Shown here: positions 1-64,000 of the stretch, in pieces
Layout of the letters: each line of letters opens with the position of its first letter
How positions within the stretch are numbered: the first letter of the stretch is position 1
Virus record (IMG/VR): IMGVR_UViG_3300006316_000001
Span: 42,816 to 106,815 of that record
Direction: 5' to 3' (one strand)
DNA length: 64,000 bases
DNA from: a virus
Notes under the pieces: generated by a model
Seen by the model: only the letters and a program-made list of their open reading frames with translations
The model's database searches: none
What the model was told of the DNA's origin: nothing
Made by a program: the position numbers and the translations under genes

Positions 1-396
1 TAGTTGATTCTCGGCACTATCCTCATCGGCAGTGACATGGAGAGTTCTAACCAACCTAGCATGTTCTGGTAAGAATACCAATTGAGTGTACCCTTCATGA
101 ACGTGCTCTTCTGGAACATTATACACACCGATGCGAAGTTCTTCATCTTTAAGTTCTTGAGGTTTGAAGAACCAACGACGAAGAGATTGTATTGAATCAA
201 ACCCGAATACATAATCAGATCTGTTATCCCAAATGTCATCCCATATATCACAAAGCTTACCATCTTCTTGAGGTACTGGGTGACGGGAGATATCTTGACT
301 GATAATGTGTCGTGACGACGTTCGGTAGAATCCAGTATTGACATTTGGATGTGCGTTACTTTCTTCTGTTTTGTGTTCAACGCGGTATACAAGCAT
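1..396 (-). CDS. Hypothetical phage protein, 3' end outside window
   Basis: Open leftward frame of 132 codons that starts at ATG 396-394 behind the ribosome site AGGAGCC and runs off the left edge without a stop, so the protein is incomplete. The visible part begins MLVYRVEHKTEES and is rich in charged and aromatic residues. I see no membrane segment or catalytic motif and do not recognise the family. It lies 9 bases downstream of the 406-708 gene and is probably co-transcribed with it from the promoter at 759-787. Confidence 0.75.
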   Translation of the reverse strand, partial: MLVYRVEHKTEESNAHPNVNTGFYRTSSRHIISQDISRHPVPQEDGKLCDIWDDIWDNRSDYVFGFDSIQSLRRWFFKPQELKDEELRIGVYNVPEEHVHEGYTQLVFLPEHARLVRTLHVTADEDSAENQL

Positions 397-405
397 GATA
401 GGCTC

Positions 406-708
406 CTAGTATTTAGAAATGTGTTGTACAGTAACGCGATTCGTACCAGTCTCTCGAACCGCAATCTGAAGCCAATCGTAGTCTTTATTCTTCAGGCTGA
501 ATACACGGTAGCCTTCGTCAAGAAGTGCTCTAGCTGGTTCATCAGGTTGGGCGAAGATTAACTCATTGGTCACTGAGTTGTTCACTTCGTACTCAGAGAT
601 GTAGTCACCTGAATCAGATTTGATTTCAGCGTTCTTACCGCCACCAATAACATTCACAAGGCGCATTGTAGTGCCGCGTGGTATAGTGATATTTAGTTCG
701 TGTTTCAT
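406..708 (-). CDS. Hypothetical protein, first gene after early promoter
   Basis: A 100-residue protein starting MKHELNITIPRGTTM. I chose the ATG at 708 because AAGGCTCC lies just upstream; an earlier in-frame ATG (741) would fall inside the leader hairpin of the promoter at 759-787. The protein looks soluble, with no transmembrane segment or recognisable motif. It is the first gene behind that promoter and is followed by the partial gene at 1-396. Confidence 0.75.
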   Translation of the reverse strand: MKHELNITIPRGTTMRLVNVIGGGKNAEIKSDSGDYISEYEVNNSVTNELIFAQPDEPARALLDEGYRVFSLKNKDYDWLQIAVRETGTNRVTVQHISKY

Positions 709-758
709 AATTGGAGCCTTAATGATTAGGAGGGCTAACAACTAACCCTATAGCAACC

Positions 759-787
759 ATTATACTCTTATTAGCGGAGAAGTAAAG
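759..787 (-). promoter_or_regulatory. Early promoter copy 1 (leftward)
   Basis: On the minus strand the -10 TATAAT is at 764-759 and the -35 CTTTAC at 787-782, with a 17-bp spacer. This is one of nine near-identical leftward promoters in the window. About 10 bases downstream is a leader hairpin (748-732), GGGUUAG-UUG-UUAGCCC, with two G-U pairs. It would drive 406-708 and 1-396. Confidence 0.85.
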
Positions 788-813
788 CTTTTTAGGAAGG
801 TTTTTATGCGAAG

Positions 814-836
814 AGACCCCACTCTAGGTGAGGTCT
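814..836 (-). terminator. Possible terminator hairpin after 847-1197
   Basis: An imperfect inverted repeat (AGACCCCAC, loop TCTA, GGTGAGGTCT) lies between the stop of the 847-1197 gene and early promoter 1. The position fits a terminator for the sigma-factor operon, but no clear U-run follows on the minus strand, so this is weaker than the other terminators here. Confidence 0.4.
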
Positions 837-846
837 GATATTGGTA

Positions 847-1197
847 TTATTTTGAGCTGAGTTTGGGACTAAATTCCTCTTGTTCATAACTCCCATCACG
901 TTGTAGTATTATGGAGATACCATTATCCTTTAGTCTTCTCTCCAATAATTGAAGTTTGTGGCGGAAATCCTTGCGGTCACTCTTAAATGCCCCAAATTTA
1001 CTCCAGTTCAGAATGTTATCCAAGATATCTGCAATACTTGCGGGTGCGGCAGTTACTTTACTGTGTTTGAACATTAATATCTTGCCCGTTTCTCTATCTC
1101 GAAGACACGCTTCAATTTGGTCATGACCAACATACGAGAACATCTCAACACGACCTTCAACAATGAATGTACCTTCCTTATCATATTTACAAGACAT
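847..1197 (-). CDS. Hypothetical protein
   Basis: A 116-residue protein beginning MSCKYDKEGTFIVEGRV. I prefer ATG 1197 (AAGGG six bases upstream) over the in-frame TTG at 1203. The first half resembles a small beta-rich fold and the second half is charged and helical; I recognise no family. It starts just past the stop of the sigma-factor gene (1200) and closes that operon. Confidence 0.75.
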   Translation of the reverse strand: MSCKYDKEGTFIVEGRVEMFSYVGHDQIEACLRDRETGKILMFKHSKVTAAPASIADILDNILNWSKFGAFKSDRKDFRHKLQLLERRLKDNGISIILQRDGSYEQEEFSPKLSSK

Positions 1198-1199
1198 AA

Positions 1200-2108
1200 T
1201 CAACCCTTATTATCTTCAGTGATGAAATCATCAAAGTGAACATCAGCCAAGTCAACGTAGAATCGAAGTTTCGATAAGCCATCATTTTGAAGTTGACGGA
1301 TTCGTTCTCGTGTTAGACCGAAGTGTTGACCACACTCTTCTAGTGTTTGATCTTCAAAGTAGCGCATTCTGATGATCTCGGAAATGCGAGGTTTGATCAC
1401 ACCAAGATAAGTGTTCACATATTTATTGAATGCTTCAGGATCAACATTCAGCGCGTTACCATCTTCATCGGCTATGTGATCGTGATGATCTAAGAAGTCC
1501 ATAGGTTTACCATCGTCACCTTCAACGATTAGTTCATCGAAGCCTCTGATCGAACCACACATGAGTTTGATTGCGCTTCGGATAGACGTTCTAGTCAGAC
1601 ATGATTCATTGAGGTTCTTTTCTTTGACGTACGCAGAAATGATGTCAATGGCATCAACAGAATCAACAACCGTATTGGCTTGGCGAAGAGCTGCACGGGA
1701 AACCTGCATAGCACGACCAATGTGAACAGGATATCTCATGAATTGGTCAACGTGACCTTCCATCATGTATCGTACTATACTCTGACGAATCCATTGCATT
1801 GAGTACGTTGATAGTTTGAAGCCGCTTTGAATGTCGAATTTATCGATAGCGATCATCAGACCCATCATACCTTGGTTAAATAGGTCAAGGTAAAACTCCT
1901 CACGGCCAGCACCTGAATATTTTCTGGCCATCTTACTAACCAGTTTGATATTGTGCTTGATCAGCTCATCGCGAGCCCAAGCAACCTGACCCTGTTGCCA
2001 TAAATCGATTAGGATTAGCTCACGCCCTTTCTCAAGAACGGAATGATCCATGTAAGGTTTGAACATCTCAGGAAGTTCAATTCTAACTACTTTTTGTTTA
2101 GCTCTCAT
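1200..2108 (-). CDS. Phage-encoded sigma-70 family RNA polymerase sigma factor
   Basis: A 302-residue protein with the order of a sigma-70 factor. Region 2 is at about residues 45-120 (core DLFNQGMMGLMIAIDKF, then FKLSTYSMQWIRQSIVRYM, the -10 recognition and melting segment). Region 4 is near the C terminus, with the helix-turn-helix LEECGQHFGLTRERIRQLQ. It should redirect host RNA polymerase core to phage promoters; which ones is unknown. The start at 2108 has GGGAGT upstream and overlaps the previous stop by four bases (ATGA), so it is translationally coupled. The gene sits in the leftward operon of promoter copy 2, so the factor is made early and may serve the rightward late genes (inference). 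Confidence 0.9.
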   Translation of the reverse strand: MRAKQKVVRIELPEMFKPYMDHSVLEKGRELILIDLWQQGQVAWARDELIKHNIKLVSKMARKYSGAGREEFYLDLFNQGMMGLMIAIDKFDIQSGFKLSTYSMQWIRQSIVRYMMEGHVDQFMRYPVHIGRAMQVSRAALRQANTVVDSVDAIDIISAYVKEKNLNESCLTRTSIRSAIKLMCGSIRGFDELIVEGDDGKPMDFLDHHDHIADEDGNALNVDPEAFNKYVNTYLGVIKPRISEIIRMRYFEDQTLEECGQHFGLTRERIRQLQNDGLSKLRFYVDLADVHFDDFITEDNKG

Positions 2109-2371
2109 ACTACGGACTCCCTGCATCCAATTAGAGAAATGTCTTCTTCGTCCTTATCTTCGAAAAATACGATATCAAGACCTTTTATCTTAAAATAATT
2201 TTTATTGGCGGTAACTTCGGCACCACCATTTTCAAACTGATCAGAAACGGCTTCAGCGTACGCAACCTGCCAATCATCATGGCTGAGTGAAACTGTCATA
2301 TCACATCTACCCATTTCTTCATATCGCTTTATGATGTATTTGAGTAGTGACATAGAGAATAAGATTTCCAT
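2105..2371 (-). CDS. Hypothetical protein
   Basis: An 88-residue protein starting MEILFSMSLLKYII at ATG 2371, which shares a base with the preceding stop; a G-rich ribosome site lies about 8 bases upstream. An alternative in-frame ATG at 2386 is less well spaced. The sequence is acidic, with no recognised motif. It couples by an ATGA overlap to the sigma-factor gene, so the two are expressed together. Confidence 0.7.
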   Translation of the reverse strand: MEILFSMSLLKYIIKRYEEMGRCDMTVSLSHDDWQVAYAEAVSDQFENGGAEVTANKNYFKIKGLDIVFFEDKDEEDISLIGCRESVV

Positions 2372-2577
2372 TACGCTTTCCCCCATTTAAACATTCCAGT
2401 AACCATATCTTGCCCCATCCCAACACCATCAATGAATCCGGATAACTCCGCTTCGGACCAAAACTGCTTTGACCAATCAGTTCCATTCAGCGTCAAGAGT
2501 GCGCAGTACTCTCCTTGTGGGGTGGTTTCAGTTTTGATGGTAAACCCACACAAACCAGCCTTAGCATTTAATTCCAT
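2371..2577 (-). CDS. Hypothetical small protein
   Basis: A 68-residue protein beginning MELNAKAGLCGFTIKTE and ending in FKWGKA. The start at 2577 follows the previous stop (2579-2581) directly and AAGGA lies about 11 bases upstream. No family is recognised. It is translationally chained between the Imm-like gene and the 2105-2371 gene. Confidence 0.7.
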   Translation of the reverse strand: MELNAKAGLCGFTIKTETTPQGEYCALLTLNGTDWSKQFWSEAELSGFIDGVGMGQDMVTGMFKWGKA

Positions 2578-2578
2578 G

Positions 2579-2767
2579 TTATGAATCCTTCTTGGTATTA
2601 TCCGTGAAGCACCACACAATGGCCACTAACCAGAAGATTCCGGTGAACAGTCCAATAATGTTGCAAATAAGAATTGCAGCCGCGCTGTTGTGTTTTCGGT
2701 AGCAAGCTATGATCATTGGAGCGAACGCCAATACCGCAACCACTATAAGTAAAATTGTTGAAGCCAT
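2579..2767 (-). CDS. imm: Superinfection immunity protein (T4 Imm-like)
   Basis: A 62-residue protein with two hydrophobic segments (residues about 4-20 and 32-53) around a short basic loop, YRKHNSA. The pattern 'P-I-I-A-C-Y-R-K-H-N ... C-N-I-I-G-L-F-T-G-I-F-W-L-V-A-I-V-W' matches the small superinfection-immunity family typified by T4 Imm, inner-membrane proteins that block DNA entry of related phages. It is expressed early, in the operon with the sigma factor, which suits a role right after infection. Family assignment is from motif memory; a generic small membrane protein is the alternative. Confidence 0.75.
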   Translation of the reverse strand: MASTILLIVVAVLAFAPMIIACYRKHNSAAAILICNIIGLFTGIFWLVAIVWCFTDNTKKDS

Positions 2768-2771
2768 GATT

Positions 2772-3023
2772 CTATCCTCTCATCTCATCGATGACAAATT
2801 GTAATCTATTCAGTTCGGCTTCCGAGGCACCTTTGAGGAAAGCTCTGATGCGCACTCGGGAACCCAGTGTTCGTTTGTTCTCAGAAGGTGCCGCTGTAGC
2901 ACTTTCCTTTACCTTTTTAGCCTTAGTTGGTTTTGCTTCATGCATTTCATTAAGTAAGGCGGTCAGTTGCTTCTCCGCATTCTTATGTGAGGCAGGCTTT
3001 GGACCAATATTAAACATATTCAT
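2772..3023 (-). CDS. Hypothetical protein, first gene of sigma-factor operon
   Basis: An 83-residue protein starting MNMFNIGPKP. It is Lys/Ala-rich in the middle (about residues 30-50) and ends with a predicted helix rich in Leu and Glu. It follows the leader of promoter copy 2 and is 4 bases from the imm-like gene. A second ATG at 3017 could be the start. The basic, low-complexity centre could bind nucleic acid or RNA polymerase; that is speculation. Confidence 0.7.
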   Translation of the reverse strand: MNMFNIGPKPASHKNAEKQLTALLNEMHEAKPTKAKKVKESATAAPSENKRTLGSRVRIRAFLKGASEAELNRLQFVIDEMRG

Positions 3024-3083
3024 TTAGTTACCCTTATATAAGAAGGGAAGCTGTTAACCTTAACGCTTTACCCTATAGCAACC

Positions 3084-3112
3084 ATTATACTCTTATAGTT
3101 TTAGAAGTAAAG
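3084..3112 (-). promoter_or_regulatory. Early promoter copy 2 (leftward)
   Basis: The minus-strand -10 TATAAT is at 3089-3084 and the -35 CTTTAC at 3112-3107, with a 17-bp spacer. The leader hairpin at 3073-3045 reads GGG-UA-AAGC-GUUAA-GG-UUAAC-A-GCUU-CCC, with both arms changed together relative to other copies. It drives 2772-3023 through 847-1197, including the sigma factor. Confidence 0.85.
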
Positions 3113-3257
3113 CCTTTTATTAAAGTTTTTTAATGTTCTGATCGCTGCTTTGGGTCTCTATTGAAATGTTCCGTTTACATTTTTTTCTTTTTTAGTTTCC
3201 GATATTCTTGTCTCTAATTCTCTCTATTATATTATAACCCCCGTTATTTTCCTCCGG

Positions 3258-3289
3258 AACGATCAAACGATCATACGATCATTCAATCA
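3258..3289. repeat. Four tandem 8-bp iterons
   Basis: The units read AACGATCA, AACGATCA, TACGATCA and TTCAATCA without gaps. The first three differ at one base and the fourth is degenerate. Tandem iterons of this kind bind initiator or regulatory proteins; no initiator gene is adjacent. Confidence 0.75.
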
Positions 3290-3348
3290 TTCCTTCGAAA
3301 AGGTCACGGACACGCTCACGCGCATCCTTAGACGTTCAACTGATAAAA

Positions 3349-3463
3349 GCATGCTCGCGTAGCGACTGTGCACAGCACAGCACAGCACTACACTCCCACA
3401 ACATTCAACAACATCTCACCAGAACATTCCTTATATTTCCCACACACACGCGCGCGAGCATGC
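3349..3463. repeat. Widely spaced 11-bp inverted repeat
   Basis: GCATGCTCGCG at 3349-3359 is exactly reverse-complemented by CGCGAGCATGC at 3453-3463. The 93-base interval carries the CACAG repeat and a CA-rich stretch. It could form a large stem or be paired protein sites. Confidence 0.7.
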
Positions 3464-3510
3464 ACACGAGAGAGACACTCGATATGACCCAGAATGCCAG
3501 TTTAAGTGAA

Positions 3511-3541
3511 TTTCAATAGAAGGCTAATAGGAAGGAAAGTG
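3511..3541 (+). repeat. 31-bp direct repeat, copy A
   Basis: Begins TTTCAATAGAAGGCTAATAG and matches 4780-4810 at 30 of 31 bases. It lies 85 bases upstream of the capsid-paralogue start. With copy B upstream of the endonuclease VII gene, it is best read as a duplicated leader or promoter element, perhaps for the phage sigma factor (inference). No canonical -10 is inside. Confidence 0.75.
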
Positions 3542-3625
3542 TGCTTTTTAAAACACGCGACCTTTCATTTTATTGATGGGATAATTCGATTACCCCATAT
3601 CAAAACTAATGAGTGGGGAAATGAC

Positions 3626-4750
3626 ATGCATTTCAATAAGAAACTGAGAGCTATTGTTCTCGAAGCCGCACCACAACTGAAGGAATCCATTCTTGAAGTT
3701 TTGAAAGCGGATAATGGTGAGATGAAGCTTGACCTTTCACGTAAGGTTAAACTTGACGACTCACTAAAGCTTAATGTTAAAACATTGGCGATCGGTGGTA
3801 CTGGTGGTGAAGCCCTAGCTATCGATGAATTGTTAATGGCTGATATCACAGATCGTGCTATTAACCAATTCTCAGGTATTTTTACTGACCTTGATATTTC
3901 AGTGATCAATTCAGTGAATCATCGCGGTCTTGTGGAGTTAAATTCTCTTGGTGTAACTAAAGGCGTTGAAAACGTTCCTGGTCTACCACAGTCTATGACT
4001 CCAACTGGTGAACTTGGTCAGCTTGTATCTCAGGTAGGTAAGGCTGCTATCATTACTTTTGTTTCGCAAGAAGCAGTGCGTGATACGATGAATGGAGATT
4101 CGGTTTCTCTATGGGATTATATAGTTGAATCGGCTGCGCGCCAAATCGTACATTACTTCTCTATTCAGATCATCGCTGGAGATGGTAAACCTGACCGTCT
4201 TCGTGGCTTGGTATCTTCTAAGCGTATTGATGATGAAGAATCACTGAAGCCTGATCATGAACGTGACCCAGATTTTCTGCAAGTCAAACTATCAGGTGTC
4301 GATGGTGATTTTGGTACTGACGATAAGACAGCAGTTGAGAACATTGTATTTTTCTTGAACTCGGTTCCTTCGAAGAATCGTGCCAATAGTAAAGTGTATA
4401 TGAACTCAACAACTCACGCTGCGATTGAACTTCTTTCTTCTACGTCACCTCGTTTACGATTTGATGAAAAGGTTGTCGATGGTCAACTGGTTACTACCGT
4501 TAATGGTTTTGTAATCTCTCTTGACGATATGATGCCTAATATGGATATGGGCTCAATCCCTATGTTGGTTGGCGATATTAATGCCGCTATTGAGTTTGCT
4601 TGGCACGACAAACAAACTGTCGTTGACCCATTCTCGATTGACGGTGCTATTAAATATAGTCAGTTCCCGCGTGCTTCAGAGCGTATGAAAGATAATACCG
4701 CTTTACGAGCCTTCAAAATGTCAGCTGAAGCGATTCCTGCTCCTAATTAA
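3626..4750 (+). CDS. Second HK97-type major capsid protein homologue, short N terminus
   Basis: A 374-residue paralogue of the main capsid protein at 12958-14211. Shared blocks in order are AIGGTGGEALAIDE (residues 55-68), NHRGLVELNSLGVTKGVENV, GDGKPDRLRGLVSSKR, a central AVENIVFFLNSVPS segment and the C-terminal VDPFSIDGAIKYSQFPR. The segment before the first block is about 50 residues shorter than in the main protein, so most of the coiled-coil delta (scaffolding) domain is missing. A stretch of about 36 nucleotides around GGEALAIDE is almost identical in both genes. I chose ATG 3626 (GTGGGG upstream); an upstream GTG at 3506 would translate the direct repeat and is unlikely. It could be a minor capsid or decoy subunit. 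It stands alone, with no protease or portal beside it. Confidence 0.85.
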   Translation: MHFNKKLRAIVLEAAPQLKESILEVLKADNGEMKLDLSRKVKLDDSLKLNVKTLAIGGTGGEALAIDELLMADITDRAINQFSGIFTDLDISVINSVNHRGLVELNSLGVTKGVENVPGLPQSMTPTGELGQLVSQVGKAAIITFVSQEAVRDTMNGDSVSLWDYIVESAARQIVHYFSIQIIAGDGKPDRLRGLVSSKRIDDEESLKPDHERDPDFLQVKLSGVDGDFGTDDKTAVENIVFFLNSVPSKNRANSKVYMNSTTHAAIELLSSTSPRLRFDEKVVDGQLVTTVNGFVISLDDMMPNMDMGSIPMLVGDINAAIEFAWHDKQTVVDPFSIDGAIKYSQFPRASERMKDNTALRAFKMSAEAIPAPN

Positions 4751-4779
4751 AACTTGGGTTCAGAAACACAGTTATAGGT

Positions 4780-4810
4780 TTTCAATAGAAGGCTAATAGG
4801 AAGGGAAGTG
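4780..4810 (+). repeat. 31-bp direct repeat, copy B
   Basis: Matches copy A (3511-3541) with one A/G difference, preceded in both by a similar CAGTT-containing stretch. It lies 30 bases past the capsid-paralogue stop and 231 bases before the endonuclease VII gene. Confidence 0.75.
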
Positions 4811-5040
4811 CCGCAACCTTTTAGGTGTTAGCGCAGTTACATTATCACTACTGACTTTGACCCTTCAAACTATGGTGAACAATTCTGGGATGTCTAATTG
4901 AGCGTGATAAGCTCGACCCGAACATGAAAAATTCCCAGAGCCGTAGACCCCCATTTACGACGAGTGTGTTGGGGAATGCCTCGTCGTATCTTACCTTTGA
5001 ACACTTTTCCCCTTCGGGTTGAGTATCCAAAGGTAAGGTT
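4811..5040 (+). ncRNA. Hairpin-rich leader before endonuclease VII gene
   Basis: A noncoding stretch with nested inverted repeats. CTGGGA (about 4892) pairs with TCCCAG and encloses GAGC/GCTC. ACGACGA (about 4958) pairs with TCGTCGT. TTACCTTTG (about 5000) pairs with CAAAGGTAA just before the start codon, so the ribosome site AAGGTAAGG would be sequestered in a stem. It may be a structured 5' untranslated region that controls translation; no known riboswitch class is recognised. Confidence 0.45.
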
Positions 5041-5520
5041 ATGAAAAGAATAACAAACAACCAAAAAGAAATGTGGAGACTTTTCCTCCACGATAAGCAG
5101 AAAGGGATATGCCCACTTTGTGGAACTTATATTTCTCTCTGTAATGAAGACGGTAAGGATGAGTCCGTATTGGACCATGACCATGATACAGGTCGTATCC
5201 GTGCCGTTCTCCATCGCAGCTGTAACTCTGCTGAGGGTAGAATTCTGAACTTCGCTGATAAGCGGTGTCGGAGTGAAGACCCTAAATCGTTCTTGGTCAA
5301 CATGGTGAAATATTGGGAAGCTGATTACAGTCATCACCCATTCCACCCTGACCATACTATTGAGGAAGAAGATGAACGTCTGAAATTGAAGCGCAAACTG
5401 AAGAACTTGAAGGCAGCACATGCCATCGATAAAACCAAAAAGCGCATCGCTGAATTGTCAGAAATCATCAAAGCGAGTATCGAACTTGTTCCTCCACCTT
5501 CTGAATGGTTTAAAAAGTGA
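5041..5520 (+). CDS. Recombination endonuclease VII-like Holliday junction nuclease
   Basis: A 159-residue His-Me finger nuclease. The zinc-binding pair CPLC is near residue 24, and the second pair lies in the conserved core VLDHDHDTGRIRAVLHRSCN followed by SAEGRI (about residues 47-75), the signature of the T4 gp49 family. A charged coiled-coil tail (residues 105-150) could dimerise. The family resolves branched DNA before packaging. The start ATG 5041 has AAGGTAAGG immediately upstream, inside a predicted hairpin. It is the first gene after repeat copy B and is followed by a 77-residue protein. Confidence 0.88.
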   Translation: MKRITNNQKEMWRLFLHDKQKGICPLCGTYISLCNEDGKDESVLDHDHDTGRIRAVLHRSCNSAEGRILNFADKRCRSEDPKSFLVNMVKYWEADYSHHPFHPDHTIEEEDERLKLKRKLKNLKAAHAIDKTKKRIAELSEIIKASIELVPPPSEWFKK

Positions 5521-5527
5521 GTGCACT

Positions 5528-5761
5528 ATGAATGGTAAAATTCCTGAGCGTGGCTATTTCGGTAGTAGCTCGAAGATGCTTGCACTCACTGATGATTTCA
5601 TTTCTGGTATCCGTCAGAAATGTAAAGAGCGCAAGTTGAAATTCAGCTTCCAGAAGAAAGACGATTACACAACCGATTTCCAAATTGGTTATGATCTATA
5701 TCGTTTGTCTAATAATGGTACGAGCGCATCGACCCAATTTTTGGGCACAATGAAATTCTAG
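5528..5761 (+). CDS. Hypothetical protein
   Basis: A 77-residue protein beginning MNGKIPERGYFGSSSKML. It starts 7 bases after the endonuclease stop with GAGTG upstream, and the last base of its TAG stop is the first base of tRNA-Asn. The basic central part (KCKERKLKFSFQKKDD) suggests nucleic-acid binding, but no family is recognised. Confidence 0.75.
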   Translation: MNGKIPERGYFGSSSKMLALTDDFISGIRQKCKERKLKFSFQKKDDYTTDFQIGYDLYRLSNNGTSASTQFLGTMKF

Positions 5762-5836
5762 GACGGTTAGCTCAGTAGGTAGAGCAGTGGACTGTTAATC
5801 CATTGGCCACAGGTTCAAGTCCTGTACTGTCCGCCA
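5761..5836 (+). tRNA. tRNA-Asn (anticodon GTT), CCA encoded
   Basis: A complete 76-nt cloverleaf. The acceptor stem is GGACGGT/ACTGTCC, the D arm contains AGCTCAGTAGGTAGAGC, the anticodon loop is CTGTTAA with anticodon GTT, the T loop is TTCAAGT and the CCA end is encoded. It overlaps the stop codon of the preceding gene by one base. Confidence 0.97.
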
Positions 5837-6014
5837 GTTTCGGTAAAGTATCTCACCTGATCAGTTAGTGAAAATCCGAAGTCACCTTTTAAGAATCTAG
5901 AGTCTATGAAGGTGATGGAGCGGGGCATCTCCTAAACTGCCCAACAATGTTGCATTAAATGAAGTTCCTGACAGTCAGGAAGTGAATGTTCACTACTGGA
6001 CAGCTTCATTTAAT
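5837..6014 (+). ncRNA. Hairpin-rich noncoding segment with a three-way-junction-like element
   Basis: Several inverted repeats follow the tRNA in series: TTCGG/CCGAA enclosing TCAC/GTGA; TCACCTT/AAGGTGA; GGGCA/TGCCC; CAACA/TGTTG. The last unit is the clearest. An 11-bp perfect outer stem (5954-5964 with 6004-6014) encloses two hairpins, TTCCTGA-CAG-TCAGGAA (5965-5981) and GTGAATGTTCAC (5982-5993). This looks like a folded RNA, but matches no class I know. Confidence 0.5.
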
Positions 6015-6380
6015 CATCGCTTTCTTAGCTGAGTTGGTTTAGTGGGACTCAGACCCAAGAGCCATTTCAAAATATGATTTGCAAAAAGAAAACACCTCCA
6101 CAAACTAGGATATCCGAGTGGTATAAATGGTGCGGTAAAAGTCCGAAGTATCCGCGAATTAATTTCATGCATCCTGAGATTTACAGGCTTCACGAAATCA
6201 TGTGTGTAAGAGCAGGTCGTTTCGCCCCCAAACGTTGTGTGGGGCATAATTTAAGCATTCTTCAACCACTTATAGTTGGCCACCGTATTGTGGTGTCTCA
6301 CTGGAGAGTGTTTAAATTATCTACATTCAGTTCGCCAGAAGTAACTTTTCAAAAGTGCGGTGGTGCTGAATGTTTCATTT
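6015..6380 (+). other. Noncoding interval with tRNA-like fragment
   Basis: About 366 bases between the folded element and the second tRNA. At 6021-6065 there is a D-arm-like piece (TAGCTGAGTTGGTTTAGT) followed by GGG-ACTCAGA-CCC, like an anticodon arm, but no T arm or matching acceptor stem, so it may be a decayed tRNA. An open frame at 6074-6388 has no ribosome site and runs into the tRNA-Met-like gene. I do not accept it as a gene. Confidence 0.4.
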
Positions 6381-6458
6381 GTGCCTAAAGCTCATTAGGT
6401 ATGAGCCGTCGCCTCATAAGCGAAGGGTAGATGGGTTCGAATCCCTCTAGGCGCACCA
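6381..6458 (+). tRNA. tRNA-Met-like (anticodon CAT), imperfect T stem
   Basis: A 78-nt cloverleaf with acceptor GTGCCTA/TAGGCGC, D arm GCTC/GAGC, anticodon loop CTCATAA (CAT), T loop TTCGAAT and encoded CCA. The T stem pairs cleanly only as GA(T)GGG/CCCTC with a bulged T, and the outermost anticodon-stem pair is mismatched. CAT could mean elongator or initiator Met, or Ile after lysidine modification. It may be functional or starting to decay. Confidence 0.8.
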
Positions 6459-6487
6459 CTCCAATGTTTGACTATTCAGAGGTATCT

Positions 6488-6718
6488 ATGAAGACTATCG
6501 AACAATTGGTCAAGCATATGAAAGAAACATATGATGTGACCATCACTCCTGAAATGCAAAGCCGCATCGAAGGAATTAGAAAACCGACTAGCAAAACCGA
6601 TTTTCCAGGAATCACGTTGATCGCTCCATATCGTGGCCAGTTTGGTGTACATCGTATCATCGAAAAGGATGAATGCATCTTTTCTATATCTGATACATTT
6701 CTGACCGCAATTAAATGA
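6488..6718 (+). CDS. Hypothetical protein
   Basis: A 76-residue protein starting MKTIEQLVKHMKETYDV at ATG 6488 (AGAGG upstream), 29 bases after the tRNA. An in-frame ATG at 6464 lacks a ribosome site. The N-terminal half is helical and the C-terminal half beta-like. No family is recognised. It is spaced 10 bases from the zinc-finger protein gene at 6729. Confidence 0.7.
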   Translation: MKTIEQLVKHMKETYDVTITPEMQSRIEGIRKPTSKTDFPGITLIAPYRGQFGVHRIIEKDECIFSISDTFLTAIK

Positions 6719-6728
6719 GGATTTAACG

Positions 6729-7142
6729 ATGTCTCTTGATCAAAAACACCCAGATTACGCAAAACATGTTCTGATCACTAAAGGTGATGGGAAAGTTACA
6801 GCTTCAAACCTTTACATTTTCACTACTCGAAAGGAACGTCGCGGGTACTTTATCTGTGATAGTGAAGGTAATCCGCTGGAACCGCAAGTGATTAACGATA
6901 AGATCTCTGAGCCTTCAGTTCCTGAGATCACTACACAACCGATGCCTGACCTTCAGACATCTGATGTTGAAATCACTACACAGGCAACTCCTGAACTTGA
7001 AGTGAAAGAACCTGAGATCGAAGTCAAAGTCGATGAATCGGCTGTACCTGAAGACCTTGTTTGCCCTCATTGTGAAGCCAAAGCTCGCACTGAATCTTCA
7101 TATTTGAAGAATCATGGCGACAACTGCTCAATGAAGGTGTAA
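6729..7142 (+). CDS. Hypothetical protein with C-terminal zinc finger
   Basis: A 137-residue protein in three parts: a globular N terminus (residues 1-55), an acidic linker with repeated Pro-Glu-Ile-Thr-Thr-Gln motifs (about 56-108), and a C-terminal C2HC finger, CPHCEAKARTESSYLKNH followed by C (about residues 112-134). Two PEITTQ-like units suggest a flexible spacer. The finger could bind DNA or a partner protein. The start has GAGG upstream. Confidence 0.75.
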   Translation: MSLDQKHPDYAKHVLITKGDGKVTASNLYIFTTRKERRGYFICDSEGNPLEPQVINDKISEPSVPEITTQPMPDLQTSDVEITTQATPELEVKEPEIEVKVDESAVPEDLVCPHCEAKARTESSYLKNHGDNCSMKV

Positions 7143-7199
7143 GTTTGGTGTTGGGGGTAGTTTCCTCGCCCTCAGCGCCCTTTTGCCTAGGAGTGTGTT

Positions 7200-7595
7200 A
7201 TGATACCTGTTAAGTGTGTCGCTCCAGGATGTCGAACCATCGTTCGTGATCCAGGGCATAGTCGGTGCGAGCTCCACCGCAAAAAGCAAAAAGGGCATGC
7301 CAATAAGGTTCGCGCTGAACAGAGAAAAGTGCAGAACAAAGCGAAGTCCTTTATATACAATACAGCATCATGGAAACGTTTGTCTATTAAGAAGAGAACC
7401 GTTGATCCATTTTGTGAAGAATGTCTACTCCAGAATCCGGTAATCTATAAACAGGCTGACGTGGTCGACCATATTGTCGAACTTACTGATGGTGGTGAGC
7501 CATATCTTTGGACCAACCTCAGATCCCTCTGTCACGCTTGTCACAACCGGAAAACTGCTCAAGAAAAGAAAAAGCGAAAGCGCAATATTGTGTAG
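7200..7595 (+). CDS. HNH endonuclease, packaging-associated type
   Basis: A 131-residue protein. An N-terminal Cys/His cluster (CVAPGCR ... CELH) precedes a basic helix. The HNH core is FCEECL followed by VVDHIVELTDGG and LRSLCHACHNRKTAQE (about residues 80-123), with two CxxC-type pairs that bind the structural zinc. Small HNH nucleases beside terminase genes in HK97-type phages take part in genome packaging; this one lies two genes upstream of the large subunit. The stop codon falls inside a 13-bp hairpin (7591-7626). Confidence 0.88.
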   Translation: MIPVKCVAPGCRTIVRDPGHSRCELHRKKQKGHANKVRAEQRKVQNKAKSFIYNTASWKRLSIKKRTVDPFCEECLLQNPVIYKQADVVDHIVELTDGGEPYLWTNLRSLCHACHNRKTAQEKKKRKRNIV

Positions 7596-7626
7596 TGTCG
7601 TTCATCCCTTTGCGAACGGCACTACA
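7591..7626 (+). terminator. Strong hairpin at end of HNH gene
   Basis: TGTAGTGTCGTTC (7591-7603) pairs with GAACGGCACTACA (7614-7626) over 13 bp with one G-U, and includes the HNH stop codon. No U-run follows, so it may be an RNA-processing or stability element rather than an intrinsic terminator. Confidence 0.55.
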
Positions 7627-7646
7627 CAAACAATCGAGGATTTATT

Positions 7647-8531
7647 ATGTACATTAAAATAGGTATGCGTGAAATCGAACTTGATCTTGACGCAAAATAC
7701 CATGTGTATGGTGAAAACATCGATGCGCAAGCTGTTGTCGAAATGGACTTTGAGCATCTCAACTGGTTAGACCAACGTATTGTGTCGCAGAGCATCAACC
7801 TCAATCAGGAAATTTCAATACTATTCCATCCGGAAGTTGTCTCTAGCTTGGAGACTGAAATTGAGAACAGTCCTTTTTGGGAGAAAAACCGTTTCGAAGC
7901 TTTAGCCGTATTCAGACGTCTTCAACAGAAGACACCGGATGCAAAAGAAGACAAGCAGAAACGGAAGATGCTGAAGGAAGTTGATTTGAAAGAATCCAAG
8001 TACGTTCAGAAACGCTTCAGAGTCGTGAATATGCTGGTGTCCCGAGGGTATGAACGCCCTGACGCTATGGAATATTTGACCGCAGTTATTGAACAGAAAG
8101 GTTCAGGCGTCATGAACTTGAAGCCAGCTGAGATATGTGATTTCGTTGACATATTCACTGGTGCAGTTCAAGATCCAAATGAAACCCAGTATCATACACG
8201 TGATGATACTCGTCCTTGCACGTTGTACTATTTACAGTTCACTCACCAACAAACGGGTGAGACGTTCAAGAAAATAGGTATAACTGTGAGACCATTGGCT
8301 GAGAGATTTGTATTGGACGTTAAGACATTCGATCTTGACATTATCCATACAGTGGAACTTCCGGCTAATGAAGCAAAAGACATCGAAGCGGCTATCAAGA
8401 AAGAGTTTAAGCCATACAAGTACACCCCTGAAACCAAATTGCGTAAAGGTGGTGATACTGAATGCTTCACTGATGAACTTATTGATGCGTCCGTCATGAA
8501 GATGATGGGCAGAAACAAAGTTTCATTGTAG
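7647..8531 (+). CDS. Protein with C-terminal T5orf172/GIY-YIG-like domain; possible small terminase
   Basis: A 294-residue protein. Residues 1-180 are helical and charged, with KRFRVVNMLVSRGYERPDAM, and are not recognised. Residues about 190-285 begin LYYLQFTHQQTGETFKKIGI and continue with R and E residues (RPLAERF, ANEAKDIEAAIKKEF), the pattern of the T5orf172/MUG113 branch of GIY-YIG-like domains. The gene directly precedes TerL, where HK97-type phages keep the small terminase, and no other small-terminase candidate is visible, so the N-terminal part may have that role (inference). The start has GAGG upstream. Confidence 0.7.
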   Translation: MYIKIGMREIELDLDAKYHVYGENIDAQAVVEMDFEHLNWLDQRIVSQSINLNQEISILFHPEVVSSLETEIENSPFWEKNRFEALAVFRRLQQKTPDAKEDKQKRKMLKEVDLKESKYVQKRFRVVNMLVSRGYERPDAMEYLTAVIEQKGSGVMNLKPAEICDFVDIFTGAVQDPNETQYHTRDDTRPCTLYYLQFTHQQTGETFKKIGITVRPLAERFVLDVKTFDLDIIHTVELPANEAKDIEAAIKKEFKPYKYTPETKLRKGGDTECFTDELIDASVMKMMGRNKVSL

Positions 8532-8540
8532 AATTAACAG

Positions 8541-8560
8541 AAGGTCATTTAGATGGCCTT
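8541..8560 (+). terminator. Hairpin between 7647-8531 gene and terL
   Basis: AAGGTCAT-TTAG-ATGGCCTT forms an 8-bp stem with one G-U pair and a tetraloop, 10 bases after the stop codon. Only a short T stretch follows, so termination is probably partial. Confidence 0.45.
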
Positions 8561-8586
8561 TGATTAATTTTGCTAAGGATATTGTT

Positions 8587-10344
8587 ATGAATTATCTTAA
8601 GAAGGTAAAGAATTTCGATATGGAGCAATTCAACCATGGGGTTCCCGAATATAATATGACTTGGGAGTCCATGGACCAATATGCATACAATGTCATGATG
8701 GGAATTGTTCCCGTCGGAAAACAAGTAAAGTATTGTGTGGCTCGTTATATTTATGATCGAGTTACAAGAAAAGATTTAGAATTGAGAACTCACGAAGTAG
8801 ATGAGTTGTGTCAATTCGCTGGTCTGTTGAAACACGTTAAAGGTCCATTGAATGGTAAGCCTGTCGAGTTGATGAACTGGATGGTATTCGTTCTTGGTAA
8901 CATCTTCGGATGGTATCACAAAACTGGGCATAAGAAAGGTACGCGAAGATTCACCAAAGCATTCACATTAGTTGCTCGTGGTAATGCAAAATCTTTCTTA
9001 TGTTCCATTGTTGCTCTTTGGACTCAGTTGACCTCACCCAACGGTTCTCCGTCATGTTATTCAGTTGCTCGTCAACGGGATCAGGCGAGAATCGTTTTTG
9101 ACGATGCGTCTAAGATGCTTAGAAATGCTGATCCTATTTTGAGGCGTTGGTTCAAACCCCACGCCCATGATATGGAGTGTATATTCCAAGATGGTATCTT
9201 TAAACCGATGTCGTCAGATTCTCAATCGTTGGATGGGCACCGTGTTGCTTTGGGTATCGCTGATGAGCTACACGCTCACCACAGTGGTGAACTCCTTAAC
9301 ACATTATTGTCTGGTACGACAGCTGTTAATGATCCTCTAGTATTCTCAATATCTACCGCTGGTAAACAGTTGGAAGGTGTTTGTGTTTCAGAGAGGAATG
9401 TTGTGCGCTCAATCAATGAAGGCTTCGAAAAAGAGGATTCATACTTCGGTATCGAATATGCCCTTGATGAAGATGATGATTGGGATGACGAGAGTTGTTG
9501 GTATAAATCCAACCCATCTCTTGGACATGCTGTGAGTATTGACGATTTGCGTGGTAAGGTTGTTCGTGCTAAGAATAACGTAGTTAACCGCGTTGATTTC
9601 CAGACCAAGCACTGTAACATATTTGTGAACACCAATGATAATCCATATTTGGACATCTTGGAACTTCAAATAAAATGTGCCAGAGAAGACCAGAAACTGT
9701 CAGACTATGTCGGACGGGAATGTTTCGGTGGTCTCGATTTGGCGCAGAAAACGGATTTGACCGCTCTAGCATTATTGTTCCCTGAGAAAGATGGTTCATT
9801 GACTGCTTTCTTCCGGCACTACCTACCTGAAGGTGCGTTGGAAAAACAGACCGCAGGTCGTTATGAAGCATATCTTCAGTGGGAAGAAGAAGGACACATG
9901 ATATTCACGGAAGGTTTTTCCACGGATTATGCGTTCATAGAAAAGGACATTCGTTGGGCTGCTAAGAATTTCGATCTTCAGCAAGTTGGGTTTGACCCAT
10001 ACGCTGGTACGCAGCTAGCACTTGGCCTTATCAAAGATAATATTGATATGGTCGAGGTTCGCCAAGGCTATGCGAGTTTGAGTGAACCTGCCAAGTTATT
10101 CCAATCTCTAATCGTCGACGGCAAATTCAACTATCAGGATTCTGACAAAGTCTTTGAGTGGTGTGCATCAAACTCTGTTTGTAGCGCCGACCTCAACGAG
10201 AACATCAAAGTCCATAAGGCGAAAGATAAGCCTCATGACAAGGTTGACTCTATTGTTGCCTTGATTACTGGCTTGGCTCTTGCCAAGTTGAAAGAACCTA
10301 AGAAGAAATCACCATACCGTAAACGGGGTATGTTGGTTGTTTAG
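8587..10344 (+). CDS. terL: Terminase large subunit (HK97 type)
   Basis: A 585-residue packaging motor. The ATPase domain has Walker A LVARGNAKSF (residues 128-137) and Walker B ALGIADELHAH (221-231). The nuclease domain has acidic metal ligands in GGLDLAQKTD (381-390), VGFDPYAG (about 475) and DKVDSIVAL (about 560). The Walker A carries Ala where many relatives have Gly (RGNAKS against RGNGKS), which occurs in the family. I chose ATG 8587 with AAGGA upstream. Portal and protease follow, as in the HK97 head module. Confidence 0.95.
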   Translation: MNYLKKVKNFDMEQFNHGVPEYNMTWESMDQYAYNVMMGIVPVGKQVKYCVARYIYDRVTRKDLELRTHEVDELCQFAGLLKHVKGPLNGKPVELMNWMVFVLGNIFGWYHKTGHKKGTRRFTKAFTLVARGNAKSFLCSIVALWTQLTSPNGSPSCYSVARQRDQARIVFDDASKMLRNADPILRRWFKPHAHDMECIFQDGIFKPMSSDSQSLDGHRVALGIADELHAHHSGELLNTLLSGTTAVNDPLVFSISTAGKQLEGVCVSERNVVRSINEGFEKEDSYFGIEYALDEDDDWDDESCWYKSNPSLGHAVSIDDLRGKVVRAKNNVVNRVDFQTKHCNIFVNTNDNPYLDILELQIKCAREDQKLSDYVGRECFGGLDLAQKTDLTALALLFPEKDGSLTAFFRHYLPEGALEKQTAGRYEAYLQWEEEGHMIFTEGFSTDYAFIEKDIRWAAKNFDLQQVGFDPYAGTQLALGLIKDNIDMVEVRQGYASLSEPAKLFQSLIVDGKFNYQDSDKVFEWCASNSVCSADLNENIKVHKAKDKPHDKVDSIVALITGLALAKLKEPKKKSPYRKRGMLVV

Positions 10345-10368
10345 GTATAAAAATGTCGGGAGACCACA

Positions 10369-11709
10369 ATGAATTTTATTTCTAAAATAAAGGGTGCATT
10401 AAGTGGTACATCAACTCCAGTCAAGCCTTATGTTCCAGAAATGAAACAGAAGGCGAATCCGTACAGTGATAATTCATTTTTCGGCAGCTTAGGTGTTAAA
10501 TCATCATACGCTGGCGTTGACGTCAATTATACGAGCGCAATGAGACACAATGATGTTTACACATGTGTTCGTATAAAGGCTGAATCATTAGGACAACTTC
10601 CTATTCAGCTATACCGTCACAACGCAGATCGAAAAACGAGAATTACATCAGGACGTGAATACAAGATATTCACGCAGAAACCTAACGCATATCAGACATG
10701 GCAAGATTTCATTGAGCAATACGTTGCATCATTAGAAATCCAAGGCAACTTTTATGCTGAGATTAAGCGAAATACATACGGAAACGTGTATGAGATTGTA
10801 CCATTCAGATACCAGAACAACGTGAGCGTTGAGATGGATTCTTATGGTCGTGTGTACTACACATACTCAACTAACGATGGCAAAGGGCGAGTCGAAAAGA
10901 AGACATACGCTCCTTCATCAATACTACACGTTAAATTGTTCACCACAGATGGCTATCGAGGATTATCCCCGATAACTCAATGTGCGAGAGCAGTGGGTGT
11001 CGCAATCGCAAGTGAAACCACCGCAGCTACAATGTTCGAAAAAGGAGCAAAGCCTGCAGGTGTGTTACAAACAGACGAAGTGTTCGATGATGACGATGAT
11101 TCTATAAACCGTCTTCGCGACCAATGGCAAGAATTATATGGTGGACCTGATAACTCGGGTAAGATCGCCATCCTTGAATCAGGTTTGAAATTCCAATCTG
11201 TTTCATTGTCTGCTGTTGATTCACAACTTCTGGAACAACGTAAATTCACTCGTGAACAAATCTCATCAATCTTCAGAGTTCCATTACACATGCTTCAAGC
11301 AGCTTCCGGTATGAAATATGCCTCGGTTGAGGGTAACAATAAATCTTTCTATAAAGATGCGTTGATGCCTTTGGCTATTAAGTTGCAGAATGCGATTAAT
11401 GAAATTCTACCAGAGAACCATACCATTAAAATGGACGAGAAAGAATTCGTCCGTGGCGACCGTGAGTCGCATGTTAAGACAGTCAAGGAAGAATTGACTG
11501 CTGGGTTTATCTCTATCAATGAAGGTCGAATCGAATTAGGTTATCAGCCAGTCGAAGGTGGCGATGTATTTGCTGTACAGACGAATAACTTGACGTTCGG
11601 GCGTTATGATGAACTACCATCAGTTGAGGAACAGATGAAATCTAAGAATCCATCCAGTCCTGAGCCTAAACCTGATGCCCCTCCGAAGGAGAGTAACAAT
11701 GGCACGTAA
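10369..11709 (+). CDS. Portal protein (HK97 family)
   Basis: A 446-residue protein with the family's landmarks: an N-terminal segment YTSAMRHNDVYTCVRIKAES, the central LPIQLYRH, the stem region around FRVPLHMLQAASGMKYASVE and a proline-rich tail. Twelve copies would form the DNA channel at one capsid vertex. The start has GGGAGACC upstream. Its last 11 bases overlap the start of the protease gene in another frame, which couples their translation. Confidence 0.93.
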   Translation: MNFISKIKGALSGTSTPVKPYVPEMKQKANPYSDNSFFGSLGVKSSYAGVDVNYTSAMRHNDVYTCVRIKAESLGQLPIQLYRHNADRKTRITSGREYKIFTQKPNAYQTWQDFIEQYVASLEIQGNFYAEIKRNTYGNVYEIVPFRYQNNVSVEMDSYGRVYYTYSTNDGKGRVEKKTYAPSSILHVKLFTTDGYRGLSPITQCARAVGVAIASETTAATMFEKGAKPAGVLQTDEVFDDDDDSINRLRDQWQELYGGPDNSGKIAILESGLKFQSVSLSAVDSQLLEQRKFTREQISSIFRVPLHMLQAASGMKYASVEGNNKSFYKDALMPLAIKLQNAINEILPENHTIKMDEKEFVRGDRESHVKTVKEELTAGFISINEGRIELGYQPVEGGDVFAVQTNNLTFGRYDELPSVEEQMKSKNPSSPEPKPDAPPKESNNGT

Positions 11710-12856
11710 AATGCAAACAAAAGGTTTTGACCAAAAGATTATCATCAAGTCCAAGGATGACGCACCGGAAGGTACATTCGTGGCATATGGTAATGTGTTT
11801 GGCGTGAAAGATAACGCTGGTGACATCACAGTCAAAGGCTGTTTCTCAAACACAATTAAAAAGCATAAGTCTGAAGGCACAATGCCTCGCTTATTGGCGC
11901 AACACGGACATCGTATGATGCCTATTGGTATCATAACTGATATGATTGAAGACGAAAAAGGTCTTCGCTTTGAAGGTCAATTCTGCCTTGAGACGCAAGC
12001 TGGCTCTGAAGCCCACGCTCTTTGTAAGATGGGCGCAATCGATCAGTTTAGTATCGGTTACGTGACACTTGATCAAGAGATGACAACTAAAGGTAATCTG
12101 TTAAAAGAACTTGACGTTGCTGAAATTTCTCTTGTGACTTTCGCTTGTAATGAACATTCAACATTAGTGGACGTTAAGTCAGCAGTGGAGAATGAAGAAT
12201 TGACCCCGCGCCTTCTTCAGAAAGCGATCCGCGATGCATTCGGTCTTTCTAAACGTCAGTCTGAAGCAGCTATTAATGCGATAAAAGCGACTGAGCGTGA
12301 AGAAGTTGAAGAAGAATCCACCGAAGTTAAAGAACTTGGGTTGGACGAAGCGTTCCGCGTCAAAATGTCAGAAGCTCCGGAACTTACTAAGTTCTCCGAC
12401 GGACTTGAAGTCAAGTCCCTTGGCGATAAGTCTTTCCAACAGGTTCTTTCTGGAATCAAATCAGCTCTGGTTGAACCAATCGGTCACTGGGATTTCTATC
12501 TTGATGATGTATTTGAATCTAAAGGATATGTCGAATTCTGTGACTACCGCGCTCGCAAGTACAAGCATGCTGAGTTCGAATGGATGATGGACGACATGGG
12601 CGAAGTTCAAGTGACTTCCTTCAAGACTGGCACCAAAGAATACGGCACAACATTTGTTGTTGATGCTGAAGATGGCGTTAAAAATAACGTTGACGACATC
12701 GAATCTAAACACGAAGATGAAGAAACTGTTGAATCATTAGCAGCGAAACTTCTTGGTGTTGATTTCGAGACCAAAGAAGAATCGGATGTTGAAAATAACA
12801 CAAAAGCCGATGATATTGATCTCGAAACTATTGATCTAACTGAATTGCTCAAGTAA
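11699..12856 (+). CDS. Prohead maturation protease with C-terminal extension
   Basis: A 385-residue protein. Residues 1-165 form the HK97-type (U35/S78) prohead protease: FVAYGNVFGVKDNAGD, the catalytic-His region LLAQHGHRM, and IDQFSIGYVT with the nucleophile Ser, then ELDVAEISLVTF. After a Glu-rich linker (about 195-215) comes a second globular part (about 240-335, containing GHWDFYLDDVFESKGYVEF) of unknown function, and an acidic tail. The extension may act as a scaffold, because the linked capsid gene has its own delta domain (inference). The start overlaps the portal gene by 11 bases. Confidence 0.9.
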   Translation: MARKMQTKGFDQKIIIKSKDDAPEGTFVAYGNVFGVKDNAGDITVKGCFSNTIKKHKSEGTMPRLLAQHGHRMMPIGIITDMIEDEKGLRFEGQFCLETQAGSEAHALCKMGAIDQFSIGYVTLDQEMTTKGNLLKELDVAEISLVTFACNEHSTLVDVKSAVENEELTPRLLQKAIRDAFGLSKRQSEAAINAIKATEREEVEEESTEVKELGLDEAFRVKMSEAPELTKFSDGLEVKSLGDKSFQQVLSGIKSALVEPIGHWDFYLDDVFESKGYVEFCDYRARKYKHAEFEWMMDDMGEVQVTSFKTGTKEYGTTFVVDAEDGVKNNVDDIESKHEDEETVESLAAKLLGVDFETKEESDVENNTKADDIDLETIDLTELLK

Positions 12857-12872
12857 GTGGGGGAACCACTTA
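12854..12872 (+). terminator. Hairpin after protease gene
   Basis: TAAGTGG-GGGAA-CCACTTA is a perfect 7-bp stem that includes the protease stop codon. There is no U-run. With a second small hairpin (12890-12903) it forms the untranslated leader of the capsid gene and may adjust capsid mRNA level or stability. Confidence 0.45.
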
Positions 12873-12957
12873 ATTGACGGATGACTCTTTGTGGTGGTCC
12901 ACATAGATAAATCCAAACACATCTTTTATTATAATCCCTCATTTAAGGATACATACA

Positions 12958-14211
12958 ATGTCTGCTATTGAACAAATCAAAGAAGCTCAAACACTAGCTG
13001 TTAAAGAAGCAACGGCTCCACTGAACGAAAAACTAGACCAACAAGAACTTGTCATCAAAGAACAAGGTGAACTGATCACATCACAAACTGAGCTTCTTGA
13101 AGAAGTTAAGCAAACTGTTGCTGATCTTGAATCTAAGCACTCTGATCTGGTTCCTGCTTCTGTGGAAGTGTCTGAAGTTAAATTCGACCGCAAAGTGCTG
13201 AACCAAAAGCTACGTGATCTATTCACTGGCGATAAAGGTGTTGACCTTGCGAATGTTGACACTAAAGCTCTTGCTGTTGGTGGTACTGGCGGTGAAGCCC
13301 TAGCTATCGATGAAGAACTAGGTCGTCGCGTTATCGAGCGTTCTCGTGAAAACGTTGCAATCCTTGGTCTAATCGGTTCTAAGTCTGTAAGTTCTGTTAA
13401 CTATCGTGAGATGGTTCTTCGTAACTATCCTGGTACTGCTAAAGGTATCGAGAACGTTGCTGGTACTGACTGGAATGCGACAGCGACACAGACTTACGAA
13501 CAGGTTGTGATGCAAGTTGCTAAGCAATACGCGAAGCCACAAATCACACACGAAGCTGCACGTGACCCACACATCGACCTAATGGCGCATCTTGAAACAC
13601 TACTAGCTGAAGAAATGTCTCGTTACTGGGCTCTTCAAGTTCTATTCGGTGATGGTCGCCCTGATAACCTTCGCGGTATCCTATCAAGCAAACGCGCATC
13701 ACTTGGTGCTGGCTCAGAATCTCGTAAAGATGCTGCTGAGCGTGACTTCGACTTCTACAAAGTTGTACCATCAACTGAAGCCGCTAAACTTGGTTCTGAT
13801 CATGAAGAGATCATCGACAACATGATTGATCTGACTATCGAAGTTCCAACTCAGTACCTATCTAATTCATCTTACACGATGAACCGTCGTACTCTGGGTG
13901 TTCTTCGTAAGATCAAACAATCTACGGATGGTACTGATCTTCGTCCTCTGATCCAATTCGAAGCTGGTAACTTTACTCTTGTTGGCTATGGTGTTAACAT
14001 CGAAGACTACATGCCTGATGTTGCGACTGACTCAATGCCGATCATCTTTGGTGATCTTTCTCGCGCATTCGTTCTTATCGACATCGATGACGAGTACCTA
14101 GTTGACCCATACACCACAGATGGTGTTGTTACGCTGAAGTCTACTTCTCGTAAAGGTGAAATTGTTCAGAACAACGATGCTATCGTTATTCTGTCGTGTG
14201 AAGCAGCATAA
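12958..14211 (+). CDS. Major capsid protein (HK97 gp5-like) with delta domain
   Basis: A 417-residue capsid protein. Residues 1-100 are a charged coiled coil, the delta (internal scaffold) domain expected to be removed by the upstream protease. The HK97-fold domain begins near LAVGGTGGEALAIDE (105-119) and includes GDGRPDNLRGILSSKR and the C-terminal VDPYTTDGVVTLKS. Codon use is strongly biased toward common codons (for example CGT and GGT), as expected for the most abundant protein. A strong terminator follows at 14233. A shorter paralogue is encoded at 3626-4750. Confidence 0.95.
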   Translation: MSAIEQIKEAQTLAVKEATAPLNEKLDQQELVIKEQGELITSQTELLEEVKQTVADLESKHSDLVPASVEVSEVKFDRKVLNQKLRDLFTGDKGVDLANVDTKALAVGGTGGEALAIDEELGRRVIERSRENVAILGLIGSKSVSSVNYREMVLRNYPGTAKGIENVAGTDWNATATQTYEQVVMQVAKQYAKPQITHEAARDPHIDLMAHLETLLAEEMSRYWALQVLFGDGRPDNLRGILSSKRASLGAGSESRKDAAERDFDFYKVVPSTEAAKLGSDHEEIIDNMIDLTIEVPTQYLSNSSYTMNRRTLGVLRKIKQSTDGTDLRPLIQFEAGNFTLVGYGVNIEDYMPDVATDSMPIIFGDLSRAFVLIDIDDEYLVDPYTTDGVVTLKSTSRKGEIVQNNDAIVILSCEAA

Positions 14212-14232
14212 TCTCACTTCATAGTGAAACAC

Positions 14233-14256
14233 GGGAGACCTCGGTCTCCCATTTTT
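14233..14256 (+). terminator. Intrinsic terminator after capsid gene
   Basis: GGGAGACC-TC-GGTCTCCC, an 8-bp GC-rich stem, is followed by ATTTTT. It lies 21 bases after the capsid stop. Confidence 0.9.
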
Positions 14257-14281
14257 AATCTAACATTCTCGGAGAATGAAA

Positions 14282-14611
14282 ATGTCTAAAACATATGAAG
14301 GTACAAATCCGGCTGTCGATCACACGAACGCGGCAACGGTTCCGGCTGGTGTTACTATAGCAGAAAACATTGACTTTGACGGTCAAGCTCGCGGCATTGA
14401 TGAAATTGCTGTGCAACTTGACGCCATTTTCGATCATGCTGTAGCTGGCACTATGACAGTCGAACACAAAGCTCAATACGCTAATCTGATGCGTCAACTT
14501 GGTACAGTTCTACAGAACACTTCAATTGAAGGTTTACGTGGCAAAGCGACTGGCGCGACTCCAGCAGCAGGTTCACTATCCGAATCTCTTGCTGTGATCT
14601 TTGCTCTGTAA
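14282..14611 (+). CDS. Small structural protein candidate between two terminators
   Basis: A 109-residue protein beginning MSKTYEGTNPAVDHTN and rich in Ala, Gly and Thr. I prefer ATG 14282, 7-8 bases from GGAG; the ATG at 14276 is too close. It is flanked by strong terminators (14233 and 14639), so its transcript is insulated. Position next to the capsid gene and compact size suggest a head decoration or neck-associated protein, but there is no motif to prove it. Confidence 0.75.
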   Translation: MSKTYEGTNPAVDHTNAATVPAGVTIAENIDFDGQARGIDEIAVQLDAIFDHAVAGTMTVEHKAQYANLMRQLGTVLQNTSIEGLRGKATGATPAAGSLSESLAVIFAL

Positions 14612-14638
14612 TTGAGTTTCCTGATTACAAAAAATGAA

Positions 14639-14674
14639 GCCCACTGGTCGCTTAGAGCACTAGTGGGCTTTTTT
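14639..14674 (+). terminator. Intrinsic terminator
   Basis: GCCCACT (14639-14645) pairs with AGTGGGC (14662-14668) and is followed by TTTTTT. It ends the 14282-14611 transcript before the connector genes. Confidence 0.92.
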
Positions 14675-14689
14675 GTTTAGGGGGTTCTG

Positions 14690-14770
14690 ATGAGAACAAA
14701 AATAATTTCTGTGGATATGTCGGAAGACATAGTAGGCACAGATGAAGCTATGCAGTCATTCTCGAATTGA
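14690..14770 (+). other. 5' fragment of the connector gene in another frame
   Basis: ATG 14690 has an excellent ribosome site (GGGGG). It encodes 26 residues, starting MRTKIISVDMSEDIVGTDEA, before TGA 14768. The fragment resembles the usual N terminus of gp6-type connectors, and the downstream reading frame continues that pattern (RIEDDYDIEL) one frame away. It therefore looks like the true gene start separated from the rest by a +1 frame change near 14753-14768. Confidence 0.55.
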
Positions 14771-15251
14771 GGATGACTACGACATTGAGCTTGTTCAAAT
14801 CCAAGTTGCTGCTGCGACTGATCTGGTTTCAAAATGGTTGAATCGGAAGTTGTTCCCTACTGATATGGTGGGTTCTATACCAACATACCGCAAGAAGATT
14901 AATCTTCCTTATCCTCCAATACATTCCGTTTCGAAGGTCACTATTGAGGATGACGATGGGAATGAGATGACACTCACAGAAGGCGTTGATTATGTATTCG
15001 ACGACATCAGTGAACAAGTTATTTTCCGAGTGATTCCCCCACAGAATACCCGCAATAACGTCAAGGTGCATTTCTCATGCGGCTACCAAACCGCTGAAGA
15101 AGTTCCTCAAGCTATTAGGCATGCTATCAAACAGACATTCGCCACATTGTACGAGAATCGTGAAGATACCGTTATTGGTGCGTCTGTGAATGAAGTGCCA
15201 CTCAAGACTCAACGTCTGATTGGTGCGTATCGTATTAAGGCGATCTCATAA
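14742..15251 (+). CDS. Head-tail connector protein (gp6-like)
   Basis: A 169-residue frame whose body matches head-tail connector proteins of the HK97 gp6/phi-E125 gp8 type: RIEDDYDIELVQIQVAAATD, then NLPYPPIHSVSKVTIEDDDG, then FSCGY and VPQAIRHAIKQTFATLYENR. It would form the first ring below the portal. The ATG at 14742 has only a weak ribosome site, and its first residues (MKLCSHS) do not look native. The likely native start is at 14690 in another frame, so the gene is either frameshifted or starts here. Confidence 0.8.
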   Translation: MKLCSHSRIEDDYDIELVQIQVAAATDLVSKWLNRKLFPTDMVGSIPTYRKKINLPYPPIHSVSKVTIEDDDGNEMTLTEGVDYVFDDISEQVIFRVIPPQNTRNNVKVHFSCGYQTAEEVPQAIRHAIKQTFATLYENREDTVIGASVNEVPLKTQRLIGAYRIKAIS

Positions 15252-15583
15252 TGGCTGTTCGTGCAGGGAGACTGCGCCATAGATTAGAATTGTGGAAGTT
15301 GGCTGGGACAAAAGATAAGTTCGGCTCAATCACCAATGAGAAGGTGCGGGTTGGTACATATTGGTGTAACATTGAAAACACCAAGAATGAGACTGTTGGG
15401 ACTGACGTAAGGCAGAACCAGAATAGTATCTCATTCATAACCAGATACAATCGAACATTGGAAACTCCGGACAATAACATGTACGTGGTATTCAAGGGCG
15501 TTGAGTATGACATTAATAGTGTCCTCAATCCAAGATTCTTGAATGAGCGTTTGGTTATAGAATGTGTAGCTAGAGGTAACTGA
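15251..15583 (+). CDS. Head-tail adaptor / head closure protein
   Basis: A 110-residue protein beginning MAVRAGRLRHRLELWK, the usual opening of head-tail joining proteins (SPP1 gp16 / HK97 gp7 type), with the beta-strand pattern FGSITNEKVRVGTYWCNIE and a C-terminal VFKGVEYDINSVLNPRFLN. It shares its first base with the stop of the connector gene. It would form the stopper ring under the connector. Confidence 0.88.
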   Translation: MAVRAGRLRHRLELWKLAGTKDKFGSITNEKVRVGTYWCNIENTKNETVGTDVRQNQNSISFITRYNRTLETPDNNMYVVFKGVEYDINSVLNPRFLNERLVIECVARGN

Positions 15584-15584
15584 T

Positions 15585-16208
15585 ATGCCTTTTGAAGTCA
15601 CGACGTCAGCGATTGGAATCAAAGATACGAACAAAGCCCTAGAGAACATGGCTGATGAACGCGGAAAGAAATGGAAGCGTGATGCATTCATGAAATCAGG
15701 TTTCGAATCATTCCAACACGCAGTTCGAAAATCGCGCGCTAATGCCCCTGTTGGTGAAACTGGCCTCACTAAGAGAAGCATCACATCAACGCGTGGGTAT
15801 TATAACAAAAGAATTCGAACAACATCTTCTGGAAAGATAACCAAGCGCACAAGGAATGAATATTCAATTTCCACAACCCTTAAGAATTCTTTTAATGCGA
15901 AAGCGCCTAAGAATCGAAAGGGGCAAGCGGTCAGATATCCATTCATGAATGAAGTTGGCGTTCCGGCTCAAACGTATACCCGTATATCCAAAAACGGAAT
16001 GCTTCATTCAGTTACCCGAAAAGCTTCCCGAAACCCTTTGTTATTTCAACATAGGGCGTTGGGCACAACAGCAAATAAAGTAGTTAGTACTTGGAATCGA
16101 AAGTTCTCATTCTACCTAGATTTATATGCAAAATCGACCTATGCTACTTTGAGGGGTGCACACAGTGCATTCATTCGAACTGGTGGTGTTGGTTCTAAAT
16201 GGAAATAG
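15585..16208 (+). CDS. HK97 gp10-like tail completion protein
   Basis: A 207-residue basic protein. It opens with the family pattern (GIKDTNKALENMADERGKK), includes SRANAPVGETGLTKRSI at residues about 45-62 and ends with a basic helix. This family completes the tail-head interface in HK97-type siphoviruses. The start has AGAGG upstream, one base after the adaptor gene. It is somewhat longer than typical members (about 140 residues) because of an insertion rich in Lys and Arg. Confidence 0.82.
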   Translation: MPFEVTTSAIGIKDTNKALENMADERGKKWKRDAFMKSGFESFQHAVRKSRANAPVGETGLTKRSITSTRGYYNKRIRTTSSGKITKRTRNEYSISTTLKNSFNAKAPKNRKGQAVRYPFMNEVGVPAQTYTRISKNGMLHSVTRKASRNPLLFQHRALGTTANKVVSTWNRKFSFYLDLYAKSTYATLRGAHSAFIRTGGVGSKWK

Positions 16209-16212
16209 ACAT

Positions 16213-16596
16213 ATGGCATTGACATTGATACATGATAAGTTTAAAGTGCTTATTGATGGAATTACGGGAGGTGATGCATATCCTGTATTCATCCCTGAAG
16301 AAGCTTCATTTCCGGCATATATGTACTCGTTGGAAACGCTATCCCGCGATATCGAGAGTAACCTTCGTGATACCACAGTATCAGCTCACGTTTTTGGTGT
16401 ACATGTTGTCGATAAGACATTCGCTGGTTGTCATGACCGAACGCAAAAACTTTTAGACGGCTTGGATCAGTACACTGAAGGATCTTCTGGATCTCTTTTG
16501 CTGGTTCTTGTTGAGGATGCTCAAGACGGGTTTGACCCTGATCTTGATGCATACACAAAGACACTCGTAGTTTCAGTACGAGTCAAGGAGATTTAA
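16213..16596 (+). CDS. Tail terminator protein (DUF3168-like)
   Basis: A 127-residue protein starting MALTLIHDKFKVLIDG. It has the pattern of small tail terminators: an N-terminal helix, FPAYMYSLETLSRDIESNL, a middle VHVVDKTFAGCHDRTQKLLDG and a C-terminal beta hairpin KTLVVSVRVKEI. The terminator hexamer caps the finished tail tube. It lies between the completion protein and the tube genes, the usual order. Assignment rests on position plus general pattern. Confidence 0.72.
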   Translation: MALTLIHDKFKVLIDGITGGDAYPVFIPEEASFPAYMYSLETLSRDIESNLRDTTVSAHVFGVHVVDKTFAGCHDRTQKLLDGLDQYTEGSSGSLLLVLVEDAQDGFDPDLDAYTKTLVVSVRVKEI

Positions 16597-16597
16597 A

Positions 16598-17092
16598 ATG
16601 GCTTTAAAAGACATTTCTCTCGCAAACTTTACCACAGTATCATTCTTCGATCATGACGTTGGTAGTGGTGAGTTTGTTGAGATAGCAGAAGTGCAATCAT
16701 TGACGCATCCCACGGATGAGCGAACAATTATTGAAGTTCCCGAGTTTGGAACTGATTATCCAACCAAGCGTGTTGGTTCGAGTTCAACGGGTAATGCTGA
16801 GGTTGTTGTTAACTTCAACCCTGCTGAACCGTCACATATTCGCATGCTCGAAATTTATGAGAAGCGTGCTCTTATGTTGTTCCGAATCACAATCAACAGT
16901 GATAACGCTGGAACTGACAGTTCATTTTTCGAATTCAATGGACAAGTGGCATCGAAAACATCTTCAGGTGAATTTGACGCGATGACTACATTGACATTCT
17001 CAATCACAGTTGATGGAAAATTGGGTGAGTGGGATACTCCACTTTCAACCCCTGCTCCAGATCCTGAACTTCCTGACGAAAATGCTCCATAA
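16598..17092 (+). CDS. Major tail (tube) protein, copy 1
   Basis: A 164-residue beta-rich protein with the blocks SLTHPTDERTIIEVPEFG, SSSTGNAEVVVNFNP, FFEFNGQVASKTSSGEFDAM and TTLTFSITVDGKLGEW. It shares all of these with the next gene, so the two are tandem duplicates. It carries a proline-rich C-terminal tail that copy 2 lacks. Ribosome site AAGGAGAT is strong. One copy probably forms the tube; the other may be decorative or alternative. Confidence 0.82.
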   Translation: MALKDISLANFTTVSFFDHDVGSGEFVEIAEVQSLTHPTDERTIIEVPEFGTDYPTKRVGSSSTGNAEVVVNFNPAEPSHIRMLEIYEKRALMLFRITINSDNAGTDSSFFEFNGQVASKTSSGEFDAMTTLTFSITVDGKLGEWDTPLSTPAPDPELPDENAP

Positions 17093-17103
17093 GGGGGAAA
17101 ATG

Positions 17104-17556
17104 ATGGCAGGTTTAACTGACATTTCTATTGGTAACTTTACCAAGGTGTATTACAACACCGGAACAACAGCATCTCCTACATGGGTTGAGATTGAGCGCA
17201 TTCAAAGCCTAACGCATCCAACAGATGAAAAGAATATCGTGGAAGTTCCTCGATACGGTAGTATCTACCCTACCAAATTGGCTGGTTCTGCCTCAACTGG
17301 TAATGCTGAGATTGTTGTTAACTTTAATCCTGATAATTCAACACATCAATACTTGCTTGCTTCATACAAAAATGGTAGTTCTGAAGAATTCAAGATTGAA
17401 GTGAATGAAGACATTGACGGTACAAACGGTTCATATTTCCGTTTCGCAGGTCAGGTTGCTTCTAAATCATCATCAGGTGAATTTGATTCCATTACCACAA
17501 TGACATTCTCATTATCTGTGAATGGCGCTATTGGTGATTGGACACCTAACGCTTAA
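17104..17556 (+). CDS. Major tail (tube) protein, copy 2
   Basis: A 150-residue paralogue of the preceding protein: SLTHPTDEKNIVEVPRYG, SASTGNAEIVVNFNP, YFRFAGQVASKSSSGEFDSI, TTMTFSLSVNGAIGDW. Two adjacent ATGs (17101, 17104) follow AGGGGG; the second is better spaced. The two paralogues differ mainly in the middle loop and the C-terminal tail. Confidence 0.82.
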   Translation: MAGLTDISIGNFTKVYYNTGTTASPTWVEIERIQSLTHPTDEKNIVEVPRYGSIYPTKLAGSASTGNAEIVVNFNPDNSTHQYLLASYKNGSSEEFKIEVNEDIDGTNGSYFRFAGQVASKSSSGEFDSITTMTFSLSVNGAIGDWTPNA

Positions 17557-17611
17557 ACTTTGTACATTAACCCAACTTAACCGTTGGGTTATTTTCGATG
17601 AGGAAACCATC

Positions 17612-17908
17612 ATGAGTGATATTCGTGACCGCCTTTTGGCAATCAAAGACAAAATTCATAAAGTGGAAGTTGGCGGTGTTGTCGTCTACTTTAAGCACCT
17701 AAAATCATCAAACGCATCAACCATCATGAAGATGAAGGGCACTGACAGTGACTCGTTAATCTTCACTATGTGCGCTTGTGAAGAATCTGGTGAACCATTA
17801 TTCACATTGGAAGAGATTGACGTTGTCAAAGAACTTCCACAAAATATAGTCAAAGCTGTAGTTACAGGCGCAGTGATGGGCAATGAAAAAAAGCCGCTCG
17901 GAGCCTAA
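17612..17908 (+). CDS. Tail assembly chaperone, short product (gpG-like)
   Basis: A 98-residue protein from ATG 17612 (GAGGAAAC upstream), ending PLGA at TAA 17906. It lies between the tube and tape-measure genes, the usual place for the lambda G chaperone that coats the tape measure during tail assembly. Its last codons contain the slippery heptamer at 17887-17893, so a fraction of ribosomes should make the longer fusion. Confidence 0.85.
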   Translation: MSDIRDRLLAIKDKIHKVEVGGVVVYFKHLKSSNASTIMKMKGTDSDSLIFTMCACEESGEPLFTLEEIDVVKELPQNIVKAVVTGAVMGNEKKPLGA

Positions 17909-18345
17909 TCGAAAACCCCGATAGGAAGTTTATGCTCCAGTTGGCAATAGCTTGGGGTCAACCCCTTGAGTATATTGAGAACTTACCCTTTGAGGTTCTA
18001 TCGGAATTTAAAGCTCTCAATGCATGGAGTCCATTCACTCCTGAACGGCAAGCTCATCAGCTCGGTGCTATAGCATCAATGCTCTCACATAAGGTCTACA
18101 AGAAGGGAAAATCCGCTAGTGAACTTTTCACATATCTTCAAGATGGCGTTCCAAGCTTCATGGAAGATGAGAGGGTCTATAAGGCTCGTTCTCTAATTCG
18201 AAGTGCGGGTGACGCGCCAGCTCATATACGCGAACAACAATTAAAAACAATAAAGACCGCTATTGCAGAAGAATTGGAAATTGAGAATAACAGCGATGAC
18301 CCAGACCTGTATGTAATTAGGCAATTGACTAAATTGATTAACTAG
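17612..18345 (+). CDS. Tail assembly chaperone frameshift product (gpG-T-like)
   Basis: A -1 slip on A-AAA-AAG (17887-17893) joins the 94 codons up to AAG 17893 to the frame read from 17893 to 18345, giving about 244 residues. The frame entered reads AARSLIENPDRKFMLQLAIA immediately after the slip, which looks coding and continues into the downstream open frame without a stop. An internal ATG at 17932 with AGGAAG upstream could also start the second part alone. The layout matches lambda G/GT, where the fusion recruits tube subunits to the tape measure. Confidence 0.82.
17887..17893 (+). promoter_or_regulatory. Programmed -1 ribosomal frameshift site A-AAA-AAG
   Basis: The heptamer lies in frame as A-AAA-AAG (codons GAA AAA AAG), the same slippery sequence as in E. 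coli dnaX, 12 bases before the zero-frame stop. A following GC-rich stretch (GCCGCTCGGAGCC) may form a weak stimulatory structure. Confidence 0.88.
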
Positions 18346-18355
18346 GAGATCAGAG

Positions 18356-20695
18356 ATGTCCCAAAATCTATCACAGGTCAATATTGTCCTGAATGCCAAT
18401 AGTGCTGAGTATGTGAGAAAACTGGCGCAGACTCAGAAGAAAACAAACACTGAACTGAAGAAGATGGAGAAGTCGTACAACAAACTTTCTTCAGCTATTA
18501 GTCCAGTGACATCCACAGCATTAGCTGCAGGTGCCGCATTACTCAGCGTGGCTGAAAATGCCAGACAAAATGCAGTTGAGTTGGAACGGAGCGCCTACGC
18601 TGCTGGTTTGACGGTTCCTGAATTTCAGGCAATGTCGCTCGCAGTTAAAACTGTTGGCATCAATACTGAGCAGTTGGGTTCGATTCTTGGTGACACCGAA
18701 GAGAAAGTTGCTGACTTCCTAACATCAGGTGGTGGTGGGTTTTTGGACTTTGTTGAGGTCATGGGTTTCACAAAAGAAGAAGCTCGTGAAGTTGCCAAAG
18801 AACTCCAAGGTCTTTCCGGACGAGACGTTTTAGTTGAGATGACTCGGCGAATGGAAGAGGCTGGCGTATCTGGTGAGAAAATGAATTTAGCCCTAGAGGG
18901 TATGGCTTCAGATTCCCGCCACCTAATTCCGCTATTACGAGATAATGGTAGAGAATTGGAAACCATGGAAAAGCGCATGGGGTCTTTGGCTACAACTCTT
19001 GAAGAAGAGACTGTTGATGAACTGAACAAACTGGCGACTGTTACGACCATTGTTGCTAATAACATGTCCAACACACTAGCTACCGCGCTTGTTTCTGTTT
19101 CAGATTACTTGCTTGAAGCTGGTGAGAATGCTGCATTCTTTTGGGCTAGTCTACAGACAGGAACTTCGCAACAAGTTCTTTCTGATATGGCAACTGTTTC
19201 TGACCAAATGAATGCAATCAAACGCGAGATTGGTGAACTTGAGGATGGTAATACATTTGCCAACTTCATAGGTCAGGGTGACGAACAGATAGAAAAGCGT
19301 TTGGACCGTCTTGCTGAACTTGAGGTTGAGTATAAGAAATTGTCCGACCAGTACAAGTCACTCCAAGGTCTGGAAGTTCCTGAGCTACCTAGTGGTACAA
19401 TTGAGGTCGACACTGTCATCAATCCACCGGAGCCTAAAACTCAATTCGATAAAGACCTTGAGAAAAAGGCTGGTGATATATCTATGTCCAGCGGTTCATT
19501 ACTTGGAGCGATCTCTCAAGAAGAAATCGAAGCCAGTAATAAACTCATGGAAGAAGAGATGAAGAAGTTGCAACAATACTCTTCTGACCTCAAAGATCTT
19601 TCTAATGAAAATGCGTTGAATCGAGCACTGATGGGTGGAAACCCTGATGAGATTCTTTCAGCGAAGAATGACCTTCTCAATAGCTCAATGCAACAAGAGA
19701 TTGATTCTCTTGATAAGAGCCTGATGACCACTGAGCAGTATGAGGCTAATAAATCTGCCATTGAAGAGAAGTATCGCATACAACGTTCAGAACTGGCTCA
19801 AAGGGATAGTGATGAGCGTATGACGATCATGGAAGAAGAGATCCTGAAAATGGAACAATACTCTTCTGACCTTCAAGCGTTGACTCAGCAAAATGACCTT
19901 TCGCGTGCCATTATAGGTGGTAATCCTGAAGAGATTATTGCTGCCAAGGATGCTCTTCTTGAAACCTCAATGCAACAAGAGATTGATTCTCTTGACCAGA
20001 GACTGATGACTACTGAACAGTTTGAAGCCAATAAAGCTGCCATTGAAGATAAGTACCGTCTGGCGAAACAGCAAGCTGATAAAGATGCTGCTCAAAAGAA
20101 ACATGATTTGGACAAAGCTTATCAGGACATGGAACTCACGGTTGCTAAGACTACCGTTGATAGTCTGGGGCAGATCAATAGCATCATGGGTGAAGATAAC
20201 CAAGTTCTCAATGCTGCTTTATTCGCGGCACAACAAGTTCTGGCAATCGCTCAGGTTACTATAGATACACAACGCGCTAGTATGGCGGCATTGGCCATTG
20301 ACCCGACGGGTTTACTTTCAGCCAAAGCAGAGATGCAAGGTTCTATTGCGTTGGGTATAATTGGTGCGACATCTGTTGCTAAAGCAGCATCAGGTCAATT
20401 CCACGGTGGTATTGATGAACTTCCACAATCAATGGACAACAAATCATTTATGTTGAAAGCTGGTGAGCGTGTTGTTCAACCAAAAGCCAATGAAGAGTTG
20501 ACTGAGTTCTTAGGTGCGCAGAAAGAGAATGGCTACCAGTCTGGTGGTCAACAAGTCATAAACGCACCACTGACCATTAATGGTTCAGTTACAGACGAAG
20601 CTTGGTTCAACAAAAAGCTTGTACAGCACCGCAACACAATAGCGGCTTCTGTTAAGAAAGTTGAGAAAGAGCGACCAAATAAATCTAGACGATAA
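18356..20695 (+). CDS. Tail tape measure protein
   Basis: A 779-residue, largely helical protein after the chaperone genes. The N terminus is coiled coil, residues about 55-75 are Ala-rich and hydrophobic, and the C-terminal part has the conserved FHGGIDELPQSMDNKSFMLK and GERVVQP segment. A 94-residue unit is repeated in tandem at about 398-491 and 492-585, both with QQYSSDL/EQYSSDL, GGNP(D/E)EI and SSMQQEIDSLD-type blocks. Length sets tail length; at about 0.15 nm per residue the tail would be roughly 115 nm (general rule, not measured here). Confidence 0.9.
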   Translation: MSQNLSQVNIVLNANSAEYVRKLAQTQKKTNTELKKMEKSYNKLSSAISPVTSTALAAGAALLSVAENARQNAVELERSAYAAGLTVPEFQAMSLAVKTVGINTEQLGSILGDTEEKVADFLTSGGGGFLDFVEVMGFTKEEAREVAKELQGLSGRDVLVEMTRRMEEAGVSGEKMNLALEGMASDSRHLIPLLRDNGRELETMEKRMGSLATTLEEETVDELNKLATVTTIVANNMSNTLATALVSVSDYLLEAGENAAFFWASLQTGTSQQVLSDMATVSDQMNAIKREIGELEDGNTFANFIGQGDEQIEKRLDRLAELEVEYKKLSDQYKSLQGLEVPELPSGTIEVDTVINPPEPKTQFDKDLEKKAGDISMSSGSLLGAISQEEIEASNKLMEEEMKKLQQYSSDLKDLSNENALNRALMGGNPDEILSAKNDLLNSSMQQEIDSLDKSLMTTEQYEANKSAIEEKYRIQRSELAQRDSDERMTIMEEEILKMEQYSSDLQALTQQNDLSRAIIGGNPEEIIAAKDALLETSMQQEIDSLDQRLMTTEQFEANKAAIEDKYRLAKQQADKDAAQKKHDLDKAYQDMELTVAKTTVDSLGQINSIMGEDNQVLNAALFAAQQVLAIAQVTIDTQRASMAALAIDPTGLLSAKAEMQGSIALGIIGATSVAKAASGQFHGGIDELPQSMDNKSFMLKAGERVVQPKANEELTEFLGAQKENGYQSGGQQVINAPLTINGSVTDEAWFNKKLVQHRNTIAASVKKVEKERPNKSRR

Positions 20696-20715
20696 TATCT
20701 CCAAAGGAGGAGACT

Positions 20716-21303
20716 ATGGCTGATAATACACTTCCAGACAATCTGGTTTTCTCCGATGTTGTTTTGGACATTTTTATTCCGACTTTCACATCAGAAAGTT
20801 TGAGTCTGAAGAAAAGCAGTAAGCACCGTGGATTGCACAAATTGTCGGGATCAATCGATGTTACGATAGGCGGCTTAGACGAACAGCGAGCGTACATTGC
20901 ATTCATCAATAAATGTCGTGGACAAAGCGCAACGTTCGAACTTGATTTGCCGTTACACTTTAGTAACGATGGTATTGTCGGTGTCGTCCAAACAACAGCA
21001 TCATCGGGAGTTGGTGCTGTTGAACTTCAATTGGGTGCAACATTTTCCGGCTTTATACGAGCGGGTTCCATGTTCACTATTCTGAACGACGATAAGACGT
21101 ATGTTGTGGAAGAAGATGTTTTGGCTGGTGGAATAATGAAGTTCTTCCCTGCCATGCGCCTAGCTCATCCAACTGGCACTGTTATCGAGGTTCGTGAACC
21201 TAAGATAACCGCGCGATTCGATGTTGATAAGCAATCTTTGAGCTTCACAGATCAGGGACAAATTGTCACTCATACCATCAAATGGGAGGAAGCGTTGAAA
21301 TGA
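20716..21303 (+). CDS. Tail tip protein, distal-tail-like (tentative)
   Basis: A 195-residue protein with a strong ribosome site (AAAGGAGGAG). The N-terminal half is beta-rich (LHKLSGSIDVTIGGLDEQRA) and the rest includes FEVD-type strands such as ITARFDVDKQSLSFTD. Its place just after the tape measure and before the tail-tip enzyme fits a distal-tail or minor tail protein. The stop overlaps the next start (ATGA). No decisive motif. Confidence 0.65.
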   Translation: MADNTLPDNLVFSDVVLDIFIPTFTSESLSLKKSSKHRGLHKLSGSIDVTIGGLDEQRAYIAFINKCRGQSATFELDLPLHFSNDGIVGVVQTTASSGVGAVELQLGATFSGFIRAGSMFTILNDDKTYVVEEDVLAGGIMKFFPAMRLAHPTGTVIEVREPKITARFDVDKQSLSFTDQGQIVTHTIKWEEALK

Positions 21304-22166
21304 TAGAATATCTAAACACGCAAATTACCATCGGAACTGACGGTGGTGTGAACTTCGGATATGACAGTTTAGAGCCATATGGTAACATTACTGATGCGAC
21401 ATTTGGGCAATCTACCGTCACTCGAATCATAAATACTGTCGATGGTGTTTGGCAATTGTATCTGACTGACAATCAATATGCCGGAACATTACCTGACCGA
21501 TTGACCCTCACTGTCAACAGGAATAATAAAATTGTTGTTACGCGAACCAGTAATGCGGTTTGGCAATCTTCAGACCCAGATACTACACTTGTGGGACTTG
21601 GTTTCGGTGCGACAGCACAAATAGCCGTTCATGTTGATGCCATCAATATTGTTATGATTGACCTAGACCTTACCAGAAATGGTGGACGGGTATTTAGGCT
21701 CGCGTCTTCAGCTCATGACGTGCAATGGAATGGTTACACATACCAAGCTGTGGGTGACCTTCTTGATGTTGAAGGTTTAGACGAAACTGCTGATCTGACA
21801 TCAATTGGTACCACTATAGGCTTGAATGGTGTTGATCCGGCATATCGTGCTGAGATTGATTCCAATGCGTTTCTTCGTGCGCCAATTGACATCATGATAG
21901 GTACATTGCCTGAAGGTGGTGACCAAGTTCTTGATTCACAATATTGGCATCGCGGAACATGTGATACGCCAAACACTGTAATTGACTATTCGTCAGACCC
22001 AGCAACTATGAGAATTGAGGTATCCACTCAATCAATATTCGGGAACTTGGATAAGGTTCCGGATCTATGTAGAACATCTCAAGGCTCGCATTCTTCGAGA
22101 CATCCTGGAGATTTATTCTTTTCGAAAGTTGCGTCAATTTCTCAAGAAGAAGTTTGGAGGACATGA
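21300..22166 (+). CDS. Minor tail protein (DUF2163-like C terminus, tentative)
   Basis: A 288-residue protein from ATG 21300 (GGGAGGAAGC upstream), coupled to the previous gene by ATGA. The C-terminal half contains IDIMIGTLPEGGDQVLDSQY and DLCRTSQGSHSSRHPGDLFF, similar in pattern to minor tail proteins that sit between the distal tail protein and the NlpC/P60-like hub enzyme in lambda-like and gene-transfer-agent tails. It couples by ATGA to the next gene. Confidence 0.65.
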   Translation: MIEYLNTQITIGTDGGVNFGYDSLEPYGNITDATFGQSTVTRIINTVDGVWQLYLTDNQYAGTLPDRLTLTVNRNNKIVVTRTSNAVWQSSDPDTTLVGLGFGATAQIAVHVDAINIVMIDLDLTRNGGRVFRLASSAHDVQWNGYTYQAVGDLLDVEGLDETADLTSIGTTIGLNGVDPAYRAEIDSNAFLRAPIDIMIGTLPEGGDQVLDSQYWHRGTCDTPNTVIDYSSDPATMRIEVSTQSIFGNLDKVPDLCRTSQGSHSSRHPGDLFFSKVASISQEEVWRT

Positions 22167-22549
22167 TGGATAAGAAACAAATATTCGACCACCTTCGACC
22201 TTTACTTGGGCAGAAATTGGAGTATGGGGTTAACGATTGTAACCTAGTATTCTTAGAACTATTCTACCCAGAAATGGCCGATGCAATTCGGGGTAGATAC
22301 AAAACTGAGCGTGGTGGTTTTTCCGTAGCCAAGAGAGAATTTGGGTACGCGAACGTCGGTCAATTATTAGACGACTATGATGAATGGGAAGAAATTGATA
22401 ATTCCTTCGCTTCATTTGGTGACGTGTTGTTCAGAATAAAATCTGTGTCTATATGTCTTGGTGATAAGACATTCAGCTTTGATGCTGATGGCTTCAAACT
22501 TATATCGACTAATCGTTTGGTTGGTACATTATATAGAAAGGTGAAGTGA
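22163..22549 (+). CDS. NlpC/P60-like tail protein (DUF6950 type)
   Basis: A 128-residue protein starting MMDKKQIFDHLRPLLG. The motif YGVNDCNLVFLEL carries the candidate catalytic Cys, in the position typical of the short phage NlpC/P60-related proteins near the tail tip. A downstream ASFGDVLF strand fits, but the usual His is not obvious, so activity is uncertain. The gene overlaps its upstream neighbour by ATGA and its downstream neighbour by one base. Confidence 0.75.
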   Translation: MMDKKQIFDHLRPLLGQKLEYGVNDCNLVFLELFYPEMADAIRGRYKTERGGFSVAKREFGYANVGQLLDDYDEWEEIDNSFASFGDVLFRIKSVSICLGDKTFSFDADGFKLISTNRLVGTLYRKVK

Positions 22550-25500
22550 TGGAAGCAGGTACTATTGCTCTGATATCATTAGTGCTGTCCGCAGCTAGTG
22601 CTATCTATGCCATGACCCTAAATCTTGACACTGATGATCAGGATGATAACGGTTCCACGATAAATAAATCGGGAACATCTGCGAGTCGCAATCCAGTCTA
22701 TGGTACTTGTCGAACTGGTGCTGTTCCCGTTTACAATAATGTTTCTGACGCAAGTCAGTCACAGCTTCTTAATGTGTTCGCTTGTGGTATTGGTGTTACA
22801 CATGTTAAACAGATTTATATTGATGATGTGCAAGTGCTTACTGATGATGGTATGTACCGAGAATCTGGCACAAACATCAACCAACTCCGCTTCAGCGGAT
22901 CAAGCCTAGCTAACGGCTTCGAGAAACAGTGTGAAGTGCAAATTCGCGCTGGGTTGGATACTGGTATTCCATTGGGTCTTGCTGTAGAATTTGGTGATGG
23001 CGAGTTCACTACGGACTTTCGCGGTGACCGAGTTTGTGCTATGGCCATAAAGTCCCAACGTATCATAGATGATCAAGGCATTCGTATAATGTCTGATAAT
23101 TTCGAGGTTAATCTCCTTGTTGATGGTTTACCCCTATATGATCCTCGCTTCAACACAGAACCATCAGAGAAACAGTTTGAGCATGGTAATTCAGTTCCTG
23201 CAGGGAACCGTGAGTGTGGTCGAAATCCCGCTCTTGCTGCATTGGACTACCTTACTGATGACTACTATGGTATGGCTATCCCGTTCGAATACATTAATGT
23301 TGAATCGTTCGGTGAATGTGCTAACTGGTGTGACTCTAATGGATTCCGTATCGACGGTCAGATTGATAGCTCTGGTGCATTCTCTAAAGCCCTGAAGGGT
23401 ATTGTTGATTGTGCTGGTCTAATCTTAACCATTGAGAATGGTCAAATACACTGTCACTATGAAGATGCTGTTTTGGCTCCTAGTGCTAGCTTTGACCACG
23501 ATAACATCATTAACGGTAGCCTTAGTGTCGAAGAAGCTAACTCAAGCTCATACTACAATGTGATTGAGGTTGAGTACAAGAACAGTGAATTGAATGATGA
23601 TCAGGACGTGTATACGATTCCTGCTAACACTCAAACTGACCCAACAATCGCAAATGATGGGTTCATCAATTCGAGTACCTTATCTCTACCATTCGTTCGT
23701 ATGTCCGGTTCAGAATCCAATAGTATAGATTCGCAGGTCAAGAAGTTGGCCAACCGAGAGTTAAAGCGAGGGCAGTTCTTACGGAAAGTTTCATTCGATA
23801 CCGACCTGTGGGAAAATCCGGTTCAGATTTATGACGTCATTGCAGTTTCAGATGAGAATCTGGGATGGGGTCCAACTGAGACGAACCCTTCTAATCCTCC
23901 TAAGTTGTTTCGAATTACAGACATCAATAAGTCTTTGTCAGATGAACAGGGTATATCTATCGCAACTCTTTCTTGTGTTGAGTATGATGATAGTGTGTAC
24001 TCGGGTACTATTGATGGTACTGACCCAAGTAAACCAGTTCCGAAACCGAACATAAGTGCACCTGTAGGGTTGAGCTTTGATCTGTATGATTATGTTACTG
24101 ACGGGTATGGTACGTTTTCTTGGAAACGAACTTGGTTCGAGACTGAGTGTGATTACATTGTCGATTACAAGCGCACCAATGATGTTGGTTGGACTCGTTT
24201 GGGTAGAACCAAAGACACTGAGTGGAAGGTTAGTAGACTCCAGCCTGATAGTTATGACTTCAGAGTTGCGACAAATTCTAATTTATATGGCACTAGTGAC
24301 TTCAACGCATTGACTGGAATTGTGATATCTCCATTAGGTACATTGCCTGATGTGACTGGCGCAACTGCTGAATTCTCTGGTGTGAACTGTGAGTTATTCT
24401 GGGATGATATGTTAGGTGAGCCTGTTACTGGTTATCCTGATAGTCCTGAATCTGGTAAGCGTGTCGTTGGTGACATATTCAGTCATTATCGCGTTAGTAT
24501 CTTTGATGATGGTAATGACCTTCTCAGAGTAATCCAAGCTTCGACGAATGAGTATCTGTATACATACCAACAGAACATTGTTGATGGTACTAACCGTACT
24601 ATCCGCGCTGAGATTGAGATTGTGTCATTGGACGGCACATCTAGTTTAGTGGACCCGACAACAAGTGCGGTAACAGTGACAAACCCGCAGTGCGTTCAGC
24701 CCACTATTAGGTATGAGAACACTGCATTAAGTACGACTGTTATTGAGTGGGATCCGCCACCGGAATTAAATGATGATTACCGCATCACCAAAATCTATTC
24801 CAGTACGGATTCAGGATTTACGCCTATTGATGCGCCACCTCCAACGGGTAATCTTATTGCTGAGCAGGTTGGTACAGTCTTCACTCGAGTGTGGGATGAC
24901 GAAGATAATCACTATATTCGTTTAGCGCACGTTGACGTATTCGACAATTCAAATCAAAAATATACTGGTGAGATTCTAGCGAAACCTAGCCAAATAGAAT
25001 TGCCGATAGATAATCGGTTTGCTGAGATACGAAATCCTGATGGAGCGCAAGGTCCAGAACAGGTATTGAAAGCTGCTGATGGGTCATTCGTTTCTGCCAT
25101 TGGTTTGTTTGCTGATGAAGAAACTGAAGACACCACAGTATTGATAGCTGCAGAGAAAGTTCTATTCGGTGTTGGTGGTCGTCCGTATTGGAGTTCTAGT
25201 GAGAGCTATAGTGTTGGTGACCGTGTCTTATTCGTTTGGGGTTCTGATCCAATTACTGATACTGGTTATTTCGAAGCTTTGAAAGCCAGCGTCAATGCAC
25301 CACCAACCCTCAACGGTAATGCCAATTGGAGAATGTATCAATCTAATGTGAACCAATCAGTGTTTGCTGTTCAGGATGATGGTAGGGTTCTGATTCGTAA
25401 TGCTGTCATTGAAGACCTCAATGGTGGTAAGATTACAGTCGGAACTTTGCACGGTGATAGAATAATCGCCAACACCATTCAGGGCAATCAGATAAGCTCG

Positions 25501-25830
25501 GCAACAACCATCATTGCTGGTTCTGGGTCATCTCAAGCTGGTATGAATGGTGATGATGTCACTAATGCCGCTTATTCTGGATGGAGATTCTGGGCTGGTA
25601 GTTCTACTCCAAGCGCAGCTCCATTCAGGGTGACATATTCTGGTGCCACCTATATGACTAATGCTACAATCACTGGTGGTTCTCTGAACGTTAATGGTAA
25701 ATTCATTGTTCAATCTAACGGAACAACTACAATAAAATCCGCATCTTCTGGATCACGTCTCGTAATGAGTGGTGATCGTTTGGAAGTCTATGAGGGTTCC
25801 ACATTAAGAGTTAGAATTGGGAGATTATAA
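22549..25830 (+). CDS. Tail tip host-specificity protein (lambda gpJ-like)
   Basis: A 1093-residue protein. The start has a hydrophobic stretch, then ASRNPVYGTCRTGAVPVYNN, then the tail-hub region (ALDYLTDDYYGMAIPFEYIN, GIVDCAGLILTIENGQI). Residues about 500-830 hold fibronectin-III-like repeats with Trp/Tyr-rich strands. The C-terminal part (from about 930) has GKITVGTLHGDRIIANTIQG and other repeats that form trimeric fibre shafts. This is the expected order of the central tail fibre that contacts the receptor. It ends one base inside the next start. Confidence 0.88.
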   Translation: MEAGTIALISLVLSAASAIYAMTLNLDTDDQDDNGSTINKSGTSASRNPVYGTCRTGAVPVYNNVSDASQSQLLNVFACGIGVTHVKQIYIDDVQVLTDDGMYRESGTNINQLRFSGSSLANGFEKQCEVQIRAGLDTGIPLGLAVEFGDGEFTTDFRGDRVCAMAIKSQRIIDDQGIRIMSDNFEVNLLVDGLPLYDPRFNTEPSEKQFEHGNSVPAGNRECGRNPALAALDYLTDDYYGMAIPFEYINVESFGECANWCDSNGFRIDGQIDSSGAFSKALKGIVDCAGLILTIENGQIHCHYEDAVLAPSASFDHDNIINGSLSVEEANSSSYYNVIEVEYKNSELNDDQDVYTIPANTQTDPTIANDGFINSSTLSLPFVRMSGSESNSIDSQVKKLANRELKRGQFLRKVSFDTDLWENPVQIYDVIAVSDENLGWGPTETNPSNPPKLFRITDINKSLSDEQGISIATLSCVEYDDSVYSGTIDGTDPSKPVPKPNISAPVGLSFDLYDYVTDGYGTFSWKRTWFETECDYIVDYKRTNDVGWTRLGRTKDTEWKVSRLQPDSYDFRVATNSNLYGTSDFNALTGIVISPLGTLPDVTGATAEFSGVNCELFWDDMLGEPVTGYPDSPESGKRVVGDIFSHYRVSIFDDGNDLLRVIQASTNEYLYTYQQNIVDGTNRTIRAEIEIVSLDGTSSLVDPTTSAVTVTNPQCVQPTIRYENTALSTTVIEWDPPPELNDDYRITKIYSSTDSGFTPIDAPPPTGNLIAEQVGTVFTRVWDDEDNHYIRLAHVDVFDNSNQKYTGEILAKPSQIELPIDNRFAEIRNPDGAQGPEQVLKAADGSFVSAIGLFADEETEDTTVLIAAEKVLFGVGGRPYWSSSESYSVGDRVLFVWGSDPITDTGYFEALKASVNAPPTLNGNANWRMYQSNVNQSVFAVQDDGRVLIRNAVIEDLNGGKITVGTLHGDRIIANTIQGNQISSATTIIAGSGSSQAGMNGDDVTNAAYSGWRFWAGSSTPSAAPFRVTYSGATYMTNATITGGSLNVNGKFIVQSNGTTTIKSASSGSRLVMSGDRLEVYEGSTLRVRIGRL

Positions 25831-27041
25831 TGGCTGCTTACGGTATGAATCTATACTTTAGCGGGTATCCTGTCATAAACTTGGAGGGGTGGTTAGCAAT
25901 CATGCCCATTGGTGCAAGAGCGCATTCAACGGGCACTTCAGCGAACACCCCTAGTCGAGTTAGTTACTCAATGGGTTACTCAATCCCATATAAGTCTGGA
26001 GCCTCCGTAACAGTATCAGGTGGCGCCAGACATAATAAAGGTTTGACATCGGATACACGTGTGGCTGCAGTCACAGATACAACCGTGGGTGCTTCTTCGG
26101 CCACCATAACATATCAACCTCAAGGTTCACCAACTTCAGAAAATGCTTGGACTGGATGTGTGGCATATGCTACTGCTGATCAGCGTTATCTCAGCGATAC
26201 TTCTGGGTATGGCATATTCACTAACAATAATGGCGTTAGTACGGTTCTGAATAATCAAACTCCGCCAATGATAGTTAGACAGAGATATGAGCAAGATGTT
26301 AGTGCAAACTATTCAGGAGTGGTTGTATTTTCGCCGCCTGAGTTGAATAAAAATTTACAGACTAACTTTGCTACTACAGTTTATGTTGGATGTAGAAATA
26401 ATGAAGCTGCTTGTCATGCATACCTGTACCCGAAAGATGGTGAATCATTTTCTTCTGGTGCTGATGTGCATGTTAGATTTTTCAGTAAGGATGCTTCGCA
26501 CGGTTCCCGAATCTTCAACTATGGTGGTAATGCTGCAACGAGAGTTTATTGTCTCGTGGCTGACAATAATAATGCTTCTGCCCCATCTGGGTATGGTGTG
26601 GCCATTTATAATTCATCTGGTGCATTGACCATGTCAGAAAACGCAGTTCCTGTGTTATGTAAGGGCGTTGTCAACAGCTTCAAAATGTCATACAATTACA
26701 ATGGTACCACAACTTTCCCATTCTCCACACAATCTGTTTCTGGTTTAAGTGGGAACTTGACATCTTCCGACACATTCCTATTTCAAGTACATCCCAATCA
26801 ACGTGGTGGGTACATGTACGTTGACAATATGGGTGGTTTCGCCCCAACTGCTGATGTTGGTCCAATGATCTCATATGTTAGTGGTGGTAGTGTCCGAACC
26901 TCCATGATAGTCACATCAAGGGGCAATATAGTCAACGCTGGATCCTTGGGGTGGAGGCATTACCATGTTGATACGCCCTTTCTATCACAATCAATACCGC
27001 TTCTAGTGGTTAGAGGTGAAGACTACTTCACTTCACTGTAA
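25830..27041 (+). CDS. Tail-associated hypothetical protein
   Basis: A 403-residue protein rich in Ser, Gly, Thr and Asn, starting MAAYGMNLYFSGYPVINLEG. It shares one base with the J-like gene. The composition and predicted beta-rich nature suggest a structural tail protein, perhaps bound to the central fibre, but no family is recognised. Confidence 0.75.
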   Translation: MAAYGMNLYFSGYPVINLEGWLAIMPIGARAHSTGTSANTPSRVSYSMGYSIPYKSGASVTVSGGARHNKGLTSDTRVAAVTDTTVGASSATITYQPQGSPTSENAWTGCVAYATADQRYLSDTSGYGIFTNNNGVSTVLNNQTPPMIVRQRYEQDVSANYSGVVVFSPPELNKNLQTNFATTVYVGCRNNEAACHAYLYPKDGESFSSGADVHVRFFSKDASHGSRIFNYGGNAATRVYCLVADNNNASAPSGYGVAIYNSSGALTMSENAVPVLCKGVVNSFKMSYNYNGTTTFPFSTQSVSGLSGNLTSSDTFLFQVHPNQRGGYMYVDNMGGFAPTADVGPMISYVSGGSVRTSMIVTSRGNIVNAGSLGWRHYHVDTPFLSQSIPLLVVRGEDYFTSL

Positions 27042-27188
27042 AACAATAAACTTTTGGCTCCGAGAGGGTTGCCAATTGGAACTAGGGGTAAGTTTACCGC
27101 TTACTCCATAACTAGCCTGATTGGCATATAAATTTAACTAAAACCCCTATTCTGAGCAACAGGGATTTACCCAACAAAAGGAAAAGCT

Positions 27189-30100
27189 ATGGCTATTCAA
27201 ACTGAGAGTTTCCCAATTACCGTTAGACGTGGTGATACGACACTATTCCGTTGGTGTCTTGAATATGTTGATCCTGTTACTGGTGTCGTCATCGGTCCAG
27301 TCGACATGTCTGGTTGGGTCATTCGTGCTGCCGCAAAGTATGATCAAGCGAGCGTGGTATACAACTTCCCAATCGACTCAACACCTGTAAATGGTATTTT
27401 TGAAACATACATTAATGAAGCTGATTCTAAGAAGCTTCTTGAGACTGACTCTTCAGTCGGTCTAACAGCAAAATATGAAATTGAATTCACAATCCCGAAC
27501 GGTGCGCGTGAAGAAGTTGCAACAGTCATAAATGCACCATTTGTGGTAATCCCTGATCTTGTTGGTGATGATCTTGGTGGTGACGGTGGTGATCCAGGAA
27601 CGACATTGTCGTCAGCTTCATCACCATTCGGTGTGCAGAGCGTTAACCGTTCTTCTTCTACGCAAGTTACCGATTTGGGTAACGGGACACTATTCCGCGT
27701 CAACACTGATCCAATCGAAGGTCTACCGACAGGCATCACTCCAGAGTCTGGAGAGTATGATGTACGAATCACATTCAGTGAGTCTAATCCTGGATACAAT
27801 TCAGAGATTACATCTATTGGTACATGGGAAGGTATCATCTTCAATACGACTCAACGTCTTGATGATCTTGTTGATACCCCTAATACAAAAGTTGACCGCG
27901 CATTCTTGGTATCAAATACAACACAGAGCACTGAGTGGGTTAAGCCTACTGTGACTGCGTTGGATGGTATTAAGATCGTTGATGAGGAATTGATTGATTC
28001 ACCGAAGGTTGGTCTATCGATTACCAGTATCGCTCAGGAATCGCAAGCTGCATCAACAACAGACATGATCGCTATCGAAATTCCTGGAGTGGGTGTCCGT
28101 AAGATTAGCGTTCAGAAATTCAACGCTAGTGTGGCAGCATACCGTCCTCGTGGCTCAATCGCTTTGGACAACTTCAGTAGCGGTGGTACAGTCACTGATG
28201 ATTACGATGGTGTTGTGGTTGTTAATGCTACTACCGCTCCACCTACAGCGTCAAATGGCGCGTCATACGTGTCAACTCGTGATGCTGAATCGAACAGTAT
28301 TGATGGCACTGAGACCAACTATAAAGTTGGTGATATTCTGATTTGGGATGGCGATAGCTGGGTTCGAGCTACTAGTGGTGTTGAATCTTGGCAAGGTAAG
28401 CAGGGTGAAGTTAAAGTTGAGCTTGGTGATTTGAGTTCTTCAATAATCCATGTGGGTTCTAATGTGGGTAAGTCTGTTGAGACTGAGCAGAATGAGCAGA
28501 ATGCTAGACTCTCACAAAATGAGACTGATATCCAAACCATCAATACCCGTTCTCTTGAGAATAGTGCTAAGATTGATGCTATCGAAATGGCACCAGTGTT
28601 CCCGCAGTCTTATGACTTCGAAGCTGATAAAGAAATTCGTAAACGTGCACTTTCTGGTTCAGGCTTTATTGAATGGGGTAAACACCCAACAAACTTATCA
28701 TCGTTCGAAATGCCTATCAATGAGGGGATGTTCACATCAGGTTCCATTGATAACTCACGAAAGGGTTTATTGACCATCGGTGCCAGTAATTCAGCCCTTT
28801 CTCTGGAGGGTTCGTCCCGTTCAGATTATGCGGTTCTTAATTCTGAGGGTGTTGAGTATTTCCTTTCTGATTTTGAAGATGATAGTTATGGCATTCAAGC
28901 CCCATTCCCTGATTCGCCAGACGGTTCTAAGATTTTTGATAATATTAGTGGTGAAGTGCGCAAGTATAATAGTAATCCAGGAATTGGTACTGAGTATGAA
29001 GCATATACCATCAACTTTGACGGTAATACGTGGTTGGATCTGTCAGAAAATCGATACATGTTACCTGTTGGGTCAACTGTCGAATTCAAATTTATCTGGA
29101 CCGAAGTTGGCGGTTCTAATCGTCTAATGTTTGAATCATATCTACAAAAATCTAGAGTTTTTGTTGATGGCGTTACTAAGAATTTGGCTATTACTGGATT
29201 CAACAACCCAACCATCAATGGAGCTGGAGTGACATCTCAGACATTTACTATCGAAGATGGTGTAGAGTATCACTTCAGTGGAACTGTAGTGGCTGATACC
29301 TCAACTGATAGGGTGGGTATAAGTAGCACTGGATCTGCTGCATTTTTGGGTAATATTTGGGACATTAAGCTTGCTTCTAGTGAAGATGGTGTTGACCCTA
29401 TTGAATTCAATACAGTGAAACACCAACCCAAAGCTGATAATGTGCCGTCATTCCCTACCGTTGGTGGTGACGTTAACCCTAACTATGTAACTGGATACTA
29501 TGTTGACTATGATGATGATGGTGTTGTTAAAATACCAACCTTCCCTCTTTCAGATAAGTTGACATTGACAGTTTCATTCAGAGCTGACGACGTATCTAGA
29601 ACTATGTGGTTTGGTACTGATTCTGTCTCTGGTGGTCGATTATACTTCAACAATGATGTGACTCAAAATCAATTTGACATCAGTATTGGTTCATCAGCAA
29701 ATACTTTAGTCTTTGACAGAATTGATGTTGGTAAAGTTTACACTGCTGTTGTTGAGTTGGTCAAGGGTAGTGATGGTAAATATTCTGCGACTGCTAACAT
29801 GGACGGTCAAACAAGAACATCTTACCCTGAAACATATACCGTTGATGAAATCGATGATTTCTGGTTAGGTGGTATGGGTAATGATGGTAACCCATCAGAT
29901 AGATGGAATGGTGACATCTTCGATCTCAGAATCGAATATCCTGATGCTCCTGATATGAATCGCTATTATAGTGGTTTTGAAAGCGTGAATCCGCAAGATC
30001 GTTTAACCGTTACTGATAATGATGGTTTCGGTGAGAATGATTGGTCTCCATCATTTTCAGAACATAGCACATCTAGATATGTGGAGATACCTGAATGGAG

Positions 30101-33100
30101 ACCATCTGAGTATGGTGAACATTCAATTGAGTGTATGTTTAGAATGCCTGCACTTCCGCAATCTGGTAAGCATTACAAGTTAATTTCTGACCGCACCCCT
30201 GAAGGGGCAGCAGCTGCTGGTTTATATCTTTCTGTGGATGCTGCTGGTAGGCTTAATTGTAACTGGTTTTCAGCCCTTGATTTCGACACACTGGAAATTA
30301 ACAAGACGTACCATTTGAAATATGTCCAATACGCATATAGCGGTAGTCGAAAGGGGCAATTATTCGTTAATGGTGTGTCTGTGAGCGATAAGATGGATGT
30401 GGATGCTCCTATTACTGTTGTGCGTAGTATTGGTGCTGGTGGCTATGGACACGGCTTAAATGGTGCAGTTTGGGATGTTCGATTGATTGACAATAGCATG
30501 CCAAACAACGACCGTCATTATCCAATGACAGTGAACAGCGTTTCTAGACCAACTACCAAAACTGTTGTTGATGCTGGTTTCGATAAGGATACTGCGCCAT
30601 TCTATAGTCCTGATTGGGGTACTTCATTCAATACTAGAGTCGCTGCCATCCCTGAATGGGTAGCATCTTCTGATTCAGTGATAAGATTCAAGACTATAGT
30701 TGATGCGGTTGCCGCTGATGGTTCAGACTATATGCACTGGTGTGGCGCTGATGGTTCTAATGCTGATAGTTCGGTGTATGTTAGAGTCGTTGATGGTACT
30801 GAGTACAAATTCTTCTTTTCGGGAACTACCAAAAATTGTGAGATTAATGGTGTTGCTGTTCAGTCCGGTATTGTGTATAATTATCTCGGGCAAGAAGTTG
30901 AGATAACAATATACCCAGAAGAGGGTAAGAAGGTTCAGCACATAGGCGCTAGATCATCATCAGGCTATGGTTCTATAAATGGGCGAATTTGGGATTTTGA
31001 GTTGATAGATAATGTTGACCCAACTAACTCACGTTTCTACCCTATTGTTGAGGAACGTAAAGATGTTATCTATGAGTTGAATGGTACTGACCTTTTGGCT
31101 CAGGGATGGATGAGCTCAACTGCCAATTCAACTTTCGTGGACAATGTGTGGACACTGACTGACGGTGCCACTTCCACAAATGGTATTGCAACTGCGGCAG
31201 CTCCTAGCATGGAGGATGGTAAAACTTACATTCTTGAGTATGATTTTGTGGCTCAAACCAATGACGCTAGTACCATTCAGTTGAGAAATAGTGTTGGCAC
31301 TTCGGGTGGTGCAGAACCATTTACAGTTCTTGGCACTTTTAGTGGGACGCATCGATACACCGGAACGTGGGAATTCACTACCGATGACAATGGTGGCTTC
31401 CGTGGCATTTACATTCGATGCCTATCGGTTGATTCTGGAGATTCATTAACGATTGAGAAGTTTACCATTCGTGATGCTGAAAGTGTCACAAGTGGTACTG
31501 TGATGGCGGAAACGCTAAGAACTGACTTCACTGAAAATCAGGATTTCACAGTAACAAGTTATTGGAACTACATTAATGGAAGTTCTGCCATAATCCGCAA
31601 TAATGGTTACGTTGAGTTTGATGGATCATTGGATGACTGTCGCATAGGACGAGACTTACCAACAATTGAGGTTGAAGAAGTTGAGTTTTCTTTCGAGATT
31701 TATGATTATGTTGCTGGTAGTTGTACACTTTACTATTATGGACCAGAAAGTGAAAATGATGATGGACCAACAACCACAGTTACTGGTAATGGTGTTTACA
31801 CTGGCACAATCAAATGTGATAAATCATATGGTTACTCTGGTCGTATTATGATTAGGGGGCGAGATGTATCATCTCAATTCCCTGAGTTCAAGATACGTAA
31901 TGTCTCTGTAATTCCTGTTAGAGACGGTACTTTAACCAACTTCCCTGAAGGATCTGAGTGGGCTATTGCGGGCGTTTCAGGTAAAACTGATGGAACCCTT
32001 GGTGGTGGTTTCCCTGAAGGATCTGAGTGGAGTCAAGCACAATTACCTAATACTGATGGTATCATGGAAAATTTCTCCACCACTTGGAAGTACAATTCTG
32101 GTGTGTATGAAGCTGAGGTTAATGGTAACGCCACAGGTGTTGATATGTTGTTGACTGCGCCTCAGAAAGCTTTCTTGGCTGTTGATGATGATCCAAAATT
32201 CAGCGTTATCGTTGATCGCAAGGACTTTGTGTTCATTGAAACATGGCGTGAGGATTTGGCGTTACATGATCTGGTTGCTCCTAATGGATGCGTTCAGTAT
32301 CAAAAATCAACTCATGATGGTGTTTCGCTTTCATTGATCGACCCATTAAAGCAGGGTTATTCTGCATATGGTGAGTGGGATAATGTTACACGCGGCTACT
32401 TTGCCACATGGTCAACTATGACTAATGCAGAGAAGTTGAAGTGGTCAGAAAATCCTGCAAACAATATCCACTATTCTGCTGATGATGGGAAATTCTACCA
32501 AGAGAAGTTTCGCGTTTGTGTTGCTGAGGGCGTTGGTAATGGTTGGCGAGTTTCGCACGGAGATACTTTCTGGAGAAATTACACCAGCTTGATCTACGTC
32601 AGTGATCTTGATAGAACCATGGTATTGCCGATACAAGGTGCAACAACAACACCTTACGGTTTGACGACTGGTGAATCCGCTTATCGAACTCCTGGATACG
32701 CTAACCGTGCTGTGGTTAAGTATTTGGCAAATTATGATGTCGCGTCAGCAAGAGTGTTCAATAACATAGAATATGATTCTAGTATTTCAGCTACTGGATA
32801 TGCTAACTGTATTCCTGTTGCTCTTGTTCAGCGCATGAACCAAGGTTCGTATGACCTCAGACTGAACCCATACGGTACTGCTACACCTACATGTCCACCA
32901 GAAATCCAATCATATATGGTTTGTAAGCAAATTGATGATGTTTTGCAAATTAATCAAACATCACTAAGTCAGTGCTTCGCTACTGGAAATAGATATGGTG
33001 TTGGTGGTTATATTGCTGGTAGATATGCTGATACTGGTGTGGTTGGTTCTGGTAGTTCTTTGAATGGCATTCGTGGTGGTGTTGAAAATACTTTCTGTGA

Positions 33101-34352
33101 TTGTGTATATAACTGTCAGGTTGAAGACTTACGTTTGAATGCTAATAAGCAGAACAAGCAAGAGTTATTGACTGATGGTACGCGAAGAAGTGTTGCGGCT
33201 AAGACTCGTGGTCTTGGTAAGGTTCCGTACCTTCTAGCCTCGACTTTGGGCAGCTCAACTGGTAGAGAAGATGGCGTGTCATTCTATGGCGTGCAAGCGC
33301 GAATCCAGATCTATGGTAGATTGCCTGACGGTAGGTATGTTTCTGATGTCATTAGGGTTGGTGATGTAACCACATTCATCAATACCAATGATGGTACATC
33401 AACCACAATGGCATGTTCGAGCATCAATAAAAACGACAACTCTGCGTGGTTCTATTATGCTGACAGCTTTACCGAAAAGCCTAGTAATGATCCTGGATGG
33501 TTGAGCGGGACTGCTAATAATGACGCTAGTCATATGCGGTTCATGATCCATACTAGATTGTCTAGCGAGTTTGATTCTTTACCGTGGGTTGACATCATCG
33601 GTGATCCTGCTCGAATAGAGGCGACATTCCCTAATGGTGTTGTTGGACAGTACATCAACCAAATGCCAACTGGTTCAGAACTGGATTGGCCATTGAATGA
33701 GAAATGTTCATCATCAACTGCCGTATCAATCAACACTGTAAATGATGGTGTTGGGTGGATCACAACAGTTAGAACTGTTAATGGGATTAAGAACCAACTG
33801 GATGATGTGGCGTTCATAACTGACGCTGTCACGCTACTTCTGTACAACACAGAATCTGACTTCACGGCTCTTGATACCACTAATGATGTTGTTGGTGATT
33901 TGGGTGATGTGTTTTATTCTGATACGCATGCTGTTGCGTCCGGAAATCGTCTAATGTGCAGTCTTACTGGTGACATTGGTAAGCATGATGCGCACCCAAT
34001 AATGGGCTATTCACGCATGACCAATTATGTGATGCGTCGCAATACACTGAGATCTGAAGATGTTTATGACCATACCCACGCTTCGATTGATTTGGAAGCG
34101 CCACATTATGGTTCTAATGCATTTAAGGCTCTCCCTCACTTAATTGAGAAGAATGGTCTACTGTACATTCAATGGCGCGCAACACAGTTGGTGTATGATG
34201 ATGATTCATTCCTACCTTGGGGTGATGATAGCAGAATCACCATCGTTGACGGTGAGACAACCAAGACTGACCTTAATGGTCACACGGTTAAGGTTGTCAC
34301 GCACACTGAGTTGAATCCAGTCGGCATCGCTAACAACAACGAAACACTCTAA
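27189..34352 (+). CDS. Giant tail appendage protein with repeated lectin-like domains
   Basis: A 2387-residue protein, the largest gene here. The N-terminal domain (residues 1-125) looks like a BppU-type attachment module (TVRRGDTTLFRWCLEYVDP). Next come shaft segments and a short coiled coil (about 430-465). From about 620 to 1290 at least four jelly-roll units recur, each ending in a GxIWD(I/V/F)xLxD-type strand (GNIWDIKL, GDIFDLRI, GAVWDVRL, GRIWDFEL), as in concanavalin/LamG-like carbohydrate-binding folds. The last 700 residues are unique. It probably forms long receptor-binding fibres. Its length and multi-lectin layout are unusual. Confidence 0.85.
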   Translation: MAIQTESFPITVRRGDTTLFRWCLEYVDPVTGVVIGPVDMSGWVIRAAAKYDQASVVYNFPIDSTPVNGIFETYINEADSKKLLETDSSVGLTAKYEIEFTIPNGAREEVATVINAPFVVIPDLVGDDLGGDGGDPGTTLSSASSPFGVQSVNRSSSTQVTDLGNGTLFRVNTDPIEGLPTGITPESGEYDVRITFSESNPGYNSEITSIGTWEGIIFNTTQRLDDLVDTPNTKVDRAFLVSNTTQSTEWVKPTVTALDGIKIVDEELIDSPKVGLSITSIAQESQAASTTDMIAIEIPGVGVRKISVQKFNASVAAYRPRGSIALDNFSSGGTVTDDYDGVVVVNATTAPPTASNGASYVSTRDAESNSIDGTETNYKVGDILIWDGDSWVRATSGVESWQGKQGEVKVELGDLSSSIIHVGSNVGKSVETEQNEQNARLSQNETDIQTINTRSLENSAKIDAIEMAPVFPQSYDFEADKEIRKRALSGSGFIEWGKHPTNLSSFEMPINEGMFTSGSIDNSRKGLLTIGASNSALSLEGSSRSDYAVLNSEGVEYFLSDFEDDSYGIQAPFPDSPDGSKIFDNISGEVRKYNSNPGIGTEYEAYTINFDGNTWLDLSENRYMLPVGSTVEFKFIWTEVGGSNRLMFESYLQKSRVFVDGVTKNLAITGFNNPTINGAGVTSQTFTIEDGVEYHFSGTVVADTSTDRVGISSTGSAAFLGNIWDIKLASSEDGVDPIEFNTVKHQPKADNVPSFPTVGGDVNPNYVTGYYVDYDDDGVVKIPTFPLSDKLTLTVSFRADDVSRTMWFGTDSVSGGRLYFNNDVTQNQFDISIGSSANTLVFDRIDVGKVYTAVVELVKGSDGKYSATANMDGQTRTSYPETYTVDEIDDFWLGGMGNDGNPSDRWNGDIFDLRIEYPDAPDMNRYYSGFESVNPQDRLTVTDNDGFGENDWSPSFSEHSTSRYVEIPEWRPSEYGEHSIECMFRMPALPQSGKHYKLISDRTPEGAAAAGLYLSVDAAGRLNCNWFSALDFDTLEINKTYHLKYVQYAYSGSRKGQLFVNGVSVSDKMDVDAPITVVRSIGAGGYGHGLNGAVWDVRLIDNSMPNNDRHYPMTVNSVSRPTTKTVVDAGFDKDTAPFYSPDWGTSFNTRVAAIPEWVASSDSVIRFKTIVDAVAADGSDYMHWCGADGSNADSSVYVRVVDGTEYKFFFSGTTKNCEINGVAVQSGIVYNYLGQEVEITIYPEEGKKVQHIGARSSSGYGSINGRIWDFELIDNVDPTNSRFYPIVEERKDVIYELNGTDLLAQGWMSSTANSTFVDNVWTLTDGATSTNGIATAAAPSMEDGKTYILEYDFVAQTNDASTIQLRNSVGTSGGAEPFTVLGTFSGTHRYTGTWEFTTDDNGGFRGIYIRCLSVDSGDSLTIEKFTIRDAESVTSGTVMAETLRTDFTENQDFTVTSYWNYINGSSAIIRNNGYVEFDGSLDDCRIGRDLPTIEVEEVEFSFEIYDYVAGSCTLYYYGPESENDDGPTTTVTGNGVYTGTIKCDKSYGYSGRIMIRGRDVSSQFPEFKIRNVSVIPVRDGTLTNFPEGSEWAIAGVSGKTDGTLGGGFPEGSEWSQAQLPNTDGIMENFSTTWKYNSGVYEAEVNGNATGVDMLLTAPQKAFLAVDDDPKFSVIVDRKDFVFIETWREDLALHDLVAPNGCVQYQKSTHDGVSLSLIDPLKQGYSAYGEWDNVTRGYFATWSTMTNAEKLKWSENPANNIHYSADDGKFYQEKFRVCVAEGVGNGWRVSHGDTFWRNYTSLIYVSDLDRTMVLPIQGATTTPYGLTTGESAYRTPGYANRAVVKYLANYDVASARVFNNIEYDSSISATGYANCIPVALVQRMNQGSYDLRLNPYGTATPTCPPEIQSYMVCKQIDDVLQINQTSLSQCFATGNRYGVGGYIAGRYADTGVVGSGSSLNGIRGGVENTFCDCVYNCQVEDLRLNANKQNKQELLTDGTRRSVAAKTRGLGKVPYLLASTLGSSTGREDGVSFYGVQARIQIYGRLPDGRYVSDVIRVGDVTTFINTNDGTSTTMACSSINKNDNSAWFYYADSFTEKPSNDPGWLSGTANNDASHMRFMIHTRLSSEFDSLPWVDIIGDPARIEATFPNGVVGQYINQMPTGSELDWPLNEKCSSSTAVSINTVNDGVGWITTVRTVNGIKNQLDDVAFITDAVTLLLYNTESDFTALDTTNDVVGDLGDVFYSDTHAVASGNRLMCSLTGDIGKHDAHPIMGYSRMTNYVMRRNTLRSEDVYDHTHASIDLEAPHYGSNAFKALPHLIEKNGLLYIQWRATQLVYDDDSFLPWGDDSRITIVDGETTKTDLNGHTVKVVTHTELNPVGIANNNETL

Positions 34353-34358
34353 AAATAA

Positions 34359-34378
34359 GGGGGTATCTCTATACCCCC
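34359..34378 (+). terminator. Hairpin after the giant appendage gene
   Basis: GGGGGTAT-CTCT-ATACCCCC is a perfect 8-bp stem beginning 6 bases after the stop. Only AATT follows, so it may be a weak terminator or an RNA-stability element. Confidence 0.5.
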
Positions 34379-34401
34379 AATTCCTTACTATGGAGAAACT
34401 G

Positions 34402-36660
34402 ATGGACAAGATAATCACTTCTAGTGTGAGTGGGCGAGTCCCCACAACCACTAATTTGAGCACCCAACAGGTGGCGGTTAATACTGCTGATGGTGCAATT
34501 TATGCTAATGATGGTAATGGTAACATTATTCAATTAAACACCACCATTGATAGTGACCTAAACTTCAAGGGTGCTATAACAATAACATCAGAGACCACGC
34601 CCGAAGTTCCTGATGTTAACACACATAGACAGGGTGATTATTACGTTCTTTCCAATCCTGATAATTACTCAGATTGGAACGGGTACGGACAAATTTTTAA
34701 CCAAGACATGTTAATGCATAATGGTACGACATGGCAAGTATCATCAAGTAAAGAAGCATTTGATGGAATCTACGTCAATATCGATGGTGACCAGATGAAC
34801 GGTCCATTGACCTTGCCGTCGGGTACACCAACCAATGATAATCATGCCACGAATAAAAAGTTCGTCACTGACTTAGATGCCACTAGCGTTAAACTATCCG
34901 GAAATCAGAACGTTTCAGGTCGTAAACGCTTTACAACCACAGACTCTTTAAAAGTACCCGTTGGTGACACTTCAGAGCGCGGTACTGGTGAAATGGGTGC
35001 ATTTCGCTTTAATTCTGACACTGGTGAAGCTGAGATGCACAACGGTGTTGAATGGGCTTCTGTTGGTGGTGGAGGTATTCCTGAATATGTCATCAAAACG
35101 ATAGGTTCAACATATAGTCTAGATAGAAATGCTGGTGTTCTAGTTGACACCACTTCAACTGGCGGTGACGTCACAATCACATTACCTGATAATGGTGATG
35201 GTGTGATTGCTGGTGATTGGATATCTATTGGTATGTATACCACTGCTGATCACAATATCATCATCAAGTCTTCTGATCATAAAATTATGGGACTGTCTGA
35301 GGATTTCGTAATTAATGTTGACTACCAAGTACTGACATTCAGTTTTGTCGATACGGTTGTTGGGTGGAAAATAGTACAGGCTGTCGGTGAATCGGAATCG
35401 CCTCAAGCTGTTAAGACAGTTGTGAAAGGTACGTATGAAAAGGGGACTACCACATTCGATATTGTTTATGATGTTGGATATGTTGACGTGTTTGTCGGTG
35501 GCTTCAAGCTGGCCGACACAGAGTACACCGCGGATGATGGTGCGACTGTTGTTCTAAATAACGGTCTAATGGTGGAATCTTACGTCTATATCCAAGCATG
35601 GAACCACATGGGTGTTGAAGAGATTAACAGTGGCATGGTGTTATACGATGACACTAATTCTGATCTGAGTGTGGATACCGTTAAAGCCGCTCTAGATGTT
35701 GTGACCAAGAAGTCAGAGTTGTTGGATAAAGTGTTGACTGAATACGCTAACCCTAACCTAATTATTAATGGTGACATGGGTGTTTGGCAACGAAGTACAG
35801 ACTTTACAGGCAAAAGTGGCTATCAATCAGTTGACCGTTGGAGACATACATCAAGCACTACCCGCGTTCAGCGATGGGACTACCCCACAGGTGCAATCCT
35901 AACAAAGTATGCTGCTTCAGTCTCCGGAACGGGAACGTACATCGGTATTGAGCAACGTATTGAGGAAGGGTACAAACTTATTGGTCAACAGATAACTTTT
36001 AGTTTCCAAGCAGACTTTGATAGTTCTGACGACCCTTATGTATTCTTACGTTTCCATAAAATCTCAGATGGTTCAGTTATTTCTACTGGAATATCTATCC
36101 CAATAGTTACAACGTCGGGATGGAATCGATACATCTACACTGTGGATTTAGATGATCTGACAGAAGATGTAGATGTAGATGCTGATGATGTTATGTTAAA
36201 GGTTCAGATAATAGGTAACGGCTCCAATACTGCAACATCAGAGTTCAGGATCACAGCGATTAAGTTGGAGTCTGGATCAGTAGCAACTCCTTTTGTGGCT
36301 GATGATCCACAAACTAACCTTGCTAAGTGTCAGCGATACTACTATAGGGACTCTTCAGTTAATGGTACTTATGCGCCAATCTGCCCAGTGATTAAGTTTG
36401 GTGCTAGTAGTTTGATGGGTACAATTCCCTTACCAGTTAGAATGCGCATTACACCTGAATTTGTAATCTCTGACGCTGGTCACTTTCGTCTGATCGATCA
36501 AAATGCTGCGGTGCTGACAGATGTTACTAAGTACACTTATCCGTCAAAAGACCGCATCGGCATAGTAGTCGCAGCGAGCGGATTAGCTTCAGGGGATGTG
36601 GCATCAATGTTTACATTTAATAGTACTGTTGGTTGGTACGAAGCGGACGCTGAACTTTAG
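34402..36660 (+). CDS. Tail fibre protein 1 with 'NGDxxVWQR' domain
   Basis: A 752-residue fibre. The N-terminal part (SGRVPTTTNLSTQQVAVNT, then ANDGNGNIIQLN) resembles fibre attachment domains. The C-terminal domain (residues about 450-752) begins NPNLIINGDMGVWQRSTDF, includes VATPFVADDPQTNLAKCQRY and ends YEADAEL. This same domain recurs in the next two genes. I chose ATG 34402 with GGAG upstream. Probably a receptor-binding fibre. Confidence 0.82.
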   Translation: MDKIITSSVSGRVPTTTNLSTQQVAVNTADGAIYANDGNGNIIQLNTTIDSDLNFKGAITITSETTPEVPDVNTHRQGDYYVLSNPDNYSDWNGYGQIFNQDMLMHNGTTWQVSSSKEAFDGIYVNIDGDQMNGPLTLPSGTPTNDNHATNKKFVTDLDATSVKLSGNQNVSGRKRFTTTDSLKVPVGDTSERGTGEMGAFRFNSDTGEAEMHNGVEWASVGGGGIPEYVIKTIGSTYSLDRNAGVLVDTTSTGGDVTITLPDNGDGVIAGDWISIGMYTTADHNIIIKSSDHKIMGLSEDFVINVDYQVLTFSFVDTVVGWKIVQAVGESESPQAVKTVVKGTYEKGTTTFDIVYDVGYVDVFVGGFKLADTEYTADDGATVVLNNGLMVESYVYIQAWNHMGVEEINSGMVLYDDTNSDLSVDTVKAALDVVTKKSELLDKVLTEYANPNLIINGDMGVWQRSTDFTGKSGYQSVDRWRHTSSTTRVQRWDYPTGAILTKYAASVSGTGTYIGIEQRIEEGYKLIGQQITFSFQADFDSSDDPYVFLRFHKISDGSVISTGISIPIVTTSGWNRYIYTVDLDDLTEDVDVDADDVMLKVQIIGNGSNTATSEFRITAIKLESGSVATPFVADDPQTNLAKCQRYYYRDSSVNGTYAPICPVIKFGASSLMGTIPLPVRMRITPEFVISDAGHFRLIDQNAAVLTDVTKYTYPSKDRIGIVVAASGLASGDVASMFTFNSTVGWYEADAEL

Positions 36661-36690
36661 TCACTGATTATTGTCTAAGAGGAAAATATA

Positions 36691-37695
36691 ATGAGTAATA
36701 CGGGTAACTTTTTTGGTGGGGGATCATACAATCCCGACATTGAACAGAACACAAAAGATATACAGAAAATTCCTGGAAAAAACCTGTTAATTAATGGTGA
36801 CTTCTCGGTTTGGCAACGAGGAGCATCATTCACTGGTTATGTGTATGGGTCAGATAGATGGGTTGGTGGTACAAATGCGGTAACTTCCAAGCAGTGGTCT
36901 GAGGATTATGGAACAGTTTGTAGGGTACGTGCTACATCTAATCCTTCAGCTGCTGTACTCCAACAAGCTGTTGAGTTACTTAATACTGGTTTTGGTGTTG
37001 CTTATTCTCCATTCCAGAAAGAGACTACGTACACTATCACAGTCAGAGGTGATTCGGGTGGTGTTCTAGTTACGCCGAATGTTAGATGGGCTGAGGGTAC
37101 TGCAACTGCTAGTGTTCCTGCATCGAGTTCCACTTTCACCCCCAAGGCACTTGTGAGTACAGGAACAACTTGGTCATTCACAATGAATAGCGATTTAGAT
37201 TCTGCGACACACAAGTGTATGGTACTCTATTTTGCTTTGGGTACGATAAATCAGGATGTTGATTTCTACGATGTGAAGCTGGAACATGGTGATGTGGCTA
37301 CACCTTTTGTGGCTGATGACCCTGCCACTAACCTTGCTAAGTGTCAGCGCTACTTCTTTACAACAAGAGGTAGAGGTAAGTCCGGTGTATTCGGGAATGG
37401 TACAATTTCTAGTACAGCATCAGGAACATTCCAAGTAGGTGTACCTTTGCCTACATGTATGCGAGTGACGAAGGCAACAGTATCCCTATCAGGGGATCAT
37501 TCCATATATGGCGTTAGTAGCGCGGGTGGTACAATTACCGAAGAAGTTACTATGACGGATGGTGGCGCAGGTGCCGACATCGGTTTCGTGGATATCATAC
37601 TTCAATCAGAAAGTGCCCCTACTAATATGCGCGGCTCGGTAGCTTTCCGTGGAATGACATCAGCTTCGTATATGGACGCGGATGCAGAACTTTAA
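36691..37695 (+). CDS. Tail fibre protein 2, paralogue of fibre 1 C terminus
   Basis: A 334-residue protein with a short N terminus (NIEQNTKDIQ-type coiled start) followed by the repeated domain NLLINGDFSVWQRGASFTG, then VATPFVADDPATNLAKCQRY and the ending YMDADAEL. It matches the C-terminal half of fibre 1. A 21-nt stretch around 'NLAKCQR' is identical in all three genes. Ribosome site GAGGAAAA. Confidence 0.8.
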   Translation: MSNTGNFFGGGSYNPDIEQNTKDIQKIPGKNLLINGDFSVWQRGASFTGYVYGSDRWVGGTNAVTSKQWSEDYGTVCRVRATSNPSAAVLQQAVELLNTGFGVAYSPFQKETTYTITVRGDSGGVLVTPNVRWAEGTATASVPASSSTFTPKALVSTGTTWSFTMNSDLDSATHKCMVLYFALGTINQDVDFYDVKLEHGDVATPFVADDPATNLAKCQRYFFTTRGRGKSGVFGNGTISSTASGTFQVGVPLPTCMRVTKATVSLSGDHSIYGVSSAGGTITEEVTMTDGGAGADIGFVDIILQSESAPTNMRGSVAFRGMTSASYMDADAEL

Positions 37696-37710
37696 CGAGG
37701 GTAATACAAA

Positions 37711-38670
37711 ATGGCAACAAATATTTTTGATAGATCGCAGTTGGATTCGCGTTCTAACCCAAATCTTCTGACTAATGGTGATTTCACGGTTTGGCAACGC
37801 GGAACAGTAAGCTCACACACCGGATTCGCTTTCGCATTAACTGCTGATAGATGGTTTACCTATGTTGGTGGTGGAACTATTACAGTGAGTGAGGGCTACG
37901 GTTACGGCTCAGGTGTACAGAAACAGGGATTCTTCATAGATTCGGATAATGGTGCCACTGATGTTCAGATAGGTCAGCGAATTGAATCATCCATGTTTTC
38001 TAGTAATGATTTTGGATACGGAGAACAATTCACATTCTCTATTTGGGTTTATGGGGAATCAGATGATAATGATCTGGGTTTCGTAGTCAGCGTGCCGGAC
38101 ACCGTTGATTCCTATACTTCTGCTACAACCAAAGTAGCTGAATATTTTGGTACGCCTAAAGCGAACGAATGGACTAAACTTACTATTACATTTCCATGGC
38201 ACAAAGATTTCAATAGAGGTATGCAAATTGCTATAACGATTGCTGGCACTTTCCAGCAAGGTTTGACGTTCTCACGTGCCAAGCTGGAAACTGGACCAGT
38301 AGCCACTCCATTCATTCCGGATCATCCAGCAGTTAACCTTGCTAAGTGTCAGCGATACTACCAAGTATGGAAAAGTCTTGAAGTGGTGGGTATGGCAAAC
38401 GTGTATACATCATCTAATCATGGTTTACACATAACGCCCATAGTAACAATGAGAACCACCCCTTTGGTTGATTTTAACCAACTCTACGTCCTCGCCCAAG
38501 GAGGGTCTGGTGATGTTGGGATAATCTCATCCAGTAACGTAATCATCAAACCTCACTCCGTGTATGCTACTTTAGGTACTGGTGCTATTTCTGGTGCTGT
38601 TGCGGGTATGGCGTTGTCTTGTCGCGTACAGGGTGGAGCCACTTTTTATCTAGACGCGGAAATTTTCTAA
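37711..38670 (+). CDS. Tail fibre protein 3, paralogue of fibre 1 C terminus
   Basis: A 319-residue protein: NPNLLTNGDFTVWQRGTVSS, a central jelly-roll-like part, VATPFIPDHPAVNLAKCQRY and the ending YLDAEIF. It is the third tandem copy of the fibre domain and the most divergent. The very short N terminus (about 18 residues) suggests that it attaches by another route or is a ligand-binding cap. Confidence 0.8.
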   Translation: MATNIFDRSQLDSRSNPNLLTNGDFTVWQRGTVSSHTGFAFALTADRWFTYVGGGTITVSEGYGYGSGVQKQGFFIDSDNGATDVQIGQRIESSMFSSNDFGYGEQFTFSIWVYGESDDNDLGFVVSVPDTVDSYTSATTKVAEYFGTPKANEWTKLTITFPWHKDFNRGMQIAITIAGTFQQGLTFSRAKLETGPVATPFIPDHPAVNLAKCQRYYQVWKSLEVVGMANVYTSSNHGLHITPIVTMRTTPLVDFNQLYVLAQGGSGDVGIISSSNVIIKPHSVYATLGTGAISGAVAGMALSCRVQGGATFYLDAEIF

Positions 38671-38693
38671 GCACAGAACTTTAAGGGATTACT

Positions 38694-39056
38694 ATGTCAG
38701 TAAATAGATTCATAAAAGATTCTATGTATCTCGGCACCGATTACCATATCGACCTTTCCGAAGAGGTTAATGGAATTGAGCAGAGATTCCGTGATGTTGA
38801 TGGGAACGCTCTTGCCACATTTTCTGGTGGTATTCGAGACGGTGATGCCCAATTCCAAGTTGACTTCACATTCACACTTCTCGATGACTTCACGGTTCGT
38901 TGTAGTTTTGACTCAACTGACACGATAAATACGTTTGTCGAATCAGGTAAAGAGTACGATTTCGGGGTAAGGGTTAATTACTCTGGGGATCACGAAGGAG
39001 GTAATGACTTCCTTTTGTTCCAAGGTAAATTGGAAATCAAGACAACACTATTCTAG
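38694..39056 (+). CDS. Hypothetical structural-type protein
   Basis: A 120-residue protein, MSVNRFIKDSMYLGTDYH, beta-rich with many Asp, Phe and Thr. GGGA lies upstream of the start. It sits between the fibre genes and the lysis cassette and may be a fibre chaperone or minor tail part; no motif decides. Confidence 0.7.
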   Translation: MSVNRFIKDSMYLGTDYHIDLSEEVNGIEQRFRDVDGNALATFSGGIRDGDAQFQVDFTFTLLDDFTVRCSFDSTDTINTFVESGKEYDFGVRVNYSGDHEGGNDFLLFQGKLEIKTTLF

Positions 39057-39066
39057 GGAGCGTGGT

Positions 39067-39741
39067 ATGAGAAAAACATCAATCACACGTGTGGAGCAAA
39101 ACACTGTGGTCAGTACTACTAGCCAGCGCCTGACTAGAGTCAAGCATGGGCAGTACCAAGGGACTCCAGTTGTTAATGTTTCATACGATATCAATGGGCG
39201 CATGGTTGAGACTCTCACTAATGGCTCATCTAATACTATAACCAACCCCAATGAAGTTCCTCTGGGTGACAGAGATGTTGGGAAAGTCCTGATGATTAAT
39301 AGGACTGGTGATATGACTTGGGTACAAACACCCCAACTCATAGGGTTTGCTACATTCAAACCTGAAACTAAAACCATTTCTGATCCTTCAGAATATTCGT
39401 ACATTGGCACACAAAGTGGTGTTAGAGTTTCAAAGGACTCTACACAAGGGGCGTACAGACTCACTGTTGATGAGACGCAAATCTCGACCGATACACAAAT
39501 CTCGGTTGATGGTGATCCGTACGGAAGTTCATCTGGGCAATATGAGTGGCGAATTGTAGAACATCTTGTTAAGCAGGGTGAGGTTGGCGATGTATGGTCA
39601 GCCCCTAAACGATGGTCATCAGACGGCAAATATGCAATTCTTGAACATGTGTCACTTAACTCTGACGGTTGCGTTCTTGAAGATTACACTATTTCTGATG
39701 TTGATAACTCAATTCGCGTGGAGCTATGGAAGAAATTTTAA
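39067..39741 (+). CDS. Hypothetical tail-region protein
   Basis: A 224-residue protein from ATG 39067 (GGGAGCG upstream), beginning MRKTSITRVEQNTVVSTTSQ. The composition is beta-rich with Ser and Thr, as in fibre parts, and it ends IRVELWKKF. It starts 10 bases after the previous gene. I see no enzyme motif. Confidence 0.72.
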   Translation: MRKTSITRVEQNTVVSTTSQRLTRVKHGQYQGTPVVNVSYDINGRMVETLTNGSSNTITNPNEVPLGDRDVGKVLMINRTGDMTWVQTPQLIGFATFKPETKTISDPSEYSYIGTQSGVRVSKDSTQGAYRLTVDETQISTDTQISVDGDPYGSSSGQYEWRIVEHLVKQGEVGDVWSAPKRWSSDGKYAILEHVSLNSDGCVLEDYTISDVDNSIRVELWKKF

Positions 39742-39751
39742 TATTTTAATC

Positions 39752-39772
39752 GCGGTGGTTAGTACCCGCCGC
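39752..39772 (+). terminator. Hairpin before lysis cassette
   Basis: GCGGTGG-TTAGTAC-CCGCCGC, a 7-bp GC-rich stem with one G-U pair, lies 11 bases after the previous stop. There is no U-run, so it is a weak terminator candidate or mRNA-processing hairpin. Confidence 0.45.
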
Positions 39773-39830
39773 CTACATGGAATGACTCTGCAGTAGGAAT
39801 GGGAATCGCGTCATGTGGAGATGTAATAAC

Positions 39831-40229
39831 ATGAGCAATAAAATAGGAATTGTTGTAGCTGTTATGACATTGTTACTATCAATGGCAGCTAACGTGGGTA
39901 TGGATTCTTATCGGGACGGTACGGTAGATACCGAGATACAGACCATAAAACTTGAATTAGAGAGTCGAAAGCAATATCTTGCTGTTTTGCGTGATCTTTC
40001 TTCACGAGTGACGACACTTGAAACTAACGAAATAACCCGAGATTCCGTCATCAACAAGATATTGGAAAAACAAGAAGCTATGGAAGATCGCCTAGTAGAA
40101 ACTGAAATCACGGCAGCAGAGACCATGACAGTTTTGACTGCGGCGACAGAGGCTATAACAAAGCAAACTGAAGCGACAACTAAACTAACTGAGCAGGTAA
40201 TACGGTTGGAAGAAAAGATTAAGAAATAG
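39831..40229 (+). CDS. Membrane-anchored coiled-coil protein of lysis cassette
   Basis: A 132-residue protein from ATG 39831 (GGAGAT upstream). One N-terminal transmembrane segment (IGIVVAVMTLLLSMAANVG, residues 5-23) is followed by a long coiled coil to the C terminus. The layout and position just before the holin resemble an inner-membrane spanin or a holin partner. No lipobox-bearing outer spanin is visible nearby, so the role is tentative. Confidence 0.72.
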   Translation: MSNKIGIVVAVMTLLLSMAANVGMDSYRDGTVDTEIQTIKLELESRKQYLAVLRDLSSRVTTLETNEITRDSVINKILEKQEAMEDRLVETEITAAETMTVLTAATEAITKQTEATTKLTEQVIRLEEKIKK

Positions 40230-40240
40230 GGAGCTATATC

Positions 40241-40660
40241 ATGAACATACCATTCATTTCCCCACTCATCACCGCAGTAGGGAACTACTTTAATGAGGGG
40301 CAGAAAATAAGAGCCGCGAAGCAGGAAAGAGCTGACGTTTTACGTGAGAAATCTCTGGATGCTAAGATTGATGCTATTAAGAACGGACAACAAGCCGATA
40401 TTGAGAAGGACACTAACTTCAAGGCTGGATGGATGGATGACTTTTCGTTCTTTGTGTTCATGATTCCCGCAATCTTAGCCTTCTTCCCTGACATGGTACC
40501 ACATGTCACTGCTGGTTTCGAAGCTTTAGATAAAATGCCTTTATGGTACCAATATGCCCTTGGTGGTATGTTGGTAGCCGTGTGGGGTTATCGTCGACTA
40601 GTCACACCAATTGTGGAAGTCGTTGTTAAACAATGGGTATCGCGTATCCCCAAACTTTAG
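40241..40660 (+). CDS. Holin, three-transmembrane type
   Basis: A 139-residue protein. Residues 20-60 are charged and helical, then come hydrophobic segments around FFVFMIPAILAFFPDMV (about 70-87) and WYQYALGGMLVAVWGYRRL (about 101-120), with an amphipathic C-terminal helix. The pattern GWMDDF...WYQYALGGM...WGYRR matches 3TM phage holins. It directly precedes the endolysin gene, so a pore-forming lysis role is likely. Confidence 0.85.
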   Translation: MNIPFISPLITAVGNYFNEGQKIRAAKQERADVLREKSLDAKIDAIKNGQQADIEKDTNFKAGWMDDFSFFVFMIPAILAFFPDMVPHVTAGFEALDKMPLWYQYALGGMLVAVWGYRRLVTPIVEVVVKQWVSRIPKL

Positions 40661-40669
40661 AGAATTATT

Positions 40670-41065
40670 ATGTCTTTTAAATATGGAACATCATCACTTG
40701 CGCATCTAGAATCGTGCACACCAAACATCCAACGTCTATTCAAATCTCTTATCGAAGATTATGACATCACAATCATTTGTGGTCATCGCGGTAAGGCTGA
40801 ACAAGACGCTGCTGTGGCATCAGGGGCGTCTACGACACCTTGGCCAAAATCCAAGCATAACTCTTACCCATCATGTGGTGTTGACGCTGCTCTTTATCCT
40901 ATTGATTGGGAAGACGAAGGGCGTCACTACATGTTCGTGGGAATCGTGAAAGAACGTGCCCGTCAAATGGGTATTAAGATTCGCGCTGGAGCTGACTGGG
41001 ATGGTGATTGGAACACTGATGACCAGAAGTTCAATGATCTTGTTCATTTCGAGGAAATCATCTAG
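40670..41065 (+). CDS. Endolysin, M15 family peptidase
   Basis: A 131-residue D-Ala-D-Ala carboxypeptidase/L-alanyl-D-glutamate peptidase-type enzyme. Zinc ligands and catalytic residues are visible: H63 in SKHNSYPSCGVDAALYP with D72, and H126 in the C-terminal DLVHFEE. The length equals that of single-domain phage T5-type endolysins. There is no signal peptide, so it depends on the holin encoded just upstream. Confidence 0.9.
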   Translation: MSFKYGTSSLAHLESCTPNIQRLFKSLIEDYDITIICGHRGKAEQDAAVASGASTTPWPKSKHNSYPSCGVDAALYPIDWEDEGRHYMFVGIVKERARQMGIKIRAGADWDGDWNTDDQKFNDLVHFEEII

Positions 41066-41087
41066 AACAAGATAAAAGGAGTCAAGT

Positions 41088-42029
41088 ATGGCAAATCTTG
41101 GTAATGTCATAGTTCCTCCAGGAGAGTGGATAAATTTAGATGCTCCGGCTCCTGGATATCCGTCATATGCCCCCGCATTACGATACCCCCTTATGCACCA
41201 ATTGAAGATTCTACAATCTCAAGCGCGTGCTGGTATCAAAGTTAAGCAATCTGAATGGTCGACGGTTTGGAGGCAGGTTGGTGAGGTTTTCGGTAATAGT
41301 GACCCTATATACCTGCTGGAAAATGATTCAGAATTTTTACAGCAGTTAGCCTCAGCTTTATGCGAACCTGCGGCTACACCATTACCAACGGATGAGCTTG
41401 ATCCAGGGATTGAAAAAGTTGGTGCACTATCGATTGAGTGGGATCTTGATCTTGATAATCTATTTCGTGACACAATGATGAACCGCCTTACGCGAATTCT
41501 ATGTGAGATCCGTCAGGGTCAAAATGTGAATCGCGGGTTCTTCATTAGTGTTTGGCGTGGTTGGGTAAATGTCTTATCCAACTCTAATCCCGTATATGTG
41601 TGTAAAGACGATCTTGAGCGTGCTCGGTATATTGACTCGCTCGTTACCGTACTTACGGGCATACGGTGTAAACCTGTGTGTGGTGAGTTTTCGCTGACAG
41701 TTGTTGATGTTGATAATGCTTATACTGACGTATCGACTATCCAAGTGGGCGATAATCTTGAGCTCACACAAACAGGTAACAGTTCAGTATTGATTACTGG
41801 CCTTCCGGCTGGTATCGAATTCTACACGAAAGAAATGGACGGGCTTGCTAGTACCTTCACCGCTGAACATAACTTAGGGCGATTTATCGCAGTTGCTAGG
41901 GTATATCAGCCGGATGGTGAAGTTGCACAAGTTGAAGTCCAGAACAAAGATAATGATGGTAATGTTTCTAAGAATGTTGCCCAAGTTATCTCGAGCGTAC
42001 CTATGCTCGGCACTCTAACATTAATATAA
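41088..42029 (+). CDS. Hypothetical structural protein
   Basis: A 313-residue protein, MANLGNVIVPPGEWINLDAP, with a helical middle that contains two similar units (VWRQVGEVFGNSDPIYLLEN and VWRGWVNVLSNSNPVYVCKD) and a beta-rich C terminus. The internal repeat suggests duplication of a helical module. Its position after the lysis genes and before a fibre-like protein suggests a tail appendage connector; unproven. Confidence 0.72.
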   Translation: MANLGNVIVPPGEWINLDAPAPGYPSYAPALRYPLMHQLKILQSQARAGIKVKQSEWSTVWRQVGEVFGNSDPIYLLENDSEFLQQLASALCEPAATPLPTDELDPGIEKVGALSIEWDLDLDNLFRDTMMNRLTRILCEIRQGQNVNRGFFISVWRGWVNVLSNSNPVYVCKDDLERARYIDSLVTVLTGIRCKPVCGEFSLTVVDVDNAYTDVSTIQVGDNLELTQTGNSSVLITGLPAGIEFYTKEMDGLASTFTAEHNLGRFIAVARVYQPDGEVAQVEVQNKDNDGNVSKNVAQVISSVPMLGTLTLI

Positions 42030-42040
42030 AGGAAAATACT

Positions 42041-43918
42041 ATGGGATCTCCAATTAATACGTCACATGTCTTCCAAGGTGGCGCGACTGTAAAAGGTATT
42101 CCGGCTTCACAAGAAACTGGTCAAGCTGTAGAGCATGATCAGCTTATTGCTGCGTTGGATACTAAGCAGCCAAATCTTACTGGTGGTTCAGGTGTTGATC
42201 TGACATCTTCAACTCTGAAGATCGATCTTGCCGTGACTGGTACTGATTATGGCACATTGACCCTAACGGGTAGCAACTATTCATCTCTAGATGGTGTCTA
42301 CACTCTAGCATCGTTCAAAGGCTCTTTATCTTACTCAGGTACTAGCCTTGATCTAGATGTTGGTGGTGATTACAACGTATACTACAAATCCAATGGTGGT
42401 GGTGTATGGTCTGTTATTGCTAAACGTGACACCGATAACATCCACAACAACTTCTCTGTTGGCGAAAGTAATGGTTCTTGGATTGTTGTATTGACTGCGG
42501 TAGACCCAACGTCTATCACTGAAGATTACAACAACTTCATCCCTAACTACCAAGCTGTGGATTTCGACTTCCTGACATCATCAAGTGAACAGGATGATAA
42601 TGGTAATGGTACCATCTCTAGTGCAGCTAGTGGCGTTTCGTACGCATCAGGTAACACACCTGCTGGTTTGATTTTCGAGAACGATAAATTGGCGATTGAT
42701 TTTGCGTCAAGTACCGCTCAAGCTGAATCAACAAACGTGCTTCCTGCTTCTGTTACGGTTACTGCTATCAATGAAGCTGAAGGTCGCGCATCACAAGCAC
42801 AGAACACTACATTCTCGAATGCTATTGCTCAGCTTGTCGGTAACCCTGCAAAGGTTCAGTCTGCGATTGAAGCTCTGAAATCGATGCATGATACTCTGTC
42901 TAATACAGTGTCTAATAACCAGACCACTGCTTCGACTGAGTATGGGCACATTAATGACCTGCAGGATGCACTGGGAACGTCTTCTGATGATATGGGTGTG
43001 ATGCACGCACTTCTAAGTGATGGCGTTGCTGTGAAGGCTCTATTGAACGAACTTGCTACTTTGAATGCATCACTTCGTTCTGATGCTGACACTACTCTTG
43101 GTGTTGCTGCTGGCGCCTCAATCAATTCTGCTGGTGATAACGTTACTGATTCTACAGATATTGCTACGGCAATTAGCGATCTTGACGTTGCTCTTGGTCT
43201 AGTTCAGGGTGATTTGACTTCTCGTATTCCTGCGGTTGATCAATATCACAATGCTAACCAATACCCGTTAACTGCTGATCAGTTGGCTGGTACTGAGCCT
43301 GTGAATGAAGTTAAGTATGACCAAGTTGACATCCAGACAGGTAACACTATCACGTGGTCAACTGACATGTCACTATTCAATATGGATGTTCGTATCCTTG
43401 TTGACTTCGGTGCGGCTGGTGATGTTGATGCTGGTATTTATGATCGTGATCACGCAACAGGTTTGCTGACTCGTTCAACATACTTCAACGAAGCGTCTGA
43501 GATTCAGAAAAATGCAATCTTCCAAATCCGTTACGGTGGTGCTATTGCTGGTGCTGAATTCATGGTGGTAACGCCTGATGAGCCAAGCATCGGTACAGAC
43601 CCAATCGGTTTCGAAAACATCAGTGCTGTAATCATCGGACAAGGTACTCTTGCGAAAGACCGCCTACGTCCTGAGTTCCAAGCTGAGATTGACAACAAGC
43701 TAGTTCCTTATGAGTCTGCTGTTGTTACTGTCCCTGCTAATGGTGCGCTAACTCTAGTTCATGGTCACAAGTTGTTCAGTGCTCCTATGATCCTAGATGC
43801 TGCTGGTAACATGCAAAGTTTCGAATTGGATATTACCGTTGATGGTACTATGGTCATCACTTCTGAAGCTGACGTTGACATTCCTGTCACTGTACGTTTC
43901 GCTGGTCTTGAACTGTAG
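42041..43918 (+). CDS. Fibre-like structural protein
   Basis: A 625-residue protein. The N terminus is Gly/Ser/Thr-rich beta structure, then a helical coiled-coil part (about 235-400: NEAEGRASQAQNTTFSNAIA and onwards) and a C-terminal beta domain that ends FAGLEL. This layout (attachment domain, coiled shaft, head) is typical of tail or capsid fibres. Codon use is strongly biased toward common codons, like the main capsid gene, suggesting high expression. It is the last late gene before the convergent terminator. Confidence 0.78.
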   Translation: MGSPINTSHVFQGGATVKGIPASQETGQAVEHDQLIAALDTKQPNLTGGSGVDLTSSTLKIDLAVTGTDYGTLTLTGSNYSSLDGVYTLASFKGSLSYSGTSLDLDVGGDYNVYYKSNGGGVWSVIAKRDTDNIHNNFSVGESNGSWIVVLTAVDPTSITEDYNNFIPNYQAVDFDFLTSSSEQDDNGNGTISSAASGVSYASGNTPAGLIFENDKLAIDFASSTAQAESTNVLPASVTVTAINEAEGRASQAQNTTFSNAIAQLVGNPAKVQSAIEALKSMHDTLSNTVSNNQTTASTEYGHINDLQDALGTSSDDMGVMHALLSDGVAVKALLNELATLNASLRSDADTTLGVAAGASINSAGDNVTDSTDIATAISDLDVALGLVQGDLTSRIPAVDQYHNANQYPLTADQLAGTEPVNEVKYDQVDIQTGNTITWSTDMSLFNMDVRILVDFGAAGDVDAGIYDRDHATGLLTRSTYFNEASEIQKNAIFQIRYGGAIAGAEFMVVTPDEPSIGTDPIGFENISAVIIGQGTLAKDRLRPEFQAEIDNKLVPYESAVVTVPANGALTLVHGHKLFSAPMILDAAGNMQSFELDITVDGTMVITSEADVDIPVTVRFAGLEL

Positions 43919-43925
43919 AAACTTT

Positions 43926-43947
43926 TAGTCCCTTCTCGGAGGGACTA
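43926..43947 (+). terminator. Hairpin after last late gene
   Basis: TAGTCCC-TTCTCGGA-GGGACTA, a 7-bp stem starting 8 bases after the stop, upstream of the stronger bidirectional terminator at 44037. Confidence 0.6.
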
Positions 43948-44036
43948 TAACCCAATTGGGATACTCTCCCGAAATGGTGTCTACACTTGGCGGGGCTCGA
44001 AAGAGTTACACTATGTGTGTTGTGGACATTAGATAC

Positions 44037-44074
44037 AAAAAAGGCTTCACCTCTTATCAGGGGTGAAGCCTTTT
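44037..44074. terminator. Bidirectional terminator between convergent late and early genes
   Basis: AAGGCTTCACC (44041-44051) pairs with GGTGAAGCCTT (44062-44072), with an A-run before and TTTT after. On the minus strand the same hairpin is followed by Ts, so it can end transcripts from both sides. Confidence 0.92.
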
Positions 44075-44082
44075 CGTTTGGA

Positions 44083-44535
44083 CTAAATAACATTGATTTT
44101 TCGCGCTATTTTATGAATTATTAGCTTCCAAATTGGCATATTAATATATTGGCTTAACTTTAGATTTACAGCTTCTAAATCATCAGTTAATTTAGCTATT
44201 TTAGCATTTCTCTTGTCGATAATTTCGCTTGAACGCATCACACTACCTTCAAGAAGGTTGATTGAGTGGCGCAGTTCTTCTATCATAACTAGGGGTACAC
44301 CAAGATATTGTTCAACTTCCGGTGACCAAGAAAGATACATATCTCTTTTGGTGATGTGGTTGTATATCTTGACTACTGGAATCGACGTGACATCTTCTAG
44401 AACCACGAATTCAACATTACCATTGATGACCGGAACTACTTTATCCTTATCATCAATCTCTACTAGTTCAGCTTGGTTGATTGCCGTACAACTTTTCGTG
44501 GTTATTGTGTCAACCATTATACATTCTTTACTCAT
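44083..44535 (-). CDS. Hypothetical protein
   Basis: A 150-residue protein from ATG 44535, overlapping the previous gene by 8 bases. It begins MSKECIMVDTITTKSC, has a beta-rich middle (IPVVKIYNHITKRDMYLSW) and a C-terminal helix with coiled-coil character (RSSEIIDKRNAKIAKLTDDL), then a hydrophobic-basic tail. It is the last gene of the promoter-3 operon. No family is recognised. Confidence 0.72.
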   Translation of the reverse strand: MSKECIMVDTITTKSCTAINQAELVEIDDKDKVVPVINGNVEFVVLEDVTSIPVVKIYNHITKRDMYLSWSPEVEQYLGVPLVMIEELRHSINLLEGSVMRSSEIIDKRNAKIAKLTDDLEAVNLKLSQYINMPIWKLIIHKIARKINVI

Positions 44536-44728
44536 CGTCAGATTCCATATTATGGTTGTAAAACCCAATACAAATATTGCATCTGGATTCATCAACATCT
44601 TCATGTAACATGCGATCACCGCATTCATCGCATCGCTTCTTAAGTTTACCTCCACACCATCTATTAGGGCAGAGGATTAGGGCAGCCAATATAAGGCTAC
44701 CCAAGATAAGTGCCACCCACAATTCCAT
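44528..44728 (-). CDS. Small membrane protein with zinc-ribbon-like Cys pairs
   Basis: A 66-residue protein from ATG 44728 (AAGGAATC upstream). An N-terminal transmembrane helix (ELWVALILGSLILAALIL) is followed by a cytoplasmic CDEC...CNIC pair that could bind zinc. It shares one base with the previous stop. The role is unknown. Confidence 0.72.
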   Translation of the reverse strand: MELWVALILGSLILAALILCPNRWCGGKLKKRCDECGDRMLHEDVDESRCNICIGFYNHNMESDDE

Positions 44729-45348
44729 TATGATTCCTTCTTGTATTTTGCTAGCCACACATCCTGCTTATCTGTCGGAGTACCCGAAGCCACGTTGAAT
44801 GATTCAGCGTTCTTAATATCAGAAACTTTCAGATTTGACCATTTGATTTCTTTACCATCAACATCGATCACAAGAGGTTCTTTCTTGTTACCACGCCCCT
44901 TTGAAACTCGAGATTGTTCAATCCAATTCTTTTGAGACTCTGAAGGAGTACCATTATATTCGATGGTTTCGGCACCTTTCAGAATGGAAGTTCTTAGATC
45001 AGCGTATTTGTATTCTTTACCATCAACAGTAACAATTAGACCCTTGCGAGTTTTCTTTTCAGTTTTGACAAGAACATCAGCAGCTTTACCAGTAGGAGCT
45101 AGCTCATCAACATTTTCTTCTTTGCGTGTTACGACCAGATGACCAAAACCTTCAATCACGTTGTGAGCCATCTTGGTGATACGCTCTTCAGCTTTTGCGC
45201 GAGAAGCGAATTTCTTAACGTTCTTCTCGCCAGCTAGATTAGCCAGCTTGTTATAGTCTTCAGTGATCTTCTTAGTAGGGAAAGTGGCAACACCGTTTTC
45301 GATGATAGAATTAGCTAGTTCAACAATGTGAGAATTTGTATTAGACAT
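44728..45348 (-). CDS. Hypothetical protein with duplicated 'VDGKE' module
   Basis: A 206-residue protein. Residues 31-65 carry a small helical motif (NLAGEKNVKKFASRAKAEER), and two copies of an approximately 42-residue module follow at 104-145 and 158-201. Both have VDGKE, an aromatic-rich strand, a helix and GTP(S/T)-x-x-Q-x-x-W. The module resembles small nucleic-acid-associated domains but I cannot name it. It is the first gene after promoter copy 3. Confidence 0.75.
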   Translation of the reverse strand: MSNTNSHIVELANSIIENGVATFPTKKITEDYNKLANLAGEKNVKKFASRAKAEERITKMAHNVIEGFGHLVVTRKEENVDELAPTGKAADVLVKTEKKTRKGLIVTVDGKEYKYADLRTSILKGAETIEYNGTPSESQKNWIEQSRVSKGRGNKKEPLVIDVDGKEIKWSNLKVSDIKNAESFNVASGTPTDKQDVWLAKYKKES

Positions 45349-45409
45349 AGTATTTACCTTTTATTAGAAGGGAAGTTACTAACCCTTAGCACTTTACCCT
45401 ATAACAATC

Positions 45410-45438
45410 ATTATACTCTAATTGAACGAGAAGTAAAG
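45410..45438 (-). promoter_or_regulatory. Early promoter copy 3 (leftward)
   Basis: -10 TATAAT at 45415-45410, -35 CTTTAC at 45438-45433, spacer 17 bp. The leader hairpin at 45399-45370 pairs GGG/CCC, AAGU/ACUU and GCUAA/UUAGU with one bulged A. It drives 44728-45348, 44528-44728 and 44083-44535. Confidence 0.88.
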
Positions 45439-45460
45439 CTTTTTAGCTAAATTTTTATGT

Positions 45461-45489
45461 AAAAAAGGCTCCCTATAGGGAGCCTTTTT
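45461..45489. terminator. Terminator between ligase operon and promoter 3
   Basis: GGCTCCC-TATA-GGGAGCC (45467-45484) has six As before it and five Ts after it. On the minus strand it ends the ligase operon just ahead of promoter copy 3. Confidence 0.92.
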
Positions 45490-45510
45490 GTTTGGTTTCA
45501 GTCACATGGA

Positions 45511-45852
45511 TTATTTTGGATTGCGAGATGCACGTCGAACTGGATGACGTCTCTCATCATCTTGGAGCGCAGTCTGCTCAACCTCCTCAGCATCAGGAAC
45601 CATATCAGGCAACTCCTGTAACTGAGGTTCCTTTTGGAACTTCGGTTCCTGAGTTCTATCCTTATTCTCGATGCTAATAAGATGCTCAATTCGAGCGCTC
45701 ATTTCCATGAACGAAACCTCACCTTGGAACCCCAACATGTTGGCTATAGAAGAAAGGATGGACTTACTATCACCATGAGCCTTACGTTCTTTCTCAAGTT
45801 CCATTAAGATGTCGAAAGCCTGAGCTTTTACTTCAGTAATTTCTTGAGTCAT
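45511..45852 (-). CDS. Hypothetical protein
   Basis: A 113-residue protein beginning MTQEITEVKAQAFDILM: a helical N-terminal half and an acidic, proline-containing C-terminal half with a basic end (RRHPVRRASRNPK). It starts 1 base after the ligase stop with GGAGATG upstream, so it is coupled to ligase expression. The role is unknown. Confidence 0.75.
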   Translation of the reverse strand: MTQEITEVKAQAFDILMELEKERKAHGDSKSILSSIANMLGFQGEVSFMEMSARIEHLISIENKDRTQEPKFQKEPQLQELPDMVPDAEEVEQTALQDDERRHPVRRASRNPK

Positions 45853-45853
45853 T

Positions 45854-47359
45854 TTACATCTCCATGATTTCTTTTAGTTCGCGGCTGGATTCTTCTTGAG
45901 CGATCATTTCTTCTAGGGTGTTAGCCTTATCTTTGTCAAAACGAATCCTAACGACACGCGCAAGGAACAGTGATTGCTTTTCACTACCCTCAGTGATTGT
46001 GCGGGCGTTATATTCACCCTCAACAATTGCACCGATGTACTTGTTCGGGTCGAACTTCTCATCGTCTTCAACTGATGACTGCGTCATGTTATCAGCGTTG
46101 TCCTGAATGAACACCTTCTTATACCCGCGCATTTCATCAGTTAGACCTGAGCCGATACCGGAAGCAACCATGCCACATTCAGACTCAATGTTGAACCCAC
46201 CAATGCAGTTCTCATACTTTGAACCTTTCTTGCCAGGATACCAGCTAACGATACGGAATTCCGCAGGGTGAATTTCTTTGAACTTGTATTGTGAAGTGGA
46301 TCTGCAATCTTCCCAATAGCCATTACCGTCTTTGACGATAGTGCCTTCTTCTTTACGTGCAAGCATTTCAGCATAGTGAATTTTCGCTTCAGCTAGGCTG
46401 CTGATCTTACGACATTCAGTCAACTTAATACGCTTGTGGTGACCAGAAGCATCGAACATGTCATCGTCATCTTCACCAATACGACCGTCAAGGCAACGTA
46501 ACTCTTCCCAACGCTCACTATATGTCTTCTTGGTGATACCTTCGCGCTTCTCAAACTCAGCGCGATCAATGATATCCCAGACAACAAGAATAACGCGGTC
46601 TGCTTCTTCTGAGCCGATTGTGCCTGAAGATGCTTTGTTAATCACACCATTACCAGTCTGGCGTGCTGCGATTATACCGTTAGCGTCAATCACAACCAGT
46701 TCACCATCAAGGACGACATCACCACAAGATTCGGTGTATTTGCGGGCTGCGTTGGCTAATGATTGTAAACCGTGGTAGGATTTGCCGTTACGGGAACGCA
46801 ATTCAATACCCTCAGTGTAACATTTGATTAGACAACGTGCGCCATCAGACTTCAATTGGCTGTATGCATTAGACCAATCAATGTTCTTGTTGATAGCCGC
46901 AGCGTTGTATGGGGAACAAAGCATACAAGGGAAGTCGGGCACAAAATCAACACCATATACCTTACGGAAAGTGTTGATTGTCGCGCCACACTTGAAGTCA
47001 CGAGCAACGATCATATCAAGCATGGCTGCATCATCTTCTGGCAATCCTGATTTGATCTGTGCCAAATGTAACTTATCCGCGTTGGATGCTGAACCCTTTG
47101 TATCAAGATACATTAGCTTCTCAATAGCATCACTCATGGTACTTTCGCGAGTTTCTTCGGTATCACCGAAAAGAAGATCAATAGGATTTGGTGGTGGAAG
47201 ATCTTCAATCTTACTTAGGTTGTATGAGATGAGTTGATTGTACGTCAATGCAACACACTCACGCAGAAACTCATTATCGGCATGCTGCTCAATGATTGCA
47301 GTCTTGGCCTTTGTACCCTTTGCTTCACGAAGTTGTTGAATAATTTTATTCGGATGCAT
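45854..47359 (-). CDS. ATP-dependent DNA ligase
   Basis: A 501-residue ligase. Adenylation motif I is SQLKSDGARC, with K170 the expected AMP-accepting lysine. Other motifs follow in order: LDGELVV (motif III), VVWDI (IIIa), EGTIVKDG (IV) and QYKFKE (V). The C terminus is an OB-fold region. Its size and motif spacing resemble T4 gp30. It seals nicks in replication and recombination. The start has AAGGA upstream and overlaps the Cys-rich gene 47346-47582. Confidence 0.93.
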   Translation of the reverse strand: MHPNKIIQQLREAKGTKAKTAIIEQHADNEFLRECVALTYNQLISYNLSKIEDLPPPNPIDLLFGDTEETRESTMSDAIEKLMYLDTKGSASNADKLHLAQIKSGLPEDDAAMLDMIVARDFKCGATINTFRKVYGVDFVPDFPCMLCSPYNAAAINKNIDWSNAYSQLKSDGARCLIKCYTEGIELRSRNGKSYHGLQSLANAARKYTESCGDVVLDGELVVIDANGIIAARQTGNGVINKASSGTIGSEEADRVILVVWDIIDRAEFEKREGITKKTYSERWEELRCLDGRIGEDDDDMFDASGHHKRIKLTECRKISSLAEAKIHYAEMLARKEEGTIVKDGNGYWEDCRSTSQYKFKEIHPAEFRIVSWYPGKKGSKYENCIGGFNIESECGMVASGIGSGLTDEMRGYKKVFIQDNADNMTQSSVEDDEKFDPNKYIGAIVEGEYNARTITEGSEKQSLFLARVVRIRFDKDKANTLEEMIAQEESSRELKEIMEM

Positions 47360-47582
47360 CAGTCACGTCCTTACATTCAATTTTATTTTCACGGTTGGCG
47401 GCTGCTTTTGCGCGACCACCTTCAAGTGTTAGTGGGCGATAATCCCATAACGGACATTTGTGTTTAGTTCTAACACCGTCGGATGGGCAATCCTCGGCTT
47501 GTTTGCGCCAAGAACCGCCACCTGCTGAACCATCATAAATGCACTGTTTACACATTTGGTCTATTGCTTGTTTTCTAGACAT
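47346..47582 (-). CDS. Small Cys-rich phage protein
   Basis: A 78-residue protein from ATG 47582: MSRKQAIDQMCKQCIYD, then GGGSWRKQAEDC and CPLWDYRPLT. The pattern CxxCIYD...GSWRxQ...C...CPLW.YRP is shared by many small phage proteins and looks like a zinc-binding fold, of unknown role. It overlaps both neighbouring genes. Confidence 0.78.
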   Translation of the reverse strand: MSRKQAIDQMCKQCIYDGSAGGGSWRKQAEDCPSDGVRTKHKCPLWDYRPLTLEGGRAKAAANRENKIECKDVTDASE

Positions 47583-47790
47583 TGGATGCCCCCTGAATGT
47601 GGATTGTTGTAGTACCATCAGCCTCAACGCTGAAGTTGTAGAAGCTGCCGCAATACAAGAATTGGCAGTGGGTTGTACCCATAGCATCAACCACGATAGA
47701 CGTGTCGATGATGTTTACCTGACTCACTGTTACATCGTTGTTACAGTACTTGGCAAGAGCGATAGCTGCCTCAAACGTTAGTGATTTCAT
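47575..47790 (-). CDS. Hypothetical small protein
   Basis: A 71-residue protein starting MKSLTFEAAIALAKYCNND at ATG 47790 with AAGGA at 8 bases; another ATG at 47796 is too close to that site. It is beta-rich and contains two Cys residues. It is the first gene after promoter copy 4 and overlaps the next gene by 8 bases. Confidence 0.72.
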   Translation of the reverse strand: MKSLTFEAAIALAKYCNNDVTVSQVNIIDTSIVVDAMGTTHCQFLYCGSFYNFSVEADGTTTIHIQGASNV

Positions 47791-47852
47791 AAACATTTCC
47801 TTCCGAAATGATGGGGAAGTGCTAACCCTTAGCACTTTACCCCGTAAATATC

Positions 47853-47881
47853 ATTATACTCTAATTTTACTAGAAGTAAAG
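47853..47881 (-). promoter_or_regulatory. Early promoter copy 4 (leftward)
   Basis: -10 TATAAT at 47858-47853, -35 CTTTAC at 47881-47876, spacer 17 bp. The leader hairpin at 47843-47813 is the strongest of the set: GGGG-UA-AAGUGCUAA-GGG-UUAGCACUU-CCCC. The -35 lies 5 bases from the stop of the DexA-like gene. It drives 47575-47790 through 45511-45852, including ligase. Confidence 0.88.
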
Positions 47882-47885
47882 CTTT

Positions 47886-48545
47886 TTAAGAAGTTATGGA
47901 ATCTAGATACTCAGCTAACCGAAGGTGTGTGTTCTGCATCATAAGAACGTCCAGCGCAATATCATGATCTTCACGGTGTTTTATTACACAATCTGGCCAT
48001 ACGAATGAATCATCATACCCGTTTGGTGTGTGATCAGGATTCCATATTGTTGTTATCGCGTCAATTTCAGTACGGATATCGCGAATGTTCCACCAAGGGA
48101 ATGGTATTTCCCACCTGAAGTATTTGTAGATATTTTCTAACAGAACGATATCAAACTGTGGACCACGCGCCCAGATACGGTCACCATTGGCATTGGGTTG
48201 GTATCCCATATCATCCAGATATTTCTGAATTCTTGGACCCATTAATGAAAGGTCAATATCTTCTGGGCTCGGGTCAATAACCATCGAACGGGCGTGAGCC
48301 TGATCAGGATTACTCCACCAATCAACTGTGCTCTGGTCCCAAGTTCGGTTGTATTTATTGAACTGCGTCTTCAAGTCAAACTTTAGACGGAGAGCATCAC
48401 CAACCAATTCTTCGAATGACTTCATCTCAGATGGATCAAATACCAAGATTGCTAGTGATGGTGTTGCCGTATCGGGATTGCGTTGAGCATTACCCACAGT
48501 CTCGAAATCGAGAATGATTTGTTTAGGAGAGTTTGAATTTGTCAT
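47886..48545 (-). CDS. DexA-like 3'-5' exonuclease
   Basis: A 219-residue RNase H-fold exonuclease. Exo I is ILDFETVG (D13, E15). Exo II lies in the WARGPQFDIVLLENIYK region, with its conserved Asp. Exo III is KHREDHDIALDVLMM, with HD...D. The whole resembles T4 DexA and related DUF5051-type nucleases, which degrade host or unwanted DNA ends. The start overlaps the preceding gene by 23 bases. Confidence 0.85.
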   Translation of the reverse strand: MTNSNSPKQIILDFETVGNAQRNPDTATPSLAILVFDPSEMKSFEELVGDALRLKFDLKTQFNKYNRTWDQSTVDWWSNPDQAHARSMVIDPSPEDIDLSLMGPRIQKYLDDMGYQPNANGDRIWARGPQFDIVLLENIYKYFRWEIPFPWWNIRDIRTEIDAITTIWNPDHTPNGYDDSFVWPDCVIKHREDHDIALDVLMMQNTHLRLAEYLDSITS

Positions 48546-49248
48546 AATATTCTCTGAGGTTGTCGTTTAGTTTAGAACACATTAGATATAAATCATCAAG
48601 CGTTCGGTTGTCTTCAAAGTCAAATCCTTCAATTGTACGTCCAGCATGAATCTTAGGTTCAACTCCAAATTTACGAATTGTCAAGATCAGTGAATTCAAG
48701 CAGTCACCAGCAGCAACGCGACATATGATTCGGAATGACGATTCGCCGAATTTGCGACGGAACGTACCGTTTGCTCTCGCAATCACGAACTTGTCATCAA
48801 CGTTAATGGAGAATATATCATGTGATTCTGAGTGATTCATTTTCAGATGATTTTTGAGATAGTCGCGCTTGACGGTGGCGCATCCTGGATTTCGGAATGT
48901 CTTGACATGAAAGTTCAAAGTCTTACCCACAGCCACTGAGTGCTTACGCTTACCTAATTTGGCGTACACGCTCTCTCCAGGATTGGCGTATTGCATGCTC
49001 CAAGGACACTCAATACCATTACTGGCTGCTGCTGATTTAATGACTGTGAAGATTCTGTGGTTACGGTGTTCGCTGTGTGACGCTTTACCTTCTATCGCCA
49101 TCATGATACGACGGGCAACTGCATAAGCCGCATCCAACGATTTTAATTTGTCTGGGAATGTTTCTTGGAATTTGGAAATCCAAATCTTACCCTTTTGCTT
49201 TAACATCCACTCAATGTAATGGACGTAGTCTATTTCTGTGTGACGCAT
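48523..49248 (-). CDS. Hypothetical protein
   Basis: A 241-residue basic protein beginning MRHTEIDYVHYIEWMLKQKG, with a ribosome site AGGAG. It has many His, Lys and Arg residues and a helical N terminus, which suggests nucleic-acid binding. I recognise no family. It is between the alpha-helical paralogue genes and the exonuclease. Confidence 0.72.
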   Translation of the reverse strand: MRHTEIDYVHYIEWMLKQKGKIWISKFQETFPDKLKSLDAAYAVARRIMMAIEGKASHSEHRNHRIFTVIKSAAASNGIECPWSMQYANPGESVYAKLGKRKHSVAVGKTLNFHVKTFRNPGCATVKRDYLKNHLKMNHSESHDIFSINVDDKFVIARANGTFRRKFGESSFRIICRVAAGDCLNSLILTIRKFGVEPKIHAGRTIEGFDFEDNRTLDDLYLMCSKLNDNLREYYDKFKLS

Positions 49249-49259
49249 ATCATTTCTCC

Positions 49260-49757
49260 TTAGAATTCATTGAACATTTCGCATAGAAGCTCGTTAACTT
49301 TCTCTTTACTCATCTCAGCAGCCCAACCTGCAGCCTGAACAGCATCATCAACAGACCGACCACAACAACACCAACCAGCGGAAGAGGCGGAACGAGCAGC
49401 CCTCCGCGCACCATCATCCCAACCAGCAGCCCAGCTAGAAGAATCAGCATTAAGAGCGACATCACGAGCGCATTCGGCTTTTGGGTCATTAAGAAAATTG
49501 ACAATTGAGTCATACTTATCTGTGAGTGGCATTATTTTCTCAATGTTAATTAGGGCGCAATCGCATGCAAATCTTGCGATTCTATTTGTTGGTATGGTTT
49601 TACTAGCTAACCACAATAGATCGTCGTATGTATTTGCCCCTCCAACCAATGTTTCTACTTCCACACTCTCTTCAGTGTTGTTGGTTTGTTCTATGAAACG
49701 ATTAAGACCTAATTCGCAAGCATCCATTTCAATCAACTCAGATTTAGAAATTTTCAT
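49260..49757 (-). CDS. Helical-repeat protein, paralogue of 49794-50339
   Basis: A 165-residue protein whose first ~70 residues (MKISKSELIEMDACELGLNR and onwards) are nearly identical to those of the upstream gene, while the second half diverges into an Ala/Trp-rich segment (AAGWDDGARRAARSASSAGW, then three successive Cys). Both end with EMFNEF. The Ala/Trp helical repeats look like those of the Imm-5-like immunity family, but this is a loose resemblance. Confidence 0.7.
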   Translation of the reverse strand: MKISKSELIEMDACELGLNRFIEQTNNTEESVEVETLVGGANTYDDLLWLASKTIPTNRIARFACDCALINIEKIMPLTDKYDSIVNFLNDPKAECARDVALNADSSSWAAGWDDGARRAARSASSAGWCCCGRSVDDAVQAAGWAAEMSKEKVNELLCEMFNEF

Positions 49758-49793
49758 AATAGAATTCCATGTGTTAGGTGAAGTGTTAAGTAT

Positions 49794-50339
49794 TTAGAAT
49801 TCATTGAACATTTCGCGTAGTAGGTCGTCTATGCAACTTGACCCACAAACATGTTGAGCTGACCGAGCAACATTAATGGCATGAATCTTCGCGCTTCCAG
49901 AATATTTTGCGGAATATGCAGCAAAGGCGAACGAAACTGCAGTATTGGCGCAGGATGCACGAGAGTAGCGAGCCTTTTCGATAAAACTAAAAGACTTTTC
50001 CCACAATTCATCCCGAATGTCTTTATTTATATCATCAAAATCGTCAGCAATATCATCACTTGAAGCGTTATTCAAAAAATCAACAATCAAATCGTAGTTG
50101 TCTGTGTGGGGCTTGATATGATGTGCGACAATCAATGCGCAATCGTATGCAAATCTTACGATTCGGCGTTTCGGAATCTTCTTACTCGCTAACCACAATA
50201 GATCTTCGTGCGTGTTCAGTCCACCAACCAATGAGGTCACTTCCACACTGTCTTCGGTGTTGTTGGTTTGTTCTATGAAGCGTTTAAGACCTAATTCACA
50301 AGCATCCATTTCAATTAGCTCAGATTTAGAAATTTTCAT
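49794..50339 (-). CDS. Helical-repeat protein, paralogue of 49260-49757
   Basis: A 181-residue protein with the same N terminus as the next gene (DACELGLKRFIEQTNNTEDS, then LLWLASKKIPKRRIVRFAYD). The second half has Ala/Ser/Tyr-rich helices (AFAAYSAKYSGSAK) and ends LREMFNEF. It is the first gene after promoter copy 5. Tandem duplication followed by divergence of the C-terminal half is evident. The function is unknown. Confidence 0.7.
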   Translation of the reverse strand: MKISKSELIEMDACELGLKRFIEQTNNTEDSVEVTSLVGGLNTHEDLLWLASKKIPKRRIVRFAYDCALIVAHHIKPHTDNYDLIVDFLNNASSDDIADDFDDINKDIRDELWEKSFSFIEKARYSRASCANTAVSFAFAAYSAKYSGSAKIHAINVARSAQHVCGSSCIDDLLREMFNEF

Positions 50340-50389
50340 AATAAATAGCCTTTTATTGGGAAGGGCTAACCGTTAACCCTATAACAACC

Positions 50390-50418
50390 ATTATACTCTA
50401 ATTAGCCGAGAAGTAAAG
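50390..50418 (-). promoter_or_regulatory. Early promoter copy 5 (leftward)
   Basis: -10 TATAAT at 50395-50390, -35 CTTTAC at 50418-50413, spacer 17 bp. The leader hairpin at 50379-50363 is GGGUUAA-CGG-UUAGCCC with one G-U pair. The leader through the start codon (AAAAGGCTATTTATTATG) is the same as in copy 8. It drives 49794-50339 through 47886-48545. Confidence 0.88.
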
Positions 50419-50440
50419 CTTTTTAGCTAAATTTGAATGT

Positions 50441-50466
50441 AAAAAAGGCTCCGCTAGGGAGCCTTT
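50441..50466 (-). terminator. Terminator of the 50469-53205 operon
   Basis: GGCTCC-GCTAG-GGAGCC (50447-50463). On the minus strand six Us follow. It starts within a few bases of the stop of the DNA-transferase-like gene. Confidence 0.9.
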
Positions 50467-50468
50467 TG

Positions 50469-51551
50469 TTAACCTAATAGGTCGAATATGTTGGGTTCTG
50501 GTTCGGTCTGCTGTTCAAAAATGTGACCGCGCCAATCAATCTCACCCCGCTCTAAAAAGAACGACATCGCTTCTTTGTTGATCGGGTCTTTCCGCCCACG
50601 TTCGCCACCTTCTTTGCGAGTTTCTGACGATTGTAGTAATGAGCCATGGAGCATTTCTTTCCTTGCTTCCCAAAGTAGTGACCACTCAATTCCGTCCCAT
50701 CCCTTGGACTGAACGTCGGTGATGTCCAAAAATTGTCGGTCAAGGTAATATCCTGGATACCTACCATCTCTATTACGGAAAAATTTCTTGAAAGCGCAAC
50801 AGACAGTTTCGAACCCAAGACGCTCGACTGACAATCCAAAACGACAATTCGTCTCTTTAATGATTCCATTTGCCTCTTCCTCTAGCCATTCAAGCTCTTC
50901 TTTTGTGAATTTGTGGCGGATCTTTTTACCATCCACCTTACGTTTACACCATTCATCTTTACCTAGTCCGCGACACAATCCGTCACGGTGCGACTCAGAA
51001 CCACCATCACCCAACAACAAACTTGGGATGTCAATCGGGATTCCACATACATCTCGTAGAGCCTGCATATAAAACCAGCATTTGTAGCGACCAAAGTCGT
51101 GGAACTTGATGACCTCATCCCATATGCGTTTGAAGTTCGCCTCACGATCCTCACCACACATACTCATGAACCAAGCATTCTGAGTGCCGTCACCAATGGT
51201 TTCGCGATAGGATTCAAACATCGCTGGCAACTTACCCTTACTGTAACGACAATCCACCTGATAGCGCAACTTGTGGTAATTATCGTCGTTCCACTTAGTT
51301 AAGCGGTCAAGGTCAACCAAGTCATAGTCGGGAAACTCGTTCGCCATCACATACGCTTGTGGGAGTTGATAGCTATTGGCGTACAACCAGACGTACCATA
51401 GACGTTGTTCTTTGTTGTACTCTTGGCGATTGAACATGTAGTTCATCATCCAAATAGCAGGGTCAACATCGCCTCGTAAATACTGCCAAGCTGTGTATTG
51501 GATTAAAAGCTCGCGCCTGTTTTTGTAGTCTGGAGTGCGATAATCAATCAA
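50469..51551 (-). CDS. Amino acid:DNA transferase-like protein (ADDT / aGPT-Pplase clade 2)
   Basis: A 360-residue protein. The pattern NRQEYNKEQRLWYVWLYANS (about residues 42-61), VMANEFPDYDLVDLDRLTKW and LRYQVDCRYSKGKLPAMFES then YRETIGDGTQ (about 95-128) resembles the alpha-glutamyl/putrescinyl-thymine pyrophosphorylase clade 2 family, experimentally linked to adding amino acids to activated 5-hydroxymethyl-dU in phage DNA. The start is TTG 51551, overlapping the previous stop (TTGA). It is the last gene of the promoter-6 operon, with a GAT-II gene upstream, which fits a DNA-modification role. The family call is from motif memory. Confidence 0.7.
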   Translation of the reverse strand: MIDYRTPDYKNRRELLIQYTAWQYLRGDVDPAIWMMNYMFNRQEYNKEQRLWYVWLYANSYQLPQAYVMANEFPDYDLVDLDRLTKWNDDNYHKLRYQVDCRYSKGKLPAMFESYRETIGDGTQNAWFMSMCGEDREANFKRIWDEVIKFHDFGRYKCWFYMQALRDVCGIPIDIPSLLLGDGGSESHRDGLCRGLGKDEWCKRKVDGKKIRHKFTKEELEWLEEEANGIIKETNCRFGLSVERLGFETVCCAFKKFFRNRDGRYPGYYLDRQFLDITDVQSKGWDGIEWSLLWEARKEMLHGSLLQSSETRKEGGERGRKDPINKEAMSFFLERGEIDWRGHIFEQQTEPEPNIFDLLG

Positions 51552-51982
51552 AATATGTACCCCTTGTTCATCTTAGCCAACTCAGTGATGGCAGCATGAT
51601 ACCCTTCACGTTCTTTATTCCATAATGCGCGAGTGAAACGTTGAGCGACCCACGGCTCAAGTTCTTTATGGTGACGGTTTAATAAAATCTTGTCTAACCA
51701 ATTCATATCACACAACATATCATAGTTCAGGTGAATCAAGAACGATGGGTTCTCTTTGATGAACTGCTTACATGAAGGTGGTAGCTTGACGTCAGCAACC
51801 TTGATTTGGTCATCAATATCACCAACAATCTTCTCAATGATGGCTTGTGTTAGAAAAAGACCGCTACTGTGGATGTAGTGGTCGTTACCAATCTTCTCAA
51901 CGATAGCATCAAGGAAGTTGCCCATGCGTGATTTGAGCTGTTGGATTTGCGGGCTATCTTTGTGAGCAATATGTTTATTCAT
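51548..51982 (-). CDS. Hypothetical protein in modification operon
   Basis: A 144-residue helical protein, MNKHIAHKDSPQIQQLKSRM, with a perfect AAGGAG ribosome site, starting 2 bases after the GAT-II stop. No motif is recognised. Tight linkage with the amidotransferase and DNA-transferase genes suggests a helper or substrate-handling role. Confidence 0.75.
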   Translation of the reverse strand: MNKHIAHKDSPQIQQLKSRMGNFLDAIVEKIGNDHYIHSSGLFLTQAIIEKIVGDIDDQIKVADVKLPPSCKQFIKENPSFLIHLNYDMLCDMNWLDKILLNRHHKELEPWVAQRFTRALWNKEREGYHAAITELAKMNKGYIF

Positions 51983-51983
51983 C

Positions 51984-52757
51984 TTAGTCTCCTTTGAAGT
52001 CTTTGATGGTTGTTGGTTTGATTTGGATGTCAATCTGAAGGTCTTGTCCCAAGCCATCCGGATATCTCTTTTTGGCGAAGACTCCTGGATCAGCACGACT
52101 ATATGTACCCATACCCAAAGTTCGACTTTCATAAATGACGCCATTAATGCAATCATCAATCTGGGACTTTTCTATACCTGCGCGAACTAAAGCATCTTGA
52201 GTTGATGAGAAAATTATACCCGTCCCCAAATCAGCGTGCCACAATGGGCGTTGACCGTTGCGGAATCCCTTGATTGTACAATTGGTGGTGTCTAGTTCAA
52301 GAACCGCCATGCTAGCATCTGGGAAATACTTCAGAGGATGGATACCCTGATCAAGTGCTGCTAGAACAAGACTCGAATCATTACCATTTTTGGCAATTAG
52401 CCCGTACTCACTTTCCCAAGTACTCGGATCAGCTTGTGTAATCACACCGTTATGGGCGATAGCTCGTTTCTCACCGAATAATGGTTGGTTGTGCTCAAGG
52501 TCACTGGTTGAGTATCTAGCGTGAGCGATAAGGACAATCTCGTTGTAATCTTCGTCAACAGCATCACTCAAGTTAAACTCACTCAGTAGAGCATCAACTG
52601 GTACTGGCTTGCTGTAACCTTGAATCTTATCATCTTTAATGTACGCCACGCCTGAAGCATGACGACCGCGTATTTGTAAATTTCTAAATACACGTTCACA
52701 CAACTCAAGGTCTTCGCTGGTTGGGTGAACAAAATGCATACCGAATACACCACACAT
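51984..52757 (-). CDS. Class II glutamine amidotransferase (Ntn hydrolase)
   Basis: A 257-residue GAT-II domain. The nucleophile Cys2 follows the initiator Met (MCGVFG), and the usual motifs follow: LQIRGRHASGVAYI, LIAHARYSTSDLEHNQPLF and IAHNGVIT (substrate and oxyanion-hole residues), plus GNDSSLVL. No synthetase or ATPase domain is fused, so it should supply ammonia to a partner enzyme, here plausibly one of the amidoligase-like or DNA-modifying proteins of the same cluster. AGGAG ribosome site. Confidence 0.88.
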   Translation of the reverse strand: MCGVFGMHFVHPTSEDLELCERVFRNLQIRGRHASGVAYIKDDKIQGYSKPVPVDALLSEFNLSDAVDEDYNEIVLIAHARYSTSDLEHNQPLFGEKRAIAHNGVITQADPSTWESEYGLIAKNGNDSSLVLAALDQGIHPLKYFPDASMAVLELDTTNCTIKGFRNGQRPLWHADLGTGIIFSSTQDALVRAGIEKSQIDDCINGVIYESRTLGMGTYSRADPGVFAKKRYPDGLGQDLQIDIQIKPTTIKDFKGD

Positions 52758-52767
52758 AATAATGCTC

Positions 52768-53205
52768 CTATTTGATGTCTAAATCATTAATGAACCACGT
52801 ACAATCAGGATTATACTCACCCACACCACTTGTGGACAAGAACTCTTCCTTTGTCTTTCCATAATACGGATACCCAGAACACATTCCAGGACGGTTTTCG
52901 TAGTTTGTGCACACCCCATTAACTAGATGCTTACATAGGAAGTGGCTCGCTTTCTGTGCCCATTTGCGTAGACCTTTGTCTTTGTATTTGAACATCTGTG
53001 GATTGATCTTCTTGGCACGACGCTTCTTTATTGGAATCAACATGTCAGCGACTTTCTGACGTTCATCACTGTAGTCAGACAAATCCCAATCAGCTCTATT
53101 ATCAGGGAATTTGCGAACAAAATTTTTGTAGCCTTGAGTGGCGACAATACGAAGGACTTTACAACAGTCATAGCAGCGCTCGCCATTAATCATACAATGT
53201 TCCAT
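52768..53205 (-). CDS. YkgJ-type Cys-cluster protein
   Basis: A 145-residue protein with CYDCC near the N terminus and FLCKHLVNGVCTNYENRPGM then C-x-G-Y-P near residues 90-115, plus a late Cys. This is the spacing of the CxxCxxCC zinc/iron-chelating (YkgJ) family. These proteins occur beside modification enzymes but their reaction is unsettled. It is the first gene after promoter copy 6. The start is ATG 53205 or possibly 53193. Confidence 0.78.
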   Translation of the reverse strand: MEHCMINGERCYDCCKVLRIVATQGYKNFVRKFPDNRADWDLSDYSDERQKVADMLIPIKKRRAKKINPQMFKYKDKGLRKWAQKASHFLCKHLVNGVCTNYENRPGMCSGYPYYGKTKEEFLSTSGVGEYNPDCTWFINDLDIK

Positions 53206-53265
53206 TATTTACGTACTCTCTTTTTGTTATTTAGAAATATGTAACCATTTACCCCTACAACAATC

Positions 53266-53294
53266 ATTATACTCTAATTTTACGAGAAGTAAAG
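53266..53294 (-). promoter_or_regulatory. Early promoter copy 6 (leftward)
   Basis: -10 TATAAT at 53271-53266, -35 CTTTAC at 53294-53289, spacer 17 bp. The leader begins GGGGTAAATGGTTAC and has only a weak stem, so this copy has largely lost the leader hairpin. It drives 52768-53205 through 50469-51551. Confidence 0.85.
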
Positions 53295-53316
53295 CTTTTT
53301 AGTTAAATTTGAATGT

Positions 53317-53338
53317 AAAAAAGGCTCCCGAAGGAGCC
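53317..53338 (-). terminator. Terminator after GNAT gene
   Basis: GGCTCC-CGAA-GGAGCC (53323-53338) is followed on the minus strand by six Us. It separates the acetyltransferase gene from promoter copy 6. Confidence 0.9.
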
Positions 53339-53343
53339 TATTT

Positions 53344-53946
53344 TTATGAGAAGATATCTTTCTTTAGGTGAGTCGCCAGCGAACTGTAATTGTGGTCGTC
53401 GCCAGTTGACGATTCTGGATGAACGCGCCTTTGTATTAGATCTATGACTGACTGATTATCATGTCCCAATAAGACACTCATGTCGGGACTATAGCTCAAA
53501 TAGTCATCTAAGGTTTTGAGTAGAGGCATGTTACAGTAATAGTCTCCACTTCTCGTGATTCCCCAGTATGTGAATCCCAATCTATTGTAGAATTTTATTG
53601 CGGAAGGAGCACAATTCATTCTGATTCTAGAAAGTTCGCATTCATTACCTTCTTGTATTGCAACTTCCATAATTTTTCTGGCGTACCCAAATTTCCGATA
53701 TTTCTTTGGCGTCAAAAGATTTATTATGGACAAATACCCGTCTTTGGTTTTGTTTAAGAAAAGAACGGTTACGATTTTACCATCAACTTCCAGACACAAA
53801 ACAGGCTTGGCTTTCCAATCATAGAATCTGTTATGGAATTCGATTGAATTTTCTGAGAATCTCAAGGTTTCCTTATCATCTAAATCTATCGTATTATGGA
53901 AGTATTCTCTGTATGAGAATTCACTATCAATATTTATAATGTTCAT
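53344..53946 (-). CDS. GNAT-family acetyltransferase
   Basis: A 200-residue protein from ATG 53946 (AAGGAAAGTGG upstream). The acetyl-CoA-binding core is KYRKFGYARKIMEVAIQEGN (the R/Q-x-x-G-x-G/A loop: RKFGYA), preceded by the strand DGYLSIINLLTPK and followed by AIKFYNRLGFTYWG. Such enzymes transfer acyl groups to amines. In phage hypermodification clusters GNAT proteins help tailor the base side chain; here the link is by position only. It sits between two terminators, after the transporter gene. Confidence 0.85.
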   Translation of the reverse strand: MNIINIDSEFSYREYFHNTIDLDDKETLRFSENSIEFHNRFYDWKAKPVLCLEVDGKIVTVLFLNKTKDGYLSIINLLTPKKYRKFGYARKIMEVAIQEGNECELSRIRMNCAPSAIKFYNRLGFTYWGITRSGDYYCNMPLLKTLDDYLSYSPDMSVLLGHDNQSVIDLIQRRVHPESSTGDDHNYSSLATHLKKDIFS

Positions 53947-53961
53947 ATCCACTTTCCTTAT

Positions 53962-53983
53962 AAAAATGGCTCCCGAAGGAGCC
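53962..53983 (-). terminator. Terminator after transporter gene
   Basis: GGCTCC-CGAA-GGAGCC (53968-53983) is followed by AUUUUU on the minus strand. The hairpin is identical to the one at 53323-53338. Expression of the GNAT gene downstream would need read-through or its own promoter; none is visible. Confidence 0.85.
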
Positions 53984-53993
53984 TTAATAGGAA

Positions 53994-55322
53994 TTACTTT
54001 ACCATCTTGAACGCTTGAACTACCATGTTTAGGTATAGCGCTGCTATTGGTAACCCTAGGATTGCAATCACAATCTTCAGAGCATTCCAAGCTTCAGGTC
54101 CAAACATTTGGAAGCTAATAGCCATGAACGCTACAAATACAACCCAGCAACCTGAACTTGTTTTACCTTCGCTCATCTCATCCAAAGCAATCGAACCAGA
54201 GTCAACACAAGTAACCATCCACAAACACATTGCCACTAACAGTACACCACCAGCAATCTCACCATACGGGATAACCTGCTCAAGCAAGACGAACGGATCA
54301 TTAACTTCAAGAATCTCAGCAGCCGAACCTAGTACACCGAAGAAGAAACAAGTGATAACCATCGGAATAACACCAACACCAACAATCACTTCACGAACAG
54401 TACGCCCTTGGGAAATTGTGGTAAAGAACGCCACGCTGAACGGTAGGAAAGTGAACCACCAAGCCGCATAGAAGTATGGCCACCAGAATAACCAGCCATT
54501 GTGATCTTCGCTAGCACCAGCACCAGTATCGAAGCCATACTCAAATAGATTACTCAACATCATCCCGAAGCTTTGGAATGTGTACTTTAGTGTATCCATA
54601 CCAACAAACCAAGCCACCGCTGCTGTGATGATTACACCTGTAACCATTGCGCCATTACTCAACCATTTCACCCCACGCAGAACACCTGACTTTGCTGACG
54701 CTAGGCTGATAATCGCAAACACCACCATCAGTATACTCTGATCAACATCAATGCCGAATGTTCCCTTAAGACCCGATTGAACGCCAGAAGCTGCTATTGT
54801 GAATGACGACACGATTGCGATTACCGTAGTTACACACATGAGAACCATAGAGGCTGATGTTGCCTTTTTGCCCATGTTAGGAGTGAATACAGCTTTACCC
54901 TTTGACCAGAATATACCGCCAGCCGCAGTCGCCACAGCAAACATGATATAAGCTGGACCCCAGTTATACATGGTGCGAGCAATAGCATCAGTGGTTTCGA
55001 AACCAGCCTCAACGTGATAGCTTGGTTCAGATACGCCCCAAACGAACAGTGATGAACCAATTACCGTTGATACGCACATACCGTACCAGCTGAGGTTACC
55101 AATTCGCTTCTCTCCTGGAAGCTTGATATTGGCAAATTTGGAGTTGAACGCTAGTACCGCTGCGATAAATACCGAAGCCATAATTGTTGCGTTCATCATC
55201 CAACCGAAGTCACCGAGGACTCCCTTTCGGATTGAACCAAGGATGTTACTGACATCTTCAGTAAAGAACGATGACGCCAGACCGAGTGTTAGTAGAATTA
55301 AGATTGTGTATAGGCTCTTCAT
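53994..55322 (-). CDS. BCCT-family (betaine/carnitine/choline-type) transporter
   Basis: A 442-residue integral membrane protein with about twelve hydrophobic segments. The diagnostic BCCT region is present at about residues 275-315: GWLFWWPYFYAAWWFTFLPF then ISQGRTVREVI, the Trp-rich helix 8 and following loop of this family. An earlier FVWGVSEPSYHV matches the WGVxEP signature. It is shorter than bacterial members, with minimal tails. I chose ATG 55322 (AAGGAAATTAAC upstream). BCCT carriers import quaternary amines or related solutes. It lies inside the DNA-modification cluster behind two amidoligase genes, so it may import a precursor, or protect the host osmotically. Start alternatives: 55340. 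Confidence 0.88.
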   Translation of the reverse strand: MKSLYTILILLTLGLASSFFTEDVSNILGSIRKGVLGDFGWMMNATIMASVFIAAVLAFNSKFANIKLPGEKRIGNLSWYGMCVSTVIGSSLFVWGVSEPSYHVEAGFETTDAIARTMYNWGPAYIMFAVATAAGGIFWSKGKAVFTPNMGKKATSASMVLMCVTTVIAIVSSFTIAASGVQSGLKGTFGIDVDQSILMVVFAIISLASAKSGVLRGVKWLSNGAMVTGVIITAAVAWFVGMDTLKYTFQSFGMMLSNLFEYGFDTGAGASEDHNGWLFWWPYFYAAWWFTFLPFSVAFFTTISQGRTVREVIVGVGVIPMVITCFFFGVLGSAAEILEVNDPFVLLEQVIPYGEIAGGVLLVAMCLWMVTCVDSGSIALDEMSEGKTSSGCWVVFVAFMAISFQMFGPEAWNALKIVIAILGLPIAALYLNMVVQAFKMVK

Positions 55323-55382
55323 GTTAATTTCCTTATTCATTGCGCCAGTTGTAGTGGCCAAGACCACGTAAAAATGTATGGA

Positions 55383-56381
55383 TTATCGTAACCATCCGTA
55401 TGTTTCCTTAATTTCTTTGAGTAGTTCTTTAGTGATTTCAGAACCGTTCGCATAGTTGTATTTGCGGAAGTTGTCCTCCATCACCTGATCATTATGAGGC
55501 ATTGGGGGAAAGTCCCAGTCATCACGCATTGCAATAACGTCGTGAATTGTTTTGTGTGGCTCATTTAGCGCAGTCTCAATACACATTGCTGTGAATAGAG
55601 CCACATTTGCCATTTGTTTACCTTGGCGAGTGCCCCAATTACTACGGTTCTCGATAGTTGGGTGTTTACCGCCCTTACCGCGAAGTCGTGTAGTGTTCAA
55701 TCCTGGACGTTGCATCATCCAAGAAGGTTTATTGTCCTTTGTCTGATTCGCTTGCCCGTCAATTACCCCGCGTGCCGTGTCTGCAGCTAATGCACGCTCC
55801 AAATTAGCATCACGGAGAACTGAGCAACAAGCGCCCATCATGTATTTGAACAATTTAGGGTCACAAGTTTCCTTGTCTATATTGAACGCTGGAGGATTCG
55901 TCTTAGTGATATCTTCCCAGTTATTGGTAGCCCACCAGAACAGTCGCTTCATGCCATCGCGGTCTTCAGTTAGACCTTCAACACCAACGTGAACGTGGCC
56001 ACCCGAACGTCCCGAAACTGAAATCTCATGACCGATATGAGCTTCTTGCATAGCAATCATTTGGTCCCACGCATCGCCAAGTTCTTCGGGTGAGTTGTAC
56101 ACTGCTGTGTTAACTTCACCACCGCGATTAGAGATAGGAAGATCACCTTCGTATTGATCTTTGAGAGGCCAAGAAGCTTTACCGTCGCGATTACCACATT
56201 CACTCTCAGAGTAAGACCATGACCAACCTTCAGGAAGTGGACCACTTTTATCGACATCATTAACTTCAGCATCGATACCGAAAGTGAATGTCTTAATGTC
56301 GTATTTCGCTTTAACCTGCATCCATGGCTCGTTTTGAACTAGTTCCAATGGAGTTGGTTCTACATCACCGAATATGTTCAT
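55383..56381 (-). CDS. Amidoligase-like protein (ATP-dependent COOH-NH2 ligase family)
   Basis: A 332-residue protein. Near the N terminus TFGIDAEVNDVDKSG, then NRGGEVNTAVY (about residues 80-90), SGGHVHVGVEGLTEDRDGMK (about 125-144) and a late ENRSNWGTRQGKQM segment follow the glutamine-synthetase/GCS2-like amidoligase pattern (two acidic metal sites and an HxH strand). It shares these blocks with the interrupted gene at 56393-57382. The family forms amide bonds in peptides and secondary modifications. In this cluster the acceptor may be a modified base or free metabolite (inference). Confidence 0.68.
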   Translation of the reverse strand: MNIFGDVEPTPLELVQNEPWMQVKAKYDIKTFTFGIDAEVNDVDKSGPLPEGWSWSYSESECGNRDGKASWPLKDQYEGDLPISNRGGEVNTAVYNSPEELGDAWDQMIAMQEAHIGHEISVSGRSGGHVHVGVEGLTEDRDGMKRLFWWATNNWEDITKTNPPAFNIDKETCDPKLFKYMMGACCSVLRDANLERALAADTARGVIDGQANQTKDNKPSWMMQRPGLNTTRLRGKGGKHPTIENRSNWGTRQGKQMANVALFTAMCIETALNEPHKTIHDVIAMRDDWDFPPMPHNDQVMEDNFRKYNYANGSEITKELLKEIKETYGWLR

Positions 56382-56392
56382 GCTCTATACCC

Positions 56393-57382
56393 CTAAATGT
56401 TGTTTGGTTCTTGACGTACACGGTATGTGTTTTTGTCGTCAGCCTTCAGCTCGCCAATACGGTTCTTTCTATCAATCAAGGATTCTACATACCCGACCAT
56501 GATGTCGCGTTCATATTTGATCTTAGGAAATTTCCATTCAGGATGTCTGTCTAGAATAGACTGAACTGATTCACCAGTATTAAGCGCAGCATTAACGAAC
56601 TCTTCACAGAACTCAAAACAGCAACGTAGTTCATCGCGATCAAGAGAACCACGGAATGCGCGGAACTCTAACGTACCCATTCGCCCAAGCGGATAAAGAT
56701 TGACAGCCGCTCTTGACATTGGCATTCCCTTTCGTGAACCGCTACTTTCGTGACGACTTTCGCCCATCTTATGTGCGTCAATCAACTCAAATAGGTTGGT
56801 TACTGACGGAAGACGCTCACGATACCAATCAGGGATTTTAGTGGTTGACACATAATCTAAGTATTTATGACAGCCCCATGTGGATCCTGGAAGCTTAATA
56901 TCTTCGTAGACAGCAAATACAGGTTCGCCGAACAGATCAGTCTCACCAGTATCATATTTGTAGTCTTCATCAGTTAGACGGAAACATGCATTAATGTATG
57001 CTTGGCGATTATCTTCATTAGCAGAGTAGATTGCTAATCTTCGCAGAGCATCACCATCTTCAGTGAGTCCTGGAATATGCATATGAATGTGGGTTACTTG
57101 GTAGTGGGACATTGTCGGGTGTGGGAAGAAATCTATGATTTCCATGATGCGATCAAGTTGGTCTGGCCAACCTACCGTTGGAACCGTGTTAATTTCGCCA
57201 CCCATATGGCAATCTTCACCAGATGGGTCAGCAGCGATTCCGCGAAACTCACCCAACATATTGATGATATCATGCTCACACCATTCCCACTATCCGAGAT
57301 GCTCAGGAATTTCGGTTCGCTTATCAACGTCACCTAGTTCCAACTCAGTACCGTATTGGAATGTTTCTTTAGGGTAATTCAT
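56393..57382 (-). pseudogene. Amidoligase-like gene interrupted by an in-frame TAG
   Basis: From ATG 57382 (AAGGAAATAAT upstream) the frame reads MNYPKETFQYGTELELGDVD... and stops at TAG 57292-57290, codon 31, then continues open as WEWCEHDIIN to TAG at 56395. Without the first TAG the protein would be 329 residues. It shares GGEINT, THIHMHIPGLTEDGD and other blocks with the neighbouring 55383-56381 gene. A restart at ATG 57259 would lose the first metal-site motif. TAG is the normal stop of this and other genes here, so recoding is unlikely; a recent nonsense mutation or sequence error is the simplest reading. Confidence 0.75.
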
Positions 57383-57443
57383 ATTATTTCCTTCTGAAAT
57401 AAAGGGGAAGCGTCAACCTTTAACACTTTACCCCATAACAACC

Positions 57444-57472
57444 ATTATACTCTTATTTTACGAGAAGTAAAG
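57444..57472 (-). promoter_or_regulatory. Early promoter copy 7 (leftward)
   Basis: -10 TATAAT at 57449-57444, -35 CTTTAC at 57472-57467, spacer 17 bp. The leader hairpin at 57434-57404 pairs GGGG/CCCC and AAGUGUUAA with UUGACGCUU, all nine positions pairing with two G-U. It drives the amidoligase-like genes and the transporter. Confidence 0.88.
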
Positions 57473-57476
57473 CTTT

Positions 57477-59324
57477 TTATAGATAATTATTGATGAACCA
57501 TTGTACGGTGGTTGGAATATCCATCGAATGATCCACCCAAACCGCCCTAACGCCACCATAACCGTTAGTGCCTTCGATGCAACGCTCTGCCTTCACTCGC
57601 GTTTCTTCCCATTTGGACTCAACGTTCTTGGTGTTCGGTGTTTTACCTTGAGCTGCGTTGCGTTTCACTAGACGTTCCATGCACACTTCTAGAGGTGTAT
57701 CCATGAATAGCATATGAGGCGTCATACCCATTTCTTTAAAACGATCAATGTGCCATCGACTAGAACTCAGTACCACACCTTCCATCATGATATGATAATC
57801 GTCGAATTCCGGTCGCCCCATGATGATATCCAACGCTTGTTCCATTGTAGCTCTAACCAATGTATCGCATCCAGCAATGTTGGTTCCAGGAGTGTAGTCC
57901 CCAATAAGGATGATTCCAAGATTGGGTAGTACCGTGGCGAATCCAGATTTCTTGGTTGTGGCTTGGAAACCTTTAGACATATTCCCAGACAACCAAGCGA
58001 ACTCTGTTGAGAGAAGGTACGCATCAGTGTCACGTTCAACGAGTCCCTTGGGGATGGTAGATTTTCCTGAACCATTCGTGCCAAGTAGCTGATACATGGT
58101 ACGGCTCTCACGGTGCCCATACTTAGAACCTGTGTACTCTGGTTTTGGGTCGAAGAGAGTGTCTTCATAAAGGTCGGTTCTTCGTACTTCTGAATCAACA
58201 CGTTTGCGCTCTTTATGGAGTTCAAGTTGCTCATCATCTGTGATTCGCTTACCCATGTAGGGGATAGTGCGGTTTGGATCATTCGGGGCTTCATTTTTTA
58301 CCTTCTTGGGTCTTTTCATATCTTCACCTGTTCCATCAAAACTAACACGCGCACGCGGCTTCTTACCTTCTTTTACTTGTTCATTACAACGAACGTACTT
58401 ACTGAATTCACAGAAGCAGTTCTCTAATGACATCACATTCATTGTGCGATCTTTTGGGTCAAGGTCGGTCATTAAGTTCTCAGTGAACGATGTTCCGAAT
58501 ACTTCATCTTGATTATCACGCAACCAGAATAATAGCTCTTCATCAGTCAAACCATCAGGGTCTGTGAATAGCATACTTAGACCGAGTGAACATCCTGGAC
58601 CAGCGATAGTGAATTCGTTCTCGCTGAACTTATAGTCTGGGCAGTACGTGAAGTCAACAAACATCTGATAGCTCAAAAATTCGCCAATTCCAGGAACATC
58701 CATCAGGATATTACAAACCTCGCGCGGTGATTCTGCTGAGTGGATATCGTCGAATAGACCCTTACCGATCATCCAATCAATTAGAGCCATTGGTCGAGCC
58801 GGAATGTACACCTCACCCGTTAGGCGACCGGATGCAGCCTTCATACCACCAGTATTGAATGCTGATGTGAAGAACACGTAATCTGAGTCACTGGTTTGTT
58901 TAGCCTGTAGAATCTTTTTGCGATCCATCATCCACCCACCATACTCATTCTGAACCCCAGAAAATGAAGCAGGTAGGTTAATCAACTCACACGTTTCCCA
59001 TTTATTGTACAATCGGAATAGGACTAGGTTGATGATGCGCGTGGTCAAACTCAAATCTGTGCGATTACAGATATGTTCGATAGCCCACTTGGTGGCACGA
59101 TCATGCTCGCGTCTAACGTTAGTGAACTTCACATTCTGTAGAATTGTATTGGATGTCCAAGGCGCGGGAAGCTTCATAACATCTTTCTTCAAATGGATGT
59201 TGTAACGCTCGGTTATCCATTCCACCAATAGACCCAGCTTAACTGGGTCCATGGGTGGTTTTGCGTAATGGATCTTACCTTGACTGACGCCACAATATGG
59301 GACATCATGAGGTCTATTTAACAT
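57477..59324 (-). CDS. 5-hydroxymethyl-dU DNA kinase (helical domain + P-loop kinase)
   Basis: A 615-residue two-domain enzyme. Residues 1-310 form the HMUDK helical/HhH domain: KFTNVRREHDRATKWA (66-81), VLFRLYNKWET (101-111), PGIGEFLSYQMFVDF (211-225) and FTIAGPGCSLGLSML (238-252), typical of the aGPT-Pplase clade 1 or hmdU kinase family. Residues 405-615 form a P-loop kinase with GTNGSGKST (415-423). Family members phosphorylate 5-hmdU in phage DNA, the first step toward thymidine hypermodification. The start has AAGGAAATCC upstream and overlaps the previous gene by 11 bases. It implies that the phage makes hmdU-DNA; the hydroxymethylase is not in the window. Confidence 0.87.
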   Translation of the reverse strand: MLNRPHDVPYCGVSQGKIHYAKPPMDPVKLGLLVEWITERYNIHLKKDVMKLPAPWTSNTILQNVKFTNVRREHDRATKWAIEHICNRTDLSLTTRIINLVLFRLYNKWETCELINLPASFSGVQNEYGGWMMDRKKILQAKQTSDSDYVFFTSAFNTGGMKAASGRLTGEVYIPARPMALIDWMIGKGLFDDIHSAESPREVCNILMDVPGIGEFLSYQMFVDFTYCPDYKFSENEFTIAGPGCSLGLSMLFTDPDGLTDEELLFWLRDNQDEVFGTSFTENLMTDLDPKDRTMNVMSLENCFCEFSKYVRCNEQVKEGKKPRARVSFDGTGEDMKRPKKVKNEAPNDPNRTIPYMGKRITDDEQLELHKERKRVDSEVRRTDLYEDTLFDPKPEYTGSKYGHRESRTMYQLLGTNGSGKSTIPKGLVERDTDAYLLSTEFAWLSGNMSKGFQATTKKSGFATVLPNLGIILIGDYTPGTNIAGCDTLVRATMEQALDIIMGRPEFDDYHIMMEGVVLSSSRWHIDRFKEMGMTPHMLFMDTPLEVCMERLVKRNAAQGKTPNTKNVESKWEETRVKAERCIEGTNGYGGVRAVWVDHSMDIPTTVQWFINNYL

Positions 59325-59577
59325 AGAGGATTTCCTTATATGTTGTTCCGTTAGGAGTTACGGTTCGGGTGTGAACCAACTTACCTGAAACGAAAATTTG
59401 TTCTTCGAACATGTATTTATTTAGGTGTAGTTGTTTAACCTCAACCACAAGGTTAGGATCAAACATCAAATCTTCGTGACGCTCAAGAGTGCTGTTCTTT
59501 TCCGTCATAATAAGTAATTCTGAATCAGTTTCTTGGTTTGTGCATGTTTTGTAATCGGGGATGTTATTGATGCTCAT
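59314..59577 (-). CDS. Hypothetical protein
   Basis: An 87-residue protein beginning MSINNIPDYKTCTNQETDSE, with a beta-rich C-terminal half (LVHTRTVTPNGTTYKEILYV). It lies one base after the 58-residue gene and overlaps the DNA-kinase gene by 11 bases, so it is part of that operon. No family is recognised. Confidence 0.72.
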   Translation of the reverse strand: MSINNIPDYKTCTNQETDSELLIMTEKNSTLERHEDLMFDPNLVVEVKQLHLNKYMFEEQIFVSGKLVHTRTVTPNGTTYKEILYVK

Positions 59578-59578
59578 T

Positions 59579-59755
59579 TTAGTATCCTGCCAATTCGTCT
59601 AATGCGTCACAAATATCTTCAATCTTTTCAGTAAGCTCATTCATGTATCGCATACGCTGATTAACATCATGACCGTCACAATCGTTATCAATGTAGCGGT
59701 TGCGTTCTTCGTGAGCTTCATCAAGTTCTTTTTGTAAATCAGGAATGGTTTTCAT
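59579..59755 (-). CDS. Small hypothetical protein (58 aa)
   Basis: A short gene of 58 residues, MKTIPDLQKELDEAHEERN and so on, ending DELAGY. It is acidic and helical, probably a coiled coil. AAGGCT lies 8 bases before ATG 59755, in a leader that is nearly identical to the one before 49794-50339. It is the first gene after promoter copy 8, one base before the next gene. Confidence 0.75.
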   Translation of the reverse strand: MKTIPDLQKELDEAHEERNRYIDNDCDGHDVNQRMRYMNELTEKIEDICDALDELAGY

Positions 59756-59805
59756 AATAAATAGCCTTTTAATGGTAAGGGTTAACCGTTAACCCTATAA
59801 CAACC

Positions 59806-59834
59806 ATTATACTCTTATTTTACGAGAAGTAAAG
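59806..59834 (-). promoter_or_regulatory. Early promoter copy 8 (leftward)
   Basis: -10 TATAAT at 59811-59806, -35 CTTTAC at 59834-59829, spacer 17 bp. The leader hairpin at 59795-59779 is a perfect palindrome, GGGTTAAC-G-GTTAACCC. It drives the 58-residue gene, 59314-59577 and the DNA kinase. Confidence 0.88.
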
Positions 59835-59856
59835 CTTTTTAGCTAAATTTGAATGC

Positions 59857-59880
59857 AAAAAAGGTTCCCCATGGGGAACC
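59857..59880 (-). terminator. Terminator after cell-wall hydrolase gene
   Basis: GGTTCCCC-AT-GGGGAACC (59863-59880) is followed by six Us on the minus strand, directly after the hydrolase stop and ahead of promoter copy 8. Confidence 0.92.
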
Positions 59881-59883
59881 TCC

Positions 59884-60762
59884 TTAACGTGTATAGAACC
59901 AGTGATCGCCATAGCGACCTTTGAACTCCATGGTCTTCCACCACACAGCCTTAGATTTGTACTTATTCAGGTAATGGTCAGCATCACCGACAAGGTTGGG
60001 AATCTGTCTAGTCAGCACCATGTGAGCTATGTAATAAGAGCGAGCTCTAGCATCAGCATCAACCATTTCATCAGAAAGTCCATCAAGAGTCCAACTGAAC
60101 ATTGGTACCCATTTCTTATACTTACTGCTCCATTTCTTTTCCCAAATAACTTCCTTTATGGTGTTTGGCCAATGTCTCTTTTTGACACGATTCAATACAA
60201 CGTAACCTATTTGTGCGATATCAATATCGCTCGCGATTGAACTTCTCTCTTCGAAATATAGGTTTTGAGCCATGTAGTGTAACTCAGCATCACTATATGG
60301 TTTGATGTATGGAGTTTCGCTCATTATCTTGTAGTGCGGTAAAAGAACCGTCCCCTCACCGACCGTCCCCGCATATGCTTTGTAGCAGAAGAATAGAGCC
60401 GTTAGGATGAGAAGGACAACGTGAACCATTATGGTTTGCTTTAGTGATACCAAGCCAACTTCCCTTGGAATTTCCTTCTTCACCTGAATATGTTCCAGAG
60501 GGATTATAACATCATTAATGGAACAGAGAGTTTTACACACGAACTCCATGACGATGTGCTTATCATCGACGCGCATGACAACAGCATCTATTAATTTGAC
60601 ATCATCAAAGTATGTTTGAATCACCGCTAGCATTTTCGGGTGAACGTGCCCATGGTTATTGTGTATCTCTTTGCGCTCATTCTCCGAACTTAGAGCACCA
60701 CAAATTACCTTGTATACTGGATCACCAATATCAATGGTCCAAGAATTGCCAATCTTATTCAT
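59884..60762 (-). CDS. Membrane-anchored SleB-type cell wall hydrolase
   Basis: A 292-residue protein in three parts: a cytoplasmic N-terminal domain (1-105), one transmembrane helix (about 108-130, IMVHVVLLILTALFFCYKAY), and a C-terminal Hydrolase_2/SleB domain (about 165-292) with YFEERSS (candidate catalytic Glu), IAQIGYVVLNRVKKRHWPNT, FSWTLDGLSD and GDADHYLN. The arrangement places the hydrolase in the periplasm. It lies in the early region, apart from the late lysis genes, so it may aid early cell-wall remodelling or superinfection exclusion. The start overlaps the previous stop by ATGA. Confidence 0.82.
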   Translation of the reverse strand: MNKIGNSWTIDIGDPVYKVICGALSSENERKEIHNNHGHVHPKMLAVIQTYFDDVKLIDAVVMRVDDKHIVMEFVCKTLCSINDVIIPLEHIQVKKEIPREVGLVSLKQTIMVHVVLLILTALFFCYKAYAGTVGEGTVLLPHYKIMSETPYIKPYSDAELHYMAQNLYFEERSSIASDIDIAQIGYVVLNRVKKRHWPNTIKEVIWEKKWSSKYKKWVPMFSWTLDGLSDEMVDADARARSYYIAHMVLTRQIPNLVGDADHYLNKYKSKAVWWKTMEFKGRYGDHWFYTR

Positions 60763-61106
60763 TTGATACCTCTCACCATTCTTAACATGTCATAGTCCAT
60801 CTTGAAAATTTCAATATCACCCCCAAGTCGGTTAATGGTTTCCGCCATTGCGTTACCAAGAATCAAATATTTTCGGAATAGGTATAGATTTCCTTCCTTC
60901 GCGTATGTTTTGGCCATATGCGCGTAGAAGTCATATTCGCCAGTATAGCCGTTGATGAATTTGTCCCTTGTGATTGTGATGGTGTTACCGTTGTTCGTTT
61001 CATAAGAAACGCTAGTTACCGATTTATCTAGGAATAGATTATGAAAGCGACGACTCTTCATACACCTAATTAAATCTCTAATTTCTAAAAAGTCTGAATG
61101 TTTCAT
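60759..61106 (-). CDS. Hypothetical protein
   Basis: A 115-residue protein, MKHSDFLEIRDLIRCMKSRR, mixed helical and basic, ending YDMLRMVRGIK. AAGGAAA ribosome site. It is coupled (ATGA) to the membrane hydrolase gene and lies downstream of a terminator-like hairpin at 61128-61153. The function is unknown. Confidence 0.75.
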   Translation of the reverse strand: MKHSDFLEIRDLIRCMKSRRFHNLFLDKSVTSVSYETNNGNTITITRDKFINGYTGEYDFYAHMAKTYAKEGNLYLFRKYLILGNAMAETINRLGGDIEIFKMDYDMLRMVRGIK

Positions 61107-61127
61107 TTTTATTTCCTTAATAAGCTT

Positions 61128-61153
61128 AAAAAGGACGGCTTTGGCAAGCCGCC
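61128..61153 (-). terminator. Terminator-like hairpin in the leader of promoter 9
   Basis: On the minus strand GGCGGCTT-GCCA-AAGCCGTCC is followed by TTTTT, and a flanking AGCTTAAA/TTTAAGCT extends the stem. It lies downstream of promoter copy 9 and upstream of the first gene, the reverse of the order seen at other copies, so it may be an attenuator. Confidence 0.75.
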
Positions 61154-61186
61154 AGATTTAAGCTAACTAATTACCCTATACCATTC

Positions 61187-61215
61187 ATTATACTCTAATT
61201 GAACGAGAAGTAAAG
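61187..61215 (-). promoter_or_regulatory. Early promoter copy 9 (leftward)
   Basis: -10 TATAAT at 61192-61187, -35 CTTTAC at 61215-61210, spacer 17 bp. It lies 7 bases from the stop of the 61223-61675 gene. The usual leader hairpin is replaced by the terminator-like hairpin at 61128-61153. Confidence 0.85.
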
Positions 61216-61222
61216 GGTTTTG

Positions 61223-61675
61223 TTATAGAATTTGTTGGTAAGCTTCGTTCTTTGTTAGTTCAAAGCCCTTCATCGCAATACCTTCAGAATATAGCTGTAA
61301 ATTGCGATCATTTTCAACAGGTATCGTTTTGAGAACTTCTTCTTCGAATTTGTAAAGAAGATTATCGCCCCCGCGACGAATCTTATTCATGCTCATAATA
61401 TGGGCAATCATATGATATGCGTCAATCGAACCACCTTCAGATTCCACCATGTCAACATAATCATTAACTGACTCAGTGACCTCATCGTGTATCTTATCGA
61501 CGATTATGAATAACATATCGGTCGATTTGACGTGATCAACATCGAACGGTAAAACGCATGTGACGGTTTCGGCTACTGGGCACTCCACTGACACAATGAT
61601 CGCAGCTTCGCCTTCTTCTCGAAGGACATCACTGTACTTTCCTGGAACGTGACTTGTTAAGATTTGTAGATTCAT
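61223..61675 (-). CDS. Hypothetical protein
   Basis: A 150-residue acidic protein, MNLQILTSHVPGKYSDVLRE, with a ribosome site AGGTG, 8 bases after the dCMP deaminase stop. The helical C terminus includes HIMSMNKIRRGGDNLLYKFE. No motif is recognised. It is the last gene of the helicase-glutaredoxin-deaminase operon. Confidence 0.75.
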   Translation of the reverse strand: MNLQILTSHVPGKYSDVLREEGEAAIIVSVECPVAETVTCVLPFDVDHVKSTDMLFIIVDKIHDEVTESVNDYVDMVESEGGSIDAYHMIAHIMSMNKIRRGGDNLLYKFEEEVLKTIPVENDRNLQLYSEGIAMKGFELTKNEAYQQIL

Positions 61676-61683
61676 TTTGACAC

Positions 61684-62364
61684 CTATAATAAGATCAATT
61701 TACCATCGGATTCAGACAACACACCATCAACATGAACATATGTGACGTTGCGTCTCATCATATCGGATGTGTTTTCTGAGGTACGCCCGTATGGTACACC
61801 ATAAACCACACGTGAAACGCCTGAGTTTGCTATGTTTTTGGAACAGTCAGCGCAAGGTTGGTGAGTACAATATAATGTACCGCCTTGGATATCATCACGA
61901 TTCGAATGCAGCAACGCATTCATCTCAGCGTGTATTTCATGCTCAGAAGACCATTTGTGATGCTTATCGTACAATTCCTTCAGTTTGTTTGTGCCCAATA
62001 TCTCGCAACCAAGTCTAATTTCTTGCTTGATTGCCTCAACCTCTTCTTCGAAGTTGGGGAAGCGGTCACAACAATTACTATCACCTGCGGGTGTGCCATT
62101 GTAACCTGACGCTACAATACGACCTTGACTGTTAACGATGATGCACCCAACCTGATGCTTAACGCACTTGCTTTGGAGCGACTCAATGTAAGCCTGTCTC
62201 AGCCGTGTTTCGTCAAATTTCTCTATTTTGGTAATTTTAATTCTGGGTAAAGTACCAATATCTTCCATAGATTTTAAGCTCGCTTCCCATTTAACATCGT
62301 TAATATCTGGATTTGGAAAACATTCATCACACATTTCAGGGCTGGACCGCCCATGCTCGCACGC
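61684..62364 (-). CDS. dCMP deaminase
   Basis: A 226-residue deaminase. Zinc ligands and catalytic Glu lie in HAEMNALLHS (HAE) and CTHQPCADCSK (PCxxC). VGCIIVNSQGRIVASGYNGT is the usual substrate-binding segment. An N-terminal CEHGRSSPEMCDEC cluster is an added zinc site. It converts dCMP to dUMP, the precursor for dTMP or hydroxymethyl-dUMP, consistent with the hmdU kinase in this genome. The start at 62364 has GAGGT upstream; an earlier in-frame ATG (62412) would overlap glutaredoxin. Confidence 0.93.
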   Translation of the reverse strand, partial: ACEHGRSSPEMCDECFPNPDINDVKWEASLKSMEDIGTLPRIKITKIEKFDETRLRQAYIESLQSKCVKHQVGCIIVNSQGRIVASGYNGTPAGDSNCCDRFPNFEEEVEAIKQEIRLGCEILGTNKLKELYDKHHKWSSEHEIHAEMNALLHSNRDDIQGGTLYCTHQPCADCSKNIANSGVSRVVYGVPYGRTSENTSDMMRRNVTYVHVDGVLSESDGKLILL

Positions 62365-62368
62365 CATA

Positions 62369-62611
62369 CTACTTACCTCGTAAAAATCGGTTAAGTTCTG
62401 CCGCACCACCAATCATCTCATCATCGATGAATATCATTGGGAATGTTTTGTGGTTGTGCGTTTCCGCCAACTTTCTGAACTCTTCTTCCGTATAGTCCTT
62501 GCCTAGAGACTTGTAGGTGAAGTTCATTTGGTGTCGTTTTAGCATTGATTGTGCGCTAACGCAGAACTGACAGAATTCTTTACCTAAAACTGTGATGTTT
62601 GGATTTGCCAT
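62369..62611 (-). CDS. Glutaredoxin
   Basis: An 80-residue thioredoxin-fold protein with active site CQFC (residues 14-17), cis-proline segment TFPMIFIDDEMIGG and a C-terminal helix. Phage glutaredoxins reduce ribonucleotide reductase. It is a member of the helicase-deaminase operon, with AGGAG upstream. Confidence 0.93.
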   Translation of the reverse strand: MANPNITVLGKEFCQFCVSAQSMLKRHQMNFTYKSLGKDYTEEEFRKLAETHNHKTFPMIFIDDEMIGGAAELNRFLRGK

Positions 62612-62620
62612 GATATTCTC

Positions 62621-63898
62621 CTATATTGCAAATTCGGTACGGAAACGTGAACGTGTTGTTGCCGTGTACAATAATTGTTTAATCTCCATCGTCGCACCAA
62701 AGCGGATGAAGTCGGGGGTATATACAAATGTATAATCGAATGTTGAGCCTTGTGACTTATGAGCCGTCATAGCGTAAATGTGCTTGAACTCCGAAAATGC
62801 TTTCTTCAGCGCCCAGAATTTCTTCCAATGCATTCGTGAGTTGGCTGAGTCTGATCGAGCCTTACCTGCGATAATTTGTAGTCGCTCATTATACTTGGCC
62901 ATGTACCCCTTCTTAACGATCTTACATGTATGAATCTCGTTATCGGTTAGGGAGTCCATTTTGATTAGCCAACAATCAACTTCGTACGAATTGCACCAAT
63001 AGTCTTCGACTTGGAGGATACGCATTTCCTCAGCATTCTTCCAGCCCATCTCACCTTCACCACCACCCATTTCTTGTGCAACGATAATTTCACCAACGCG
63101 CCATTCTTCAACATCAACCCCGAAAATCTTTTGTCTGATGTAATTGTTGATGACGTCAACCTGATGGTTTGTGTATGCAATACAACGACAGTAGTCGGGG
63201 TCTTTTCTGAACATGTCAGTTTTATACATATTGACAAGTCGCTCTAACCATTCATGGCGGTCGGTGGCCATTACACCATTACCATGCTCATCAAGATCTG
63301 TGGTGATCTGTGGAAAGTTGCTGTACTCATCTTCCTGACAAAGACGAAACGCTGTAGCCAATTTGATGATAGGGTTATCTTCGGCTTGACGCACAACTTC
63401 AGTAAGTTCGCTGATATTTGAAACATCAGTAAATACCTTACTGACTTCTCCAGGAGCAGAACCAACGGGGCTGATCTGAGCTTTATCGCCAACGAAGATA
63501 ATCTTAGCTGACATGGCATCAAGAATGTACATCAGAATTTCATCACCGAGCATTGAAGATTCATCAATGATTAGTACATCGAAAACCTTCTCTTCATTGA
63601 ACGGTTCTTTCACAAGAACTTCATCACCTTCAACTTGCTTCATCATTAGACCAAGAGTTGAGTGAATTGTGCGATTATCAATACCACCTGAGCGATCAGT
63701 GCCTAGATTGAGTTCTTGGATCATTCGGCGAATGACCTTAACTGCTTTGTGGGTAGGTGCTGCGATACACACTGTTTTGTAGCGTGGAATCTTGTCAACG
63801 ATGTAATTCACCACCGTAGTCTTACCTGAACCTGCCGGACCGATGAGCGTATGGAACCTATTCTCTTGATCGAACCCTTTACTATTGATAACCTCAAG
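62621..63898 (-). CDS. SF1 DNA helicase (Dda/RecD-like), N terminus lost
   Basis: About 425 residues are visible. Walker A is GPAGSGKTT (about 63851-63825). Walker B is DVLIIDESSML, motif III IIFVGDKAQISPVG, and the last motifs AMTAHKSQGSTFDYTFVYTP and LLYTATTRSR, the order of T4 Dda/RecD2-like 5'-3' helicases. The frame continues past the helicase similarity at 63898 into foreign-looking sequence with a stop at 63946, so the native N terminus is missing or replaced. It is the first visible gene of its operon. Confidence 0.85.
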   Translation of the reverse strand, partial: LEVINSKGFDQENRFHTLIGPAGSGKTTVVNYIVDKIPRYKTVCIAAPTHKAVKVIRRMIQELNLGTDRSGGIDNRTIHSTLGLMMKQVEGDEVLVKEPFNEEKVFDVLIIDESSMLGDEILMYILDAMSAKIIFVGDKAQISPVGSAPGEVSKVFTDVSNISELTEVVRQAEDNPIIKLATAFRLCQEDEYSNFPQITTDLDEHGNGVMATDRHEWLERLVNMYKTDMFRKDPDYCRCIAYTNHQVDVINNYIRQKIFGVDVEEWRVGEIIVAQEMGGGEGEMGWKNAEEMRILQVEDYWCNSYEVDCWLIKMDSLTDNEIHTCKIVKKGYMAKYNERLQIIAGKARSDSANSRMHWKKFWALKKAFSEFKHIYAMTAHKSQGSTFDYTFVYTPDFIRFGATMEIKQLLYTATTRSRFRTEFAI

Positions 63899-64000
63899 CG
63901 GCCCAAGGAAATGAACGCCAAGCAGCAGCGGCGCCAGTTGGATCTACTCAAGAGCCTCAACCAAAAACATTTTGAGGCCAATCCCTTTGAGGAATCACTG
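63899..64000. other. Sequence of different character at window end
   Basis: From about 63896 on, base composition and codon style change: GC-rich CAG/GCC codons instead of AT-rich phage usage. The plus strand has an open frame to the end (KRPKEMNAKQQRRQLDLLKS and so on) in a style unlike the phage proteins. The minus-strand helicase frame meets a stop here. A chimeric join or unrelated insertion is possible. Confidence 0.45.

Follow-up and report, generated by a model that had tools for sequence, protein, structure and literature searches.

The virus record IMGVR_UViG_3300006316_000001 carries a gene cluster in which putative amide-forming enzymes accompany the core enzymes of phage thymine modification. 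The proposed reading, to which a probability of about 0.5 is assigned as a whole, is a two-module thymine hypermodification system with ammonia-first chemistry as the committed version. That a class II glutamine amidotransferase (GAT), an amidoligase, and a GNAT acetyltransferase tailor an hmdU-derived thymine in DNA is very probable; the specific ammonia-first chemistry is put forward tentatively. The cluster lies in a 64,000-nucleotide stretch (the window) of a 106.8-kb contig (Table 1).

Table 1. Genes of the cluster and of hydroxymethyluracil supply, in window positions unless stated otherwise
Feature	Position	Strand	Profile match or remark
ADDT-family transferase	50469..51551	(-)	PF18724 7.7e-22; phrog_3271 5e-61
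144-aa protein, family unassigned	51548..51982	(-)	between GAT and ADDT
Stand-alone class II glutamine amidotransferase (GAT)	51984..52757	(-)	GATase_6 (PF13522) 4e-6
CxxCxxCC (YkgJ-like) metal-binding protein	52768..53205	(-)	PF03692 3e-4; phrog_14785 2.4e-19
GNAT acetyltransferase, variant of ADDT-linked GNAT family	53344..54090	(-)	PF00583 2.4e-9
BCCT (betaine/carnitine/choline) transporter	53994..55367	(-)	PF02028 2.2e-53
AL1, amidoligase 1, intact	55383..56381	(-)	homologous to AL2 and Simon AL; AF2/Foldseek
AL2, amidoligase 2, GS-superfamily carboxylate-amine ligase	56393..57382	(-)	in-frame TAG 57290-57292
5-hmdU DNA kinase, a fusion of HMUDK helical and P-loop kinase domains	57477..59324	(-)	PF18723, PF18748
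dCMP deaminase	61684..62412	(-)	PF00383 2.3e-22; phrog_174 2.8e-53
dUMP-type hydroxymethylase (TS homologue)	7270-8394 (contig numbering)		PF00303 1.6e-10

The order of substrates, the nucleophile, and the presence of the product in virion DNA are predicted as follows. Module 1, which is near-complete in the window phage, would make and activate hydroxymethyluracil. The dCMP deaminase and a dUTPase would supply dUMP, the TS homologue would convert it to hmdUMP, and a dNMP-kinase-like protein would carry hmdUMP towards hmdUTP for incorporation by the polymerase. (Pyro)phosphorylation of hmdU in DNA would fall to the fused HMUDK and a further HMUDK_hel protein. Module 2 (GAT, ADDT, amidoligase, and GNAT) would construct the side chain: GAT would produce ammonia from glutamine, the ADDT-clade transferase would let ammonia or a small amine displace the activated group to give an aminomethyl-type thymine, and AL1 and/or GNAT would cap the aminomethyl amine as an amide. 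The gene content suggests an amide-linked side chain on the final base, and the amide-bond idea of the initial annotation is plausible by analogy.

All cluster genes run in one direction on the minus strand and follow one another closely (gaps of -97 to +138 bp), and all are open frames except AL2. The 144-aa protein has no Pfam or PHROG match, and its start was placed from its position immediately after GAT. The true start of the GNAT gene is probably internal to the overlap with BCCT. Pfam profiles confirmed that the kinase and the transferase had been assigned to the right families. The kinase matches HMUDK_hel (2.7e-65, residues 32-318) and HMUDK_HMUD1 (1.5e-17, residues 408-578), both above cut-off, and the ADDT match scores 78.6 bits against a cut-off of 26.2. 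The window ADDT is 40-46% identical to ADDTs linked with GAT and TET/JBP, as opposed to 28% for the Ackermannviridae ADDT. By sequence, neither ADDT nor the amidoligases have a relative in the PDB.

The search for a dUMP hydroxymethylase in the rest of the genome was successful: the contig also encodes the TS homologue, a dUTPase, a dNMP-kinase-like protein, the dCMP deaminase (the likely dUMP source for the hydroxymethylase), and the second HMUDK_hel protein. The TS homologue is 37-38% identical to the Ackermann-type enzymes of phiMAM1 and Kevin and carries Asn at the position of an Asp in the CMP hydroxymethylase MilA. With a hydroxymethylase, a 5-hmdU DNA kinase, and an ADDT-family protein all predicted, the gene content fits an hmdU-derived thymidine hypermodification system.

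The ViI-like phages (Ackermannviridae), which make 5-NeOmdU, share with the window a TS-type dUMP hydroxymethylase (34-38%), HMUDK_hel (about 40% between the fused kinase and their stand-alone proteins), a separate P-loop kinase homologue, an ADDT-family protein, and a dUTPase and dNMP kinase nearby. However, the window has kinase and HMUDK_hel in one fused protein, its ADDT falls in the other, GAT-linked group, and GAT, amidoligase, GNAT, and BCCT are added. The PLP and/or radical-SAM tailoring enzyme that defines the ViI/M6 type is also missing: profile searches of the contig, which may be incomplete, detected no radical-SAM, DAO-flavin, or class-I PLP enzyme (PF04055, PF00155, PF01266), the PLP result covering the aminotransferase fold (class I). 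This absence had been reported for the cluster and now extends to the contig, but the contrast drawn with known pathways was too sharp, as Lee et al. 2021 reportedly also count acetyltransferases and flavin lyases among the tailoring enzymes. Clusters with TET/JBP, ADDT, and a kinase, as in Rhodococcus phage Tonitrus (PMC11955845) and Caulobacter phage Cr30, have ADDT and the P-loop kinase in common with the window, and TET/JBP also occurs in the GAT-linked uncultivated group. The window contig has no TET/JBP (PF12851) and uses the dUMP hydroxymethylase and HMUDK instead.

Pfam support for the amidoligases is weak, with an Amidoligase_2 value of 0.049 for 56393-57259 and no match for AL1. Both family assignments were upheld through homologues, and that of AL1 also through an AlphaFold model (pLDDT 79.7). 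The top PDB matches of this model in Foldseek are glutamine synthetase, GmaS, YbdK, gamma-glutamylcysteine synthetase, and PafA, with global TM-scores of only 0.3-0.4. AL1, the more divergent of the two (about 20-27% identity), keeps D37/E39, GGE89, N91, H129, H131, E244, and R246, with one motif E changed to D. The predicted fold and the conserved residues place AL1 among the GS-superfamily carboxylate-amine ligases. AL2 truly starts at 57382; the listed ORF begins at an internal ATG (57259). Frame translation and alignment place its TAG between the catalytic N-terminal motif and the remainder of the protein, in a conserved motif and at a site that is open in 18 aligned relatives. Stop-codon recoding was considered as an explanation, but TAG ends 25 of the 107 longer contig ORFs and the window showed no suppressor tRNA, which makes a general reassignment unlikely. 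The claim of two amidoligase-like proteins holds for the families, but because of the amber codon AL1 may be the sole active amidoligase.

Queries with the kinase, AL1, or GAT as single proteins recovered nothing from viral contigs, and alignments were required. The comparison set consists of uncultivated-phage ADDTs that are 40-46% identical to the window ADDT, from 17 non-redundant loci. Related loci have ancestry in common (22 clusters at 80% identity, 8 at 70% identity), which counts against the proposed reading. All 17 have GAT as a neighbour, 15 a TET/JBP oxygenase, and 13 an amidoligase, a count biased upward because the scan was seeded with amidoligase; the GAT count is free of such bias. 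A P-loop kinase is found in 13 of the 16 clusters with enough flank. GNAT and LMW phosphatase occur in eight loci each and are mutually exclusive. GNAT subtype A never co-occurs with amidoligase in 20 clusters, as is expected if the two are alternative caps. The gene set is kept despite varied gene order.

The window has the same arrangement, an ADDT of this group next to a stand-alone GAT-II. Its GAT has an N-terminal nucleophile (Cys2), and the Cys2, RYST, HNG, and ND motifs are conserved. The GNAT is 27% identical to that of one ADDT cassette (L100), and its AF2 model resembles the acyl-CoA GNATs RimI, PaiA, SpeG, and GCN5. Judged by comparative genomics, the link of ADDT with GAT, amidoligase, and GNAT is not due to chance, which bears out the earlier view that these are no accidental neighbours.

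The main rival to ammonia-first chemistry is amidation of an amino acid installed by ADDT. The amino acid would be attached via its amino group, and GAT and amidoligase would work together as a split glutamine-dependent amidotransferase, converting the free carboxylate to a carboxamide. This would neutralise the carboxylate charge where ViI and M6 rely on PLP decarboxylation. The published name of the family, Amino acid:DNA transferase, implies attachment of an amino acid rather than ammonia and was counted against the ammonia-first order. The GS-superfamily fold of the amidoligase fits the rival too, as does gene order: GAT stands immediately before amidoligase in 11 of the 13 amidoligase-bearing clusters (window excluded), with one gene between them in L114 and L074. 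There is also a precedent on cytosine, where CmoY makes 5cxmC-glycine amide and the use of NH3 is predicted for one CmoY cluster that includes a glutaminase domain (PMC12783734). That CmoA-CmoX-CmoY system shares with the window ATP-dependent amide ligation as a type of phage DNA hypermodification and a predicted glutaminase. It acts on cytosine through a carboxymethyl handle and an asparagine-synthetase-type ligase (PMC12783734), whereas the window system would use thymine, a hydroxymethyl handle, and a glutamine-synthetase-type ligase.

However, six clusters pair GAT with ADDT and lack amidoligase, and none was found in two whole records (161.7 kb and 110.2 kb) that contain GAT and ADDT. The tighter partner of GAT is thus ADDT, and in the window GAT lies beside ADDT and apart from the amidoligases. 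Conversely, amidoligase adjoins HMUDK/TS genes in phage Simon and in L116, L118, and L120, which was counted for the proposed reading; that no GAT was detected beside it there was counted against. Simon (PQ683277) has amidoligase, HMUDK kinase, HMUDK_hel, TS homologue, and ADDT in one region, with LMW phosphatase and Nmad5 present and GAT, BCCT, and GNAT not detected, in a record flagged UNVERIFIED with a broken-up ADDT frame. One obligatory split amidotransferase, the first model considered, is weakened by such GAT-only and amidoligase-only loci. Amidation of an ADDT-installed amino acid is rated fairly unlikely, second to the proposed reading.

It is quite improbable that HMUDK and ADDT make an already known base, such as an amino-acid thymine, while the tailoring genes decay or are non-functional in the window phage. 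The amber codon of AL2, the divergence of AL1, and a loose operon with inserted general phage genes would fit such decay, but the frames of AL1, GAT, and GNAT are unbroken, their motifs are conserved, and they remain associated with ADDT in a genome whose background differs from that of related loci. Still less credible is the view that GAT, amidoligase, and GNAT form a cassette like those of phiEco32, LUZ24, and Marvin, with a peptide, cell-wall, or superinfection-exclusion role and no connection to the thymine genes beside it. GAT and adjoining Amidoligase_2-superfamily genes do occur in LUZ24-like and other phages that lack ADDT or HMUDK (four such records contained no ADDT, and Ka1 had no HMUDK_hel), and a function of this kind has been proposed for them (PMC10580990). 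However, their GAT is longer (24-30% identity), and their companions, an ATP-grasp protein, a COOH-NH2 ligase of the phiEco32 type, and a gamma-glutamyl cyclotransferase, are absent from the recurrent neighbours of the ADDT-linked module and from the Pfam/PHROG matches of the window cluster genes. The ADDT-linked module also keeps its ties to ADDT, TET/JBP, and kinase where gene order has been rearranged.

Two further cluster genes had been counted in the modification set. The YkgJ-type protein (21.8 bits, slightly below the cut-off of 23) is probably a passenger; relatives in 61 phages, mostly of Vibrio and Klebsiella, suggest that it is a general phage gene, and its inclusion was dropped. 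The BCCT protein has BetP, a TMA transporter, DddT, and BetT as PDB matches. Aligned with BetP, the TM4 aromatics are largely replaced and the TM8 Trp is partly kept; these are presumably the substrate-site residues of the BetP-type aromatic box, and the site seems to have diverged. A relative is present in the hmdU operon of phages IME392/EP_H11, the one other lineage in which the transporter is linked to hmdU genes. Two further BCCT scans gave only four weak loci, three with a BCCT gene and none with thymine-modification genes nearby, so the link rests on just two phage lineages and a part in the pathway is putative and unproven. A far-fetched variant has BCCT importing a betaine-like or other organic acid, which the amidoligase would join to the GAT/ADDT-made aminomethyl-thymine; the resulting amide side chain would be zwitterionic or bear a permanent charge. 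If true, this would be a phage DNA base built from an environmental solute.

Phage DNA with chemically varied bases escapes restriction and other nucleases. New base-modifying enzyme sets are thus a biological question and possible DNA-labelling tools. The module of GAT, carboxylate-amine ligase, and acetyltransferase is apparently widespread and uncharacterised. It is frequent in environmental phages, and no cultured phage in the searched collection matches the window-type GAT group above about 30% identity; its chemistry therefore seems to have been overlooked through lack of isolates. By gene content, the GAT module is placed on two hydroxymethyluracil routes, the TS homologue with HMUDK in the window and TET/JBP elsewhere. 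Together with the absence of a C5-methyltransferase from 16 TET-type records, this argues for thymine, not 5-methylcytosine, as the base that the GAT-linked phage TET/JBP enzymes oxidise. Should the module act in the proposed way, thymine chemistry would gain amide-forming tailoring, a counterpart to what was found for cytosine in 2025.

The genes that the initial annotation assigned to thymine hypermodification are present at the coordinates it gave; all lie on the minus strand, with little sequence between them. Pfam matches well over the cut-off bear out both core enzymes: the 5-hmdU DNA kinase (HMUDK) joins HMUDK_hel (2.7e-65) to an HMUDK_HMUD1 kinase domain (1.5e-17) in one fused protein, and the transferase belongs to the amino acid:DNA transferase family (ADDT, 7.7e-22). 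The class II glutamine amidotransferase (GAT, GATase_6), GNAT enzyme and BCCT transporter are likewise upheld by Pfam. The YkgJ protein matches phrog_14785 (2.4e-19), with Pfam CxxCxxCC slightly below cut-off; its relatives are mostly from Vibrio and Klebsiella phages, and it is best treated as a passenger. Immediately downstream of ADDT lie tandem paralogues (49260-49757 and 49794-50339), both starting MKISKSELIEMDACELGL.

Pfam by itself is inadequate for the two proposed amidoligases (0.049 and no match). Both are homologous to the phage Simon amidoligase and to many environmental-phage ones, in agreement with the original assignment. Nearly all PDB matches of the amidoligase 1 model belong to the glutamine-synthetase superfamily of carboxylate-amine ligases (glutamine synthetase, GmaS, YbdK, gamma-glutamylcysteine synthetase, PafA); with a best E of 5e-4 and global TM-scores of just 0.3-0.4, they identify a fold class and no close match. 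Amidoligase 2, with an expected start at 57382, has an in-frame TAG (57290-57292) between the conserved N-terminal Gly-x-Glu-x-Glu motif and the remaining protein, and the frame is open for slightly under 300 codons beyond. All 18 aligned relatives, amidoligase 1 among them, are open at this site, and TAG is an ordinary terminator in the rest of the contig. The codon may reflect mutation, assembly error or read-through.

Features of the proposed pathway (window, bases 42816-106815 of the 106,815-bp virus contig)
Feature	Coordinates	Strand	Remarks
ADDT	window 50469-51551	minus	
GAT	window 51984-52757	minus	
Amidoligase 1, intact	window 55383-56381	minus	AlphaFold model, mean pLDDT 79.7
Amidoligase 2	window 56393-57382	minus	in-frame TAG
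HMUDK	window 57477-59324	minus	
dCMP deaminase	window 61684-62412		
Second HMUDK_hel protein	contig 1189-2178		outside window
dUTPase	contig 6117-6677		outside window
DNMK-like kinase	contig 6674-7216		outside window; 2e-4, below cut-off
Thymidylate-synthase homologue	contig 7270-8394		outside window

A candidate dUMP hydroxymethylase was found elsewhere in the genome: a thymidylate-synthase (TS) homologue, 34-38% identical to Ackermannviridae and Aeromonas phage enzymes. Where MilA, a CMP hydroxymethylase, carries the Asp associated with cytosine specificity, the aligned residue of this homologue is Asn, which would suit a dUMP substrate. TET/JBP was not found in the contig. Lee et al. 2021 reportedly described the installation of amino acids on 5-hmdU, followed by tailoring with radical SAM, PLP, flavin and acetyltransferase enzymes. 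As the initial annotation had remarked of radical SAM and PLP enzymes, none is visible: no radical SAM, aminotransferase-fold PLP or DAO-type flavin enzyme was found in the contig. The phage also has its own sigma-70-type factor and single-subunit RNA polymerase (window 1200-2126 and contig 27807-30164), alongside a T4-like replisome.

Scanning viral contigs with an ADDT alignment yielded 166 relatives, the best 80 of which share 40-46% identity with the window ADDT; for Ackermannviridae ADDT the figure is ~28%. The environmental set is nearest in the tree, where branches are long and exact placement is weakly supported. Recurring neighbours are GAT, amidoligase, GNAT, LMW phosphatase, a TET/JBP dioxygenase (PF12851, 1.5e-24) and a P-loop nucleotide kinase (PF18751 and phrog_800, the latter also matched by the window kinase domain). 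Public annotation labels phrog_800 kinases of these pathways 'terminase small subunit'; for the TET/JBP proteins of DLP6, Cr30 and S-CBWM1 the label is 'SNF2 DNA repair protein'.

After clustering of ADDT at 80% identity, 17 clusters, the window included, had at least 4.5 kb upstream. GAT occurs in all 17, a count unbiased in seeding since GAT was not a search seed; TET/JBP occurs in 15 and amidoligase, itself a seed for part of the loci, in 13. The kinase is found in 13 of the 16 clusters with sufficient downstream sequence. Gene order varies, with TET/JBP up- or downstream and amidoligase there or missing, which counts against mere hitch-hiking. GNAT and LMW phosphatase (8 clusters each) do not overlap. 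The same exclusion, and that of subtype-A GNAT and amidoligase, holds in the non-redundant ADDT cassettes (L026-L124) and suggests several end products.

TET/JBP-based systems are said to have been predicted by Iyer et al. 2013. Searches of 20 whole cassette or amidoligase records found HMUDK_hel missing from 17 and the TS homologue from 18, the opposite of the window phage, which has both and lacks TET/JBP. The same side-chain module thus appears on two hydroxymethyluracil sources. C5-cytosine methyltransferase was found in 0 of 16 records, as would be expected if thymine is the substrate of TET/JBP in them. In phage Simon, L118 and L120, amidoligase has HMUDK and TS homologues as neighbours; in L116 its neighbour is an HMUDK_hel fragment. 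An ADDT match was found in phage Simon as well: its unannotated record, flagged unverified (PQ683277, ~8876-16426 of L010), groups ADDT, amidoligase, LMW phosphatase, HMUDK kinase, HMUDK_hel, Nmad5 and the TS homologue.

BCCT genes 27-28% identical to that of the window occur in Escherichia phages IME392 (L013 6055-14910) and EP_H11 (L025), as part of an hmdU-type operon whose other members are HMUDK_hel, a TS homologue, a P-loop kinase, a PIG-L deacetylase, a methyltransferase and a weak GT-like hit. Unlike the window phage, these have replication genes of a different type, and their operon represents a different, probably sugar-based, thymine modification. The remaining BCCT matches in the phage collection are from Acinetobacter, Listeria, Staphylococcus and faecal records. 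In comparison with BetP, the TM8 region of the window protein is conserved and its TM4 aromatic region has diverged.

Two chemistries can be proposed. ADDT may attach an amino acid whose carboxylate GAT and amidoligase then amidate, which retains the family's published name and suits the common GAT-amidoligase adjacency. In the preferred model, ADDT would act with ammonia provided by GAT, and the resulting amine would be capped by GNAT or amidoligase; three observations favour it. GAT, subtype-A GNAT (SLRSDQ motif) and ADDT occur without amidoligase in 6 of 20 clusters, and profile searches of two such whole records (161.7 and 110.2 kb) found none. Subtype-A GNAT and amidoligase never co-occur in the 20 clusters. 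In the window, GAT is next to ADDT but for a single 144-aa gene, and the amidoligases adjoin the kinase.

TET/ADDT/kinase clusters are already regarded as thymine hypermodification (PMC11955845), a pyrophosphorylated intermediate is described for phiW-14 (PMC5977210) and amide ligation for carboxymethylcytosine (PMC12783734), and PMC10580990 treats GATase/amidoligase solely as genes of the cell wall or of secondary metabolism. An earlier description of this exact cassette may exist. The observation itself is confirmed and its interpretation partly supported: the cluster represents a pathway for hypermodifying thymine, whose side chain would be built by a conserved glutaminase/amidoligase/acetyltransferase module.

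Follow-up and report, generated by a model that had tools for sequence, protein, structure and literature searches.

Among the closest described systems are the pathways by which phages ViI, M6 and phi W-14 hypermodify thymidine; these use a 5-hmdU DNA kinase, an amino acid:DNA transferase (ADDT) and a TS homolog (in part PMC6449724, PMC5977210 and PMC12783734). The known substrates of hypermodification are amino acids and putrescine, both available in the host (in part PMC5977210). ATP-dependent amide formation on a DNA base is also known in phages, from CmoY, which belongs to a family different from the amidoligase-like genes described below (PMC12783734). No transporter is described for the ViI, M6 and phi W-14 pathways in the literature covered, which is incomplete. 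Phage DNA hypermodification is understood as drawing on host metabolites, and 5-(2-aminoethoxy)methyl-dU is the known modified base of phage ViI.

Transporters of the betaine/carnitine/choline (BCCT) family are themselves well known. BetP of Corynebacterium glutamicum, a Na+/glycine betaine symporter, is osmoregulated, and betaine uptake is the classical role of the family. In the lic1 phosphorylcholine locus, which holds a kinase, a choline transporter, a cytidylyltransferase and LicD, the transporter supplies the pathway by which a polymer is decorated. BCCT genes have also been annotated in two cultured E. coli phage records. We found no literature linking BCCT transporters with phage auxiliary genes, in a search of incomplete coverage.

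Here we describe a BCCT gene in a window of 64,000 nucleotides, the last 64 kb of the 106,815-bp IMG/VR virus record IMGVR_UViG_3300006316_000001. Like ViI, M6 and phi W-14, this phage encodes a 5-hmdU DNA kinase, an ADDT and a TS homolog. Unlike them, it has GATase, GNAT and amidoligase-like genes together with a transporter, and no PLP decarboxylase or radical SAM protein was noticed. The principle resembles that of lic1, although the window cluster has no neighbouring choline kinase, cytidylyltransferase or LicD. What appears to be new is the recurrent siting of BCCT genes with thymidine-hypermodification genes, the accompanying phage promoter and terminator motifs, and the viral precursor supply that they imply.

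Results

The BCCT gene and its product

The gene and its neighbours are as follows (positions are those of the window unless given as genome positions).

50469..51551, minus strand: ADDT, amino acid:DNA transferase of the aGPT-Pplase type (PF18724, 7.7e-22)
51548..51982, minus strand: uncharacterised protein, 144 aa, no family match, start inferred
51984..52757, minus strand: class II glutamine amidotransferase with N-terminal Cys2 (PF13522, 4e-6; 27.3 bits, cut-off 27)
52768..53205, minus strand: CxxCxxCC (metal-chelating domain) protein (PF03692, 3e-4, just below cut-off; phrog_14785, 2.4e-19)
53323..53338, minus strand: another copy of the hairpin at 53968..53983, following the GNAT gene
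53344..53946, minus strand: GNAT acetyltransferase (PF00583, 2.4e-9; ATG start at 53946 inferred)
53968..53983, minus strand: terminator-like hairpin GGCTCC-TTCG-GGAGCC (GGCTCCTTCGGGAGCC), beginning 11 bp beyond the BCCT stop and followed by a T-rich tail
53994..55322, minus strand: BCCT-family transporter gene (ATG at 55322, stop at 53994, 442 aa)
55383..56381, minus strand: amidoligase-like gene 1, a diverged paralog of gene 2 (BLASTP E 7e-7)
56393..57382, minus strand: amidoligase-like gene 2, with an in-frame TAG at 57290-57292 and an intact open frame at 56393-57259
57444..57471, minus strand: phage promoter (TTTACT-16-TATAAT) upstream of the amidoligase-like/BCCT unit, in the gap between the kinase gene and the amidoligase-like genes
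57477..59324, minus strand: 5-hmdU DNA kinase, a helical domain (PF18723, 2.7e-65) fused to a P-loop kinase (PF18748, 1.5e-17)

The transporter frame lies exactly where the preliminary description had placed it; its strand is minus. An ORF finder gave a longest frame beginning with GTG at 55367, and we prefer the ATG at 55322, which has AAGGAAATTAAC just 5' of it, as the likelier start. Both family signatures that had been quoted are present in the protein: WGVSEP (pattern WGVxEP) occupies residues 95-100, and WWPYFYAAWW...ISQGRTVRE, a Trp-rich TM8 segment followed by ISxGRT, occupies residues 280-311.

The Pfam BCCT profile PF02028 matched with 182 bits (cut-off 27; E 2e-53), and the alignment covered the full length: residues 5-441 of the 442 align with positions 4-482 of the 485 in the profile. 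The closest solved structure by sequence was BetP (PDB; E 2.7e-22). An AlphaFold model (42 aligned sequences; pLDDT 90.3, pTM 0.89) had the all-helical LeuT-like fold of the BetP/CaiT type, with TM scores of 0.89-0.91 to the best BetP chains, about 0.86-0.91 to BetP and the trimethylamine transporter TmaT together (0.88-0.91 for the best chains of these two), and 0.83-0.84 to CaiT. Profile and predicted fold thus confirm the earlier assignment to the BCCT family, and the product is a full-length BCCT transporter whose transport itself is predicted. The gene is typical of the phage in codon usage (rank 37 of 73), and its GC content is 45.4%, the mean over genes being 42.5%. The score stayed below the cut-off of every named NCBIfam subfamily tried, TIGR00842, NF047988, BetT and CaiT (128.8 against 407.55 and 123.7 against 650, others lower), and the protein is therefore a BCCT member without an assigned substrate.

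The window protein is only 23-25% identical to BetP, with which it shares the whole-length fold and much of the substrate site. The aromatic box of BetP, W189/W194/Y197/W374, corresponds to W121/Y125/F128/W289, so that all four positions are aromatic, with two conservative changes; the preliminary description had proposed this comparison. The kept box makes recognition of a cationic head group plausible. The positions of BetP T467, D470 and S471 are retained, as is ISxGRT. With respect to the Na2 side chains, the T467 position is T371 (kept), whereas the S468 position is C372.

The TM3 substrate loop, in contrast, reads V87-I88-G89-S90-S91 in place of the GMGIG-like sequence of relatives, and BetP G149/I152/G153 are replaced by V/S/S. 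Of 60 aligned sequences, 59 have glycine at the BetP Gly149 position; only the window protein departs from this, with Val. The Gly-rich unwound TM3 segment of the classical betaine-type BCCT site is thus absent, and the specificity of the transporter has likely changed relative to its relatives. Since the TM3 loop is altered while the cation box is kept, no single substrate can be assigned. The long terminal regulatory extensions of BetP are also missing; the protein ends at residue 442, directly after the last helix.

The nearest bacterial relatives, which the earlier description had suggested seeking by homology search and tree, form a compact BCCT clade from Halomonas, Oceanimonas, Zobellella, Oceanisphaera, Marinobacterium and Paracoccus. 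Members are about 460 aa long, near the length of the window protein, but have the canonical TM3 loop. In the tree, the window protein groups with the BCCT of E. coli phage IME392 and this clade (93/82; SH-aLRT 98.6 without the long Vibrio phage rows). An exclusive pair of window and IME392 proteins was rejected (p-AU 0.011), which suggests that the two were acquired separately, and the BCCT of IME392 and EP_H11 was probably an acquisition of its own. The window end branch is long (3.15 substitutions per column), so its exact position in the tree is unsure.

Genes of the compact clade adjoin BKACE, thioesterase and GbdR-like regulator genes, and the Paracoccus locus encodes carnitine 3-dehydrogenase (728 bits against a cut-off of 592). 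These carnitine-catabolism neighbours make a carnitine-type substrate likely for the bacterial clade. In the clade loci (L062-L074, L057) a hydrolase often lies directly upstream, perhaps for acylcarnitine use, and a second BCCT is sometimes nearby.

The phage genome and the inserted block

The terminase, portal, capsid, RecA-like protein, helicase, primase and polymerase are 50-74% identical to those of henriette 12B8 and V6Aob, phages that infect marine Vibrio. The segment from 48523 to 59577 has no counterpart in either relative, and neither 5-hmdU kinase nor BCCT was found in them. The block is flanked by conserved phage genes, a DexA-like exonuclease (47886-48545) on one side and dCMP deaminase and helicase (61684-63814) on the other, and copies of a phage promoter and terminator sit within it. 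The BCCT locus is genuine phage DNA.

Several other features of the genome were observed. A second 5-hmdU kinase helical protein (PF18723; genome 1189-2178) adjoins the primase near the left contig end, and the helicase is at the right end. Since primase and helicase are adjacent in henriette, the contig is probably nearly complete and circularly permuted, with the second kinase gene inserted between them. Two HK97-type major-capsid-like proteins (3506-4750 and 12958-14211) match the same henriette capsid gene with 31% and 58% identity. Tandem duplications were seen in a pair of tail proteins (16598-17092 and 17101-17556), both matching one relative gene, and in a pair of uncharacterised proteins (49260-49757 and 49794-50339) that share the sequence MKISKSELIEMDACELGL.

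As judged from family matches, the two core enzymes of thymidine hypermodification are both encoded in the block: the 5-hmdU DNA kinase and the ADDT. Homologs of the ADDT occur in 376 phage records, ViI among them. The genes for the kinase, the ADDT, the glutamine amidotransferase, the GNAT, the CxxCxxCC protein and the 144-aa protein run in the same direction as the BCCT gene, within 9 kb. The TS homolog (genome 7270-8394) has no detectable similarity to the TS of henriette or V6Aob, and a family match does not reveal its activity.

The transporter had been described as lying in a modification cluster behind amidoligase genes. The cluster is borne out by the kinase and the ADDT, but the amidoligase assignment is not: gene 2 scored 13.9 bits against PF12224 (Amidoligase_2), below the cut-off of 22, and E was about 0.005 against the PHROG amidoligase families, while gene 1 had no Pfam match of its own and gave an unusable structure model (pLDDT 32.6, built from two sequences). 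The identity of both genes is weakly supported, and we label them amidoligase-like only. In gene 2, the in-frame TAG at codon 31 cuts off the N-terminal part (MNYPKETFQYGTELELGDVDK...). A search for a suppressor tRNA for this TAG found none, and the genome otherwise uses TAG as a normal stop codon (31 of 129 ORFs).

The promoter at 57444-57471 is one of 21 near-identical copies genome-wide (GCTTTACT...TATAAT; elements GCTTTACTTCTC..AAGAGTATAATGGTTGTTATRGGG). All 21 are on the minus strand and 20 are intergenic, against 0.17 copies expected by chance, and they mark a clear class of phage genes. Copies in the window include 786-759, 3111-3084, 45437-45410, 47880-47853, 50417-50390, 53293-53266, 57471-57444, 59833-59806 and 61214-61187. 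The hairpin GGCTCC-TTCG-GGAGCC occurs in four identical copies in the genome, two of them besides those after the BCCT and GNAT genes. The order is promoter, amidoligase-like gene 2, amidoligase-like gene 1, BCCT and terminator, with gaps of 11 and 60 bp between the genes. The simplest reading of this arrangement is that the three genes would be co-transcribed from the promoter at 57471.

BCCT genes in other phages

The view that no phage BCCT had been established does not hold. Four phage isolates besides the window carry one, two E. coli phages and two Vibrio phages; the genes are annotated as "putative Bcct family transporter" in MH719082 and "high-affinity choline uptake protein" in OP688485, and went unrecognised in the two Vibrio phages.

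The E. coli phages vB_EcoM_IME392 (116 kb) and EP_H11 (111 kb) come from sewage and a pig farm; their BCCT proteins are about 28-30% identical to the window protein. They too have Ser at the G153 position, but keep GMG. In both genomes a 5-hmdU kinase helical protein lies 2.9 kb from the BCCT gene on the same strand, with a TS homolog just past the kinase. No ADDT match was found in either, though the control genomes gave none in the same search. The IME392 neighbourhood also holds methyltransferase, glycosyltransferase-like, PIG-L and P-loop kinase genes. An ATP-grasp ligase suspected by eye in IME392 (L001:13897-14805) found no family or PDB support and was dropped.

Vibrio phages 1.031.O (L060:13824-16822) and 150E35-1 (L061:13827-16828) carry a fused cytidylyltransferase-choline kinase, a 411-aa BCCT and LicD, the first two annotated only generically. 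This cassette looks like a phage counterpart of the bacterial lic1 locus. No 5-hmdU kinase was found in these two phages.

Homologs of the 5-hmdU kinase occur in 406 of 50,697 phage records. When near-identical phages were collapsed, and the window was excluded because it had prompted the question, the chance that at least one of the two independent BCCT phage lineages (counted as lineages, not records) would have the kinase was about 0.016, which gives modest support for co-occurrence. Conversely, tblastn found a BCCT in 2 of the 406 kinase records, and the Pfam model found none in 14 further ones. BCCT is thus rare among phages with the modification pathway and is not required there.

IMG/VR scans with BCCT queries P0001, A1, A6, A9 and A10 gave no matches, which is weak evidence of absence since such scans rely on short exact patterns. 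Query A3 gave 25 loci, mostly on isolate-genome (prophage-type) contigs, and a 5-hmdU kinase was seen at none of these. BCCT matches also came from Listeria, Staphylococcus, Acinetobacter and faecal "phage" records, which were put aside as probable host contigs. Records of this kind with an ordinary bacterial-type BCCT include OR844994, OR844989, OR847053, CAKLQH020000010 and MT835497, among others, and such filings inflate naive counts of phage transporters.

Discussion

The import of an amine precursor by the window BCCT, proposed from the position of the gene, is plausible. A quaternary ammonium compound does not react through its nitrogen and would have to be attached through a carboxylate or hydroxyl, so the term amine precursor needs refining. 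In the refined form, we consider it an even chance that the transporter brings in a compound resembling betaine, carnitine or choline, to be used in hypermodifying the DNA.

The following course of events may be envisaged. After infection, the phage promoter at 57471 would transcribe the two amidoligase-like genes and the transporter, which would enter the host inner membrane and use an ion gradient to import a small compound of the betaine/carnitine/choline type, zwitterionic or cationic. Meanwhile, the TS homolog would make 5-hydroxymethyl-dU. The 5-hmdU DNA kinase would then pyrophosphorylate this base in DNA, and the ADDT would exchange the pyrophosphate for an acceptor. The transferase could attach the imported compound by its hydroxyl; alternatively, an amidoligase-like enzyme could use its carboxylate. 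Trimming of the product may fall to the GNAT protein. Co-transcription, transport, the nature of the cargo and its route into DNA are the predicted parts of this course.

Import for modification is favored because IME392 and EP_H11 also pair a BCCT with the 5-hmdU kinase, because the Vibrio-phage choline cassette offers a precedent, by analogy, for a BCCT that may serve a phage modification pathway, and because the entire block, kinase and transferase included, is missing from henriette 12B8 and V6Aob. The other modification genes of the cluster, the order from promoter to terminator, the carnitine-catabolism neighbours of the nearest bacterial clade and the amide ligation known from CmoY also speak for it. 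The pairing in unrelated E. coli phages suggests that some phages import a modification building block rather than rely on the host. Several points count against it. The substrates of the known pathways are already in the host, so an importer is not obviously needed; few phages with the pathway have a BCCT; the amidoligase match is sub-threshold, the fold model failed and gene 2 has the in-frame TAG; and the TM3 substrate loop is unlike that of nearly all relatives. The more specific idea that imported choline, carnitine or betaine is joined to 5-hydroxymethyl-dU, giving a permanently positive base, is distinctly doubtful.

The main rival is uptake of an osmoprotectant, glycine betaine or similar, that would keep turgor and enzyme activity in an infected marine host, the place of the gene in the cluster being incidental. 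It agrees with the role of BetP, the best-characterised structural match, with the classical function of the family and with the marine Vibrio hosts of the backbone relatives. We regard it as unlikely, as the regulatory extensions of BetP are missing, Vibrio hosts encode several BCCTs already, the second case comes from sewage and pig-farm E. coli phages in which the BCCT again lies beside the 5-hmdU kinase, and the gene shares an inferred transcription unit with enzyme genes.

The rarity of BCCT among modification-pathway phages marks it as accessory, as would be expected of moron-type cargo or an exclusion factor that alters the host surface or membrane, or blocks superinfection, without relation to its neighbours. 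This is improbable for a gene that stands with the two amidoligase-like genes between promoter and terminator, rather than as a single-gene insertion with its own promoter, and that keeps most transport-site residues.

A metabolic supply apart from DNA, in which carnitine or betaine would provide carbon, nitrogen or methyl groups as in the bacterial relatives, would fit the carnitine-catabolism clusters of the closest bacterial clade. Among the phage genes examined, no catabolic gene was recognised, be it for a carnitine dehydrogenase, BKACE, a demethylase or another enzyme, which makes such a role quite improbable.

We also consider it very improbable that the transporter is non-functional or repurposed. 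The valine unique among 60 sequences, the long branch and the in-frame stop in a neighbouring gene could be read as decay, but the frame is intact and full length, its codon usage is phage-typical and its predicted fold is of high confidence, and the aromatic box, ISxGRT and the T467 and D470 positions are retained. Finally, host contamination or misassembly, raised in the preliminary description and suggested by the several "phage" records with BCCT matches that resemble host contigs, was ruled out by backbone synteny with henriette 12B8 and V6Aob, by the phage genes on both sides of the block and by the promoter and terminator copies within it.

If a viral importer does take part in hypermodification, the extracellular medium would decide which base the phage can make. 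A choline-joined base, if it exists, would be a trimethylated analogue of the 5-(2-aminoethoxy)methyl-dU of ViI, and this would be a class of DNA modification with a side chain derived from the environment and taken up by a viral transporter. The Vibrio-phage choline cassette represents a third, differently wired phage use of BCCT. Importer-fed modification would matter for the ways in which phages evade restriction and for the search for new bases.
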